DNA from: Siphonodentalium dalli
Lineage: Eukaryota; Mollusca; Scaphopoda; Gadilida; Siphonodentaliidae
NCBI GenBank assembly: GCA_032622095.1
Contig: CP136066.1
Coordinates: 208,034,978-208,098,977 of the forward strand
Length of the DNA: 64,000 nt
Direction of reading: 5' to 3'
Shown here: one piece after another, positions 1 to 64,000 of the stretch
Layout of the letters: each line of letters opens with the position of its first letter
Position numbering within the stretch: position 1 is the first letter of the stretch
Made by a program: the position numbers and the translations under genes
Notes under the pieces: generated by a model
Seen by the model: only the letters and a program-made list of their open reading frames with translations
What the model was told of the DNA's origin: nothing
Database searches by the model: none

Positions 1-113
1 GGCCAGGCCTGAGATTTGGTAAATTGACTTTGCGAGGCCTAATAGGTTAATAATAGGATAGTAATGTATAACACAGCACACAACATTTTCAAAACTATTA
101 ATAACGGACTTAC

Positions 114-189
114 TTGATGGGGGATCACTGTGGGTACCCTCTTTGTACAGACCAGGGAAATTCTCTGTGTCTGTGCTCTCAAAACTCAT
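114..189 (-). CDS. candidate first coding exon of a minus-strand gene
   Basis: On the minus strand an ATG at 189-187 opens a 25-codon reading frame that begins MSFESTDTENFPGLYKEG and ends one base into the next codon (phase 1) at a consensus donor, GTAAGT, at 113-108. The amino-acid mix is normal for protein and contrasts with the AT-rich noise around it. The rest of the gene would lie left of the window. I do not recognise the family. The ATG sits in GGCCATGA, an acceptable start context. A palindromic TATA-like stretch (577-587) lies about 390 bp upstream and could be a promoter, which would imply a long 5' UTR or a UTR intron. Support is one good donor plus plausible coding sequence, so this is a candidate only. 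Confidence 0.42.
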
Positions 190-1028
190 GGCCAGTCAGT
201 ATGGAATCAACACATCACTTCACTTTGTCCACAATTCCTGAAATATTAAAGAACAAAAAAGTTGGTTAAATTCTTTCTGAAAAGGTATATTTGCAGAGAA
301 ATATACATGTGGTATGCATAATCAGAGATATGGCGATCTTGTAGTTTGAGATCGCGGGTAATACTGAAGATCGTAGGACAGTAGACTACATTTACATGCA
401 AATTACTATATTAAATTCAGGTTTTATCATGTGGGGTGCTACAACATGCCACCCAGGAACAGAATTAGATTCAGGAAATGTTAACAGTTGAAAATTCAAT
501 GCCTATTCCTGAAACAACATGCCTGGAATATGAAGTTATACACGCCCCCCCTCACCCCAACTCGAGTGACGAGGCTCTATATATAGGTCTATCCCTTCTG
601 TCATGTTCTAGCAATCAATAAGAGTGATATTATTCTTTAAAACTGTAGTCATTAGATAGTTACTAGTATGTGCACACATTATGGTATCATACATGCAAGT
701 CATATAAAATGAAATTGTCAACAGTAAAATAACCATTCATTAAATTGGATATTGAGCATCCTTTATTAAAATAATGGATCGTTGCTTGTAAAATAATGTA
801 CGATCTCGACAATAACCATCCATTATCCTATAAACTGGACTCTATGAACAAAGGAGTGACATCATAGTCATGTTTTACTAGAATTTATGTCCAAACATAA
901 CATACATTTTTAAAATGACAAACTCACAAAGAATTAAATACTTATAATAATTATCTTCACTATTTATTGTCGGTTTTGTAAAGGATTGGCGCAGAAGGTG
1001 TGTAATTTTTACTTGTACTAAATGCTTT
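190..1028. other. upstream region of the left-edge exon, no gene seen
   Basis: AT-rich sequence without a convincing ORF. It holds a short C-rich stretch (544-560) beside the TATA-like palindrome at 577-587, which could be core promoter for the minus-strand exon at 114-189. Nothing else is recognisable. Confidence 0.4.
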
Positions 1029-2866
1029 CAAGTCTGCAAATCGTGTGTCTGTCATTTGCAGAATGAGGTCCACGGAGGGTGATTTTAGTGGGCTAGCTAG
1101 ACCCCAGCGGAATTGATTCAATGCGATTCAAATTCATTCGTCTAATTCTATATTGGCTACCATGATTCGGATTTTGTTGAATTTTTTGTGACGGGTGGAT
1201 TTCCGTGCTTTCTAGATCATAATGCTCTTACCAGAAAAGAATGTTCACTAGAATAAAGTAGTAAACGACTTAAAACATATGGACGTACCATTATGTTCGA
1301 TGGCAGGACATGTAATGTTATCGCCAACTAATCTATAAGTAATTGACCCAATCTATAAGAATGACATAAGTGAACAACAAAATTGCCATACAAGGCTTTG
1401 TGCCAGTGTCGTTCCAGGAATCATCAGAATTCCATAAAACACATGTATGCCAGATTTTAGATCTTTGTTTGATTTGCGAGTCTGAATCTAAGTCCTGAGT
1501 ATTTATGTAAACATTGTGCGGTAAGTCTGTCAGTTCAAGCGACAGACAACACATTCATCACAAGTGTAGCGAAAAATACTGTGCTATGAAATGAAATGAA
1601 ACAGGCATCATGCAGTATGCTTGTCCATATTTATGTCGACATTGGTTCTCTCATGCATGTACTAGTATGCTCTTACTCACGATTGCTTAGGCACAGAAAA
1701 TGTATAGAGGTGTGTAGATAAGCACATAATCTGCACATATTGCACTACATCGACGATCACCAGGCGGTTTTCGCCAGGCAATTTTTGAAGTTCTATGTAT
1801 TTGAACTCGATTGGCTCAGTAACAATGATTCAATTCCAGATTCGATTCGATTTCGGATCATTTTTCCCCGATTCAATTCAAAATAAAAACACCCGATTCA
1901 AAGGGCCCTAGGACTAGCATTACCAAATTCACCCTCTGGGAAACTCATTCTGCTTAGGCCTAATCTTCTGGCAAGTATATATAGTCTCAAATTAACATTG
2001 TTTTTAGTTACTTTTACCCTTCTGGGAAGATTCTATATCCCCTAATTTGCAGAAGATAAAATGCATAATCAAGGTGATTAATGGGTGAACATCACCAACT
2101 TCAACTGGAGAACTTTAATCTGATCCTAGGTCTCCCATAGCAGTTGAGGCCTAAGCAGAATGAGGTTCCCAGAGGGTGAATTTGGTGATGCTAGCTATCT
2201 TGCGGGATAGCATCACTACATTCACCCTCTGGGGACCTCATTTTGCAGCAGATAAAATGCATAATCTAGGAGACTAATGGGTGAACATCAACCTGACCTT
2301 GACCTTCAACTTGGGAACTTCAATCTGATTTTAACCCTTTACCCAACAAAGCGGCCAAAAACGCCCAAATAAAGCTTCAACAGCCTAAAATATCTTCGGT
2401 CTGTCTCAATAGAACCATACAAATATGGATATCATTGGAACCGGCTCATTGACCACATTGTGATGGTTACAGTTATGCCCTGTGCCAATGCATTCTCTTA
2501 TATATGCGAGTCGACCATAGGTCGCCTCGCATATATAAGAGAATGCATTGGCCTAAACAAATTCTTTTTTAACACTTTTAACCATTTTTTCTTACATTTT
2601 TTATAATATTTTTCTACATTCTTTGACAATTTTATCATTGTTAATATGTGTTAAGCCAATGCATTCTCTTATATATGTGAGGCGACCTATGGTCGACTCA
2701 TATATAAGAGAATGCATTGGCACAGGGCCGTTCTGTTGGGTAAAGGGTTAAAGTCTCCCATAGCAGTTGAGGCCTAAGCAGAATGAGGTTCCCAGAGGGT
2801 GAATTTGGTAAATTCACCTCTGGGGACCTCATTCTGCAAATGACAGATACACTATTTGCAGGCTTG
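1029..2866. repeat. TIR-bounded element with internal palindromes (family also at 12358)
   Basis: The left end (CAAGTCTGCAAAT... then GTCATTTGCAGAATGAGGT) is repeated in inverted orientation at the right end (2815-2866). Inside, the motif GCAGAATGAGGTYCCCAGAGG recurs in both orientations near 1060, 1925, 2155, 2225 and 2780, so the element folds into several hairpins. Blocks with ATTCGATTC-like low complexity lie between. It is interrupted by the TTAA-flanked MITE at 2331-2751. No protein-coding capacity is seen. A shorter relative with better terminal repeats lies at 12358-12817. Non-autonomous DNA element is the likely class. Confidence 0.6.
2331..2751. mobile_element. piggyBac-type TTAA MITE with two internal hairpins
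   Basis: The ends read TTAACCCTTTACCCAACA and, inverted, TGTTGGGTAAAGGGTTAA. TTAA target duplications followed by CCCTTT are the hallmark of the piggyBac superfamily. Inside are two palindromes (about 2467-2552 and 2655-2722) built on GCCAATGCATTCTCTTATAT and its complement; the central loops of the two are reverse complements of each other. A second copy lies at 50552-50952. No transposase is encoded. Confidence 0.75.
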
Positions 2867-3307
2867 TTGTGTATGGCATGTCCAGGTAAGAAGATTGACA
2901 TGTTGGTGATTGAAATTGTAGAACGCAGAAAACTTGCAAAAGCCTATTTGCGGAACACACATTTGTCATTAAGTTTGTTGTACTAGTTAACGCTACCATG
3001 TTAATTAATTACCAGTGACTGAATGCTTGTGTTCGGCTTTTCGATGCCGAACACAAGTTTATGCAATTTACAAAACGTGCATTAAAGATATTAGTGATCT
3101 TAACTACACAAATTTCACATGAGTCTAGTTTAAACATAAATATGCATGCCCATCAACTTTATTTGTTGTATTTCCTCTTATTTGGACTTGTGTTCAGTTT
3201 TGTTTGGTTAATTGTGTTCATGTTATTTTATAGCAGTATTGGTGTTATACTGCATCGCGCATCGATAGTTGACTACTCTTTGTGTGTAATGTGCTGTGTC
3301 ATTTTTA
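2867..3307. other. no gene seen; one short perfect hairpin
   Basis: AT-rich sequence. The only structure noticed is a hairpin at 3026-3057 with 12-bp perfect arms (CTTGTGTTCGGC) and an 8-base loop. The long open frame here is hydrophobic, low in complexity and lacks any coding signature. Confidence 0.4.
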
Positions 3308-5198
3308 TAGGGGTGCCACGATTAATCGTATAATCGATGAACCGTTGATAAAGCCGATAATCGATTACCATTTCCGTCCTTGATTAATCTGCATTATTTA
3401 TTTCGGACATTGGAAAATGCTGGGTATTGTTGAATATCGTGTTTGTTTTACACAATTTAATCTACAACCAAGGGTGAACAACTTTGATCATGTATTGAAG
3501 AGATTCCGACAACATGAGTACTACTAATATATGTTGCAAACAGTCAGCAGTTAATTTTATGATGCGACATGGTTACTCTTCAGGTCATTGTATATTCTTC
3601 AAATTGGCGGCACTATGTCTTTGAACATATGGCGACGTCGTTGTATATTTCCACAAGAAAGGTGGCACTATGTCTTTGAAATGTGCTGACTGTCACCGTT
3701 TTCAATGAACTGAATGCACTCGCCCTTGAATTTGATTGGACCAATGGGGAGTTTAAACCTTTAAAAACCACGGCATTTTAATCAGCGATTTTCTCCGCGA
3801 TGTCATTTGCAGCAAGTATATACTTTGTTTGTATACATGTAAGTACATGTATACTTAGATGTTAGATGTTATTAGTACAGGCTATCACTTATCGTGTGGT
3901 GACTAAAATAAATAGGGTAGGTAGGTAGGGAACTTTTTTTTTTTATTATTCTGAATTCCATTGGGTGATTGACAATTCAATCTAGAAAGCTTCACAATTC
4001 ATATTAATTGAAAGGCTGAATAATAAATATTGTTTTCTTGAATTAGTCAGAGCACTAGACTAATAAAACTTTTGAAAATGGTTAAGATACCTTTCGATTC
4101 CCTTCGGACTCAACAAAACGAGAGGCCGATCATGATCGGCAGATGTTTAAACCATACCTTGGCGATAGTGATTAGCTATTTTTATAAATCCTTACACCAA
4201 CATTTTCATGAGTGCAAAAGTTTCAACAATTCACACTTTAAATAGTGATCCTGTGAAAAATATTTACTTATCACATTGTGTCAACAGGATTGGTGGGAGG
4301 ATGTTAATATTTTTAAGCAAATAAACCAAATGCGATAGCGATTAGCTAGTTGTATAAATCTTTACACCAACCTTTTCATGAGTGCAAAAGTTTCAACAAT
4401 TCACACTTTATATAGTGATCCTGTGAACAATATTTACTTATCACATTGTGTCAACAGGATTGGTGGAGGATGTTAATTTTTTTTAAGCAAATAAACCAAA
4501 TGACCCTCATTTGCAGGTTAGGGGTGTGTTATCATAAACTAAGCAAGAACTATAAACATAATCAATGGAAATATTTGAGTTATCAAATCGGATAGTATGT
4601 GGTTAATCTTACCCAAACAGAAAACAAAACTGGACCAGAGAGTCATCAATCACAGTTTGACATATGATAAACAAACCCTGCCAGCCACCACTTGTAGTAT
4701 CTAATGTCCATAGCAATAAATAACTCATTTCAATTACACACCTGGTCTGTGTTATATGTTCTCTACAAATTCACAGCAGCAAAGAGGTATTAATTACCTG
4801 AATTATAAAGGACAATAACTCGGATCAAACCCATATTCGAACTCGATCTGTATTTAGGGGTGATAAATTCATATACCAAATTTGGTGTTGATCAGATGAA
4901 AAATGCTCTGTTCGTCAGTGTTCGTTCTAATGAACTCACACATATTATAACCATGAAATCGCGAGAACTGTGGTGGTATTGAATACATTGTGCTCATTAG
5001 TCATTAGTTTATGATGCACTTTATTAACGTAAAAATTACATCAGCTGATGTCTCAAACAACCAGCGATAGCAGTTAACAAGCCCCCAGCCAATAGGCCAT
5101 ATTACCGAATACTTCCACTGATATTAATATTAGGTACGATTAATTTATTATTGACGACCGATTATCGATTATTAAAATCAATAATCGTGGCACCTCTA
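3308..5198. mobile_element. hAT-like non-autonomous element
   Basis: The left end (T)AGGGGTGCCACGATTAATCG is matched by an inverted right end, ATAATCGTGGCACCTCT(A), at about 5180-5198. Short ends of the type AGRGGTGCMACGATTAATCG followed by ATCGATTA-rich sequence are typical of non-autonomous hAT elements in animals. I could not find an exact 8-bp target duplication. The interior has no transposase ORF and contains the 170-bp tandem duplication at 4162-4500. Confidence 0.6.
4162..4500. repeat. direct tandem duplication, about 170-bp unit
   Basis: Two adjacent copies begin at GCGATAGTGATTAGCT (4162) and GCGATAGCGATTAGCT (4332). They differ by a few substitutions and a small indel. They share the block with GAGTGCAAAAGTTTCAACAA and the ATTGTGTCAACAGGATTGGT segment. 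Confidence 0.85.
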
Positions 5199-5727
5199 AT
5201 ATTTTGCGGTATAAAGTGTCTGCATTGACCATGAATGTGTTGTCAAGGTCCCTGGTCACTATGACTGATATCAAAACAAGATCTTTGGATATAAAATTCC
5301 CGCTTGAACTGTGAAAAGAATTGCTGACTCTGGATTGCTGGATATGATCACTCTGATTTGATTGAACTCCTCCCATCAACTGAATGTGATTCGCCAATGT
5401 GTAAGTAAGTGTTTGATAACTTGATAAACAGAACAACTGCCAAGATGAAGAATGCACGTGAATATTTCTGAACCATTAACAGAGTATGTGTACAAGAATA
5501 GCATGATTGGCTATACTATACTAATTGTGGATTGATTTTGATTCCGATCATGGACAGATTCACTATAACATACATTCTATTTGCTATTATTTTATATTCA
5601 GCTGTTCAAAACTATATCATATCATCGAAATGTTTCAGCAACAAAGAATTAGATTGAATCAATGCAACTGAACGAACATGATATCATTCAGTAACCTTTA
5701 CACCTACACATAACACCGTTACTGTTA
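5199..5727. other. no gene seen
   Basis: A minus-strand open frame crosses this stretch and the hAT-like right end, but its composition is serine- and leucine-rich without domain resemblance and it extends into the transposon terminus. I regard it as chance. Confidence 0.4.
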
Positions 5728-5833
5728 CTACAGTAATGTCCTAAATAAACGACCCCTAAATCACAGCAGAATTATGGGAAATATTTCAGGATTTAGGTGT
5801 AAATATGGCTTGTTGCCATTTATTGGAAAGCTC
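5728..5833. repeat. half copy of the hairpin repeat found whole at 50398-50545
   Basis: The block from CTACAGTAATGTCCTAAATA to GCCATTTATTGGAAAGCTC matches, in inverted orientation, the right half of the repeat at about 50440-50545. Only one arm of the hairpin is present here. Confidence 0.6.
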
Positions 5834-5867
5834 TATAACATGTTTAAATATAATATGCTCGCACAGT

Positions 5868-6070
5868 TTGCAGGGTATAGATGTTAGTGAGACTGGTCGA
5901 TAGTTGGAGGGTTCTGAACGGTCTCCTTTTTAATAAAGGGCTGAGATGTTAGCAGTCCTCCAGTCATGGGGCACCCGTTGTTGTTTCAGTGACTTCTCAC
6001 AGATGAATTTGAGGTAGTGTGCATGCGGCTCAAGCCACATAGCTTTGTTATGGATAGAATCCATCCCATG
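5868..6070 (-). pseudogene. LINE reverse transcriptase fragment
   Basis: Read on the minus strand, 6070 to 5870 gives a piece of a non-LTR reverse transcriptase. It contains RVPHDWRTANISALY, then a stop codon, then KGDRSEPSNYRPVSLTSIPC. This is the conserved stretch before the RT palm (VPxDWRxAxVxPIFKKGDRxxxxNYRPVSLTS in jockey/CR1-type elements). The frame is broken by the stop and the fragment is about 65 codons long, so it is a dead remnant. It may or may not belong to the same insertion as the RNase H remnant at 6446-7220 on the same strand. Confidence 0.75.
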
Positions 6071-6445
6071 ATACAACAGTCAAAATGGCTATCTGTAAAA
6101 TGGTCTATTAGATAGGTCTTGTTGCCATCAGATGTATTAAAAGGGCACTACTAATTAATTAAATTAAATATTTAATTATATACCCAAAATGGTTGCAATC
6201 TGGTTGTGAAAATTGAAAATATATTACTGATACTGACACTATTACTGAGTGATAGTACATTACTCATTAGTTGTTGTTGTTCTTCTTCTTCTTCTGACTG
6301 CTTTGACTCTAAAGTCATTCCAGTACTGGACTCGTGCTATCTTCGCTTGTGCTTTCTCGTTTGTTCTTAACGCTATGTGCTGTGATACCCTTGTACATTT
6401 TAATTACACTTGTGCGCATGCGTTAGGCGTAACATTGTTAATTAT
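6071..6445. other. spacer between LINE remnants, no gene seen
   Basis: AT-rich sequence with a short TTCTTC microsatellite at about 6280. No recognised coding content. Confidence 0.4.
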
Positions 6446-7220
6446 TTAGTTTGCCACAATTGTACTGCTATTGGAACTTACATTAGTTCCTTCAAAACGT
6501 TTGGAAAATATTATGTATGATTGGAAAGCCTCTACCATCTGTTTTCTCTCTACTGCCTCCATCTCAGTGTCATTCCCTGTAAGCACTTGTAGCCTCATCC
6601 TCACCTCTTCATCATCACCCGCATATACAATCATTATGTACCTCTCTTCTAATACTCCTCTCTCAATCTCAAACTTCTTGCACCTGTTAATGTAATGATC
6701 GATATCTTCTCTCTGTTCACATTCATCACACAGATATGTAGTGCAGTTGCTATCCCATTTTACTCTGCTACTAAGTAATCGATGTTGTCCTGCTAGCAAC
6801 TGGTTGATAATCATTCGATCCCACTCTTCTGGACTTCCCTTTAAAAAACTTAACTTTTCCAACTTCATTGATATGCTGATTTATATGCCTTTCCTCTCCG
6901 ATTTCATATCTGTAGTCCCATCTCTCAATCGCCTTAGTTTCTATTATTTTATTTGCCTCCGTCTTTGGTACACGTTCTGTACTACATCATACATGTATCA
7001 GACTCTGTAACCACCGTGCATTGTTTTGTAATACAGGCATCTTTGGCAAGCATGTCGGCCATTTCATTTCCCTCTATATCCGAATGACCAGGCACCCATG
7101 TACAGTCTACTGTATTCCCATCTTTGCTCAGACTCTGCATATGTCTTCTTATCTTTACTACTTCTTGATGTCGTACGGTACTGACCTAGTTTTCATGGAC
7201 ATTTTTATCTTTCTGTCATG
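6446..7220 (-). pseudogene. 3' part of an RNase H-bearing LINE
   Basis: On the minus strand, 7115-7029 reads WVPGHSDIEGNEMADMLAK, the RNase H C-terminal motif (PGHxGIxGNExADxxAK). After a frameshifted stretch comes the 140-codon frame 6868-6446. This includes CDECEQREDIDHYINRC (C-x2-C-x7-H-x4-C), the zinc-binding tail common at the end of LINE ORF2. RNase H next to this tail points to I/R1/LOA-type elements. Several frame breaks separate the parts and no RT is joined to them in frame, so this is a decayed, 5'-incomplete copy. Confidence is high for the class, low for the clade. Confidence 0.75.
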
Positions 7221-7869
7221 TTGCATACAACTTGCCAGATTGAGTGTATATTGTAATTTATAGCCGAATTTATCAAAGATAGCTGATGTTTATGCTGCCA
7301 GCTATTTCACATTCCCCAGGCCTGCAATTCTGCAAATTTTTAGGTGCAGAAAATTATCAGAAATTCAGACAAAATCAAATAGGACTAGGAGAATTAAACT
7401 GTTAAAGTAAAACCTTTTTCAATAAAACAAAAGAATGATGATAAAACAGCAGTTAGATAACTTAGACATCAAACTTCAAAGTGATCCAAAAACAAGAAGA
7501 ATGTGAGCATCAACAGTGCCAATAAGTATATAATAATAATAATAATATTTTGAGGAAATCAGCGTCTGTTAGCCGTATTTGTGCAGTGCCAATCTTGGCG
7601 ATGCAACTTCGACCCGGAAACAGGACCCGGAACTGGTTGCCTACACAGGCCGTAATCGGGCTCAGATTTGATTTTCTGGAAGAAAATACAAAAAGTGTTA
7701 GTATGCAAAGATAAGTTAAACAAAACTACATAAAACTGGGAAAACTGTATCACCTATTTCAGATGTGGGTATAATTATTCAAGGATAGTTCATTCCGCGT
7801 CCAGTTTCGGTCCTCGATGTTGCAGCGGCTCCAGCCTGCTAAACGATTACGACTATTATTGACCGGAAT
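7221..7869. other. no gene confirmed; TAA microsatellite
   Basis: Contains a TAA repeat (about 7530-7550). On the minus strand there is a strong-looking acceptor (TTTTCTTCCAG ending at about 7674) followed by a short open frame. It is too short and ends in a stop, so it is not called as an exon. Confidence 0.35.
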
Positions 7870-10062
7870 GGAACGGAGTAATTGATGGAGTAATTCAAAG
7901 TTTGGGAGTAATTACTCCAAGCTGCAAAACAGAGTTCAGTCCCCTCGTCAAACTCCAGGCAGTGGCAAGGATCATAAATAACAGGATGGCTAATTATTAT
8001 TTAAGTTCCCTGGCAGTGGTATCTCCCATTCGGCAAACCTCGTCAGATTCCGTCAACGTTTCAGCCCTTGGCCCGCAGAGGTCACAGGTCGAGGAGTTCA
8101 GAATGTGGTATCTCCCATCGCTCCGCTGAGATACCACTGCCACAATGATATTTAGTGAGGATTTCTGACACGATCTTAATTCTTATGTTTTAGGATTTAA
8201 ATTGTCTATGTCTGGCTCAGTTCATATTGTTCTTATCAATATCGAAATAATTACTATTATTGCAAACTTGTGGTGATAAAAATAAGATAATAGTTGACTA
8301 TAGGGGCCTATATTGTTCCGATGATACGTAAAAATAGATGCAAAGTACCATCCAAGGTTGTGGCAGTGATCTATTACAGTGATAAGGCGCGTAGCAGGGA
8401 ACTGAACTAGTAGAGTGAGTGGTTTGGGTGGCTAGCCCGGGATTCTCGAAAGGGCCGAGAGGCACCTCTCCTTAATCCCTCATGTTTTTGCCTTTAATGT
8501 GAAATAAAAAAAAAACAAAAACAAAAAAGGGAAGCATTTTATAATTCTGTTTATCTTTTCTTTTTTCGCTTTTTCTTTGAGTTAGGCTTCTCCGCTGAAG
8601 ATGGTGAGGATTCATGTTGTTGTTGTCGTTGTTGTCGTTGTTGTCGCATTTGTTGTATGGCCGCTTCAGTTCTTTGGTCTTGTTCTAATCTGTACTGTTT
8701 AGATTCTTGTAGCATTCGTTGTGATTCTGCGACGGCGCTTTCAGATTTCCTTATCGTTTCTTGATGTTCTATTAACCAATCCTCAGCAGGAGCAGGGGGT
8801 GTTGATTCCTGCTCCTTTTCAGTGTTCGTGGTGGTGGTGGAGCTGGGGGACACCGGGATGAGATGAAATTCCGGTGTCCGTGGTGGCAAGCTGTCCAACT
8901 CCACCTCAAAGCTGGCGGCAGGAACATCTGGGGTGGTTTCCACGTCCCTGTCTCCGCTCGCCTTGATGACGACAGCAGGGACCTCCGGCAGATCCACGGA
9001 GTCCCTGCTGGCTGGTACAATGTCGTCAGACTCCATGCAGGTCGAGTCGTCTGGGTGTCTCTCAGACAACTTCGACCCGCCGGCTATGACACTGGACGGC
9101 TGAGCCACACGGGGAGGGGTGACCGGCAGACCAACGGTCACCCCCTTCTTTTTCTTCCATTTCGCACGTCTGGCTGCGTCCCTTCTCCTTCGAGCTGGTG
9201 TCTTTCTCTTTGGAGGCCCCTTCTTCATGTTACAGCTGGTCTCGGCATTCCTGCTCCGGGTAGAAGATCTCTGGATACCAGCATCCTCTGTCCGGAATTC
9301 AACGCAAAGAACCAAATAGCCCCTGTTAGATTGGAGATTCCAACTAACAGTGTCCACTATTTGAGATCTTTGCATTGCAGCCAACGCGGCGTCAGGGATT
9401 AGCTCCATTGTCCGTCGTCCTAAGCCTAATCCAAAACCGTCTCACTCGCCGGCATTAGCACGAGGGCGGTTGCTTCCAATAAAGGTCACAGACCGCACAA
9501 CTCACTCGTGCCAATGCTCTGACAAAGAGGAACTAATAAGATCGAAGCAATCACGACCTGTTCGCTCCACCCTCTGCCAGAGGGGAACTGAACTCTGCAA
9601 GGTGCTGGTAATTACTCTAGACTGCACCCCATTCAGCAAACCTCGTCAGAATCCGTACTGTTTCCACAGAGGTCATAGGTCGACCGTCGAGGAGTCCAGA
9701 ATGGACTGCACCCAAGCACCATTCAGAGTTCAGTGCCCTACGCAAGACTTGCCCTGCCCGCTCCAACACGCAATGTGAAGAAATGTCACATTTATTTATT
9801 TGAGACTTTTGTACTAATAGTAGGTTACAATTAATTTTTGCATTATTCTGAGAAACTGAATTGTCCATATTCATTTGAAAATTGTCTAGATCAAGCCAGA
9901 ATGAATTGTAACTGACAAAACACTTCAACAAAAAAAATGTCAGATTTGATTAAGAAAATACACATGGCGGCAGCGTTCAGACATAGCGTAGCAAGGGAAC
10001 TCAACTCTGTTTTGAAGCTTGGACTGCACCCGGTGCAGTAAAATTGCACTCAATTACGTGAC
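7870..10062. mobile_element. unclassified mobile unit with inverted and direct end repeats carrying one ORF
   Basis: The segment near 7913-7945 (CCAAGCTGCAAAACAGAGTT) recurs inverted near 9995-10025 (AACTCTGTTTTGAAGCTTGG). The block GCAAACCTCGTCAGATTCCG at 8035 recurs directly at 9639, and motifs like GGGAACTGAACTCTG recur at 8395 and 9583. The ends are thus a mix of inverted and direct repeats around a GC-richer core that holds the 285-codon ORF at 8551-9408. A truncated relative of its left part (8100-8290) lies in an intron of the TSP1 gene at 39365-39600. Exact ends and target duplication were not found. Confidence 0.55.
8551..9408 (-). CDS. uncharacterised basic, coiled-coil ORF inside a repeat unit
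   Basis: An uninterrupted 285-codon frame on the minus strand starts at ATG 9408-9406. The first 60 residues include NLQSNRGYLVLCVEF. Next comes a strongly basic patch (PPKRKTPARRRRDAARRAKW, about residues 64-83), then an acidic, Pro/Ser/Thr-rich middle (about 95-200). A predicted coiled coil rich in Glu and Gln follows (about 205-262, ending in repeated RQQ), and a lysine-rich tail closes it. The middle and N-terminal part are clearly more GC-rich than the surroundings, so the frame looks like real or recently real coding sequence. No enzymatic motif is visible. An order of short N-domain, then RRDxARR basic patch, then low complexity fits nucleic-acid-binding ORF1/Gag-like proteins of mobile elements, but that is inference. 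A cellular gene captured in a repeat is possible. Confidence 0.55.
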   Translation of the reverse strand: MELIPDAALAAMQRSQIVDTVSWNLQSNRGYLVLCVEFRTEDAGIQRSSTRSRNAETSCNMKKGPPKRKTPARRRRDAARRAKWKKKKGVTVGLPVTPPRVAQPSSVIAGGSKLSERHPDDSTCMESDDIVPASRDSVDLPEVPAVVIKASGDRDVETTPDVPAASFEVELDSLPPRTPEFHLIPVSPSSTTTTNTEKEQESTPPAPAEDWLIEHQETIRKSESAVAESQRMLQESKQYRLEQDQRTEAAIQQMRQQRQQRQQQHESSPSSAEKPNSKKKRKKKR

Positions 10063-10168
10063 GTCATTCGACGAAAATGGACTATAGGCGGGGGGGGGGG
10101 GGGGTGTCTGACAAAAAAATATGTAGGGCCGGGGTACGTGGGTGGAGAAATATATAGCAAAAATATAT
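10063..10168. repeat. poly-G tract and flanks
   Basis: A run of 15 G at 10090-10104 is followed by TGTCTG and then GTAGGGCCGGGGTACGTGGG, which resembles the context of G tracts at 30380-30425 and 34740-34790. Confidence 0.6.
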
Positions 10169-10465
10169 ATTACTAGCTGATGTGCCCGACTTCGTCCGGG
10201 CTATTTAGGGATTTCTTTGTGATCGCCTCCGTCTGGGCAGGATATACAGCGCCTGGACAAACTATTGTTCGATCTGTCCAGAAACATGCCTATATGACTG
10301 AATATTAGCGAGGTCAAGGTCAAGGACACGATCGCACGTGAAATTGGACCCGCCCATATTGTTCCCGGGATCAAAGTAGGCCTACATGCCAAATTTGAGT
10401 CGGATCGGTCTAGCAGTTTTCGAGTCTATAACACACATACACACAGACAGACAGACAGAAGTTCC
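10169..10465 (+). mobile_element. short retroelement 3' fragment (CCCGACTTCGTCCGGG family)
   Basis: Begins CTAGCTGATGTGCCCGACTT, ends in an ACAC/ACAGACAG microsatellite. Related copies are at 52866-53195 (minus), 60345-60845 and 60846-61215. Such units resemble the short 3' ends of RTE-like or Penelope-like retroelements seen across invertebrates; the class is an inference from that resemblance. Confidence 0.5.
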
Positions 10466-10998
10466 AAAATTGGCAGGCACGTATGCTGATTTTTTACTTT
10501 CGACCCTTGTTGGGACCCACCCACCCCCACGTCCAATTTTTTTTCCGTTTTTGGTAGTTTTTTTTTCCAACCATTTTTTGACACCCACCCCCCTTTTAAC
10601 ACTAAAACAGAGATTTGCTGGGGGAAATTCACTGTAAACAGCTGTATATGAATTTCTGTGCATACTATTAGTCATGTATGTTAACATTGACATGTAAATA
10701 GGTACAAGTCATTTTGGGGTCATTCGGTCAAAAATAACATGGCTGCCAGCAGCCATCTTGGATTTCAAAATTCAATCCATTAGCTGGGCTACAGTCTATA
10801 CTGTTTGTCTGATCATCATGAAATTTGTCATTTATGTTAATATTGACATATAGATGTGTTTTAAGCGAAACTCATTGCAAAAACAGTCAAAAATACTTGC
10901 AGGACAAATATTTTTGAGTTGCGGAAATTGTTTTGAGTTGCGGAAATTATTTTTTTTTCCACCCCCCCCCCCCTGCTTATTATAGTTAATAGGTTAAA
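10466..10998. other. low-complexity stretch, no gene seen
   Basis: Runs of T, C and CCACCC alternate here, including poly-C at about 10961-10973. Open frames on both strands arise from low complexity and overlap each other. Confidence 0.5.
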
Positions 10999-11229
10999 GA
11001 TGCATTATCCGAATTAACGCTCCCAAATTGCTACTTCTTTGGCTTGGGGGGGGGGTAAAAAATATGTCATTCGAGTCGAGGAACACACCCATCAAAGCTC
11101 AGAGTAATCAGATATCGATTTTTGAAGTTTGTTATTTCTCGAGATTGTGGCCCAGAAAAAGTTCGTCAAACGGATGGTCTCGAATAAAATTGCGGATGGA
11201 GATGGATAGCTCTAAAACCAAGTGGTAAT
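10999..11229. repeat. left half of the TTAAAGGTACTCAA foldback family
   Basis: Shares with 21738-21975 the order CTTTGGCTTSGGGGG, GATTCGAGTCGAGGAAC, CATCAAAGCTCAGAG, GATATCGATTTTTGAAG and GATGGATAGCTCTAAAA. Only one arm is present. Confidence 0.7.
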
Positions 11230-11859
11230 ACGACAACATTTCTTGATACTCAAGTTATAATACGGCCATATTTCGTTGAAATGATCTTGAAAATGTTGAT
11301 AAATAGTTGAGAGTGGTTAGCATTATTTTGTTGCAATTAATCGATTCTGATAACTAAAGCGTATGTTGTAATTTCCAACCCAAGGTGTCGGTAGAAATAT
11401 ATATAGGGTGTTTCTCGTTCGGGGGGGGGGGCATTAAATGTGGACACCCTCTCCAACGATGATCCTCCAGTCACGTCCCCAAATAAAATCATGGTTTATT
11501 TATTATCGGTGTGACTTGTAATGTGAACGTATCACCATATCGTATACATAATAATACTACGAGACTCCACGTTTCTATGCTGATGTCGATAATTAGCGTT
11601 TATCAACTTCGCAGAGAGAAACAATATATGCATGCCCTATCGAATTCATAGGCCTGGTCCAATGCGTCAATATAGTGTTACTGATATGTTACTGATTGCT
11701 TTTAAGTTATACCAAACTGCACAAACAACATACGTATCATAACCACATAATTCTGGCAGCGTGCAGGTCGTGCATAAGTTATTCAGAGACGCCCTTCAAG
11801 GTAAGTTTATATTTAAACCGCTTATTTAAACCCACACATAACGTACACAGAAGATCTCT
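11230..11859. other. no gene seen; poly-G run
   Basis: AT-rich sequence with a run of G at about 11422-11431. Frames on both strands near 11700-12010 overlap and run into the duplicated block, so neither is called. Confidence 0.4.
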
Positions 11860-12325
11860 AATGAGTCGCAATTCTATACGAAATTTATTGACCGAGTGCA
11901 TGCACGAAATTCGATTCGAGACGATCTTTAGCAGGCTCGAATCTAATTTAGTGGACACGGTTAATACATTTCGTAAATAATTTGATATCCTTTTTATCTC
12001 ACATTTTAGCAAGGAAAACGATCTTGAAACGGCTGTGGTTAAAAAAAATTAAAAATTTCCTTATCACAACCAAAGGGGAAGTAAGGGCACACTCAAGACA
12101 AAATATAGTTCCATTTTAAATGTGTCTTTTCATGTTGACAGAATAGTTCAACCACCCTTATCACCCATGTTTATCTCATAGTCATCGTTAAATTATCCAA
12201 CACTAATTGAATCTCCTGCATAATTATATTCTAATTAACATAATAATATAAGCTCTTACGTCACTGTGCGTTCGTCGATAATACACGTGTGTCTTACTAA
12301 GAATATGGGTTTATGGGCTAAGGTA
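11860..12325. repeat. block duplicated at 28143-28545
   Basis: The two blocks share, in order, ACGAAATTTATTRA, TACATTTCGTA, TCCTTATCACAACCAAAG, TTCCATTTTAAATGTG, TTCAACCACCCTTAT and AATACACGTGTGTCTTACTA. They end at GGGTTTATGGGCTA. Divergence is moderate, with several indels. Confidence 0.75.
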
Positions 12326-12357
12326 TAAGATAAGTACAAGAGGTACATAATTGAAAT

Positions 12358-12817
12358 CAAGTCTGAGTTTAGTGTGCCTGTCATTTGCAGAATGAGGTCC
12401 CCAGACTGTGAATTTAGTGACGCTATCTCGCATAGCGGGCTAGCATCACTAAATTCACCATCTGGGGGCCCCATTCTGCTTAGGCCTCATCTTCTCTGCA
12501 AAGTTTCTTTATTATCAAATTTCTATAGAGACTTCTTCACTTAGATTTTATTTATTTTTTAGGTTAGTTTCTCTATATCCCCAATTTGGCAGACGACACA
12601 TTGCATAATCGAGGTTCCCAATGGGTGTACATCACAATATTCACCATTTGGGAACTTCAATCTGAGTCTATGTCTCCCATAGCAGATAAGGCCATGCAGA
12701 ATGAGGTCCACAGGGGGTGAATTTAGTGATGCTAGCCCACTCTGCGGGATAGAGTCACTAAATTCACCCTCTGTGGACCTCATTCTGCAAATGACAGGCA
12801 CACTAAACTCAGACTTG
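12358..12817. mobile_element. MITE with about 44-bp terminal inverted repeats
   Basis: The left end CAAGTCTGAGTTTAGTGTGC continues into GTCATTTGCAGAATGAGG. It is mirrored at 12779-12817. Two internal hairpins carry the GAGGTCCCCAGA...TCTGGGG pattern, as in the element at 1029-2866. No coding capacity. Confidence 0.75.
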
Positions 12818-13353
12818 GATAGGTAGATAAATACACGAATACAAACTTACAGGCTTTATATACTATGAAAATAACATGCAAAAGTCTTGACAATTATCTA
12901 TATATAGCTGTTTTAATTTGTTCGCAATGACGTGAGAGAAACGCTCTTTATTCTTACTATATATAGGAATAGAATATCATGACGCGCTTTTATGTTCCGT
13001 ACTGAAGAAAACTCGGGAGACCACTTTTCTAATTTGTAGTATTCCCCGAAAAAGAATTCGGACGACTATTATAATCAGCATGTGTCCGTCCATGCGTCCG
13101 TGTGTGCATCGGCCTGTCTTGTCCGGATGATAACTTCTAAAATATTTTTCAGAATTTGATAATTTTTTTATTTAATTGTATTCCACAACGAGAATACGCA
13201 GATCAAGTTCACAGTTGGGTCCTGTCAGAAAATTTCTGATGGAGTTACGCCCCCTCTGATGGACGGAGTTATACGCCCCTCTTGACATAGAATTCGACGA
13301 ATCTCGATGCTCTACTGACAACTTGAGAAATATTTGACAGAATGTTATGACAC
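12818..13353. repeat. AT-rich spacer, then about 1.5 satellite-like units
   Basis: From about 13090 the motifs GATGATAACTT, TTTGACAGAATG, GATCAAGTTC, GAGTTACGCCCC and GAATTYGACGA recur in the same order as in the tandem array at 20611-21300. The first part (12818-13090) has no recognised feature. Confidence 0.6.
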
Positions 13354-13565
13354 TTAAAGATGCATAATCCGAATTAACGCTCGCAAATTACTATTTCCTT
13401 GGCTTCGGGGGTCACAAATATTTGATTCGAGTGGAGGAACCCACCACAAAGCCCAGAGGTTTCAGATGATACTGTTTAGTGGCCCAGTAAAAGACGACGA
13501 GAAGACGGTCCCCGGACCAAATTGCGGATGAAGATGGATAACTCTAAAATCAAGTGGCTTTTTTG
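13354..13565. repeat. left half of the TTAA foldback family
   Basis: Begins at TTAAAGATGCATAATCCGAA and contains the CTTTGGCTTCGGGGG, GATTCGAGTGGAGGAAC and GATGGATAACTCTAAAATCA blocks of the full element at 21738-22204. The other arm is missing. Confidence 0.7.
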
Positions 13566-14164
13566 TGTCAGACATTTAACAAACCGGCAAAATTTCGTTG
13601 AACAAAATGTTGATAAATAACAGGTTTTGGCAATTTTATACTATAGTTGACACTGTATGCGGTGAGCATTATTTTTGGGCAATTAATCGATTCTGATAAC
13701 TGAAGCAGTATTTCAAAAAATGTTGCTGTTGTTGTTGTTGTAATCTGATGATATTGGGGACCATCGGATCGGGTTGAGTACATTTAATTTGTTATATATG
13801 TTGCCTGTATATGGTTATAAGAAATTCCCGATCAAATTACGCCCGCGTTTTATTTAGAATTTGAGACTGACGATTAATGGACTTTTCCACATAGACAATG
13901 CACTTGTTGTCAAAGTTTGTTTATGGAAATCTGTATAGTATATAATTATATATGTATTTTTATTCCAATTGCTAATATTGTATAGCAAATATCGGAAATT
14001 GTATTTATGTTAATTTAACCAATATGACATACTATATTTGACTGTATGATCCTTAAGATCCGTTAGACACGCGAACTACTAGTATACATGCCTTTCAGCT
14101 TTGTTTCTTGCTCCTGGACGTTGACTGTCCGCCAATGAACTAATTATAACTTATTGATTTTATA
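13566..14164. other. no gene seen upstream of the LINE
   Basis: AT-rich sequence. It may include the 5' UTR of the LINE that follows, but no element start or target duplication could be recognised. Confidence 0.4.
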
Positions 14165-14734
14165 ATGATTCGAGAACAAGAGTGTGTTATATCCACACAT
14201 CGGCGTAGAGTGGCTCTTACGTCATGGAACGCACAAGGATTTGCGAACAAATCTCAAAATACCGAATGCTTGGAACATTTGTGTAAATATGACTTTATTA
14301 CAATTTGTGAGACTTGGCACAAAGATGCATCAGATATACAAATAACAGGATACCGATGTATTGAAAACAGACCGAAATCTGATTCTATTAAAGGAGGGGT
14401 TGCATTTTATTGTCGTACAGAGTACGAGAAATGGATTGAGATAATTAGATAATTAGATAATTATATTATAGCTGTTGAATTTAATGGTGGATTATTCAAT
14501 TTACAATCCAAAATTGTTTTCATATCAGCTTACATTCCGCCCACTAACTCTTCAAGCTGGAAGACAATGGAGGAAAAAGAAAGAATATTCTCTTCTCTTA
14601 AGTTGTTGTTGAATAAATATGGGTTAAATGACATGATTATTTTAAGTGGAGACTTCAATGCGCGCACTGGGAAAATACCAGACTATGTTACAGATGATAA
14701 TGACAGATGTTCCACTACCCGAAAACTATATAAT
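14165..14734 (+). pseudogene. LINE endonuclease, N-terminal part
   Basis: The frame starts near ATG 14165 and contains VALTSWNAQGFANK and FITICETWHKD, the N-terminal motifs of APE-type endonucleases. A TAA at 14450-14452, inside a small AATTAGAT tandem duplication, stops it. The same frame continues after the stop with FISAYIPPTNSSSW and ILSGDFNARTG (the GDFNA catalytic-site motif) and ends at TGA 14732-14734. Around 14706 the reading frame should shift into the next ORF. Two lesions within 300 bp show it is inactive. Confidence 0.85.
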
Positions 14735-17045
14735 TGATACCATATGTCCCCGCGAAAATTTGGACGGACAAATCAACTCATTCGGTAGACAACTTATATC
14801 ACTTTGCAAATCTTCATCTTTGCGCATTGTAAATGGAAGGACAACCGGAGACCTTCTCGGAAACTTCACAAGTTACCAATATAATGGTTGTAGTGTCGTT
14901 GACTATATTCTAATGTCTGAAAGATATCACTCAGATATTACATATTTTTGTGTCAAATCACCGAACAAGTATTCAGATCACAGTCAATTAGCTTTGCATA
15001 TAGAATATACTCCTAAAAATGCACGCGAACAACAAACTAAATTCACTTACGCTAAAGTTCAACATTCTTTGAAATGGACCCCAGAAAGTTCTTACAAAGC
15101 TGAAAAAGCTCTGGGTACTAGGGAAATTCATAATAAGCTAATGCAATTTAGATTAGGTACCTACGAAAACAATGAAAATGGAACTGAGAACGCGATTGAA
15201 AAATTCTCATCAATTTTGACTGACATAAACGGGAAAGCATCGAAACGGATTAATTGTCACAAAACACACCAGAAGAAGAAAAATAGATGGTTTGATAACA
15301 AATGCAAAACCCTCAAAAATGACATGAAAACCATTGCACATGCTATGAAAAAAAATCCATATGACAAATCATTGGTAAGCAACTTTCATGCAGCAAAAAA
15401 AGCCTATAAAAGAGAAATAAAACATAAACGCAAGTTGTTTCACCAATCGTTACAGGATCAATTAACTTCTCTGGAAACTTGTGACCCGAGTGAATATTGG
15501 AACATTATTAAAAATATAAGAGCGACCAAGCAATCTGACTATGATAGCCTCAACCCCGACTCTGCTGTCGAGTTTTTCAACGGACTATATTGTCGTGAAA
15601 ATACTGATACAACAGTTTATACTTTGAGAACAGATGAGCCATTGATTGCGAATAATCTTAATAATGAAAAAATAACACAAAGCGAAATTATCGCTGCTCT
15701 GCGAGAAATTAAGAACAAAAAATCTCCCGGCATAGATGGTATAAGAAATGAATTACTTAAAACAGTAGTTCCTATTATTATTGAAGATGTCACACGTCTA
15801 TTCAATATTATACTTAAGTCTTCTCATTATCCAAGAAAATGGAGCGAATCAATACTGAAACCAATTTACAAAAAAGGCGATAGGAGTGACCCCAATAATT
15901 ACCGAGTGATTGCTCTGAGTAGTTCAGTAGGGAAATTATATAACAAAATTATAAATAAGAGAATAATGAAATTCTTAGAAGAAAATAATCTGATAAGTGA
16001 AAACCAATTTGGTTTTCGAAAAAACAAGAGCACAATAGATAGTGCTTTCATTTTGAAAACATTAATCGCTACGTACCAAAAACAAACAAAACCACTCTAC
16101 GCAGCGTTTATAGATTTCCGTAAAGCATTTGACTCCATAGATAGGGAAATACTTTTCCAAAAAGTTAACCGCATTGGGATTACTGGTAACCTCTTACACA
16201 CATTAAAGTCCATGTACAATTCGAGTTATTATATGACGCGGACACGGGATGGGGTGGGACCTAAACAATTATCAAATATTGGAGTAAGGCAGGGATGTAC
16301 TGTGTCTCCCACACTATTTAATATTTTTGTAGATGACATATCGGACATTTTTGATCAGTCATGCTCGCCTGTGAATATTGGGAACACGGCCATCAATCAT
16401 CTTCTTTTTGCCGATGACCTTATCTTATTATCTGACTCACAGGACGGCTTACAAAACTGCCTGAATAATTTACAAGTATATGTAAATAACAACAACCTTG
16501 CAATTAATACTGAAAAAAGTAAATGCATGGTATTTCGAAAAAGAAAAACTCTAAAATTTCCCTCGTTCAAGAATGGCAATCTTCCCATTGCACTTGTTGA
16601 TGAGTACACATATTTAGGCATTAGATTCTGTGCTAATGGGTCATTGAGAAAAGCACAAAATGAAGTAAGCAACAAGAGCATGAAGGCACTCTATTCGCTT
16701 GTTAGGTCACTACAACAACACGATATATTCTCAATTAATTTGTGGAACAAACTGTATGATAAACTCATTAAACCCATTACACTATATGGTTGCGAAATAT
16801 GGGCCTCTGATATCAACCTCAACAATATAGATACTGCGCCATGTGAATCGTCTCATCTCAATTTTTACAAACGAGCACTTGGAGTACACAGGAAAGCATC
16901 AAATCACGCGGTACGTGATGAGCTTGGGAGATACCCCGTTGTTTATGAAGCATTATCTCGTGCTGCTAAATATGCGTTAAAAATATCGACTGCAGACAAC
17001 ATTCCCTCGTTCATAAATCAGCCACAATGTCCGATGACCGCATAA
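14646..17045 (+). pseudogene. LINE endonuclease C-terminus plus reverse transcriptase
   Basis: A 799-codon open frame whose true homology begins at about residue 20, after the upstream frameshift. Residues about 80-115 finish the endonuclease (VVDYILMSERYHSD and KYSDHSQLALHI). RT motifs follow: KSPGIDGIRNELLK (about 358), NYRVIALSSSVGKLYNKIIN (about 418), FIDFRKAFDSID (about 488), NIGVRQGCTVSPTLFN (about 544) and the catalytic FADDLILL (about 587). The C-terminal region includes LYGCEIWASD. The frame ends early at 17045 through another frameshift; homology continues in a second frame from 17027. The RT itself is uninterrupted, so decay is fairly recent. Confidence 0.92.
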
Positions 17046-17393
17046 TCCCAAATAAGTGGTCCTTTAACTTTGACATTCCAAAACTCACCGAAATTATTGA
17101 TAAAACTGATCAGTATTTGAAGAAAGTTCAACACACTATTTGTGATAGTTTCAAGGTTGACCATGTGTCGTGTTTCAGAAGAGATATATATAACGATGAA
17201 AAACCATCAGGTAAGAACAAATTGAGGGTGTATAGAGAAATAATAAGTGATTACCGATTGGAGCCATATTTGGACATAGTAAAAAATATCGAAGTAAGAA
17301 AGATCTTCAGCAAATTAATTGCGGATTAGCAATCATACTCTAGAAATTGAAAAAGGGCGCCATAAACAACCGAAGATTCCTGTAGACAAGAGA
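16937..17393 (+). repeat. 457-bp direct repeat, copy 1 (end of LINE ORF2)
   Basis: Base-for-base identical by eye to 18998-19454 (offset 2061). It encodes the end of the RT frame, the frameshifted continuation MSDDRIIPNKWSFNFDI to the stop at 17329, and the start of the zinc-tail region. Both copies carry the same frameshifts, so these predate the duplication. After 17393 the sequence switches to the nested LINE. Confidence 0.95.
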
Positions 17394-18997
17394 GAGAGAT
17401 TGTTTATTCCTCCACACACGGGAGACGTAGTGTACAACGTATATACAATTACATAATCAAAAAATATTAAGAATAATAAGGCGTTACGTATATGTTATCA
17501 GAACAGACACGAATGCATCGTGTGAAATTAGAAGCAATTACTGTACTATATATACGTGTATATATAACGTCAATACTACCCCATATACACATGTATATAT
17601 AATAAATTGCATGGCGATTGCAATCACAGAGGTCATATATCTACAAATTATAATTATACGTCAATGTCTATAATGGCATATAATAAATTAGATATCGATA
17701 TATGGTGGCATTCCATATAATATACAGAGATGCGATGTTATCATTGATATTGTGATATTCGTATACTTTAGTATACTGTAGATAGTAATAATAAAATTGT
17801 ATTGTTACATATGCTATTTTGTTTCCCGACAAATTTGGGATATTAAAGATCAGCAGTATACATGATGCATGAATCAATATAGGAGTCGCCACTCGCAAAC
17901 AATCATATGTAACATAATACACTTATGAACGAGAAGCAGTCTGCGAATAAACTATTTTCATTGGGAATATCTGAGGGATCAAGTCCGCCCAGCGACTGGC
18001 ATCCAAATGCATACATTAGAAATTCATTGCAAGACAATTGATCCATCGTGACAAAGATTGGGATACCGTGGACATTAATAATTCTATACCAGAAGCAGTT
18101 CTTCAGTTGAACTATATGTGGTGAGAAACAATGGAGAAACATGTGTTCAACCTGGTTATGGTACAAATGGCCACAGTGTTTGCAGATAGTATTATTATCA
18201 TATGTCGTGCGGTTGAGAATGTTAGCCATTTGTACCGCTTTCTGTAGATAATTAGGGTTGTGCCAACAGAGCTTCCATCCCCTCCAGGTAGACATATGGC
18301 AAGGTTTTACTCTGCGAAAAAACTCAAGGGAGTCCACTCGTTCAGGTTGATTTGGTTGTGACGTTGTGTGAGACATATTCTGTTTCACAATAGCTTTCCA
18401 ATGTGATTGAATAGGGAAGAATCCTGTTTCAGCGAATGATGTGAGATACTCATATAGGTTGTATTTTGTAAGAATAGGAATAATGTCTCCTGTGAAGCCA
18501 ATTGGAGGGCGTTTAAATATTATATAACCATGTAGATTGAATAGGAAAATGCGGAGAGCGACACGGTGGTTGCATGGTAAATTTATTAAGGTGCCCATGA
18601 ATAAAAGTTTTTTCTTTTCAATTTCGAGTCTGAGTGGATTGACTCCGAGCAGAGACAATGCGATTTCTGTGCTCGCCCTTGTCGGTAGACCTTGAATTGT
18701 TTTGATGCACATGCGGTAAGATCGCTCAAGTTGTAATATGTTGGCTTCTGATAGCCGGTACCACATCTCACAGCCGTAGAGAGCTTTCGGGAGAACCACG
18801 TGTGTAAATATGGTCAGCTGAGAGATCGGCGAAAGACATTTCGTGGTAAATGACCTGCATGCACCGAAAAATGTTTTCCGCATTATCTCACATGACCTAT
18901 CAATGTTCGTTTTACGATCTGATCTGCGGTTTTGTGGTATTCCGAGGTGCACTACACTCTCCACTTCTGCTAAGTTATTCTCACCAAGAATCCACTT
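17394..18997 (-). mobile_element. nested 5'-truncated LINE
   Basis: Read on the minus strand, it starts abruptly in coding sequence at 18997 (WILGENNLAEVESVVHLG) and runs through a C-terminal ORF2 domain and a 3' UTR. It ends at ...AATAAACAATCTCTCTC next to 17393. Abrupt 5' truncation with an intact 3' end is the signature of target-primed reverse transcription. The direct repeats on both sides are 457 bp long, far above the usual LINE target duplication of roughly 7-20 bp. Confidence 0.85.
17903..18997 (-). CDS. C-terminal part of LINE ORF2 (intact frame, 5'-truncated)
   Basis: An uninterrupted frame of about 365 codons from the truncation point to the stop at 17903. It begins after the RT catalytic core, so no FADD box is present. 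Visible motifs are LPKALYGCEMWYRLSE, LPTRASTEIALSLLG and a terminal zinc motif CKHCGHLYHNQVEHMFLHC (C-x2-C-x9-H-x4-C, 18183-18127). These are typical of the C-terminal half of LINE ORF2. There is no stop or frameshift, unlike the host LINE, which argues for recent insertion. The fragment has no start of its own. Confidence 0.8.
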   Translation of the reverse strand, partial: KWILGENNLAEVESVVHLGIPQNRRSDRKTNIDRSCEIMRKTFFGACRSFTTKCLSPISQLTIFTHVVLPKALYGCEMWYRLSEANILQLERSYRMCIKTIQGLPTRASTEIALSLLGVNPLRLEIEKKKLLFMGTLINLPCNHRVALRIFLFNLHGYIIFKRPPIGFTGDIIPILTKYNLYEYLTSFAETGFFPIQSHWKAIVKQNMSHTTSQPNQPERVDSLEFFRRVKPCHMSTWRGWKLCWHNPNYLQKAVQMANILNRTTYDNNTICKHCGHLYHNQVEHMFLHCFSPHIVQLKNCFWYRIINVHGIPIFVTMDQLSCNEFLMYAFGCQSLGGLDPSDIPNENSLFADCFSFISVLCYI

Positions 18998-19454
18998 CGT
19001 TGTTTATGAAGCATTATCTCGTGCTGCTAAATATGCGTTAAAAATATCGACTGCAGACAACATTCCCTCGTTCATAAATCAGCCACAATGTCCGATGACC
19101 GCATAATCCCAAATAAGTGGTCCTTTAACTTTGACATTCCAAAACTCACCGAAATTATTGATAAAACTGATCAGTATTTGAAGAAAGTTCAACACACTAT
19201 TTGTGATAGTTTCAAGGTTGACCATGTGTCGTGTTTCAGAAGAGATATATATAACGATGAAAAACCATCAGGTAAGAACAAATTGAGGGTGTATAGAGAA
19301 ATAATAAGTGATTACCGATTGGAGCCATATTTGGACATAGTAAAAAATATCGAAGTAAGAAAGATCTTCAGCAAATTAATTGCGGATTAGCAATCATACT
19401 CTAGAAATTGAAAAAGGGCGCCATAAACAACCGAAGATTCCTGTAGACAAGAGA
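18998..19454 (+). repeat. 457-bp direct repeat, copy 2
   Basis: Identical partner of 16937-17393. Here the host LINE sequence continues past the repeat (GAGAATATGCAGAAAGTGTG) into the zinc tail, so this copy keeps the original downstream junction, while copy 1 keeps the original upstream junction. Confidence 0.95.
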
Positions 19455-19712
19455 ATATGCAGAAAGTGTGGATTGGAAACGGAAACTGAGGAACATTTTA
19501 TTTTAAAATGTCCTATTTACAAAAGCATTCGTCTCCGTTTCTTTGACGAAATAAATAAAGTAAATCACAAGTTTATTAATATGACTGATGCCCAAAAATT
19601 CATTTTCATACTGCGAAATGACAAAACAGAAACGTGCAATATCATCTGTAACATGGTCCGTCTCTTTTTCCACAAAAGGTCTGAAACACCAGATTTTCAA
19701 CAACAAACATGA
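19380..19712 (+). pseudogene. LINE ORF2 zinc-binding tail
   Basis: A 110-codon frame with LRISNHTLEIEKGRHKQP, then RICRKCGLETETEEHFILKC (C-x2-C-x8-H-x4-C), the conserved end of the host LINE's ORF2. It is out of frame with the preceding segment (stop at 19390) because of a frameshift near 19375. The 3' UTR follows and ends with AATAAACTTATCTTATCT. Confidence 0.85.
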
Positions 19713-19845
19713 TTTTTTTTCCATTTTAATTCTGATTACAATTGTGTATACTTATTGTATCATATATATATTTATTGTTATTAATGTTGTGACATCGGCC
19801 CCGTGTGGGTGTAATTGTCAATAAACTTATCTTATCTCATCAGCA

Positions 19846-20610
19846 ATTGCACTAGCTGAAACAGACTCATGCATGTATATGATTCGTGGAAATTATGATA
19901 TTTTAAAGTTTTATTTAAAAAAAATTATTTATATTTTTTTTTTTTAGAATGAACTCTCATCTAAATTCTTTTCTAAGTTTTTAATTTTAGATTTAGATTT
20001 TTAGATTGAAAACTTAAAAAAAACAAAAATTAATTTAATTTTTTTTTTTTTTTAATTTAATTTTAAAATTTTCAATTTACTTTTTAGATTTTTAGATTGA
20101 AACTTCTTGCTCAAAAATATTTTAATTTTTAAAAACAAATTAATTTTTTTTTTTAACTTGTTTAAAAAATTTAATACAAAAAAAATACGGCCGTTATAAC
20201 ATATGTCAGGGTACCCCGATGCACCACATCAAATTTGGTTGAAATCGGTCAAGGGCTGTGGAAGAAAAATCTCAAACTTACCAGAACAGACAGACAGATC
20301 ACTGAACACACATTCGTTTTGCCATTAAATGTGAAAATTATGACAATTGTCATGCTAAATGAAAAACATTGTTATAATCACGGATAAATTTACAACATCA
20401 TGGCTCAAATATAAATCTCAGTATATTATGATTTTGACAACAAAAAGGTTGTTTGAATATAGCCAATTTAACACGTATGCATGGATATCAAAATTAGGGT
20501 GAAGAAAGATGGCAGCAGAAATTTCAAAGCAGCCATTGGCCGGCTCAGTCGCTGATTGGTCGAAATATCCCCATATAAATATTTGATTGACATCTGTGGA
20601 AAGGTCCATT
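19846..20610. other. A/T low-complexity block and a retroelement tail
   Basis: About 19900-20180 consists of T-rich and A-rich runs with TTTAGATTTTTAGATTGAAA repeats. At 20200-20300 the block GGGTACCCCGATGCACCACA, followed by TTGGTTGAAATCGGTC and an ACAGACAGACAG run, resembles inverted sequence at 49180-49215. It is probably a short retroelement end. No gene is seen to 20610. Confidence 0.5.
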
Positions 20611-21300
20611 ATCTCGATGTCCGAATGATAACTTGAGTACTATTTGACAGAATGCGAAGACACTTGGTGTGTGTATGGTCTTTAATTATATATTAGAAAG
20701 TCGCGATCAAGTTCGAATTTGGGTCCGGTATACGATCATATATCTGAAAGAGTTACGCCCCATTTTGACTTAGAATTTGACGATTATCTCGAATGATAAC
20801 TTGAGAAATATTCGACAGAATGTTATGACACTTAATTGGCATATGATCTGTATATATATGTGAGAAAGGCGTAATCAAGTTCGAATTTTGATCAGGTACG
20901 ATCAATTCTAACAGAGTTAGACTTTTGATTTAGAATTTGAAGATTAATTATCTCGATGTCCTAATTATTTGACAGAATGCTGTGAACTTGGTGTGTGTGG
21001 TCTTCATATGAGAAAATCGCAACTAAGTTCGGATTTTGGTCGGTACGATCAATTCTGACGGAGTTACGCCCCCTTTTGATTTATAATTTGACGATTATCT
21101 CGATGTCCGAATGATAACTTGACAATTATTTGACAGAATGTGAGGAAGTCGCGATCTAGTTCGCATTAGGGTCCGATGTACGATCAATATTGACGGCGTT
21201 ATGCCCCGTTTTGACTTAGAATTTGACGGTTAATGATCTCGATTCCGAATTATCCTCTGTAACTTGATTAATATTTGAAAGAATGTTATAAAACTTTGTA
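20611..21300. repeat. satellite-like array, about five units of 140-175 bp
   Basis: Units start at ATCTCGATGTCCGAATGATA (20611) and related sequences at about 20785, 20949, 21096 and 21235. Each carries TTTGACAGAATG, then AGTTCGRATTTKGGTC, then GAGTTACGCCCC and TTAGAATTTGACGATTA. The spacing shrinks along the array through internal deletions. Related units lie at 13090-13353. Confidence 0.8.
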
Positions 21301-21737
21301 ATCGATTCGTCATACAGAATATAAATATAAATATAAATTTTGCCTGCATGAGTCGGGTTTTTGTTTAATTCATGCTATTATTGTACATTATATTATATGT
21401 CATATGTTTGCAACTGCCCATTGAGGTGTTATTGCAATAAAATCCACCCTACCCCTCTCTATACTATGCATATAAAGCCCATCAGATAAACCACGCCTCT
21501 ATCCGTCTACAAGACATATAAAGCATCCTCTACTAGACAGATAAGTTTCAAGTAGAATCATCCAAATTCACATGACTGCTATACTCGTACACTTCAGTTT
21601 TAGATTTGAACGTTACGCGAATCATATAGATTTTATTAGAAATTACACCATGCTATGATATTTTTCCGGAATAATTTAGAAATTATAAAGCGGACTATTT
21701 CGCGGTGCAGTCGCATGAATACAAAACTGTTTCATAA

Positions 21738-22204
21738 TTAAAGGTACTCAATCCGATCAGACACTCCTAAATGACTATTTCTTTGGCTTCGGGGGTAAAA
21801 AATATGTGATTCGAGTCGAGGAACCTATACCCATCAAAGCTCAGAGTGATCAGATATCGATTTTTGAAGCTTGTTATTTCTATTGTTTGTGGCACAGAAA
21901 CACGCCGTCAAAAGGATGGTCTCGGTCAAAATTGCGGATGAAGATGGATAACTCTAAAATCAAGTGGTTATTATTACCATTTGATTTTAGAGTTATCCAT
22001 CTTCATCCGCAATTTGTCCGTTTGACCACGTGTTTCTGGGCCAATTATTTGTACACATCTCGAGAAATAAAGAACTTCAAAAATCAATATCTGATCACTC
22101 TGAGCTTTGATGGGTGTGTTCCTCGACTCGAATCAAATACTTTTTACCCCCGAAGCCAAAGAAATAGTAATTTAGGAGCGTCTGATCAGATTGAGTACCT
22201 TTAA
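21738..22204. mobile_element. TTAA-flanked foldback element, full copy
   Basis: A near-perfect palindrome: the left arm starts TTAAAGGTACTCAATCCGAT and the right arm ends ATTGAGTACCTTTAA. The arms meet near 21975 at CTAAAATCAAGTGG / CCATTTGATTTTAG, with almost no loop. The TTAA at each end probably represents the target duplication. A plus-strand open frame across it results from the palindrome and is not a gene. Other copies: 55219-55695 (full), 10999-11229, 13354-13565 and 27586-27830 (single arms). Confidence 0.85.
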
Positions 22205-22230
22205 GTTAAGTTTCTGGTACAAACCGAATA

Positions 22231-22440
22231 AATTGATACCCTATATATGCTGTGAAGGAATTGATACCCTATACGTTGTGAAGAAATTGATACCCTATAT
22301 TATGTGAAGGAATTGCTACCCTATACGTTGTGAAGGAATTGAGACCCTATACGTTGTGAAGGAATTGATACCCTATACATTGTGAAGGAATTGGTACCCT
22401 ATACGTTGTGGAGGAACTGATACCCTATACGTTGTGACGG
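22231..22440. repeat. minisatellite, about 8 units of 26 bp
   Basis: Consensus unit close to GAATTGATACCCTATACGTT followed by GTGAAG, with a few variants per unit. There are no unique spacers. Confidence 0.9.
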
Positions 22441-22779
22441 TTATGACATCACGGCAACAGTTAGGACGTTTTGAACAAGAATAGCTACGTCAAGATCACA
22501 CGGGCTATCCAGTGGAGTAGATTAAGTCCAATGTTGAAGGCAATTGTTCAAATTTTTATTAAAGGATGAAACGTTATATGTATATATTCACATACTTATT
22601 GATATTTGATGTGGAGCCACGCTGAAATTTCACTTTAACCCCTCTTTTAATGGGTTTTCCAAATTTAAAGAGCGTTTAGTGATTATATTTTAATTAAATG
22701 TCACAATCAATCTTACCATGAAATATGCGATTTAAAATTAGGTATATACAGTAAGTATGACTCTGAGAGATATAATGCC
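22441..22779. other. no gene seen
   Basis: AT-rich sequence between the minisatellite and the large palindrome. Confidence 0.4.
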
Positions 22780-24470
22780 ACGTTTTTGGCTAAAGTTGGA
22801 ACTCCCCATCCACGATGGCCACCAAAAGGGCAGCTGAAAGTGGAAATTTGACGTTTATTTACTAATATCTTCTAGATCAGTTTCTGCTGTATCGAACTGG
22901 TTTGTATTGTTCATGTTAAGTGATCATTGGAGCAATGAAATATGTCATTCGTGTGATCGCAGTCCCTTCTGATCATTCAATAATTTGATTTTACAGAACT
23001 CGGTATGAAATGTCACAAAAAAATCACTGTTAGGATTCCAGTCATATTTTAGCAAGAAATGGACATATTAAGTGAGGCATACAATTACGTTTGAATATTT
23101 CAACTCAATGGAACAAAAATTGTCACTTGGTCTGAAAATGGTTGCCAAAATGGCGGCCAAAACCTGGGAAATTGTAAATATTGCCCCAGCATGCCATATA
23201 ATCGCTTACAAGTTGTGATTGACGAATACAATTGCCTTGCTGTCTTATATACAGTAAATTCTAACATTTCTGATGCGCATTGGTTGAGTGTTACTATTGT
23301 AACCACTGACATTACCAGCAATATTGGAATTTTCTGTCACAAACTTGACATAAAAATCGGCAAACATTACTTTTCTGGTTTGGACCATTTTTCAAGTAAA
23401 ATGGAACTATCTTTGGTGTTAAAGATGTTTATTGTTTTGATCTGCCTTAAATGCGTCACACTGATGTGCTTTTAGACTAAATTACTCAAGATGCCTTGCC
23501 ATGACAAATTCATTTTAAATGATGCAGTAGTATGGAATTTGCAAAAACGTCTTTTGGGATTCTGACCATATTTTTGAACGGAAATGGACAGAACGTCGTC
23601 GAAACGGAACTGAGTGGGGCCATACTATGTGGCTGCTCTCGCACATTAGCAACAAAATTAACTTAATATATGGTGTATGTCAAAATGGCAGAGAATCATG
23701 ATCGGGATATATGTGAACATATCAACTTTTCTACCAAATTCTGTTGACATTTTGCAAGCCATCTTGAGTATTTTTTTCTATAAAAAAAACGCCTCAATGT
23801 AATGCATTTAAGACGGATAAAATCAATAAACCCAAAGATAGTTTTATTTTACTTGACAAAAATGGTCCAAACCTGAAAAGTAATCTTTTGCCGATTTTGA
23901 GAGAAAATTCCAATAATTTTGGTTATGTAATAGTAACACATGGCCAAATGCATCATACATGTTAGTATTCAATGTATATACGACAGAGTAGCAAATTTTA
24001 TACCTTCAACCACACATTTTAAGCGATTGCATGGCACGCTGTGACAATATTTACCATTTTCCATATTTTGGCCGTCATTTTGACCGCCATTTTTAGCCAA
24101 AGTGACAATATTGGTTCCATTGAGTTAAAATATTCATGGGTAATGGTATGCATCTTTTACTTTGCACAGTTCTACTAGAATCCCAATGATGATTTTAGGT
24201 GAAATTCTATAAAATCGAATTATTGATGGACCGGAAGGAACTGGGATACCACGAATGGCATATTTCATTGCTCCAATTATTTGTTAACATGAACAATACA
24301 AAATAAAGTCACATTTCTGAACCAGTTCCATACAGCAGAAACAGATATAGAAGATATTAGTGAAAAAACGTCAAATTTTCCACTTACGGCTGCCATTTTG
24401 ACGGCCATCTTGGACGGGGGAGTTCAAATTTCGCCCCAAAAATGTGCCATTATATTGGACGATCGTTTCC
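22780..24470. repeat. large imperfect palindrome, about 1.7 kb
   Basis: The left half (22780 to about 23620) is mirrored by the right half to about 24470. Matching pairs: the CATGTTAAGTGATCATTGGA region at 22910 with TTGCTCCAATTATTTGTTAA at 24270; ATTTCAACTCAATGGAAC at 23096 with GTTCCATTGAGTTAAAATAT at 24114; and TTTGGACCATTTTTCAAGTA at 23379 with ACTTGACAAAAATGGTCCAA at 23852. Arms differ by roughly one base in five. Open frames in it are unconvincing. Confidence 0.8.
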
Positions 24471-24959
24471 ATTTATAAGAAAACTATTGGTTTGAATGGT
24501 TTAAATGGTCATTTGTGCCAACACATACCATTTCAAATCAATGTCTGATAAATCTGAGCCATATCACGAGGATTGGGCCCCACAGTGTTCCTCAAGTTCG
24601 AAATAGATGTACTAAATTTATAAGAAAAATCAATTATTAGTTTAGTGACCATAATATCCGGATTCGAAGATACCACTATACTGAATACTAATTATAGACG
24701 TCGGAAAGGAACCACTTGTGACCATTTTAGCCGAAATGAGGCCATCACTTCCCAAAATAGGGACAAAATCGCTACCGAAAGTAGTAAAATTGGGCAATAT
24801 AATTGGCTAGATGTACCACCGTAAATTATTTTCTTAACCGATTCCAATAATAATGAGCTATATACCACGAATTTGTCCCTTCGGTGTCCCAAAATGGCGG
24901 TGGAAATGGCGCTTGAAAGTCAAATTTGTTTCAGTGATTTGTAACTAAATCTTCCCATA
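24471..24959. repeat. arm of an outer inverted repeat around the minisatellites
   Basis: The CGGTGTCCCAAAATGGCGGT region (about 24880-24960) matches, inverted, the sequence at about 26870-27030 (AAATGACGGCG, GAGACACCG, GTGGCATATAT). The GATCGTTTCCATTTATAA segment at 24460 has an inverted partner at about 27110. This extends the palindromic nest beyond 22780-24470. Confidence 0.55.
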
Positions 24960-25556
24960 TCGACTATCGATTGTCCTATATGCCATCATATGAGTGTCCA
25001 AATCAACTAGTAGCCAAATACATCAAATAAGTGTTCAAAACCACTTAACGAGTGTCCCAAACCATCTAAGGAGCGTAAAACCACATTCTTAATAGTCTAC
25101 TAAATTAACCGGTAAGTGTCCCGGCCATTATTATTTAGAACGGGCGTCCCAAATCAGCCGACTAGTGTCCCAATCCACACAATAAGTAACAGTCCACCAA
25201 ATGGTCCCAAACCATACAAATGGTGCCAAAACCAACCCAATGTGTGTTCCAAACCATCCAACGATATCCATGTATGCCACCCATCGAGTGTCCCAAATCA
25301 TGCACGTGGTGTCCCAAACACAATGGGTGTCTTAAACCATCAATTGAGTACCATAAACCATCCAATGAGTATCCATAATCATCCAATAAGTGCCACACGA
25401 CGATTGTCTCAAACCAACACGAGTGTCTAAAACGTCAAACTAGTGTTTCAAACCACCAATTGAATGTCCCACACCACCTAACGAGTGTCCCAAACTAGTA
25501 TACAAAACCATCAATCAAATATTTCAAACCATCCAGCGAGTGTACTCATTATTCCT
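24960..25556 (+). repeat. degenerate minisatellite, plus orientation
   Basis: About 25 units of 20-26 bp around the pattern CCAACGAGTGTCCCAAACCA. Apparent open frames on both strands are by-products of the repeat. Confidence 0.85.
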
Positions 25557-25889
25557 ACTCGGTTCCACTGACACATGTATATTCATAGTATTCATTCATT
25601 ATGTCGACCAAGTAGGTGCCTTTACATATGAACCACTCTTCGTACCATCGCCCTAACAAAGCCTATTAAAAACCCAGTCTGCACACGATGAACGTAACCC
25701 AAAAAACAATCAAATGCATTCTGCCATCTACATTATATAATCTGTCACTACATTCAGGGGTGATAGGAAGACAGTCAGTCATCACTATATCACCCAACAA
25801 TATACATGTATAGTCTATTAATATTATATTTATTTGTAATTGTACTTTCCATGTGTGTATATTGTAAATAAAATTATCCTATCCTTTCC
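25557..25889 (+). mobile_element. LINE 3'-end fragment inside the minisatellite
   Basis: The end of this segment, TGTGTATATTGTAAATAAAA followed by TTATCCTATCC, looks like a LINE 3' UTR with a short (TATCC) tail, as in CR1-like elements. No ORF remains. It separates the two oppositely oriented minisatellite blocks. Confidence 0.5.
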
Positions 25890-26869
25890 TTTGGTAAACT
25901 CGTTGGATGGTTTGGTAAACTCACTGATCGTCTGAAATACTCGTTGGATGGTTTTGTACACTAGTGCGGGTGTATTCAGATGACAGCTGGTATATGGTTT
26001 GTGACACCAGTTGGATGGATTGGGAACTGATTGGATAATCTATTATGCTAGTTTTATGGTTTAGGTTACCAGCTGAGTGATTTGTAACTCCAGTTTGATG
26101 ATTTGTGACACCAACTGGGTAGTTTGGCCATACACATTGAGTGGTCTGGGACACTCGCTATGGATCTGAGACACTGGATTGGTGCATTGGGACACTGCTT
26201 GGACGATTGGGTCACTGATTGGGTCATTTGTGACACAATAGTTGAATGGATTGAGACGACAGTTGCATGTTCTATGACATATGGCAGTCCCGGTATGTCT
26301 TGGGGGATACTAGTTGTGTGGCATGTGGTAGCTATTTGATGCCTATCTGACACTATGTGTGTGGTTTCGGTACACTCATTGTGTCGTTAGGGGCATACTC
26401 CTTGGGTGCTCGTTGTATGATTTTGATGACTTGTTTGATAGTTAGAGACACTCATTGGATAGTTTGTGATACCTGTTGGGTGGTTTAGGGCATGCCCTGT
26501 GTAGTTTCGAACACCGGTTGCATAGTATGGGGCACTACCGGTGTGGTTTTGGAATATTCGTTGAATGGGTTGGGATACTAATCAGGTGGATTGAGACACC
26601 CATTTGATGGTTTTGGGACACTCATTGGATGGGTTGTGAGACAAATTGAGTGTGGTTTGTGGTACTACATATCTCAGTCTATATGTGTGGTTTGTGAAAC
26701 TGTCGATGGGTTGGGACAATATTTGGATTTGGAGATCCTGTCGTATGGATTGGGATATGTTTGTTTTGATACTAGGTATGTGGTTTGTAACTCTGTATAT
26801 GGTTTGGTGCATTCGTTATGTGGTTTGGGACACTCATTTGATGTCTTATGAAACTAGTTGGTGGCGTTG
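25890..26869 (-). repeat. degenerate minisatellite, inverted orientation
   Basis: About 40 units with the pattern TGGTTTGGGACACTCRTTGG, the reverse complement of the array at 24960-25556. The two arrays therefore form the arms of a long foldback with the LINE fragment in the loop. Frames in this block are tryptophan- or threonine-rich repeats and not genes. Confidence 0.85.
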
Positions 26870-27585
26870 GAAACTTGTATGGTGGCATATATCACTACTT
26901 ATTGGCTATACATTTATTCGACAATTGAACATTTAGAAAAAAAACAAAATCACAAAAAACACTTCAATTGTTGACGTTCGACCAACATTTTCGCCGTCAT
27001 TTTGAAAACTTTGAGACACCGAATTGTCAAATCCTCGAGATATGACTTACTATTGTCGGGTTAGGATTGGACATCATGTATGGCGGCGAAACTAGTAATT
27101 TACGATTATAAATGGAAACGATCTGGTACATTTAGCGTAAAATTATCATATTACAACTTACGGTTGCCATTTTGTCCGTCATTTTTTATTTTAACATTCA
27201 AATGATGCATGAAATGGCAGTCATAGGCCATGGAAACTAGACTAATTAGTTTTTTGTTGCAGGTTTCTTCCTCATTAATAAATTTAGCGACACTGAAGTG
27301 AGTGGTAGTACTCTCGCGGAAATGGCACAATCTTGGCCGCCATATTGACTGGTACACATCCGACCACATGTTAACGTCAAAATAGTTTGAGCAGACATCC
27401 ATACGAAAACAAATTGATCAAGTTTAATCCTGGGTGGTGCACGTTCGTCGACCTTGTTCCTGGACTAAAATTCCAATTTACACCATTTTCTGACATATTT
27501 TCCTCATTTTTACCCAAAAGTAACGACTTTCCCTCCATAAAATGCATGGACATGTTAGATATGTTATTATTTGGTCAAATTTATC
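26870..27585. repeat. outer inverted-repeat arm and unassigned sequence
   Basis: 26870-27200 is the inverted partner of 24430-24960. From 27200 to 27585 only scattered motifs of the same type (ATGGCACAATCTTGGCCGCC) are seen, and no gene. Confidence 0.5.
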
Positions 27586-27830
27586 AATTGGTAATAATAA
27601 CCACTTGATTTTAGAGTTATCCATCTTTATCAGCAATTTGTCCGTTTGACCACGTGTTTCTGGGCCATGTATTATTAGACATCTCGAGAAATTAACAAAC
27701 TTAAAAAATCGATATCTGATCACTCTGAGCTTTGATGGGTGGGTTCCTCCACTCGAATCAAATATTTGTTTACCCCCAAAGCCAAAGAAATAGTAACTTA
27801 GGAGCGTCTGATCGGATTGAGTACCTTTAA
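27586..27830. repeat. right half of the TTAA foldback family
   Basis: Starts within ACCACTTGATTTTAGAGTTA and ends GATTGAGTACCTTTAA. It matches the right arm of 21738-22204 and lacks the left arm. Confidence 0.8.
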
Positions 27831-28142
27831 ATGTCAGATTAAAATAAAAAGTATGTACATGTATACGTTAATAAAAGCAACCAGATGGAATATGATGTGC
27901 ATGCGCAACTAAACAAATGGGTTAAAACTAATTACTTGCTGACCTGAAACGATTAAAATATAAAGCACACAGAAACCGTTAGGAACATTCAGGCGACAAT
28001 TAAAACCAAGAAACCGGAGAGAAAAAAAACATTTCTTTGGTGGATTAGCAGATTACCGTTGAGGGGCGGTGAGTCACAGAAATGGCCAAAGGTAACAAAA
28101 AAAGTATGTCATACGTGTCTGACATAGAGGATCTATACCATG
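27831..28142. other. no gene seen
   Basis: AT-rich sequence with no recognised repeat or coding content. Confidence 0.4.
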
Positions 28143-28545
28143 AGTCGCAATTATATACGAAATTTATTAATCGAATTCAGTGGATGAGGCTAATACATTT
28201 CGTATAGAATTGCGACGAATTTGAGATCCATTTGATCACATAATCACATTTCAGCAAGTTAAAACGATCTCGAAAATGGCTGGGATTAAAAACATTTTTA
28301 TTTCCTTATCACAACCAAAGACGAAGTAAAGACAACTTCCAGAAAAATATAATTCCATTTTAAATGTGCCTTTTCATTTTGGTTTTTCAACCACCCTTAT
28401 GACCTATGTTTATGTCACAGTAAACACTAAATCCCAACACAAATTGAATATATATCATTGCGCTACTCTTACGTCACTGCGCGTGCCGTTAATACACGTG
28501 TGTCTTACTAAACATATATATGAGGCCGGGTTTATGGGCTATTTA
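28143..28545. repeat. second copy of the block at 11860-12325
   Basis: Same orientation and block order as the copy at 11860, ending at GGGTTTATGGGCTA. A small internal inverted duplication is present around ACGAAATTTATTAATC / ACATTTCGTAT. Confidence 0.75.
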
Positions 28546-28585
28546 TGTGATGAAATTTCTTCCGACACCCCCTGTGCCAATGGCT

Positions 28586-28900
28586 AGTTAATGGGAATAT
28601 ATGGAGTATAAACTACGAAAATCATAATCGTAGTTTATACTCCATATTTAGAAAATCATTGACATGTAAGTCAATTTCTGCGTATTTCCATGACAGGGTA
28701 CCCAGGTTTGTGAACGTGGCCTCAGTTGGGACTGTATGTAAGCCATGTATGGAAGCTATTATGTCTGTAGAGAGCGCAAGACAGAGCGATAGGAGTGTGT
28801 CTGCTTATTAGTGCATTCTTTGGATTTAACTTGTATTCGCTATGTTCGTGTGTTCAATTGTTATTCAATAAAACTATTAAAAAAAAAAGTTAATGGGAAT
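28586..28900 (+). mobile_element. poly-A-tailed retroposon with 13-bp target duplication
   Basis: AGTTAATGGGAAT occurs at 28586-28598 and again at 28888-28900. Between them lies a 289-bp sequence ending in TTCAATAAAACTATT plus a run of A, so it has a polyadenylation signal about 10 bp before a poly-A tail. This is a retroposed transcript or SINE. Its 5' part contains a hairpin (ATGGAGTATAAACTACGA and complement, about 28600-28648). No ORF is recognised. Confidence 0.75.
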
Positions 28901-29053
28901 TTATAGGGAGACTCAAGAAGTGATATAGGTGTGCTGTGTTATTATGTAAAAATAGATAATGCTATTATTAAACCAGCTCGGAATCATTTACTGGACCAAA
29001 AACTCTTCAGAACTTGTGTTTTATCTCTGACTTTAAATATATCTTATCTGTTT
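28901..29053. other. sequence left of the tandem transposon pair
   Basis: Ordinary AT-rich sequence that ends ATCTTATCTGTTT right before the first TIR. ATCTTATCT also occurs 2 bp after the second element (37743), which may hint at the original target, but it is not a clean target duplication. Confidence 0.35.
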
Positions 29054-32000
29054 CAGGGCCTGGAACCTACGTCACCGGAAGGGTAACCCTACATAAAAAT
29101 AACTGTAAATAAAGTTCGACTCGCTACTTCGACATCGTTTTTTAAATAAATACAATCGATTTCGATGTAGTATTATAAGCAAAGGAACTATGCGACCTGC
29201 AAATCTCAACAAATACAGAAACCGAAAATCGGAAAGAATTGCTTATAATGAGAATTTCGCGTTCGCAATTCAAAATCGCGTCCGATTTCCTATTTTCGTG
29301 CAGGTGTTAACGCCAACATTTCATGTTCTCCGCGCCCTAAACTCATTTAAAAACCGTATACATTGAGTTTCGGGATATTATAAATGCTAAAATTTGAATC
29401 AATAACAAAAAAATAACTTTTCCGTGGTTTGTTTGTAAATTTCTTAAGACACAAAGAATTTTTATGAATTTGTCTATTAATGGTAACGCCCACATCGCGT
29501 TGACGCTCACATATTGGCCTGTTTGCACTAACAATTGAGTCACCATCCGTATAATCCGGTAGATGAATCCGGTGTTCACATATACACACTCTGTTAAATG
29601 CGTTACAATACACAAATGGCTGTTATATATAGAGATGCCAATATACTATTTGATAATACTATATATAAAGACGAACATAAATTAATGGCATAATCATTGT
29701 TTTTATGTTCTCGTTGTATATTCGGTAGTTTAATTAAGTGTATGTCATGTCATTCGTTCTCTTATTCCATATTCATTGTAGTATTACTTTGTTATTCCAG
29801 TCTATTTCCGTTGGTTGAATCCATGTTAATTTGTTCATATTTCCAGTTTCGTCTGATAGTTGTCGTTAAAAAATTATCATGCAATAAATATTTCTTTAAT
29901 TATATTCTATTACTAACATTCATTGTTTACCCATGTTTATTGATAATGAATTGAATGTGTTATTCGGTCCAGGAACCTTCGTTGTCAAACAATTAATCTG
30001 GTCACGCATCAATTATATTCGCAATCCAAAACCAAAACATCGGGATATATGTAACGGATAAATACACCCTGTCCCATCATCAGTCAATAATCATAAAGTA
30101 TGGTTAGGTACTCAAGTCCCAAAAACTAATTGGTCACATATATATTAACTATAGCAGGTTATATAGTGAATTGTGAACATAATATGGTTCCTGTGGCTGG
30201 ATATTCATTTAGTTTGGTTATGTTTAACATTATATATATTACAAAATTTTATATAAACTGGATATTCCGTTTATTGAATACTTTTGCGGACAAAAATGAT
30301 ATATACAAGGAAAAAAACCAACTTAATGTTGAATAGAAGAAAAAAATACAACAAAAAGAGGCTTGTTGTGTCGTCTAAGAGGGGGGGTCTACAAACAAAA
30401 TTCCGTATGTAGGGCCGGGGTGGGTGGGTGGTCCAGAGGCGGAAAAAATCGTGCTTGTAATTGTTTTCTATATAGCAGCTATAGTGACCTCTTTAGCCTC
30501 AAATTTAGCAACATTCTGGATTTCACAGGATCCCGGACCACTTCACAGTGGACCACCGTAATAGCGTTCAGGAAACTTATTATCAGCGGAAGAAATATTT
30601 AGTAACACAATTAATATATTACCCAGTTGTATTACTTGAATAAAAGTAATAAAACATAAAAACTGTATCACAAATTGGATACTACATGGTGAATACTCAA
30701 TGATGACTATATATCATTAACATGATTGTTGCATAACATGAAATTGAAAAGGGTATCTCATAAATTTCTAATGTCTGAAATACTGTCTTGTCCTGGCATG
30801 TAATCAAATTCATTCCTCCTGGTTATTTCTCATCTTGAATGATTGCAAGTAATGTTAATTTGCAACAATTATCAAAATAAAACTGAATTGGTCATGATGA
30901 ATGACCGTTAACTGTTTACTGCTCAGACAATCCCAACTGAAGGTGACGCTATTCTCATTGAATTTCCGAACTTCATCTTGGAGCTTTACTGCTCAACAAG
31001 ACTAAACTAAAATACTAATTGTATACTGTTATCACTTACAAATAGATGAACTGAAATAAAGTGATGCATTAAGAAATGACATTCAATTCTTCATTCTGGT
31101 CTATCACCATACCAAACCACATCAAAATTCGACAACCGACACTTAACTTATATTGCAAAAGCTTTGTACGGACTGAATTTCATGAAGTCGAACACGGCCC
31201 ATAACTCTGGTAGGGATTAATAGTCACAACCCGTGATATTATGCATATTCGTTCCCCATTTCTGGTCCGTCACCATGCCATAGGGCATAAAAATATGACA
31301 ACCGACTCTTAAGTTATAATGTAAAATGATTGTACGGACGGACGGCTCGAGACGTCAACTATATACCAGCCGACTAATATTGGGCGGTATAATAACCATA
31401 TATCTGTGTATACCTAACCAAAAACAATTCCCCTCCCCACCCCACCCCGGTGGAGAAGACTTAAAAGAGTTCTTTGGTCATCTACAAATAATTGTGGAAC
31501 CCCTGACCTGTTTACCACTATTTACACTGGTCGGTGTTCTCTGTCAGACACAACACACTCGATTTATTAAGGCTATGATGGGGTCTAGGGCGATTTGTGA
31601 CATATAGTGTACCTACACAATGCTTTATTATTGTTGTTAGATACTGAAAACACACGGAAACGTCTGGAAATACAGATTTTTTTTCGTTTTTTTCTGATCT
31701 GTGTTTACCAATTAGTAAGACAGTTAACACAGTTATTGAAGAACGGCTAAAAAAAACTCTGAAATTTTGATAAAAATATGAGAAAGAGGGGGTGGGTCCC
31801 CAAAATTTTGGAGGAAAACAATATTTTTTCGGGTGGTGGGTCCCTCTGGTCAGAAAAAAAACTTTTTGGTGTGCAATTTTTTTCCAGACCCCCCCCCCCC
31901 CCACTGGCTGGCTCAACCAATTTTCGTGGCTGGTTATCTGGCTAAGCCGGCTTAGTCACGACGTTCGTGGCTGACGAAATATGGCGGCTCAGTCGGCTGA

Positions 32001-33418
32001 GACGTTATCATTCAGAGTATTTCGTTTCCGAATTTTCCTAATACCCGGTTATAGACACCCGCTGGTTTTAGCGTTTGTTGTGAACCCGTAGATTTCCAGA
32101 CCACGCGTGTTTTTTTTGGTGTTGGGCTTTTCCGTTATGGCGAGAATACACGAAGGCCTCAGAAAATGACTGGCAGTGATGTACTATGTAGTTTCCCATC
32201 TATATAATCGGTATAAGTTACATTGCGACTTCTGTCGACTTCAGACGGCTATCATCACTGGCATCTTGCGATATATGCATGCATCATTGAATGCTGAATC
32301 CGATAGTATTGATATATAATATGTCAAACTATTTTATATTACCTTAAATTCTACATGTTATGTGCATATATTGACAAATGTCAGCGATATGAGACTGAGT
32401 CGTGTCGAAATAAACGATTTCGCCATCGGCAGTCACTGCATTTAATTAGTATATAAGAATGACTGTGTGTGTTGTCAATTTAGATATAACATTTGTAAAA
32501 ATAACTACTTTGAACATGATTATTCTCCACTTCTATTCGATCACCTTACCGGAGTGTTTCACATCACTTTAAAAGTTTTTTTTTTATTAATTTCAGAAAC
32601 ATTTGAATTTGAAATAAAAAATGAATAATACAACTTAAAGCTTCTTCCTGGTTCAACTCAAGCAGTGGCGATATTGCGATTTATTCATTTATCAAAGTTT
32701 GGTTTATTTTAGCCTATAATTATACATGTACATGATGCATCAACCAGAATGACCATTTTTCTTATTCCCTATAATAATATTGATATATAAAGGTCATATA
32801 ATTACTTATTATTTTATTCATTTATGTCTTGTGATAGTTATTCCGTGAAAAACGTATTAATTAGCCTGCCACAAGTGAAGTAGTCTACTTTTGAGCCGAT
32901 ATATACCGATTCGCCTCGGCAATATTCGGGGATCTTATAGCGAGGGAAGAATTATACTCTTGCGCTGCCATAAGTTCCATTAACTGTGAAGGCATACACT
33001 ACTCACTAGTCCTAAAACTAATTGTGATATTCGGCAAGTGAAAGAAAAAATTCAGCCAAATTGCCAATTTTGGAATCAAATGTTGACTATATGTAGGCGT
33101 TACCATTTATGTCACAATTCCAGTTTTAAAAGTCAATGTAGGCGTTACCATTTCAAAACTCTGAAACATGCCTCGAAAATTGGTGACGGAAACCACCTGA
33201 ACGCGATAATCTTTACATCCGTTACATATATATCTCCGTATAGATGACTGTGAGGCTGTGAGCTAGCAAACAATGTTTTACAGCTCATAAGCAATGATTT
33301 TTTTTAGTGGTTTATGAACATAGTTTGCAAAAACGATAAATACTTACTTCGAGTCGCACCGAGCAGCCGCCATTTTTCGGTGAAAAACTTTGTTTTATGA
33401 CGTAGATTCCAGGCCCTG
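29054..33418. mobile_element. 4.37-kb TIR element, copy 1
   Basis: It starts CAGGGCCTGGAACCTACGTC and ends with the complementary sequence (one mismatch), ...CCAGGCCCTG. Subterminal motifs repeat too: TGGTAACGCCCACAT at about 29481 and, inverted, ATGTAGGCGTTACCA at 33093 and 33135, plausible transposase-binding sites. CAGGG termini are compatible with hAT-like transposons, but no 8-bp target duplication was found. No long ORF exists. The small open frames (for example 29697-29954 and 31326-31607) are copied in the second element and show no domain. It is therefore non-autonomous. Confidence 0.75.
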
Positions 33419-36400
33419 CAGGGCCTGGAACCTACGTCACCGGAAGGGTAACCCTACATCAAAATAACTGTAAATAAAGTTCGACTCGCTACTTCGACAT
33501 CGTTTTTTAAATAAATACAATCGATTTCGATGTAGTATTATAAGCAAAGGAGCTATGCGACCTGCAAATCTCAACAAATACAGAAACCGAAAATCGGAAA
33601 GAATTGCTTATAATGAGAATTTCGCGTTCGCAATTCAAAATCGCGTCGATTTCCTATTTTCGTGCAGGTGTTAACGCCAACATTTCATGTTCTCCGCGCC
33701 CTAAACTCATTTAAAAACCGTATACATTAGGTTTCGGGATATTATAAATGCTAAAATTTGAATCAATAACAAAAAAATAACTTTTCCGTGGTTTGTTTGT
33801 AAATTTCTTAAGACACAAAGAATGTTTATGAATTTGTCTATTAATGGTAACGCCCACATCGCGTTGACGCTCACATATAATGGCCTGTTTGCACTAACAA
33901 TTGAGTCACCATCCGTATAATCCGGTAGATGAATCCGGTGTTCACATATACACACTCTGTTAAATGCGTTACAATACACAAATGGCTGTTATAGAGATGC
34001 CAATATACTATTTGATAATACTATATATAAAGACGAACATAAATTAATGGCATAATCATTGTTTTTATGTTCTCGTTGTATATTCGGTAGTTTAATTAAG
34101 TGTATGTCATGTCATTCGTTCTCTTATTCCATATTCATTGTAGTATTACTTTGTTATTCCAGTCTATTTCCGTTGGTTGAATCCATGTTAATTTGTTCAT
34201 ATTTCCAGTTTCGTCTGATAGTTGTCGTTAAAAAATTATCATGCAATAAATATTTCTTTAATTATATTCTATTACTAACATTCATTGTTTACCCATGTTT
34301 ATTGATAATGAATTGAATGTGTTATTCGGTCCAGGAACCTTCGTTGTCAAACAATTAATCTGGTCACGCATCAATTATATTCGCAATCCAAAACCAAAAC
34401 ATCGGGATATATGTAACGGATAAATACACCCTGTCCCATCATCAGTCAATAATCATAAAGTATGGTTAGGTACTCAAGTCCCGAAAACTAATTGGTCACA
34501 TATATATTAACTATAGCAGGTTATATAGTGAATTGTGAACATAATATGGTTCCTGTGGCTGGATATTCATTTAGTTTGGTTATGTTTAACATTATATATT
34601 ACAAAATTTTATATAAACTGGATATTCCGTTTATTGAATACTTTTGCGGACAAAAATGATATATACAAGGAAAAAAACCAACTTAATGTTGAATAGAAGA
34701 AAAAAATACAACAAAAAGAGGCTTGTTGTGTCGTCTAAGAGGGGGGGGGTCTACAAACAAAATTCCGTATGTAGGGCCGGGGTGGGTGGGTGGTCCAGAG
34801 GCGGAAAAAATCGTGCTTGTAATTGTTTTCTATATAGCAGCTATAGTGACCTCTTTAGCCTCAAATTTAGCAACATTCTGGATTTCACAGGATCCCGGAC
34901 CACTTCACAGTGGACCACCGTAATAGCGTTCAGGAAACTTATTATCAGCGGAAGAAATATTTAGTAACACAATTAATATATTACCCAGTTGTATTACTTG
35001 AATAAAAGTAATAAAACATAAAAACTGTATCACAAATTGGATACTACATGGTGAATACTCAATGATGACTATATATCATTAGCATGATTGTTGCATAACA
35101 TGAAATTGAAAAGGGTATCTAATAAATTTCTAATGTCTGAAATACTGTCTTGTCCTGGCATGTAATCAAATTCATTCCTCCTGGTTATTTCCCATCTTGA
35201 ATGATTGCAAGTAATGTTAATTTGCAACAATTATCAAAATAAAACTGAATTGGTCATGATGAATGACCGTTAACTGTTTACTGCTCAGACAATCCCAACT
35301 GAAGGTGACGCTATTCTCATTGAATTTCCGAACTTCATCTTGGAGCTTTACTGCTCAACAAGACTAAACTAAAATACTAATTGTATACTGTTATCACTTA
35401 CAAATAGATGAACTGAAATAAAGTGATGCATTAAGAAATGACATTCAATTCTTCATTCTGGTCTATCACCATACCAAACCACATCAAAATTCGACAACCG
35501 ACACTTAACTTATATTGCAAAAGCTTTGTACGGACTGAATTTCATGAAGTCGAACACGGCCCATAACTCTGGTAGGAATTAATAGTCACAACCCGTGATA
35601 TTATGCATATTCGTTCCCCATTTCTGGTCCGTCACCATGCCATAGGGCATAAAAATATGACAACCGACTCTTAAGTTATAATGTAAAATGATTGTACGGA
35701 CGGACGGCTCGAGACGTCAACTATATACCCGCCGACTAATATTGGGCGGTATAATAACCATATATCTGTGTATACCTAACCAAAAACAATTCCCCTCCCC
35801 ACCCCACCCCGGTGGAGAAGACTTAAAAGAGTTCTTTGGTCATCTACAAATAATTGTGGAACCCCTGACCTGTTTACCACTATTTACACTGGTCGGTGTT
35901 CTCTGTCAGACACAACACACTCGATTTATTAAGGCTATGATGGGGTCTAGGGCGATTTGTGACATATAGTGTACCTACACAATGCTTTATTATTGTTGTT
36001 AGATACTGAAAACACACGGAAACGTCTGGAAATACAGATTATTTTTCGTTTTTTTCTGATCTGTGTTTACCAATTAGTAAGACAGTTAACACAGTTATTG
36101 AAGAACGGCTAAAAAAAACTCTGAAATTTTGATAAAATATGAGAAAGAGGGGGTGGGTCCCCAAAATTTTGGAGGAAAACAATATTTTTTGGGGTGGTGG
36201 GTCCCTCTGGTCAGAAAAAAATACTTTTTGGTGTGCAATTTTTTTCCAGACCCCCCCCCCCCCCACTGGCTGGCTCAACCAATTTTCGTGGCTGGTTATC
36301 TGGCTAAGCCGGCTTAGTCACGACGTTCGTGGCTGACGAAATATGGCGGCTCAGTCGGCTGAGACGTTATCATTCAGAGTATTTCGTTTCCGAAATTTTC

Positions 36401-37740
36401 CTAATACCCGGTTATAGACACCCGCTGGTTTTAGCGTTTGTTGTGAACCCGTAGATTTCCAGACCACGCGTGTTTTTTTTGGTGTTGGGCTTTTCCGTTA
36501 TGGCGAGAATACACGAAGGCCTCAGAAAATGACTGGCAGTGATGTACTATGTAGTTTCCCATCTATATAATCGGTATAAGTTACATTGCGACTTCTGTCG
36601 ACTTCAGACGGCTATCATCACTGGCATCTTGCGATATATGCATGCATCATTGAATGCTGAATCCGATAGTATTGATATATAATATGTCAAACTATTTTAT
36701 ATTACCTTAAATTCTACATGTTATGTGCATATATTGACAAATGTCAGCGATATGAGACTGAGTCGTGTCGAAATAAACGATTTCGCCATCGGCAGTCACT
36801 GCATTTAATTAGTATATAAGAATGACTGTGTGTGTTGTCAATTTAGATATAACATTTGTAAAAATAACTACTTTGAACATGATTATTCTCCACTTCTATT
36901 CGATCACCTTACCGGAGTGTTTCACATCACTTTAAAAGTTTTTTTTTTATTAATTTCAGAAACATTTGAATTTGAAATAAAAAATGAATAATACAACTTA
37001 AAGCTTCTTCCTGGTTCAACTCAAGCAGTGGCGATATTGCGATTTATTCATTTATCAAAGTTTGGTTTATTTTAGCCTATAATTATACATGTACATGATG
37101 CATCAACCAGAATGACCATTTTTCTTATTCCCTATAATAATATTGATATATAAAGGTCATATAATTACTTATTATTTTATTCATTTATGTCTTGTGATAG
37201 TTATTCCGTGAAAAACGTATTAATTAGCCTGCCACAAGTGAAGTAGTCTACTTTTGAGCCGATATATACCGATTCGCCTCGGCAATATTCGGGGATCTTA
37301 TAGCGAGGGAAGAATTATACTCTTGCGCTGCCATAAGTTCCATTAACTGTGAAGGCATACACTACTCACTAGTCCTAAAACTAATTGTGATATTCGGCAA
37401 GTGAAAGAAAAAATTCAGCCAAATTGCCAATTTTGGAATCAAATGTTGACTATATGTAGGCGTTACCATTTATGTCACAATTCCAGTTTTAAAAGTCAAT
37501 GTAGGCGTTACCATTTCAAAACTCTGAAACATGCCTCGAAAATTGGTGACGGAAACCACCTGAACGCGATAATCTTTACATCCGTTACATATATATCTCC
37601 GTATAGATGACTGTGAGCTAGCAGTGGTTTATGAACATAGTTTGCAAAAACGATAAATACTTACTTCGACTCGAGTCGCACCGAGCAGCCGCCATTTTTC
37701 GGTGAAAAACTTTGTTTTATGACGTAGGTTCCAGGCCCTG
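33419..37740. mobile_element. 4.32-kb TIR element, copy 2, joined directly to copy 1
   Basis: Same orientation and nearly the same sequence as copy 1; I see only scattered substitutions, short indels and a net loss of about 45 bp near the right end (around 37615-37625 against 33252-33313). The junction is CCCTG|CAGGG with no base between the elements. The right end lies 32 bp upstream of the start codon of the TSP1 gene. Confidence 0.8.
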
Positions 37741-37772
37741 TGATCTTATCTTACTCTCTACTATATTTTAAG

Positions 37773-38061
37773 ATGCTGTTTAGATTATTTGCCATGGCGT
37801 TTATCCTTGTCCTGAGTGGTGGTTACATTCGGGGTGGTAAACTTAACTACACTCCGTCCAGCAATTCAAGTCACGCAGCACAGCCTGATAGCCCACCAGT
37901 CACTTCAACCGAGCATACAACCACGAAACGCCCCGCCGATGATCGCACAATCACCGACGAGCAGACAGAATGCGAACAAGCAACCTCCAACCGCCACATA
38001 GTCTTCGAATATGGTGACATGACCGCCTTCATTGTCGAGAAGGAGTATGCAGATCAGCCAG
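37773..38061 (+). CDS. TSP1-repeat protein, exon 1 (signal peptide and Thr/Ser-rich stem)
   Basis: The ATG at 37773 opens a 96-codon exon that ends in phase 1 at a donor (CCAG|GTAACT). Residues 1 to about 17 (MLFRLFAMAFILVLSGG) are a classical signal peptide. The rest is a Ser/Thr/Pro-rich segment (PSSNSSHAAQPDSPPVTSTE) followed by a more mixed region with one cysteine and VFEYGDMTAFIVEKEYADQP. The frame extends upstream to 37740, but the next in-frame ATG would leave almost no leader, so I take 37773. Phase 1 matches the TSP1 exons downstream, whose first codon is completed to Val. Only 32 bp separate the ATG from the transposon pair, so promoter or 5' UTR has probably been displaced, unless an upstream non-coding exon exists. 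Confidence 0.65.
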
Positions 38062-38985
38062 GTAACTAACCAAGAAAACCATGCATAGTCAGAAATGGTA
38101 TAACGCCCTCAATATCATATTATTAGGCATAAATAAATTATATTGGGGCTTTAAAGTCCCACTTAATTTTTGAACCCCAGATTACTTTGTATAAAATATA
38201 TGCCATATATACAATTTGAAAGAGGACGCTCCAAAACAATGTATTATCAACTTATCCGGTGTAATAGACTGTGAACATGTTGATTTGTTGAGATAACGAC
38301 TAGTGTTCTGTGCTAAAGTTTCATTATTTTCAATGGAAAGGGCATAGATCTATATCTTAAGATATACTCATCATATAGAGTTATTCCCCTTCCATTGAAA
38401 ATACATTTTTAGTTTGAATTCTGTTGTATTCTGGGACCCATAACGGGGGAACTCTTTCTATTTCAGCTGAGACACAGACGTTTCATTTGGTGATGGATTA
38501 TATTATTTTCATCATATTTTATGGCATAGATTGGTATTACAACCGTATGTCAAGGCACTATAAAAAATATAATCGGTGACTCGAAAATTAAATGGCCTTT
38601 AATGTAATAGTTCCATGTTCTTATACGACCTTTGAATTGTTTTCGGCTGGCATGTATCTTTACTTTGTTATTTCTTCTAATTTCTATTGAAATTGAAGCC
38701 TGAAATTTACTGACAGAAGCCAATCTACGGCAGCTGAACACTGAATGATTTACAAAGTAAGTTTGGAGTTTGAGATGGTATCCGTGAAGATTTGAAAGGG
38801 TTGTCAGCCCTCTCCTACAACCCACTTTAGTTATGCTGCAATCCCACTGAAGAGCGTATGTAAGGTTTGTGAATTTGTGAGTAGTTTTCTATCTAATGAT
38901 TTACGAACAATCTCGAGACTCATTATCAATCATTTCCGACAAGGTTTCATTCACCACCAGGTCCTGTACGACGTTTGGGTTCTAG
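38062..38985. other. intron 1, first part
   Basis: Runs from GTAACT of exon 1. No further exon or recognised repeat is seen before the exon relic at 38986. Confidence 0.5.
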
Positions 38986-39029
38986 TTAATGGACAGTGGT
39001 CGAGGTTGACGGAGAGTACTATACAACTG
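38986..39029 (+). pseudogene. truncated TSP1 exon relic
   Basis: After TTCTAG, the sequence TTAATGGACAGTGGTCGAGG reads VNGQWSRLTES. This is nearly the start of the real exon at 39155 (VNGQWSHWTDS). The resemblance stops after about 44 bp, before any cysteine. A partial duplication of the exon start is the simplest explanation. It retains the acceptor-like AG and the phase. Confidence 0.6.
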
Positions 39030-39039
39030 TCTTTGTGGG

Positions 39040-39087
39040 TGGTAAATTTACTACGGTAAACTATAATTTTTACCATAGTAAATTTAC
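39040..39087. repeat. short hairpin
   Basis: GGTAAATTTACTACGGTAAA and its near-complement face each other across about 8 bases, between the exon relic and exon 2. Confidence 0.7.
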
Positions 39088-39154
39088 CTCCCAAAAAACC
39101 GTTAGAAAGTTGGAGGTTTTCAATATAAACGATGTTTTTGTTTTTTTGTTCCAG

Positions 39155-39319
39155 TGAATGGACAGTGGTCGCATTGGACGGACAGTAACTGTATAGGACC
39201 ATGTGGATCTGGGTCCCGGATCCGGATCAGGACCTGTTCTGAACCGCCGCCGCAGTACGGAGGAGCGCAATGTGCAGGGTCCGCTATGCAAACGGAGGAA
39301 TGTACGAAGGACTGTCCAG
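39155..39319 (+). CDS. TSP1 domain exon (first intact)
   Basis: A 165-bp exon after TTTTTTTGTTCCAG and before GTTTGTCG. Phase 1 on both sides. The product is a thrombospondin type 1 repeat of about 55 residues: VNGQWSHWTDSNC carries the WxxW tryptophans, GPCGSGSRIRIRTC follows, and the second half supplies the remaining cysteines (CAG, EECTKDC) for the six-cysteine, three-disulphide fold. Such domains act extracellularly in adhesion, guidance and matrix binding. An alternating arginine stretch (SRIRIRTC) sits where the Trp-Arg ladder is expected. Confidence 0.88.
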
Positions 39320-39648
39320 GTTTGTCGTGTTTATATATATTAGTCTGAAGCGTACTGCCAATACAAACTCCAGGCAGAATTATCTCCCATCGCTCCGCCG
39401 AGATGCCACTGCCATGCACAAGAATTTCACTCGGCCACTGAGATGCCACTGCCACTGGTAAGGATTTCTGACATGAACTTAGTTCTCATGTTTTAGGATT
39501 AAAAGTGTCTATGTCTGGCTCAGTTCATATAGTTCTTATATCAATACCGAAAGAATTACCATTATTGCAGACTTGTGGTGGTCAAAATAAGATAATAGAT
39601 TACTAAATGGCGTTACCATTTCTGACTATGATTTTCTTGTTCTGACAG
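39320..39648. repeat. intron with a fragment of the 7.9-10.1 kb mobile unit
   Basis: 39365-39600 matches 7949-7960 and 8100-8290. Shared blocks are CAAACTCCAGGCAG, TCTCCCATCGCTCCGC, AGGATTTCTGACA and TCTATGTCTGGCTCAGTTCA. Confidence 0.75.
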
Positions 39649-39819
39649 TTGATGGTGGGAATTGGTCACCGTGGGTAGTCGGGAAATGCAGTGTGTCATG
39701 TGGTAAAGGGTCCACAATAATGACCAGATCATGTCAAAGCCCCACAGGAGGACATGAAAGTAAAACGTGCAGCGGTGCCGACGAGGGGACAATGATGTGT
39801 AAAGAAATCGATTGTGAAG
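39649..39819 (+). CDS. TSP1 domain exon (second intact)
   Basis: A 171-bp, phase 1-1 exon between TTGTTCTGACAG and GTATGAGAG. The translation begins VDGGNWSPWVVGKCSVSCGK, with a conserved WxxW and the CSVSCG core of TSP1 repeats, and closes with MMCKEIDCE. Six cysteines are present. It is most similar to the next exon (40782-40952); the shared flanking intron shows that the two arose by tandem duplication. Confidence 0.9.
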
Positions 39820-40781
39820 GTATGAGAGACATTTAACTCCCTATATGGGAGACTCGCATATATAACATAATTGACCAATGTCGAGCATCAGATATATTCA
39901 GGGCGCGAGCTGGTCCGAAAATATTTTGCCAAATGAAAATAATTGTTTGCCATATTCTAAATTCTTTAAATTTCGTTATTCGAGAATTATTGATAATCAA
40001 ATTGCGAACAGACAGTTATCAAATTTATTTTATTTTCCATTATCCCTATTCGAATACATTGGGTCCCTTTAATGTAAACATTTGAGTGATGCTCGCTTTT
40101 TGTCACATTCCGGTCCGGTTCCAAGAATCAAAATACTGTTGGTGAATACCGGTACCTTTATATCGACTTCATTCGACGTGGGAGGACAAAAAGATGTCGA
40201 TGAATAACTTGATATTGACTTCACTCGCCGCGGGAGGATACAAATATGTCGTCGATTGCCTTTATATTGACGTTATTCGCAGGGGGAAGGCTTATTTGAG
40301 TCATAGATTATATCGGGACACTTTCAACATGAACCCGCAATGTGACATCCAAGGTCCCGATCGGGCGACAAATCCTCGTAGCTCACCATAAGAAAGAATG
40401 ATAAACGTGAATTTTTCGAAACTGTCTAATCTGACAAGGGTCGAATAACATCACATAGTGTCGTTTGAACGGCAAGCAGGACTGTGGCCTCGGGCCGATG
40501 TCAATTGTCCGGATTGCTGTTCAGAAGACATCATCTGGGGAAAATAGCGCTCACGAAATATTCCACCCAGGGCTCGTCTCGCACCAACCATGACGGCAGC
40601 AGGCTGATAGATAGTTCGAAAACTATAGCCCGAGCAATAGTTCGCTGGGCGGCCAATTGTTAAAACTACACTCTAACACGTGATCGCACTTAGTCCAATC
40701 AAAATACAGTATGACCCTCTGTTAATTTAACGTATATAATAACATCAGCTAGCAATATTACCAAATTGTTCATTCTGACAG
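39820..40781. other. intron, paralogous to the intron after the next exon
   Basis: From GTATGAGAGACA on, the sequence matches 40953 onward: ATATAACATAATTGACCAAT, GAGCATCAGATATATTCA, AAAATATTTTGCCAAATGAA. Its part at 40010-40390 matches 43365-43735. A tandem repeat of about 58 bp (TTGATATTGACTTCACTCGC pattern, about three units) occupies roughly 40134-40290. Confidence 0.7.
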
Positions 40782-40952
40782 TCGATGGGGGGAATTGGTC
40801 GCCGTGGGCAGTTGGCCCATGCAGTGTGTCATGTGGTAAAGGGGCTACAATAATAACCATGACATGTCAAAGCTCCACAGGAGGATCTGAAGGAAAAACG
40901 TGCAACGGTGACGACGAGGGGATTATGGTGTGTACAGAAATCGACTGTAAAA
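40782..40952 (+). CDS. TSP1 domain exon (third intact)
   Basis: A 171-bp, phase 1-1 exon after CATTCTGACAG and before GTATGAGAG. It begins VDGGNWSPWAVGPCSVSCGK and ends VCTEIDCK; six cysteines and both Trp of WxxW are kept. About four fifths identical in protein to exon 39649-39819. Differences fall mostly outside the cysteine framework, which suggests that both copies are under constraint. Confidence 0.9.
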
Positions 40953-41206
40953 GTATGAGAGACACATTGCTCCCTATGGGAGACTCGCATATATAACATA
41001 ATTGACCAATATGGCTTCACCGTCGAGCATCAGATATATTCAAGGCCCGCGCTGGCACGAAATGTACTTTTACAAAATATTTTGCCAAATGAAAATAATG
41101 TTTTGCCATATTCTAAATTCTGTAATTCTGGTTCTTCTCGAGTTTTTTATATTGAAAATGAGAACAATTATAAGTAGATCTATTTTACTTGTATTTGTTG
41201 ATGATA

Positions 41207-41853
41207 GGTGACACTCCACAGTTTCGAATGATCAGTAGGGGTGATTTTATAGATATAAAGTGCTAGTGGTTTCTGGCACCATTCATGTGGTATGTATATT
41301 GAGACAAGGTGGGATATGAATTTGTGTAATTTTAGAAGGTGTTCTAGACTGATGAAAAAATTAAGTGCAAGTGACCTTGACCCCACCCATAGACAGCAGT
41401 AGCGTTTTCTGCGAAACAGTGGCTCTAGATACTGGGTCAATTTTTTAGCACCCAAAATTTGTCATCTGCATTAAAAATTGATTTTCTGGAAAATTTAACG
41501 GCGAAAGTTTGATATTTTTTCACATTGATTTTGGAAGCCAGAGGCCTTTAAACCAACATAGGTGACCATGCTTGAAAAAATCTGGTATTCGTGCCTCTTG
41601 GGTATGAAAATGCAATATTTTGGTCATTTTTTGAATAAAAATCACATTTTCGATCAAAAGATCAAGGGCCATAACTCTTGATAGCCCATATATTATGGAA
41701 ATAATGTATCAAATTCTGAATGCCTATTCTGTACTAATTTCAGGCATATATATATTGTCTATATGGTTTGGGATCATAATCCAGATAAATTTCAATGAAT
41801 CTATGGGCCCCCTATTTCTGGGCCCATACCTGTTGAAACTGTGGAGTGTCACC
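41207..41853. repeat. left terminal module of the composite element
   Basis: Bounded by GGTGACACTCCACAGTTTC and GAAACTGTGGAGTGTCACC. Left flank GATGATA, right flank TTAA. It contains a minus-strand open frame of about 90 codons also present in the right module, without domain resemblance. Confidence 0.85.
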
Positions 41854-42694
41854 TTAAAGACCAGCAAACAGCACCATTATCATCTGTCAACTTGACAAAT
41901 ATTTACATTGAAAATCATTTTTAGCAAATCTGCTCAGTTAGAAGGAACATTTTATGTTAAATACACCATTCTTCTATGGATATTCCAATACAGGTGGCCT
42001 TTAGACATATAAATTGGTGGGGATATGGAGTCTTGGAGCAGTGGGGGGGGGGGGGGGTGGTGGTGGTTCATGTGTATTGTTATTGATGATTTTTTAGATG
42101 ATGGGTACTTCTTCATGACATCATGCTCCTTGAATCTTAGCTGAAAAGGCTGACATTGACATTACACAGTATACTAAAAGATTAGATATTCAGTATTTCT
42201 TATTCACAAGTGTGAAATATAATAATTCAGGTTTCCCTGGACATATTTCACTTGACAACATATTGTTCATGTGATGTCATAACCTTGTATAGCTTTCCCT
42301 TAATGCTAAATAAGACTTGGAATTGTTTAACCCATGGTTTTGGGAGAGTATTAAAGATAGTAGTTGCATGAAATATTATGTTTTATTTTGATATCTGAGG
42401 AAGATATGCATCTCATAATATATTTTATACAACATTTTAGCATTTCAGACCTTTTTCAAGCTATAAATGATGGTTGAATATATACATTTTGTCACTACGT
42501 CAAGCATAACGTCATTGGGTTCTGAAAGACCCAAAAGAGGTGAAATCATGGGGGTGCCTGTAAATCCCCACCCAATCTTGCTGCCTGTGATTGCAATAAC
42601 GCATGGGGTGTAATATATCATTTTAAGCGGTATAATGCAGAGAATATGGAGGTGTGGTCCATATTAAAGATTAGTGAAATTGCATTCCCCTTAA

Positions 42695-43341
42695 GGTGAC
42701 ACTCCACAGTTTCGAATGATCAGTAGGGGTGATTTTATAGATATAAAGTGCTAGTGGTTTCTGGCACCATTCATGTGGTATGTATATTGAGACAAGGTGG
42801 GATATGAATTTGTGTAATTTTAGAAGGTGTTCTAGACTGATGAAAAAATTAAGTGCAAGTGACCTTGACCCCACCCATAGACAGCAGTAGCGTTTTCTGC
42901 GAAACAGTGGCTCTAGATACTGGGTCAATTTTTTAGCACCCAAAATTTGTCATCTGCATTAAAAATTGATTTTCTGGAAAATTTAACGGCGAAAGTTTGA
43001 TATTTATTCACATTGATGTTGGAAGCCAGAGGCCTTTAAACCAACATAGGTGACCATGCTTGAAAAAATCTGGTATTCGTGCCTCTTGGGTATGAAAATG
43101 CAATATTTTGGTCATTTTTTGAATAAAAATCACATTTTCGATCAAAAGATCAAGGGCCATAACTCTTGATAGCCCATATATTATGGAAATTATGTATCAA
43201 ATTCTGAATGCATATTCTGTACTAATTTCAGGCATATATATATTGTCTATATGGTTTGGGATCATAATCCAGATAAATTTCAATGAATCTATGGGCCCCC
43301 TATTTCTGGGCCCATACCTGTTGAAACTGTGGAGTGTCACC
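42695..43341. repeat. right terminal module of the composite element
   Basis: Same length and ends as 41207-41853. Left flank TTAA, right flank ATAGTTG. Only a few substitutions separate the modules, so they are young or homogenised. Confidence 0.85.
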
Positions 43342-43866
43342 ATAGTTGTTTTACAAACAGTCATCAAATTTATTCTATTTTCCATGAACCCTATTCGAAT
43401 GCATTGGGTCCCTTTAATGTTAACATCTGAGTAATGCTCGCTTTTTGCCACATTCCGGTCCGATTCAAAGGATTAGAATAATGTCGATGAATACCTTGAT
43501 ATTGACATCATTCACCTCGGAAGGATAAAATCCTGTCGATGAATACCTTTATATTGACTTCATTCGCCGCGGGAGGATCAAAACATGTCGATGAATACCG
43601 GTACCTTTATATTGAATTCATTCGCCGCGGGAAGGGTAATCTGAGTCATAGATTCTATCGGGACGCTTTGATCATGAACCCGCAATGTGACATCCAAGGT
43701 CCCGAGCGGGCGACAAATCCTCGTAGCTCACCGTAAGCAATAATGATGAATATACATTGGTCACAGAGACAACATTGCACGCTCTATACATCTTTTCAAG
43801 ATTTACGTTTGAAACGTGATAAAATTTTTATCTCTTTCTAATTTTTCTTCTTCTAACCTTTCTAAG

Positions 43867-44037
43867 TGGACGGTGCTTGGATAGAGTGGACTGACATGGG
43901 AAGCTGCTCTGTCACATGTGGAGCCGGATCTAAACAACAAGCACGGTCGTGTACAAGTCCACCGCCTAGCAACGGGGGAGATACTTGCAGTGGAAATTTA
44001 ACGCAGACAGTCGGCTGCATCGAGACAGCATGCCCAG
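43867..44037 (+). CDS. TSP1 domain exon (fourth intact)
   Basis: A 171-bp, phase 1-1 exon after CTTTCTAAG and before GTTTGTGT. It begins VDGAWIEWTDMGSCSVTCGA and ends TVGCIETACPG. WxxW and six cysteines are present, with PPPSNGGDTCSG typical of the loop between the third and fourth cysteine. It is more like the first intact exon (39155) than the middle pair. Confidence 0.9.
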
Positions 44038-44850
44038 GTTTGTGTGCAATCTGCTTTCCGTTTCTAATATTGCACATGGTTTCTCAGCAATGTCGTCTTG
44101 CTTTTGTTGCTTCTAATTAGGAGATAAACGGACTCTGTTGAGTTCATATATTCGGGGATTCGAGCATGAACACAGTTTGTGAACAGCCGGCTACAGCCTA
44201 CAGGGTGCGCTTATTCACATTGTAATTCAATCGAACAAAAACAAAATAAAAGAAACTGCACGAAAAGCAGTTTTTATCCACATTACATGCTTTGAAGTGA
44301 GATATCCATTGTACCGTGATCAAATCTCTGGGTATGTTCCATGGGGTTACAAGTAACAGCGCAAGAACTGCACCAGAACAGCTTCGTGTTAACGGTACTG
44401 GTGTCGGTTGTAAACAAACTTCCGGTTGACTCGATTGGGCGACTCCTATGACGTATTTTTACGCGCGTTGTCAATGACACCATACAACATTCATCAATCA
44501 GCGGCCGATGTGAATATAAAAATCAACCGTCCATTTCAAACTCAATATATATCGATAAAAAACACCACCTTTTGTGCAAAATTTCTGTTATCGACAGATC
44601 TAATGTAAATATGTGTGTTAGTTGTCGACGTTGCAATCAGCCACTTATCCTGTTGACGAACGTACCTCATCCATAAACGATGTTTTCAATCATTAGGACC
44701 CCGAGCGATCATTATCCAGGTTCCATCTTATTCTATAAATTCTTTCCTAATTTTCTTTTGGATTTTCAAAGTTTGGCATTAAGTTATGTTATCATATTAT
44801 GTATCTGCTAAGTCATTACTGTGGTTAACCGTGTCGCATCGTTCCAGCAG
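44038..44850. other. intron, nothing recognised
   Basis: Moderately AT-rich sequence. A minus-strand frame near 44283-44483 shows no domain. Confidence 0.5.
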
Positions 44851-44925
44851 TTAATGGATATTGGTCATCGTGGACCACTGGATCGTGCAGCGCGGCATGT
44901 GGGATTGGAACCAAAATTCGGACTC
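44851..44925 (+). pseudogene. TSP1 exon disrupted by a LINE
   Basis: After CGTTCCAGCAG the frame reads VNGYWSSWTTGSCSAACGIG, a proper TSP1 start in phase 1 with WxxW and two cysteines. At about 44925 the sequence turns into a T run and LINE coding sequence. In the TSP1 frame translation reaches a stop near 44991. The second half of the domain is not found after the LINE. Because neighbouring exons are symmetric (1-1), skipping this one would keep the frame. Confidence 0.8.
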
Positions 44926-44929
44926 TTTT

Positions 44930-46135
44930 TTTTATGAAAATTTCCATGATCTTGTTGAAGAAGATTACAACTTGCTCTGTACTCTGATCCCCAACCAATT
45001 GAGCACATCTGCAGTAAGGAAGATTGGGCTACAAGAAGTTATTAAAGCTATCAAGAACTTATCATCCGGGAAAGTTCCAGATCACCTCGTTCTCACAGCG
45101 GAACATTTATAATTTGGAGGTAATGCAACATGCAGTTTTCTCTGCGACATTCTCAACAACATCCTGATGTCTGGTTCTATGCCGAAACTTATGAAAGATG
45201 GAATTCTTACTCCTATTCAAAATAAAGACAAAGATGCCAAAATTCCTGGGAACTACATAAGTATCACGGTGACATCAGTGATCAGTAAGGTACTCGAGTC
45301 AATCATCTTCGACATAACTGATCCTATCCTCTCATCAACCCAAAATCAATTACAATCAGGTTTTACTGCTGGCGTATCCCCAGCTCACACAGCCCTCATA
45401 GTCTCAGAGGTCATCAATGAAGCCAAAGACATGAACAAACCTGTTGATTTGGCCACTCTGGATGCTGCTAAAGCTTTCGACAAAGTAGATCACAACCACC
45501 TAATGAGAAAACTATACTTTGATGGAGTCGAAGATGGCCACTGGACTCTCATTAAACACATGCAGATTGATTCCTGTAACAGAGTCAAATGGGACAACCT
45601 TCTGGGTGAATCCTTCCAATCAAAACAAGGAATTCGACAAGGTGGAATGTTATCGCCGTCCCTGTATAACAGATACAACAACGACATCCCTGTAACACTC
45701 CAGAAGTATAAAATTGGTGCAAAAATCGGATCAGTATTCTTAGGTGTGCCCACAGTAGCTGATGACATTTATATCCTCTCTCACAATCCCGAAGAACTAC
45801 AAACAGCATTGAATATAATCCAGAATATGACTTCAGCAGACAGAGTCACTGTTAATCCAACCAAAAGCAATATTGTTATCTTCAACTCGACCAAGTCTCA
45901 TCTTCCAAGCTCTCAAACTGAATGGACCATTGGAAATGACAAAATAAAAGCCACATCTTCTACTATCCATCTTGGACTTGAGAGATCCAATATTCCTACC
46001 TCAATGATTGTTGGAGGCGAGCTCTCTACTCAATCATTGGAGCTGGGCTACATGGCAGTAATGGTATCAGTCCAGTCATCTCACTACAGTTATACCGCCT
46101 CTTTGGGAGACCGATTATCTATGGCCTTGAGGTAA
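44930..46135 (+). pseudogene. LINE reverse transcriptase, broken
   Basis: RT motifs in one frame around the stop at 45110: VIKAIKNLSSGKVPDH, then LATLDAAKAFDKVDHN (about 45460), GIRQGGMLSPSLYN (about 45630) and VADDIYILSHNPEEL (about 45754), where F/YADD is expected. The frame ends at 46135 just where YGLEV should continue, so a single-base shift moves homology to 46135-46440 (VMNMNCSEVRRM). The copy is inactive. It differs strongly from the LINEs at 14-19 kb and represents a separate lineage. Confidence 0.88.
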
Positions 46136-47041
46136 TGAATATGAATTGTTCTGAAGTAAGACGTATGACTAGCTATGAAGTGAACCTCTTGAATCAGATA
46201 CAAAACCTCCCACAAGATGTTCTACAAGCTACATACTGCTTGGACAGCTACCGATCACAGCTAAAATTGAAAATAATGCTCTCACTTTATTTCACCGGGC
46301 TATCTCAAGAATTGGTTCTCCAGAATACCATCAGTCTGGCAAGGAGGCAGATAATCACGAAAGACCTGGATAGCAACAGCTGGTTCTCTCAAATCAGAAA
46401 ACTCTTAAATAAGTACTCACTTCCTACCTACAGCCTTTGATTTATTAGAATGTCCACCAAGCAAGAACCAATGGAAAAAACAGTTACTGGAGGCAGTTGA
46501 TAGCTATCATCAATCACCCTGGACACAAGAAATACAAAAATTGACATAATTGAAGTACCTCAACATCCAAGACAACCCAACAATGAATCCTCACCAACTA
46601 TGGTCTTCAGTTCCGAAATCAACATTTGAAGTTGCTAGAGCTACAGTCAAAGCTAAATTACTGACAGGGAGTTACACCCTTCAAGCCAACAGGCATAGAT
46701 TCAACCAGTTCAATGTGGCTCCTACCTGTCTCCTATGCAATAAATCACCTGAAACAAGGCAGAATTTTCTCCTGGAATGAGATGAATTATCCACTGCCAG
46801 ACAGAAACATCTAGATGAATTGAAGGAAGTGCTAGAAGATAACTTCAATAGACTGCAGGCAGAACAAATCATGACTGATAACAATTTATTGACCCAATGT
46901 CTGTTGGATTGCTCTCACCCACTGATCAGCTCCATTACACAGGAAATTAGCAAAGTTACTGAACCGATTGAGAGTAGCAGTAGGGCTATGATCTATGAAT
47001 TACACCACATTAGGAAAAGCAAAATCCAGATGCAACAATAG
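46135..47041 (+). pseudogene. LINE ORF2 C-terminal region, broken
   Basis: Segments 46135-46440 and 46550-47041 carry the rest of ORF2. The zinc tail reads CLLCNKSPETRQNFLLE followed by TGA. Compared with C-x2-C-...-H-x4-C, the histidine has become Asn and the last cysteine codon a stop (46778-46780). Downstream frame SSITQEISKVTEPIES to 47041 completes the ORF. Confidence 0.8.
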
Positions 47042-47160
47042 ACAATTGCCTTTGCCATCACAGTTTCAATCTGATCTAATCATTGCCAAAGACTTGTTAA
47101 ATTCTTATATAATAGTAGTATCTTCATACTAACTCTCCACTAACTCATCAGACTTGTGAT

Positions 47161-47800
47161 TTATTGTGCTTATATAATGTGATTATTCAAGGATACAATC
47201 AGAGGATAAACTCAACCATTTACAGACATTACCTGTCAACAGGGTGCTCCGATATAACGGAGGAATATTCTGACAACAACAACAAAAACAGACGCCCAGA
47301 TCCCTCCTCCCACTTGGTCCCCGCACTGACCACTGAAGTCACACCAGCGGTCCCTCGGCATCCCGACATACAGACTGCCGCTTCCGGCCGTAGTCGCGTG
47401 CAGGAGACGGATATTCCACCACCAGCTCCTGCGCGGTTTGAAATATAAAAATGTCATGTATGTGCCCATCACTGGAACTCATATGCGTCATATTCACTGG
47501 ACGGCCATATTTACACCACATGTACCCGTCCTACTGTCAGCATGTACCCGATTTCGACTCAAGTCGCTATCGGCAGTGTATGGGTAATTCGACTGTAGTC
47601 GCGATCGGCAGTGAAAGAGATATACATAGATAAACTGGCAAATAGCATAAGGCAGCCTTTAGGCAGGGACAAATTTAATTGGTATAATTTCAAATATGTA
47701 TAAGAAGTCGAAATTCGTAGAAGCTTGATAGTAACGGGAATTCCCTTAATCACTACGTCATTGTCACGTTTTAAATCATGTGACCGCACTGACCGCTGGT
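47161..47800. other. possible 3' exon and unassigned sequence
   Basis: A frame at 47193-47448 after ATTATTCAAG would enter in phase 1 and read GYNQRINSTIYRHY, then a Pro-rich tail (ALTTEVTPAVPRHPDIQ), then stop. GC content rises here. It could be a terminal exon used after the damaged TSP1 exon, or chance. No transmembrane segment is present. Confidence 0.25.
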
Positions 47801-47957
47801 CATGTGACTTCAATCATGTGACTTCGTCTGCAACATAAGATCTTCGGCTTCTTCGGAATTGTTTTTTGTTCGTTATAAAAACAAAATTCACGTGACTTCA
47901 ATCATGTGGCTTCGTCTGCAACATAAGATAAGATAATGTTCGTTATAAAAACAAAAT
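47801..47957. repeat. tandem duplication, about 88-bp period
   Basis: GTGACTTCAATCATGTGRCT plus TCGTCTGCAACATAAGAT, and later CGTTATAAAAACAAAATT, occur twice. Confidence 0.85.
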
Positions 47958-49460
47958 TAGCGATCAAACACAAGATTATTTGGGCAAATTGGACATGTTA
48001 ATTATATAATATAGATATATTGAAAGAAAATACTAACAAATTTTCAGAATAATATTCCTTTAATGCATGGAGGGGGTGTCAAGACAATTCTACTTGCCTG
48101 TTGTGTCCGCTATGTAACTTCATAGTTACATTGCATGTAATTATCTCACCGAATAGAGTTGTCAATGCACTTGTCCCTGGATGACCAGAAACGCACCATT
48201 ACACTCTGGTTCAAGTAGATCGTCAATGTATGTGCACATCCGGTTTCAAATCGGGGGTTTAAAGAGCCCCTGTCCGACGTGACACCATAAAACCGTAATT
48301 TGAACGTGGTCTATCCCTGGGGCCAATAATATAGATTCCTAATTTTGTAATTTCATGATCTTTTAAAGTGAGACTTGTGCTCTATATAGTACTCAACTAA
48401 ATGTATTATTTAAATTTACTTCCATTGATTATTGGAATTTAACACTAGTCTACAACACACATCGACGCGAAATGACTGATATGATATATTCTCGGCGAGC
48501 CATCTTTAATTTAGATTCATTTCAGCGATAAACTGCTTGCTTTTGGGGCGATTGGATTACTCTACACTCCATCTTCTTTGTTATTTTATAATACCTAAGG
48601 GGGGGACTGTTTAAGCTAGTATATATATGTAAATAAAACAGATTAGGATCTGTCTGACTATTCGCGATTTTTCTCCAAAACTCCTGTGTCCTGTAGTACA
48701 TAAGATAGTATATGTATAGTTTGATATGTTCCTGAATCTAGGAGAAACTTCCATTCCCCAGTGATTGTAACGGCTAAGGATAAGTATATATAAGTAAGTA
48801 CACTACGTGGGAGATATAAATGATATATTATAAGAACAAACAAGCATAATTAACAAGATCTCATTCTTAATTGGTTATGACTGGTAGTAACCATTGTATA
48901 GTCGATGGATAGGTAAATCGGTATATATCATCCTATAGTAAACAATAGTATGATACACGTCATAGACAATGGTATCATGATATCTCAGACCTCATTTGGC
49001 CGCATGATACCCCAACTCTTGGAATAACTACTCGTTTCTAAGAGATTCATATTCACTCCCGCTTAGGCCATTAAGACGACATATTCTGTTCATCTACCTA
49101 TTGTACTTAAAGTATAAAACCTCTGGACTCTTCATTGTTGCCGTACACGACCATCTTCACACTTACCACTGGCCTGGACCGATTTCAACCAAATTTATTG
49201 TGGTGACACTGGGTACCCTGGCGGTTGTTAAAACTGTGATAGCTTTTTAAAACTTTGATTTAAAAAAAATCATTTGTGATGGGGTCGCAGGCCCCTCCGA
49301 CGATGAATAAAGGCTCCCCGACGGGGTCTGTTTCAGCTAGTAGATATATATTGGGATGGGGTTCAGAAACAGAGATATTAAGTTACCTTCGATAAATACA
49401 TGGTATACACAGAGACAGGGGCTATTCTCACCAAATTATTCAATAATTGGAAATTTCACG
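47958..49460. other. no gene seen; one retroelement-like tail
   Basis: Mostly AT-rich without recognised features. At 49175-49345 the block ACCGATTTCAACCAAATTTA with GGGTACCCTGGCGGTTGTTA and CCCCGACGGGGTCTGTTTC resembles a short retroelement end, related in inverted orientation to 20197-20240. Confidence 0.45.
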
Positions 49461-50397
49461 CGGGGGGGGGGGGGGGGGGGGGGTGTCGACAAGGTGTTGG
49501 GGTGTGTCACCCTCATCTTATTTCAAAGTTGGTGGTTTTCTCACTTATGATCTAATTATGGAGTTAATTGGCAATCAGCTAAGATGTTTCCAACCATATA
49601 GGGTGTGTGCAATTGGACATCTTGAGTAACCATTAGAGAATTCCAAACCGATGGGGATCAAATAGAATTTCACAGACATATTGACTGGTTCAAGCCGAGG
49701 GGTCGAATGTTCACTTGGGAATTCTTAGTTGGTGAGCCCCTCCCCCGGAGACCATACATCTACGTTCCCGATTCCATGAAAGAATAACAGCACTGAATTT
49801 GAAATTTCAGACTGGAGAATAGGTTGGAATTATTCCAATAATTTAATTTTACAGCCAATATTAATCGTAAATTATATTTTATACCACCATTATGATGTTG
49901 TCATACATTCAGTCTAATTTTAGACGGATATAACCTTATGTCGGGTGAAAATAAATTTAACTAGAGATTAGAAATCGGCTGTTTTAAGGGAGGGGCACAG
50001 TTGGATAATCGAAGTTGGACATACCCAACAATTAACACCCACCCCCTTGGAACAGGATAATAAATAATATGCGTTCTCGCCCAATGTGACAGAAAGTAAC
50101 ATCAAACCAAATACTTCGTCCGAAGAATATGTCGTCTTATATGTATCAGTCACATGACAAACGAGACTGAGACTAGACTCAGTTTGATAACAAATACAGA
50201 TACCATAGAAGTGGTTGGGGCATGTCATACGTTGATTGATCGCGTCAAAAAGTTAAACATTTTCCTATCCCGACGACTGGATAACGGATATATATATTTT
50301 CGGTAACAGAAACAATTCAGACCACGATTTTAACGCCTTTGACGAGTGATTTCAGTTTATTATTTGTTTTACGTATATGGAATTCGATACTTAAAGT
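49461..50397. other. 22-base poly-G run and unassigned sequence
   Basis: G run at 49462-49483 followed by TGTCGAC, the longest G tract here. The remainder has no gene; short frames across the tract are glycine artefacts. Confidence 0.5.
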
Positions 50398-50545
50398 GGA
50401 AATATATGGCTTGATTGCCATTCATCGGAAAGCTCTCACTGAGAGCGTTCCGGTGAATGGCAACAAGTCATATTTCCGACTAAATCCTGAAAAATTACCC
50501 ATAATTGGGTTTTAAGGAGTCGATTATTTAGAGGATTACTGTAGT
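50398..50545. repeat. hairpin repeat (family also at 5728)
   Basis: Arms 50398-50437 and 50441-50477 (GGCTTGATTGCCATTCATCG and complement) form a hairpin; the following 65 bp complete the match to 5728-5833. Confidence 0.7.
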
Positions 50546-50551
50546 TTTGTG

Positions 50552-50952
50552 TTAACCCTTTACCCAACAAACCGGCCAAAACCGGCCAAATAAAGCTTCA
50601 ACAGCCTAAAATATCTTCGGTCTGTCTCAATAGAACCATACAAATATGGATATTATTGGAACCGGCTCCTTGACCACATTGTGATAGTTACAGTTATGCC
50701 CTGTGCCAATGCATTCTCTTATATATGCGAGTCGACCATAGGTCGCCTCGCATATATAAGAGAATGCATTGGCCTAAAAAAAAATCTTTTTTTAACACTT
50801 TTTACCATTTTTTCTTACACTCTTTAACAATTTTATAAATTTTAATGTGTTAAGCCAATGCATTCTCTTATATATGCGAGGCGACCTATGGTCGACTCGC
50901 ATATATAAGAGAATGCATTGGCACAGGGCCCTTCTGTTGGGTAAAGGGTTAA
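50552..50952. mobile_element. piggyBac-type TTAA MITE, second copy
   Basis: Ends TTAACCCTTTACCCAACA / TGTTGGGTAAAGGGTTAA as at 2331-2751. The palindromes here (about 50705-50773 and 50852-50922) are perfect, with TATATATGCGAG arms. It is better conserved than the first copy. Confidence 0.8.
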
Positions 50953-51265
50953 ATCAGACAGGGCATCATCTTTAACCCCTTCCCTCAGGAAATGTGAAGA
51001 TATTAACTTCAACAAGTCGTTTGTTGAACTTATTATTTGAAAATTTCCCTCCAATAAATAAAGTCAAAAAAGTTATATTGGACTCGAATCGAGTCCAATA
51101 TGACTTTTTTAACGGGATTCCGCGACGTTACGAAGAAACTCTATTGCCAAAATGAATCGTGAAATTGTGATGCGCACGCAATTGGACTTTCGGGAGTCCA
51201 ATATGACTTTTTCCCGGATTATCATGTGACGGCTTCTGTCCAATCAGATAAAGTGTTAGTTAAGG
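50953..51265. repeat. short palindromic repeats of the GAGTCCAATATGACTTT type
   Basis: A hairpin at about 51066-51102 (TATTGGACTCGAATCGAGTC...) is followed by GGGAGTCCAATATGACTTTT at 51193. A related block is at 52795-52862. Confidence 0.6.
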
Positions 51266-51453
51266 GATGGATAATAATAATAAGTTATTATACAATGTTG
51301 TGTACAGTATGTGTTTTTTCTTGTATGAGTCCATGTTGTGGTGAAAAGTCATATTAGACGAGACACTCAGTGTCTTTTCACCACAACCTGAGCGAATACA
51401 AGAAAAACACATACTGTACACAACATTGTATAATGACATTTTTATTATCCATC
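51266..51453. repeat. long hairpin, about 188 bp
   Basis: Left arm with ACAATGTTGTGTACAGTATG and right arm CATACTGTACACAACATTGT; arms of about 80 bp around a central AGACACTCAGTGTCT palindrome. Few mismatches. Confidence 0.85.
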
Positions 51454-51608
51454 TGTATGTTTATCCAAATTTTGTGAATAAAACTTGGTATTTGTCGGCA
51501 CATGATTCTCTATAAAAGCCTGTATATTTGATCATCAGAAAGCATGATTTGGAACAGTAAACACGGAAGTGAAAAAAAAACATACTCAACGTCTGCTAAA
51601 TCCAACAG

Positions 51609-52707
51609 CAGGGACGAGGCTAGAGGGTCTCCGTTGGGGGTGTCCACCTTGGAAAATTCCAACTGCACCCCCCCCCCTGAATCAGACCAAATATACAAGT
51701 TTTGCATAATTCCATTTGCACCCCCATTGCACCCCAGTGATCAGATCTAATAGCCTATATATTCATAAACCATGTTTCTATATAGCCGATATGAGAACAT
51801 TCAGATATTTGTACATGAAAATTGCAGAAATCCTTACATCTAATGTTCTAACTCCAGACCAATGCACGAGGCTACGGACAAGAGACCAGGACACACCGGG
51901 CCGACCGTGGTTGTTTGTCCCGGTGCGAGAAAATTATGAAAAACAAACAAGAAAATCTCAAAATCCTAGCATCTAGACTGGCCCCAAACTTTCCTAGTGT
52001 TGGAAATTTCAAACCTCATACTCACCCTTAGGTTGGAAAAGTTCTCCAACTGATGACCATTTCAGTACACAATTTTAACCAAATGTAGTAAAATATTGTT
52101 TTCTTAAACTAATTAGCAGTTTTTTATTGGCCATGGGGGAGGGGGGACCATGACACATCGAGCGACCATGGTTCGGCCCGGTGTGCGAAATTTTTTTAAT
52201 CTGAACAAGAAAATCGCAAAATCCTAGCATCTAGACTAGCCTCAAGCCTTCCTAGAAATTTCAAACCTGACACCCTCACTTAGGTTGGAAAATGTCCAAC
52301 TGATGACAATGACAATGTTGACCAAATGTTGGGCAATATTATTTTCTTAAATTATCTAGCAGTTTTTGACTGGCCATGGGGGAGGGACCAGGACACAAGC
52401 TTTCCAAGTGTTGGAATTTTCCAACCTGACACCCCCCCTAAGGTTGGAAAATTTCCAGCTGATGGCCATTTCAGTCCAAAATTTGACCAAAAGTAGGAAC
52501 ATATGCAAATATTGGTCAAAAACAATAAATTTACCTCAATAAATTGCTTGAAAATCAAACTACAAGTACATTTTCAACCTATTATTGGTTGAAATTTCCA
52601 AATAATGTTGAGTCAGGTATGCAATTTCCAACTGTTAAACTTTTTTATCCAAAGTTGGTGGGTGAGACACCCCCCCCCCCCCAAACCCCCATGTCGCCAC
52701 GTCCCTG
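51609..52707. mobile_element. hAT-like non-autonomous element with internal 250-bp tandem repeats
   Basis: Left end CAGGGACGAGGCTAGAGG, right end GTCGCCACGTCCCTG (inverted CAGGGACGTGGC). Flanking octamers TCCAACAG and TTCAACCG agree at 6 of 8 places, compatible with a worn 8-bp target duplication. Inside, a unit with AATCCTAGCATCTAGACTRG, GGTTGGAAAA and GGCCATGGGGGAGGG repeats with a period near 250 bp (starts about 51890, 52150, 52385). Poly-C tracts lie near both ends (51668, 52670). Related copy 62077-62804. Confidence 0.65.
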
Positions 52708-53701
52708 TTCAACCGAGTATTGGGCGCGCATCACAATATCACCGATTAATTTGGCAATATAGAGTTAATTCGTGACGTCACGGAGTCCTGATAAAAAAGT
52801 CAGATTGGACTCGATTGAGTCCAATATGACTTTCGGGAGTCCAATATGAATTTTCCCGGAGTATCATGGTCCAAATTCACGTGCGACCGTGTCCTTTACC
52901 TTGACCTTGACATCGCTCATATACGCTCATATATATAGGCATATTTCTGGACCTCGACTGATCCGACTAAATTTTGTTATGTATGCCTACTTACATCCCG
53001 GGAACAATATGGGCGGGTCATATTTCACGTGCGACCGTGTCCTTGACCTTGACCTCGCTCATATACGCTCAAAATAGGCATGTTTCTGGACCGATCGAAC
53101 AACAGTTTGTCCAGACGCTGTATATTCTGCCCAGATGGAGGCGATCACAAAGTAATCCCTAAATAGCCCGGACAAAGTCGGGCACATCAGCTAGTATATT
53201 ATATATATACTAATTCCATATACTAATTTAACTTATTGTATAGTCACTAGTCAGTGATTGACTTGATTTTAAGTCCCGTATTAACATATTTGTTTACACG
53301 ATCATGTGTGTATACCACCCGTTGTCCAATCCACTATCAATTTGATTAAGTCTTGTGCACAGTAATTCGTAATTTAATTTATGGCTCCAGCCATAAATTA
53401 AATTTATATCAAATTATTAGCTTTGATTTTAAGATAACCTATTAACCTGAACGTTTACATAATAGATCTTCGACTCAAATTACTTATTGTTCTATATATT
53501 ATCGATATAAGATCGTTGTTATTACCGGGAATTTATTTAAAATGGCGCCCAGTACCCCTTTAAAGTGGAGACGAAGAATCAGGCCACTGGGTCTTTTTTG
53601 AGTTCTGGAGATTAGTTGTCTCTATAAACTCATGATTTGAAGCGTTTATTTATGAACTCAACTGTTGTTGTAAGCATTATATGTTATATATGTATTTCCA
53701 G
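52708..53701. other. retroelement fragment and unassigned sequence
   Basis: 52795-52862 repeats the GAGTCCAATATGACTTT block. 52866-53195 is a minus-strand copy of the CCCGACTTCGTCCGGG retroelement fragment (see 10169), with its CACGTGCGACCGTGTCCTT part present twice. 53196-53701 shows no feature apart from possible intron sequence. Confidence 0.5.
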
Positions 53702-53787
53702 TTTGGAACATACGAGTGAAGACACAATTTACAGAAAGAATCCCTTCAAATGTCAGAATCCTGGAGTTAGACTTGAATGGAACTGCG
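53702..53787 (+). CDS. candidate exon, phase 1 to 0
   Basis: After ATGTATTTCCAG, an 86-bp open stretch reads (V)WNIRVKTQFTERIPSNVR and continues ILELDLNGTA to a donor GTTAGT. Entry in phase 1 fits directly on a TSP1 exon, with the usual Val at the join. I know no domain for it. Composition looks like an extracellular beta-rich segment. It is supported by phase agreement with the neighbouring candidates at 54304 and 59914. Confidence 0.45.
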
Positions 53788-54303
53788 GTTAGTACATATA
53801 TCACTGGGGTTAAAAGATTCCTGCAGTTTTGGATCTATCCGACTCTAACAGGGGGGGGGGGGGTGTCTGCTGATATTTTCCAAACAAAAGGCAGTAGTGG
53901 GTGGGTACGACGAGTAAAACACATTTTTTCTTATATGAAATTTACTCAAAATATTTAATTTAAAAAATAAAATAAAAAAAACAAATGTTTGTTAATTTGA
54001 GCAAGGAAAAGGCTCAAAAAACTTCCAAAATGGTTGCTGCTATGTATTATACCAGAAAAAATCGAAAGAAAATAAATATTAATTGGTAGAAGCATTTACG
54101 GACATGTGTCTTCGATTTATATTTATTATGTTATACACAGAAAGCTATAGAACATGTGTTAAAGAGATACACTACCACGACAGTAGCCGCGTACGTGGTA
54201 CTATATTGTATGAAATTGAACACTTTTGTTTTATGAGTATATAGCAATCAACCCAAATTACCATTAGACGACGCCGTGATTAGCTTTCCTTTTTGTTTGT
54301 CAG

Positions 54304-54381
54304 ATACCCATGCCCCCACCAGGAACACCCTGTGCCGGTATCAGAAGAGGACTGAGCATAGTTTCAGTGGACAGAAATACA
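54304..54381 (+). CDS. candidate exon, phase 0
   Basis: A pyrimidine-rich acceptor (TTCCTTTTTGTTTGTCAG) precedes 78 bp reading IPMPPPGTPCAGIRRGLSIV and SVDRNT, followed by a strong donor GTGAGT. Phase 0 on both sides, matching the end of 53702-53787. No domain recognised; one cysteine. This has the best splice signals of the three downstream exons. Confidence 0.5.
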
Positions 54382-54426
54382 GTGAGTTCTAGCTTAAATT
54401 CGGCATCTCCAGTTGGAACCAAAGGT

Positions 54427-54833
54427 TTAAGGAGGAGGTCAAGTGACCAATTTTGAATGGGCATTTCCATGCAAATCTCCACAACAACAGTTACAGAGTT
54501 ACTAATATTTCTGGGCGTGACTGTGCAGTATTGAAAACAATTCCTATTTATCTGGCAAGTCGGCTTGGAATTTATTCAATTAGAAAGTTGGTGTATTTTT
54601 TTTTTTATTTATATTGATTTTTTTAAACTAGGCCAAGTGTTGTAGTTCAAGTGAAAAATTCTCAAAAATTAATTTAAAGCAAAAATTGGCAATTTACCAA
54701 GCGCAGCCGCCAGTTAAATGCTATGTCTGGTTGGTGATATGGCTGCCCAAACAACTACTTCATAAATAACTTTTGCTGCAGATATTTTCATGGAAATCCC
54801 CATTCAAAATTGGTCACTTGACCTCCCCCTTAA
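54427..54833. mobile_element. TTAA-flanked MITE in the following intron
   Basis: Left end TTAAGGAGGAGGTCAAGTGA continuing CCAATTTTGAATGGG, right end its inverted complement ending CCTCCCCCTTAA. Starts 45 bp after the donor of 54304-54381. No coding capacity. Confidence 0.8.
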
Positions 54834-55218
54834 TAGTTTGGCACTCATGTTGGTAGCGCGCACGAGCTAGCTACACTCATTACTTGGAACAGACTATATC
54901 ACTATTGGATACAAACTATATTACATCTAGTATTTGGAGTGAAGAGAGTATAGTTAGCACCAGGTTTGAAAAGTAATCATGCATAGTTTAGTTTCAGTGG
55001 AGTTAGATTTTGTTACGCCCTCGGGTGCATATTGCCTCACTATTCTGGCGAGATGATAGGAGCTATGGGGGATATCTCACAGAACACATATCGGGTTTCA
55101 CGTGCACGATGCAAGTTGTTTTTAGGAAATTGTAGTAGAATCAAGAGTAATGTCCTATTCCCACAATAGAACACAACAGGTGACATCCAATGTTTTTTTT
55201 GGATATTTTCCAAGATTA
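54834..55218. other. intron, nothing recognised
   Basis: No repeat or coding signal was noticed here. Confidence 0.4.
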
Positions 55219-55695
55219 TTAAAGGTACTCAACCCGATAAAACTCCTCTCAATTACTATTTCAATGGCTTCGGGGGTCAAAAATATTTGATTCGAGTCGA
55301 GGAAGTCACCCATCAAAGCTCAGATTTGTTAGATATCGATTTTAGAAATCTATTATTTTTCATTATCGGGAATACTATCTGGCCCAGAACTCAGTCAAAA
55401 TTGCGTTAAAATTACCACTTGATTTTAGAGTTATTCATCCTTGTCTGTTTGAATAGATTTGGAGTACACATCCAGAGCAGATTACGGCAGTTATTGGTAC
55501 TCATCTCGAGAACATAACAAATTTGAAAAATCAATATCTAATAACTCTGAGCTTTGTTTGATGGGTTCCTCGACTCGAATCAAATATTTTTTACCCCCAA
55601 AGCCAAAGAAATAGTAATATAGGACCCTCTGATCGGATTGTTGTTGTTGGAATCTGTTGAGATGGGGACCCTCTTTACGGGTTGAGTACCTTTAA
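55219..55695. mobile_element. TTAA foldback element, second full copy
   Basis: Starts TTAAAGGTACTCAACCCGAT, ends GGGTTGAGTACCTTTAA. Arms as in 21738-22204 but more diverged, with a 50-bp insertion (TTGTTGTTGG... to ...CTCTTTACG) near the right end. Confidence 0.8.
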
Positions 55696-56189
55696 TAAAC
55701 CGAAACACCATTTGCAGAAGCTGTAATTACGGTAATTATACAACAACTGTTTTACACAAAATATTACGACAAATCAAAATAACGGAACGACCGAAAACAG
55801 GTAACGGAAACAACTTCGATAAGAAAGTATTAATCAACGATGTCTGACGTTACATATCTTCTACTAGATACATATTACTCCACCACCTTCAATTTACTGA
55901 AGCTTATGCGGAGGTCCAGGTAGCTACCACGGTCGAGTAACTTTATATCCCTGTGGTGACTCCAGTAGCATTCTTTAACAAGTGTGCCACGTGACGCACA
56001 TACTGATCGAGGCGTGTACACTGGTCAGCCATTAATGTCCGTGTCCGATCGGACAGCGTACTGCACCCACAACAACATACATGGACACATGTTGTAATGG
56101 GGGGAAATCAGCATTTGCTTTCGGATCTTTATTCAATGATCTCGAATAAGACTTTTCAGCCTGACAAACTGATTTGTGTCAGAATACCC
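55696..56189. other. no gene seen
   Basis: Unassigned sequence with no recognised repeat. Confidence 0.4.
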
Positions 56190-56262
56190 TGACCAGGGTT
56201 TGGTCCCCGGTGGCTAGCACGAGAGACCAGTGCCCTACCTCTCGGCTACCGACTGTTTGTGA
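56190..56262 (-). ncRNA. tRNA-like sequence, probable SINE head
   Basis: On the minus strand TAGCCGAGAGG (56248-56238) matches the tRNA/SINE A box, and GGACCAAACCC (56206-56196) is a worn B box about 32 bp later. The spacing fits a polymerase III promoter. A complete cloverleaf cannot be drawn, so this is a tRNA-derived SINE or tRNA pseudogene and not an active tRNA. Confidence 0.4.
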
Positions 56263-57180
56263 ACTGTATTTTTATGAATGGTTTTCTGTTGATATATTGG
56301 TTACTTGTGTTATTTTTGACGAATCAAATTATCCACACACAAAAATAGGAGCTTTGAGGTACCTATATTAATAACATACTCGCTATATTGCGTACCGGTT
56401 ATACTTTTTGCAGGATGTATTCGCGGATGTATCTTCGCAGTTGTCTCATTGATGCAGTATGTAACTTTTATGACCGCGTTAATCGCTTTCGATATTTAGG
56501 TGTAAACAATGGCTGGGCCACTCTTGGAGATTTTATTGCGGGAACGCAATGCATAATATAACAGCTAACATTGCTGATGAAGTATGTCTCAGCTGGAAAG
56601 TAGACTAAATGTTGTACTGCAAAATATCGGTTTTCTGTTTTTTTAGAGGCTTTCTTGTGTGATGAATGAAAAACCTTCAGTGATAAGTCGTAGTAATAAT
56701 TTGAAGGATTAGTTATTTTAACGGAATTCTGAGGTGGTGCATATATAATTATATGCCTATATAATATGATCTTCAGGGCCTTACCATTTCCGACTATGGT
56801 TTTCTTGTTTGTATTGTGTCATATATTGAACGATTATCTGGATTCCTATACTATTATCATTAGGGAGATTTCGCAATTCAGGGATAGATTTACGACTTGT
56901 AGTTACAGTTAGCTATTCGTAGTCGTAAAATTCATGTATAGGGCAAATAAAAGAGAAGTTTCGCAAGTGACGCTGATAGGTTAACGGATATGTTTAGCTG
57001 GGTCCTACTAAGCCGACCGCACCCGTCCGTACCGACCGCACCTCCCCCATACCAGGAGTCCGACCGATGGGGCATGCACTACCGTGCAGAATAGACCTGT
57101 ATGTTCCAATCCCCAATATAACATACCATCGTGCATGTGACATAACACAGCGATGGGCCTACATAGATAGAACGACACAA
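56263..57180. other. no gene seen
   Basis: Mixed sequence, with a GC-richer patch at 57000-57070 (CCGACCGCACC repeats). No exon could be supported. Confidence 0.4.
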
Positions 57181-57311
57181 GTGTGTGAACTGGTTAACGT
57201 TATTGCGCGAGTTTGTTGTGACGCGATGGTAAAACGAGAACCGGAGGTGGAGGTTCGAGTTTTACTTCGCGGCACGACAAACGAGTGCAATAACGTTAAC
57301 ATGTTCACACA
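57181..57311. repeat. long hairpin, 60-bp arms
   Basis: GTGTGTGAACTGGTTAACGT...GAGAACC pairs with GGTTCGAGTTTTACTTCGCG...GTTCACACA around a 9-base loop. About four fifths of positions pair. The open frame across it is forced by the palindrome. Confidence 0.8.
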
Positions 57312-57734
57312 ACTCTGTTGTTCTATGTTTATTGTACACCCCGAAGGTTGCAGCTTGTAACACACTAACATTTAGGTCGATATTGTTGTATTTAATTGAA
57401 CAAACGTGCTTAATCAATAATAATGTAGACTATACCCCATAATTTAGCGAAGACGTTGTCTGTTAAAGTTGACGTCGCCAGTGACGTTGTTGACGTTATA
57501 GGTTTGTATTGTTCAAGAACAATACACATTTTTTATTGAACGTTTCAATTCTTCCGTATTTTGCTGTATTTCGCACACATAAGCCATTGGGAGTGCAATA
57601 AACAGAATATATATCCCAAATATATATTATATTGACCAATGCGAATGGAGATCTACTGGCAGGAGATGAGGGCATATTATGTTCACCTTGATTGAAACCG
57701 ACCCACATTGAAAGTCACAGCGTGTATATTATAA

Positions 57735-57823
57735 GTTACGGGATGTCTAGTTGTCGGATATGGTGTCATGTATCTCGCTGAGCCTCACATGACACCATAT
57801 CCGACCACTAAGCGTCCCGTAAC
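57735..57823. repeat. hairpin, about 37-bp arms
   Basis: GTTACGGGATGTCTAGTTGT, then CGGATATGGTGTCATGT, pairs with ACATGACACCATATCCGACC and AAGCGTCCCGTAAC. Confidence 0.85.
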
Positions 57824-58611
57824 GTAGTTATTATTTAGTGGACAACTTCCAGCATATCCCTTTAATTAATCATCGCTCTCATTTCGGCCAATTTGGCCGG
57901 TTACTTCATGTGACTTTTTCATCTGACGTGTGTGTCGGATAATTGATCTGGAGGATTTATGTAAATGTTAGCCCAAACTACATTTCCAAGTAACGATGGT
58001 TTTGTTGTTTATTTTGAGGAATAATACCGCGTCAGATGAATTCAGCCCAAATATGTTAACAGTTGTCGTGTCAAACATTCGGCAGTAGGTTAGCGTTATT
58101 TAGTATTTGTGGATGTCCTTTAACATGGGGAAAATAGACTACTGCGCTTGAACGAGCATGTGAATTTGTCGTTTTTAATGTACAGCAACTTGATAATCAA
58201 TAACAGAGGCATTCTCTGTCAAATAAGGTCGCTCTATTTACGGTATTAATTGCGGAACTTTCTAAAGTAAACTACGCGTAAACGGATACATACGGTAAAT
58301 TATAGAATGTGCCGGAATCGGCCTAATCACCCCAGGGCCAACTCGCCCAGTCGACGTGTGTCAATTCGGTACCTACTATAACATGTACCCGAGTCCGATA
58401 TGGAATAAAAGATGTATACGGGTGTTATATAGCGTTTGGTCCGTTGTTTCTCAATGAATATTATTGAAATTTGGTGTATATGTCCGGGCTGGGACATGGA
58501 ATACAACAACGTTTGAATTGTTTTTAAATTTACAAATTTGTTGATTTTATTCAATTTTTTTTCGTTCTGAAAACACACTATAAAGTGTATATAATATAAT
58601 AACGAATAATA
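57824..58611. other. no gene seen
   Basis: The minus-strand frame at 58327-58650 extends into the duplicated block and shows no domain. Confidence 0.4.
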
Positions 58612-58908
58612 ACGAACACGAGACATACATAATTTATAAACTGTTAACAAAAGATATCAAATTCAATACATGACAAAGATGACTCAGTGGAGTTTATAAA
58701 GTGAACATAAAAACATTGAGGTAAGAATCTTTTTAAGGAATGCAACTTTATTTAATGATAATAAACACATAAATTAAAATAACAAACATGAGACATACAT
58801 GATTTATAAACTGTTAACAAAAGATATCAAACTCAATACATGACAAAGATGACTCAGTGAAGTTTATAAAGTGAACATAAAAATATTAAGGTAAAAATCT
58901 TTTTAAGC
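58612..58908. repeat. direct duplication, about 170-bp offset
   Basis: AGACATACATRATTTATAAA, CTGTTAACAAAAGATATCAA and ACATGACAAAGATGACTCAG occur at 58621 and again from 58791. Confidence 0.85.
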
Positions 58909-59913
58909 ATTACTAAACCGTGCAGCACAGTCCACTTCACTCATCCGATCATCACTAAACTTCATATTTATCTTGATATTGATCTATCAGATGAGAGCTA
59001 TCAAATATTTTTTTTAATTTTATAGGAAAAAATGGTCGCCAGCGGCCATATTGCATTTACGTTATATGTTATCGCGTCATGTCGATATCTAGTATTACTT
59101 AGAAATTTCACCTTTCCAGATTCATAATTGCTCCATTGACTGTAACAGATGAAATTATTCCCCTCTTCGGATAGAGTGTCACTGAAACTTTATTTTGTCA
59201 GACTGTCTGTATAATCACTGATTATATATGGCAATAATCTGTAATAAGATGTAGCACTATTTTATTTTATATTTACATGCAGTGCTGTTTTTATACATCA
59301 ATTCTAATCCCCCTAGATCATCATGTGATCGATCATACATCGCGCGAGGACCTGGTTGAATTAAGGGGGGTTTTATGGATCACTTCTGTCCTCAAGCTAG
59401 ATTATACTTATGACATTTAATGGCATGTTCCTAACGTGGAGGGTTAGATATGCTTGAGAAACCACCACTCTTTAATTCACACCAAGTTCTCAGCTGTCAT
59501 GTTCGGATATTAGAACCCATAGCCATGATATATGGTTTATTTTGTGTATACTAGTAATATAGTTATTTTCAGTACCTTTATATACCAGTACTGTGTATAA
59601 CAATGCATATAAATTAATCCATGTATACATGTATATTGATTCAACGGATTCAGTGGTTTTGTCCATCAGTCTATCAAATTTGCGGGGAAAACATGGCCAC
59701 AAGCAGTACACCCTGCTAAATTTCGAATTTGAATCAATTGGCGCACCCTGCAGCCAGCTTTTATTGGAGAACTTTTTCTTATGTGGATATTTTGGGTCAC
59801 CGCTAGATGTGAGCCATATTTTGTTCTCAAACTGTCCTTGTGAAGACATCACTGCCAGCGGTGATCTTCAATTTTACTATTTTTATGGCTAAATAATTTG
59901 GTTGATCCTACAG
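58909..59913. other. no gene supported
   Basis: Two overlapping frames on opposite strands (59490-59892) lack coding signatures. Probably intron of the candidate gene. Confidence 0.4.
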
Positions 59914-59970
59914 ACGACACCCCTTGTCCGATCGTCATCAGATTCCACAATTATCTTCTGGATAACCAGG
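59914..59970 (+). CDS. candidate exon, phase 0
   Basis: After GGTTGATCCTACAG, 57 bp read TTPLVRSSSDSTIIFWITR and end at a donor GTGAGA (AGG|GTGAGA). Phase 0 matches the exon at 54304-54381, giving ...SVDRNT joined to TTPLVRSSSD. No domain recognised. The intervening intron would be 5.5 kb. The following exon lies beyond what I can identify. Confidence 0.4.
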
Positions 59971-60344
59971 GTGAGAGTAATCTAATTTTCCCGAATTTCG
60001 TTAAAAAACATTACCACAGGCAGCAATTTGGTATCTTACTCTTTGATCCTCTTTTGCATGACTGAATTGTTTAGCAACTGTACAGACATATCCCTCATCT
60101 GGTTTTTATATACATGTATATCTCTTCATGCGGATAGCCAGTATTACGTAGGTACTTCAACTTTCTGCATTCCTGTCATCATTTGAAATATAAAAATTTA
60201 CCTGATACATGCACCCTTCGAAATTTGTTTCGTCGTATCTATTTTAATGACCCGTATGGTAATATTGATACAGATATATTTGTCAAACATTTCTTTGTAC
60301 AATATACAGGTATTTAGTTTGTAACTAAATCTAGAAATATATAA
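59971..60344. other. intron or intergenic, nothing seen
   Basis: No recognised repeat or coding signal. Confidence 0.4.
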
Positions 60345-61215
60345 TAGTAGCTCGTGGACCCCACTTCGTCCGGGATGTTCCCCTCTGATTTTCGGAGAAT
60401 TGCGCGATTTAACCTTGAATTGACTATTTTAAAGGTGAAGGTCATGTCGGGGTCACGATTTGACCCGTCCAAAACACTCCCCGGACAAAAGTCACGACAA
60501 AAGTACCCGTCGAAATCCGCCCGGCTTTATACCCGATTTGACCTTGAATTGACAATTTTGAATGTCAAGATCAGGTCAGGGTCATGATTTGACCCACCCG
60601 AAACACTCCTGGGACAAAAGTAACAGTAGGTATCAAATTTCGTTGAAATACTTCCGTTTTACCAGATATGACCTTGAATTGATTTTTTGAATGTCAAAGT
60701 CAGGTCGGGATCAAGATTTGACCCGTCCAAAATACTCCCTGGAAATAATTTCCCCTAGGTATCAAATTTCGTCAAATCTGTCCGGCAGTTTTCCCGGCCA
60801 TAGCTAACAGACAAACAGACAGACAAATGTCCAAAATATATATTAAACTAGCTGATGTACTCGACTTCGTTCGGGCTAGTTAGGGATTTTTTTGTGATCG
60901 CCTCCATCTGGACAGTACCCAGTATATACAGCGTCTGGCCAAACTATTGTTCAATTGGTCCAGAAACATGCCTATATCAGCACGTTCGAGAACATGGTCC
61001 CACGTGAAATTGGACCCGTCCATATTGCTCCCGGGATCGAAGTAGTCCTACACACAAATTTTTAGTCGGATCGGTAAACGTCCAGAAACATGCCTATGAG
61101 CGAGGTCAAGTTGACACGTTAAATACCAAATTCGAGCAGTGTTAGAGTCTATAACACATACACACATGCATTCACGCATACACACATACATACATACAGA
61201 CAGGTGTTTCAAAAT
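60345..61215 (+). mobile_element. two adjacent retroelement 3' fragments
   Basis: 60345-60840 begins TAGCTCGTGGACCCCACTTC and contains three repeats of the TTTGACCTTGAATTGA / GTCAGGTCRGGRTCA pattern, ending in ACAGACAAACAGACAGAC. 60846-61215 begins CTAGCTGATGTACTCGACTT and ends in an ACAC/ACATACA run; it matches 10169-10465. Confidence 0.55.
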
Positions 61216-62076
61216 GTATAATGGACAGCTACAACAATTCTATGGTAGATAGTTCACGGCCGACCTGATGCATGCATCTTAGTTTTCTTGTTTATTTTAA
61301 TGTGGTAAGTTAAATGTGTAGGCCTATCCCATGAGGCGTTATTTCGCTAAAATCCGATTTGGATTCTGGATTCAGATTACAGATTTGTCCCCGTACGACT
61401 TGGTTCGGCAAAAGAACAGACCACAAATTTCCAGAATCAGTAAACGAACAGACCGTAATCCTAATTTCGTGGGAATCCGATAGGGATTCGGATTCCGATT
61501 ACGGACTCAAATGTTCGTAATGTAAACAAACCGAGATTTCGCCACCTCAGAGTTTAAAAACACAATAAAACATAAGAATCCGTCTCTTGTGTACAAATTA
61601 TTGCAGAATATAAACGATCTATATCAAAGAATTTTAAATGCGGAGACAAATTTGTTTTATTGAATGTAAACTGGGAGAATATTACTGAAATTAGCCAAAT
61701 AATAACGCTATTGATAGTAACGCTGGGGGAGCACTTCGGTTGATGGCAAATCATTGTTGATTGTCACTTTCATATGTCTATTTCATAATTCCATCCTTAA
61801 AATACCGCCCGAACGCATGTCGATTTCGAATTCGGCGGATACGTCACCATTGACCGAATTCATATGAACCTGTATGGATATGTCTTCTGCTGTGTTCGTT
61901 ATTATAATGTTTCTTCTTATTCAAGAAATAGTAGGATTATATGGTATCGATGGATTATCAGATACACGTATGTACTATCATCTAGTCTTAAAGTTATAGC
62001 AATTTTAACATGTTTTGTTTCGTTAAATGCAGTCGTTTTGCGCAATAGTCTCTGTATAGACAACAGACACATGTTC
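61216..62076. other. no gene seen; possible TIR at 61337
   Basis: TTATTTCGCTAAAATCCGAT at 61342 recurs inverted at about 63160-63185 (ATCCGGATTTTAGCGAAATT), so 61337-63186 may be one element carrying the hAT-like insertion at 62077-62804. Open frames here lack domains. Confidence 0.35.
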
Positions 62077-62804
62077 TAGGGACGTGGCTAGAAGTTTCCT
62101 CAAATTTCCGGCCAACTGCACCCCCCCCCCCCCCCCCCCCCCCCCATTGAACCAAACATCAATCTCACAGGTTCGCAGAATTCAATTTGCTCTCCTTGGA
62201 AATATCCAATCTGACAAACACTAAGATTGGAAAATTACCAACTTTTACTGGTTGAAAAAAATCAAACAATGAGAACAATGCCAACCTATATATGGTGTCA
62301 AATTAATGTCCAACTAATGTTGTGTCATGCATGAAATTTCCGACTGCTGGAATGTACCAAAGTTTAGTTTAGATATATTTATTTCAAATATATGTCAAAT
62401 TTAGATAACACATGATATATAACACATACATTTGTTTATACATACAAAGGAATTGGGGGACAAGTACTGACTCACTTAAGGGTACCCCCTCTCCCATATG
62501 TTATTACACTGAAAAAATAAATAATTAGTAATGGCAAAGCAACATGACTACCAAAACAAGTTGTACATATATACAGATCACTGGACACCCCCTCTCTCGA
62601 GTTAGTCATAAGTTTGTATATGTATTTATTTAAAATCGGGTTTGTTTGTTGCGTTTGTTGGCTTGTACGTATCATTATTTGAAACAGTTAGTCAAAATAA
62701 TCCTGATTTTCCTCACGTATGAATGACTGCACAGCTTAGCAAATTGTACCAAAGTTCGGGGTGGGGGTCGAGACACCCAATCAACCCCTGTCGTCACGTC
62801 CCTG
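62077..62804. mobile_element. hAT-like non-autonomous element, related to 51609-52707
   Basis: Left end TAGGGACGTGGCTAGAAG, right end CGTCACGTCCCTG. A run of 25 C occupies 62121-62145, followed by the GGAAATATCCAATCTGACA type of sequence seen in the first copy. Confidence 0.6.
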
Positions 62805-63184
62805 TTCAACTGACAAGTTCCGTGTGTTCTTCACAACATCTTCGGAATTTGATTCAGGAGGCCTAGAGCTGTCATGTTTAGATATGCTTGCCATCATCAA
62901 TAAACACACTTTAACTTGAAAAAAAAGATGCGATTAAGTCGGATTGGCAGCAAATTATGTGCCGTGTATACACACATAGAAGAACAGCATGACTTTCACA
63001 ACAAACATGCACTTTATAAATATAAGATACAAATGATACTTGTGTCAAATACATGAGCCATGTTTGACGCTGGGGGAGAGTTTCGGAGACCACGTGGATT
63101 TCAAAATCTGACCTAGAATCCGAAATTAGCTCCGCCCCCCGTAATCGGCTTTGGATTCTCAATCCGGATTTTAGCGAAATTACG
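62805..63184. other. no gene seen
   Basis: Contains the right-hand copy of the ATTTTAGCGAAATTACGG motif. Minus-strand frames show no domain. Confidence 0.35.
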
Positions 63185-63873
63185 GCTATGGCCATTAACT
63201 TATGTAACGTCACAGTGACGCGCCATGGGCGTTGAATATCAACTCATTGAGACAATGGCAAATCACCATAAGTAGGACAACATATTGAGTTTGATAGATA
63301 ATTTATCAGTCTTTAGAAGTCCTCAAATATATCGCATGCAGGTGTTGGTACATGGTATTATGTCTTTAAATTCGCAGAAAATGATTTCCGACAGATATCC
63401 ATTTTCTTGGCGCCAAAATACACCAAAAATATCCCCGAGGCGACAATTTTTTTTATTTCTAAAAAAACATGATGGTGGATAAGCACCTAATATTTATTTA
63501 TGGGGTCACTGACCTAATATGGGTCATTATTTATCGACGCTGATATGCTAATTGCAAGAGCTGATATAATAAGGATTCATGAATATGGGGTCGATAGAAG
63601 CCATCTTGTTTTTCTTGGAACTCTTTTTCGGTGTATTTTGGCGCCAAGAAAAGGGAAATATGTCGCAAATCAATTTCTGCGAATTTAAAGACATAGTAGG
63701 CCTACCATGTACCAAAACTGGCATGTGATATATAAGGGGAATTCTAATGACTCATAAATTAACTATCAAACTTAATTTGTTGTCCTACTTCCGGTGATAA
63801 GCCATTGACTCAATGCGTTGACGTTCAATGACCATGGCGCGTCACTGTGATGTTACATCCGTTAATGGCCCTA
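63185..63873. mobile_element. foldback element, about 690 bp
   Basis: Left arm: GGCCATTAACTTATGTAACG, then GTCACAGTGACGCGCCATGG, later TTGGCGCCAAAATACACC. The right arm repeats these in inverted order (GGTGTATTTTGGCGCCAAGA ... CCATGGCGCGTCACTGTGAT ... CCGTTAATGGCC). Loop around 63480-63590. Confidence 0.85.
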
Positions 63874-64000
63874 GTATAGATGACGCATTTAATTTACTAG
63901 AATCTAATGAACTTCGTACAAGTAATTCAAATTCTCACCTGGAAAGCATGATAAAATCGTTACAGGACTCTGAGCCATGTTTTTCTCGTGTGTATATGTG
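63834..64000 (+). CDS. partial ORF running off the right edge
   Basis: ATG at 63834 in a good start context (ACCATGG) opens 55 codons without a stop to the window end. It reads MARHCDVTSVNGPSIDDAFN and later SHLESMIKSLQDSEP. The first 13 codons lie in the terminal arm of the foldback element, the rest outside it. Composition beyond the arm looks protein-like. Too short for any family assignment; it could be a first exon whose start was supplied by the element, or chance. Confidence 0.3.
   Translation, partial: MARHCDVTSVNGPSIDDAFNLLESNELRTSNSNSHLESMIKSLQDSEPCFSRVYM

Follow-up and report, generated by a model that had tools for sequence, protein, structure and literature searches.

Insertions of one LINE family in the genome of Siphonodentalium dalli often come with a direct duplication of a long piece of the target. 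Its length ranges from about 50 bases to several thousand, where a dozen or so would be usual. Flanking repeats of at least 49 bp were found at 21 of 44 insertions, which suggests that the second DNA cut of this LINE is not kept close to the first. One of the insertions lies in the window, i.e. the whole 64,000-nucleotide stretch analysed here, and is described first.

Structure of the locus in the window

The window contains a LINE fragment of 1604 bp, the 3′ part of a multicopy element, nested within a second LINE of opposite orientation (the host LINE, Table 1). A block of host sequence adjoins the insert exactly at either end. Direct comparison of the two blocks gave 457 identical bases out of 457, with no extension by even one base possible on either side, and thus confirmed an identity that a sequence-only reading of this DNA had judged by eye. 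The same reading had described the insert as cut inside ORF2 with a complete 3′ end. Measured against L021:1328-7580, which serves as the ruler copy, the insert indeed begins within ORF2, at position 4637, and its 3′ end is AATAAACAA(TC)n, the same as in other copies. The insert is 99.5% identical to L021 and L022. When the host was joined in silico with one block only and compared with another host-LINE copy (L076), 2584 host positions aligned with 2584 locus bases at 98.5%. The ancestral site in the window therefore carried a single block, and the second was made by the insertion. The GAGA 3′ end at the putative first nick could pair with the UC-repeat tail of the element.

Table 1 Features of the nested insertion and its surroundings (positions in the window)
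Feature	Position	Strand	Basis
Host LINE (endonuclease-like ORF, RT, AATAAACTTATC tail), control family	14165..19841, ends approximate	+	ORFs, Pfam; 3′ end from copies
Putative second-strand break, 457 bp from first nick	16936..16937	-	junction comparison; break deduced
Target-site duplication, copy at element 3′ end	16937..17393	-	identical to 18998-19454
5′-truncated LINE copy (ORF2 C-terminal part, 3′UTR, (TC)n tail)	17394..18997	-	match to L021/L022, common 3′ end
ORF within insert	17903-18964	-	open reading frame
Target-site duplication, copy at element 5′ end	18998..19454	-	identical to 16937-17393
Putative first nick, + strand ...GACAAGAGA^ATATGC	19454..19455	+	junction comparison; nick itself deduced

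The LINE family

A rough first look at the genome (2.2 Gb, nine contigs) gave about 419 candidate matches to the insert, the best 40 of which were scored. The longest copies seen measure about 6.25 kb (the ruler copy, three copies in the array C7, and C4:273.5, which begins at position 13). In L021, ORF1 (594 aa) remained without a match in Pfam. ORF2 (1203 aa) combines an APE-like endonuclease and RT and matched RVT_1 (4.5e-24), Exo_endo_phos_2 (1.4e-9) and Exo_endo_phos (1.9e-6). Judged by these domain matches, the family is an APE-type LINE (non-LTR retrotransposon), with predicted RT and APE-like endonuclease activities in ORF2. The 5′ truncation points vary from ruler position 1 to 5933, and the copies, picked by their 3′ end, share a common (TC)n terminus. 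The copies used mostly share 97–100% identity with the insert or the ruler, which makes the family a young one.

The ORF2 product shows 23% identity to that of the host LINE over 652 columns. In L021, in L022 and in each of the three copies arrayed in C7, the five that were read, SNH stands where the host LINE has SDH, at a position that we take to be a catalytic-site motif of the endonuclease. A sequence search of the PDB with the endonuclease domain alone returned 0 hits, so that the reading of this motif is based on sequence and background knowledge.

Long duplications across insertions

In total, 45 insertions were read: the window, eight truncated copies, 12 copies from a 3′-end search, L021, L022, the arrays C7 and C9, and 20 more with a located 5′ end. 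One of the 45 (L008, C2:109744191-109748546, 94%) had a broken 3′ end and was dropped, leaving 44 with both junctions read. The window, as the finding itself, and C7 and C9, which were fetched for their closely spaced hits, are not flank-blind; the rest were chosen by element match alone. Nearly all were selected for having a 3′ end, so that its completeness cannot count as separate evidence of target priming. Four copies of lower identity (C3:227608216, C2:93161346, C7:197618105 and C3:268191889) were left out, together with copies without a listed 3′ end. A long target-site duplication (TSD) was scored where a repeat of at least 40 bp and at least 90% identity started no more than 8 bases from the 3′ junction.

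Junction-anchored direct repeats of 49–2466 bp were present at 20/44 insertions, compared with 0/1892 mismatched pairs of flanks. The blocks measure about 49, 51, 52, 54, 70, 116, 130, 166, 166 (with 10 extra bases) and 240 bp in the shorter half, and about 457 (window), 460, 510, 576, 827, 901, 1997, 2305, 2313 and 2466 bp in the longer half. Inclusion of a further case, C6:115.2 (see below), gives the total of 21, with a median block of 457 bp and no block shorter than 49 bp among them. Without the window, C7 and C9, long repeats remain at 17/41 insertions, or 18/41 with C6:115.2, and at 14/41 the blocks span up to about 1 kb. The sequence-only reading had raised a very long TSD in the window as one interpretation, and had suggested that flanks of 100 bp or more at many other copies of the same LINE would support a distinct insertion mode. 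The interpretation as a long TSD is supported, as other insertions do carry long flanking repeats, and the repeats exceed 100 bp at 16 of the 21 insertions that have them.

Five long blocks served for a blind check: when the position of the far end was predicted, no more than the opening 300 bases of the 3′ copy were known. Fetching 301 bases at each predicted place recovered the far end in 5/5 cases, at most 3 bases off in four of them and about 15 in C3:188.9. C2:124.6, one of the 20, was flagged only for a short 3′ piece, and its far end was located later. Repeats stand at both element ends of the duplicated loci; the single-copy empty site was established for the window only.

Flanking identity might also reflect an assembly artefact or later gene conversion between the flanks, and many block pairs are indeed 100% identical, the two copies at L021 over 2308 bases. 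Some pairs differ, however (95–99.8%), there are 20 sites where blocks of differing length adjoin both ends of the element, and the empty site found in another copy of the host LINE has a single block. We therefore give this explanation hardly any credence. Nor would gene conversion, or a duplication whose junction was filled by a LINE, both raised as alternatives in the sequence-only reading, be expected to recur at many sites with the block ends on the element ends.

The longest case, C6:115.2, is the weakest of the 21. The first place predicted for its far end (L089) was empty, and so was the site predicted when it was read as a deletion within an array (L102). The end of the 5′ flank was located 9.9 kb downstream (100% over 414 bases), and the block middles are 100% identical over 1566 bp, in register. 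We count it as a TSD of about 7.6 kb that carries a 2.3-kb indel. A separate, near-identical local duplicate (L086) also contains the 3′ flank of this insertion.

Insertions without detected duplication

A short TSD of about 5–30 bp is usual for LINEs, though not essential. In the 44 insertions, no junction-anchored TSD of 6–48 bp was seen, and an exact-match test found no anchored match of at least 6 bp in 24 copies, namely the 23 without a TSD and C6:115.2. Ordinary short TSDs at other copies, which the sequence-only reading had named as evidence against its interpretation, were not seen. Matches of 4–5 bases were noted by eye at the junctions of L015 and L020, below the 6-bp limit of the test.

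Genome-wide searches with the 95 bases of 3′ flank next to the junction covered 18 loci, including 17/23 copies without a TSD, and the best 40 of 9044 candidates were scored. In 18/18 cases the query recovered its own locus. Among these best 40, 13/17 flanks of copies without a TSD matched only themselves (two with a weak local match), and the remaining flanks (C1:1.37, L004, L012 and L014) lie in dispersed repeats and had no junction-consistent partner. For L003, L006, L007, L016, L019 and C2:17.13, no long repeat was found within the 1.5–2.7 kb fetched. At 2/23 sites without a TSD, comparison with a near-identical empty site revealed a deletion, of 80 bp in L012 and of about 57 bp in C1:1.37.

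Several candidates were rejected. L014 could have been a 4.2-kb TSD, but the partner (261 bp at 97.7%) stops short of the junction. The flanks of L017 and L001 show weak, same-strand similarity of 74–78%, and about 60 bases of the L004 5′ flank contain three collinear 7-base matches, an ambiguous pattern; all four loci were counted as having none. Against diverged relatives of its target, L017 gives overlaps of 299 and 416 bp that resemble a duplication. As a deletion, L005 gave gaps of 53, 76 and 265 but also of -3, -215 and -217 against repeats of 71–90% similarity; L019 gave a gap of 179 against repeats in the same range and was likewise not counted.

The host LINE family as control

For comparative purposes, the host LINE family, whose endonuclease match is APE-like but weak and below the Pfam cut-off, was sampled in the same way. 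Of 24 copies fetched, 15 had a visible 5′ end. Long repeats were found at 0/15, with 82–2150 bp read upstream and 200 bp downstream, and a single short TSD candidate of 6 bp was noted (L095). L099 showed 77–80% similarity in register with the 3′ flank, which fails the 90% rule, and was counted as having none. Fisher's test of the 0/15 gave p = 0.001 against 20/44, 0.002 against 17/41 and 0.012 against the 14/41 with blocks up to about 1 kb. The control is imperfect in that its copies are older (about 96.5–98.6% identical to the host copy in the window) and the flanks read are short.

These data bear on a cause that lies with the host, where weak germline nucleotide-excision repair (NER) or weak control of the second end would give long TSDs for any LINE. 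Duplications of the same size range occur in NER-deficient human cells (median 1495 bp, up to 5.3 kb; PMC5223499), and the control family is also without short TSDs. Because of the latter, second-strand control may be loose genome-wide, and part of the effect may be general. Against a host cause, the control family has no long TSDs at its 15 sites, albeit in older copies with 82–2150 bp of upstream sequence. Matches to XPA_N and Rad4 (XPC) above the cut-off are likewise present in the genome, although domain matches do not report on germline activity. On balance, a host cause appears unlikely.

Junctions and integration mechanism

At least one T/C base at the joint matches the insert tail at 19/20 duplicated targets, and at least two do so at 16/20; since target-derived T/C bases count as shared by definition, these numbers are descriptive and carry no statistical test. 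The sharing fits a nick with a purine-ending, often GA, 3′ end that would pair with the UC-repeat tail. At the 5′ junctions, overlaps of 0–5 bases or 1–10 extra bases were observed (52 in C7). The overlaps, counted by eye, were set against random joins (mean 0.7), and no enrichment is claimed. No common motif was seen by eye at the second break. Initiation looks like ordinary target-primed reverse transcription; what departs from it is where the second break lies.

We consider it probable that the repeats are target-site duplications made by an APE-type LINE that integrates in a normal-looking way at its 3′ end but without coordination at its 5′ end. As the junctions indicate, the element would nick one strand, and the cDNA would be primed from a purine 3′ end, often GA, paired with the UC-repeat tail. 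The opposite strand would not be cut a few bases away; rather, the cDNA would become linked to a break at a distance of tens to thousands of bases, leaving the overlaps of 0–5 bases or the few extra bases seen at the joint. A break downstream would duplicate the intervening stretch (49 bp to about 7.6 kb), and a break upstream would delete it (80 and about 57 bp at the two sites seen). The second break itself would be random or made by the host, not cut by the element. Long duplications on the one hand and deletions or no duplication on the other are read as one process, in which the second break lies far off on either side.

The overlaps and extra bases at the 5′ junctions would also be expected from endonuclease-independent patching, in which a double-strand break is repaired by duplication and LINE cDNA fills the junction. 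Patch insertions usually lack 3′ tails, however, whereas the inserts analysed here retain the tail and share T/C bases with it at 19/20 joints. With the caveat that a sample picked by the 3′ end would miss copies without one, patching is regarded as very improbable.

A replication-linked origin, in which the LINE starts at a fork and the end of its cDNA is attached elsewhere, on the sister chromatid or at a gap in the lagging strand, overlaps with the uncoordinated second break favoured above, as it would be one route to a distant break. It could account for kilobase blocks without kilobase DNA melting and for the similar numbers of duplications and copies without a TSD (21 versus 23). Still, there is no fork mark in the sequence, and because deletions were measured at only two of those 23 sites, the similarity in numbers may be due to chance. 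We regard this origin as conceivable but rather doubtful.

More tentatively, the uncoordinated second break may reflect a distinct integration mode. The element would make the first nick only, the ORF2 protein having lost second-strand control (SNH versus SDH), and the tens to thousands of bases duplicated or deleted would make it an engine of segmental duplication, with flanks seeding arrays of the C7 and C9 type.

C7 is built of three full-length LINEs in alternation with blocks that measure about 560 bp, except for the last with 510 bp. In C9, two LINEs with the same truncation lie between blocks of about 2 kb. The shared truncation suggests that C9 was amplified after insertion, and long flanks seem to seed such arrays. 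Retrotransposition thereby has a way of duplicating kilobase blocks that leaves homologous flanks for tandem amplification.

Comparison with known systems

Within a literature search that had most subscription journals outside its scope, no natural LINE family was found whose TSDs are routinely both long and variable. The nearest natural case is R9 of bdelloid rotifers, which Gladyshev and Arkhipova are said to have described in 2009 and which is reportedly rDNA-specific, with a TSD of one fixed length (126 bp). R9 is like the present LINE a natural non-LTR element with an exceptionally long TSD; unlike in R9, the lengths observed here vary about 50-fold, or 150-fold with C6:115.2, at unrelated sites.

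ZfL2-2 in wild-type chicken DT40 cells gave one 1228-bp TSD in 25 insertions, and 24/25 target alterations were at most 20 bp (PMC2666801). The classes of target alteration are the same, but duplications of 20 bp or less were not seen for the present LINE. In HeLa cells, L1 is described as giving occasional long TSDs and deletions, noted for 5′-truncated copies and in at most 10% of events (work by Gilbert and Symer, cited in PMC5223499 and PMC2912911), in contrast to 21/44 here with full-length copies included (L021, C7). Second-strand cutting and joining of LINEs is described as still very poorly understood (PMC6895275). With a natural family whose second-strand step often spans long distances, comparisons become possible as to which part sets TSD length.

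The nearest parallel overall is human L1 in cultured NER-deficient (XPA-, XPC- or XPD-deficient) cells. There, TSDs range from 5 bp to 5.3 kb with a median of 1495 bp, as opposed to 14 bp when the cells are complemented, and the authors propose a second nick that is distant and unrelated (Servant et al., PMC5223499). In both cases, an APE-type element generates TSDs up to kilobases as well as deletions. Unlike that assay in repair mutants, the present case concerns a LINE family in its natural setting, where the genome contains homologues of XPA and XPC.

Arrayed and paired insertions, and insertions flanked by inverted repeats

In the C7 array, where three full-length LINEs alternate with target-site duplication (TSD) blocks, about 52 bases separate the end point of the last block from the start of the full-length LINE; this stretch ahead of the arrayed LINEs may be filler, or else 5′ flanking sequence carried along by transduction. 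On C1, two LINE copies 17.7 kb apart share one truncation point, and the pair is perhaps a further case of post-insertion duplication. Diverged inverted repeats (74–89%) flank three insertions without a TSD (loci L005, L016 and L019), which may represent insertions into hairpin-forming elements.

Other repeats in the window

The 648-bp repeat may belong to a terminal-inverted-repeat element, because its first bases recur in inverted orientation inside the same interval. Sequence similar to the near-palindrome is also found within the duplicated block at C1:254.2.

Coordinates of repeats and LINE loci
Location	Feature	Details
Window 2484–2552 and 50705–50922	Near-palindrome	69 bp, several copies
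Window 22218–22466	Minisatellite	26-bp unit, at least 7 units
Window 29054–37740	Direct tandem duplication, 4.2 kb	Copies 29054–33254 and 33419–37617, 99.4% identity
Window 41206–43341	Direct 648-bp repeat pair	99.4%, 840 bp between copies
G000:C7:93180000–93203000	C7 array	Loci L023–L025
G000:C1:1355410 and C1:1373098	LINE pair	

Reverse transcriptase motif

The active-site box of the reverse transcriptase reads TADD in the studied LINE (L021:3447–7055, in the ruler copy), whereas that of the host LINE reads FADD.
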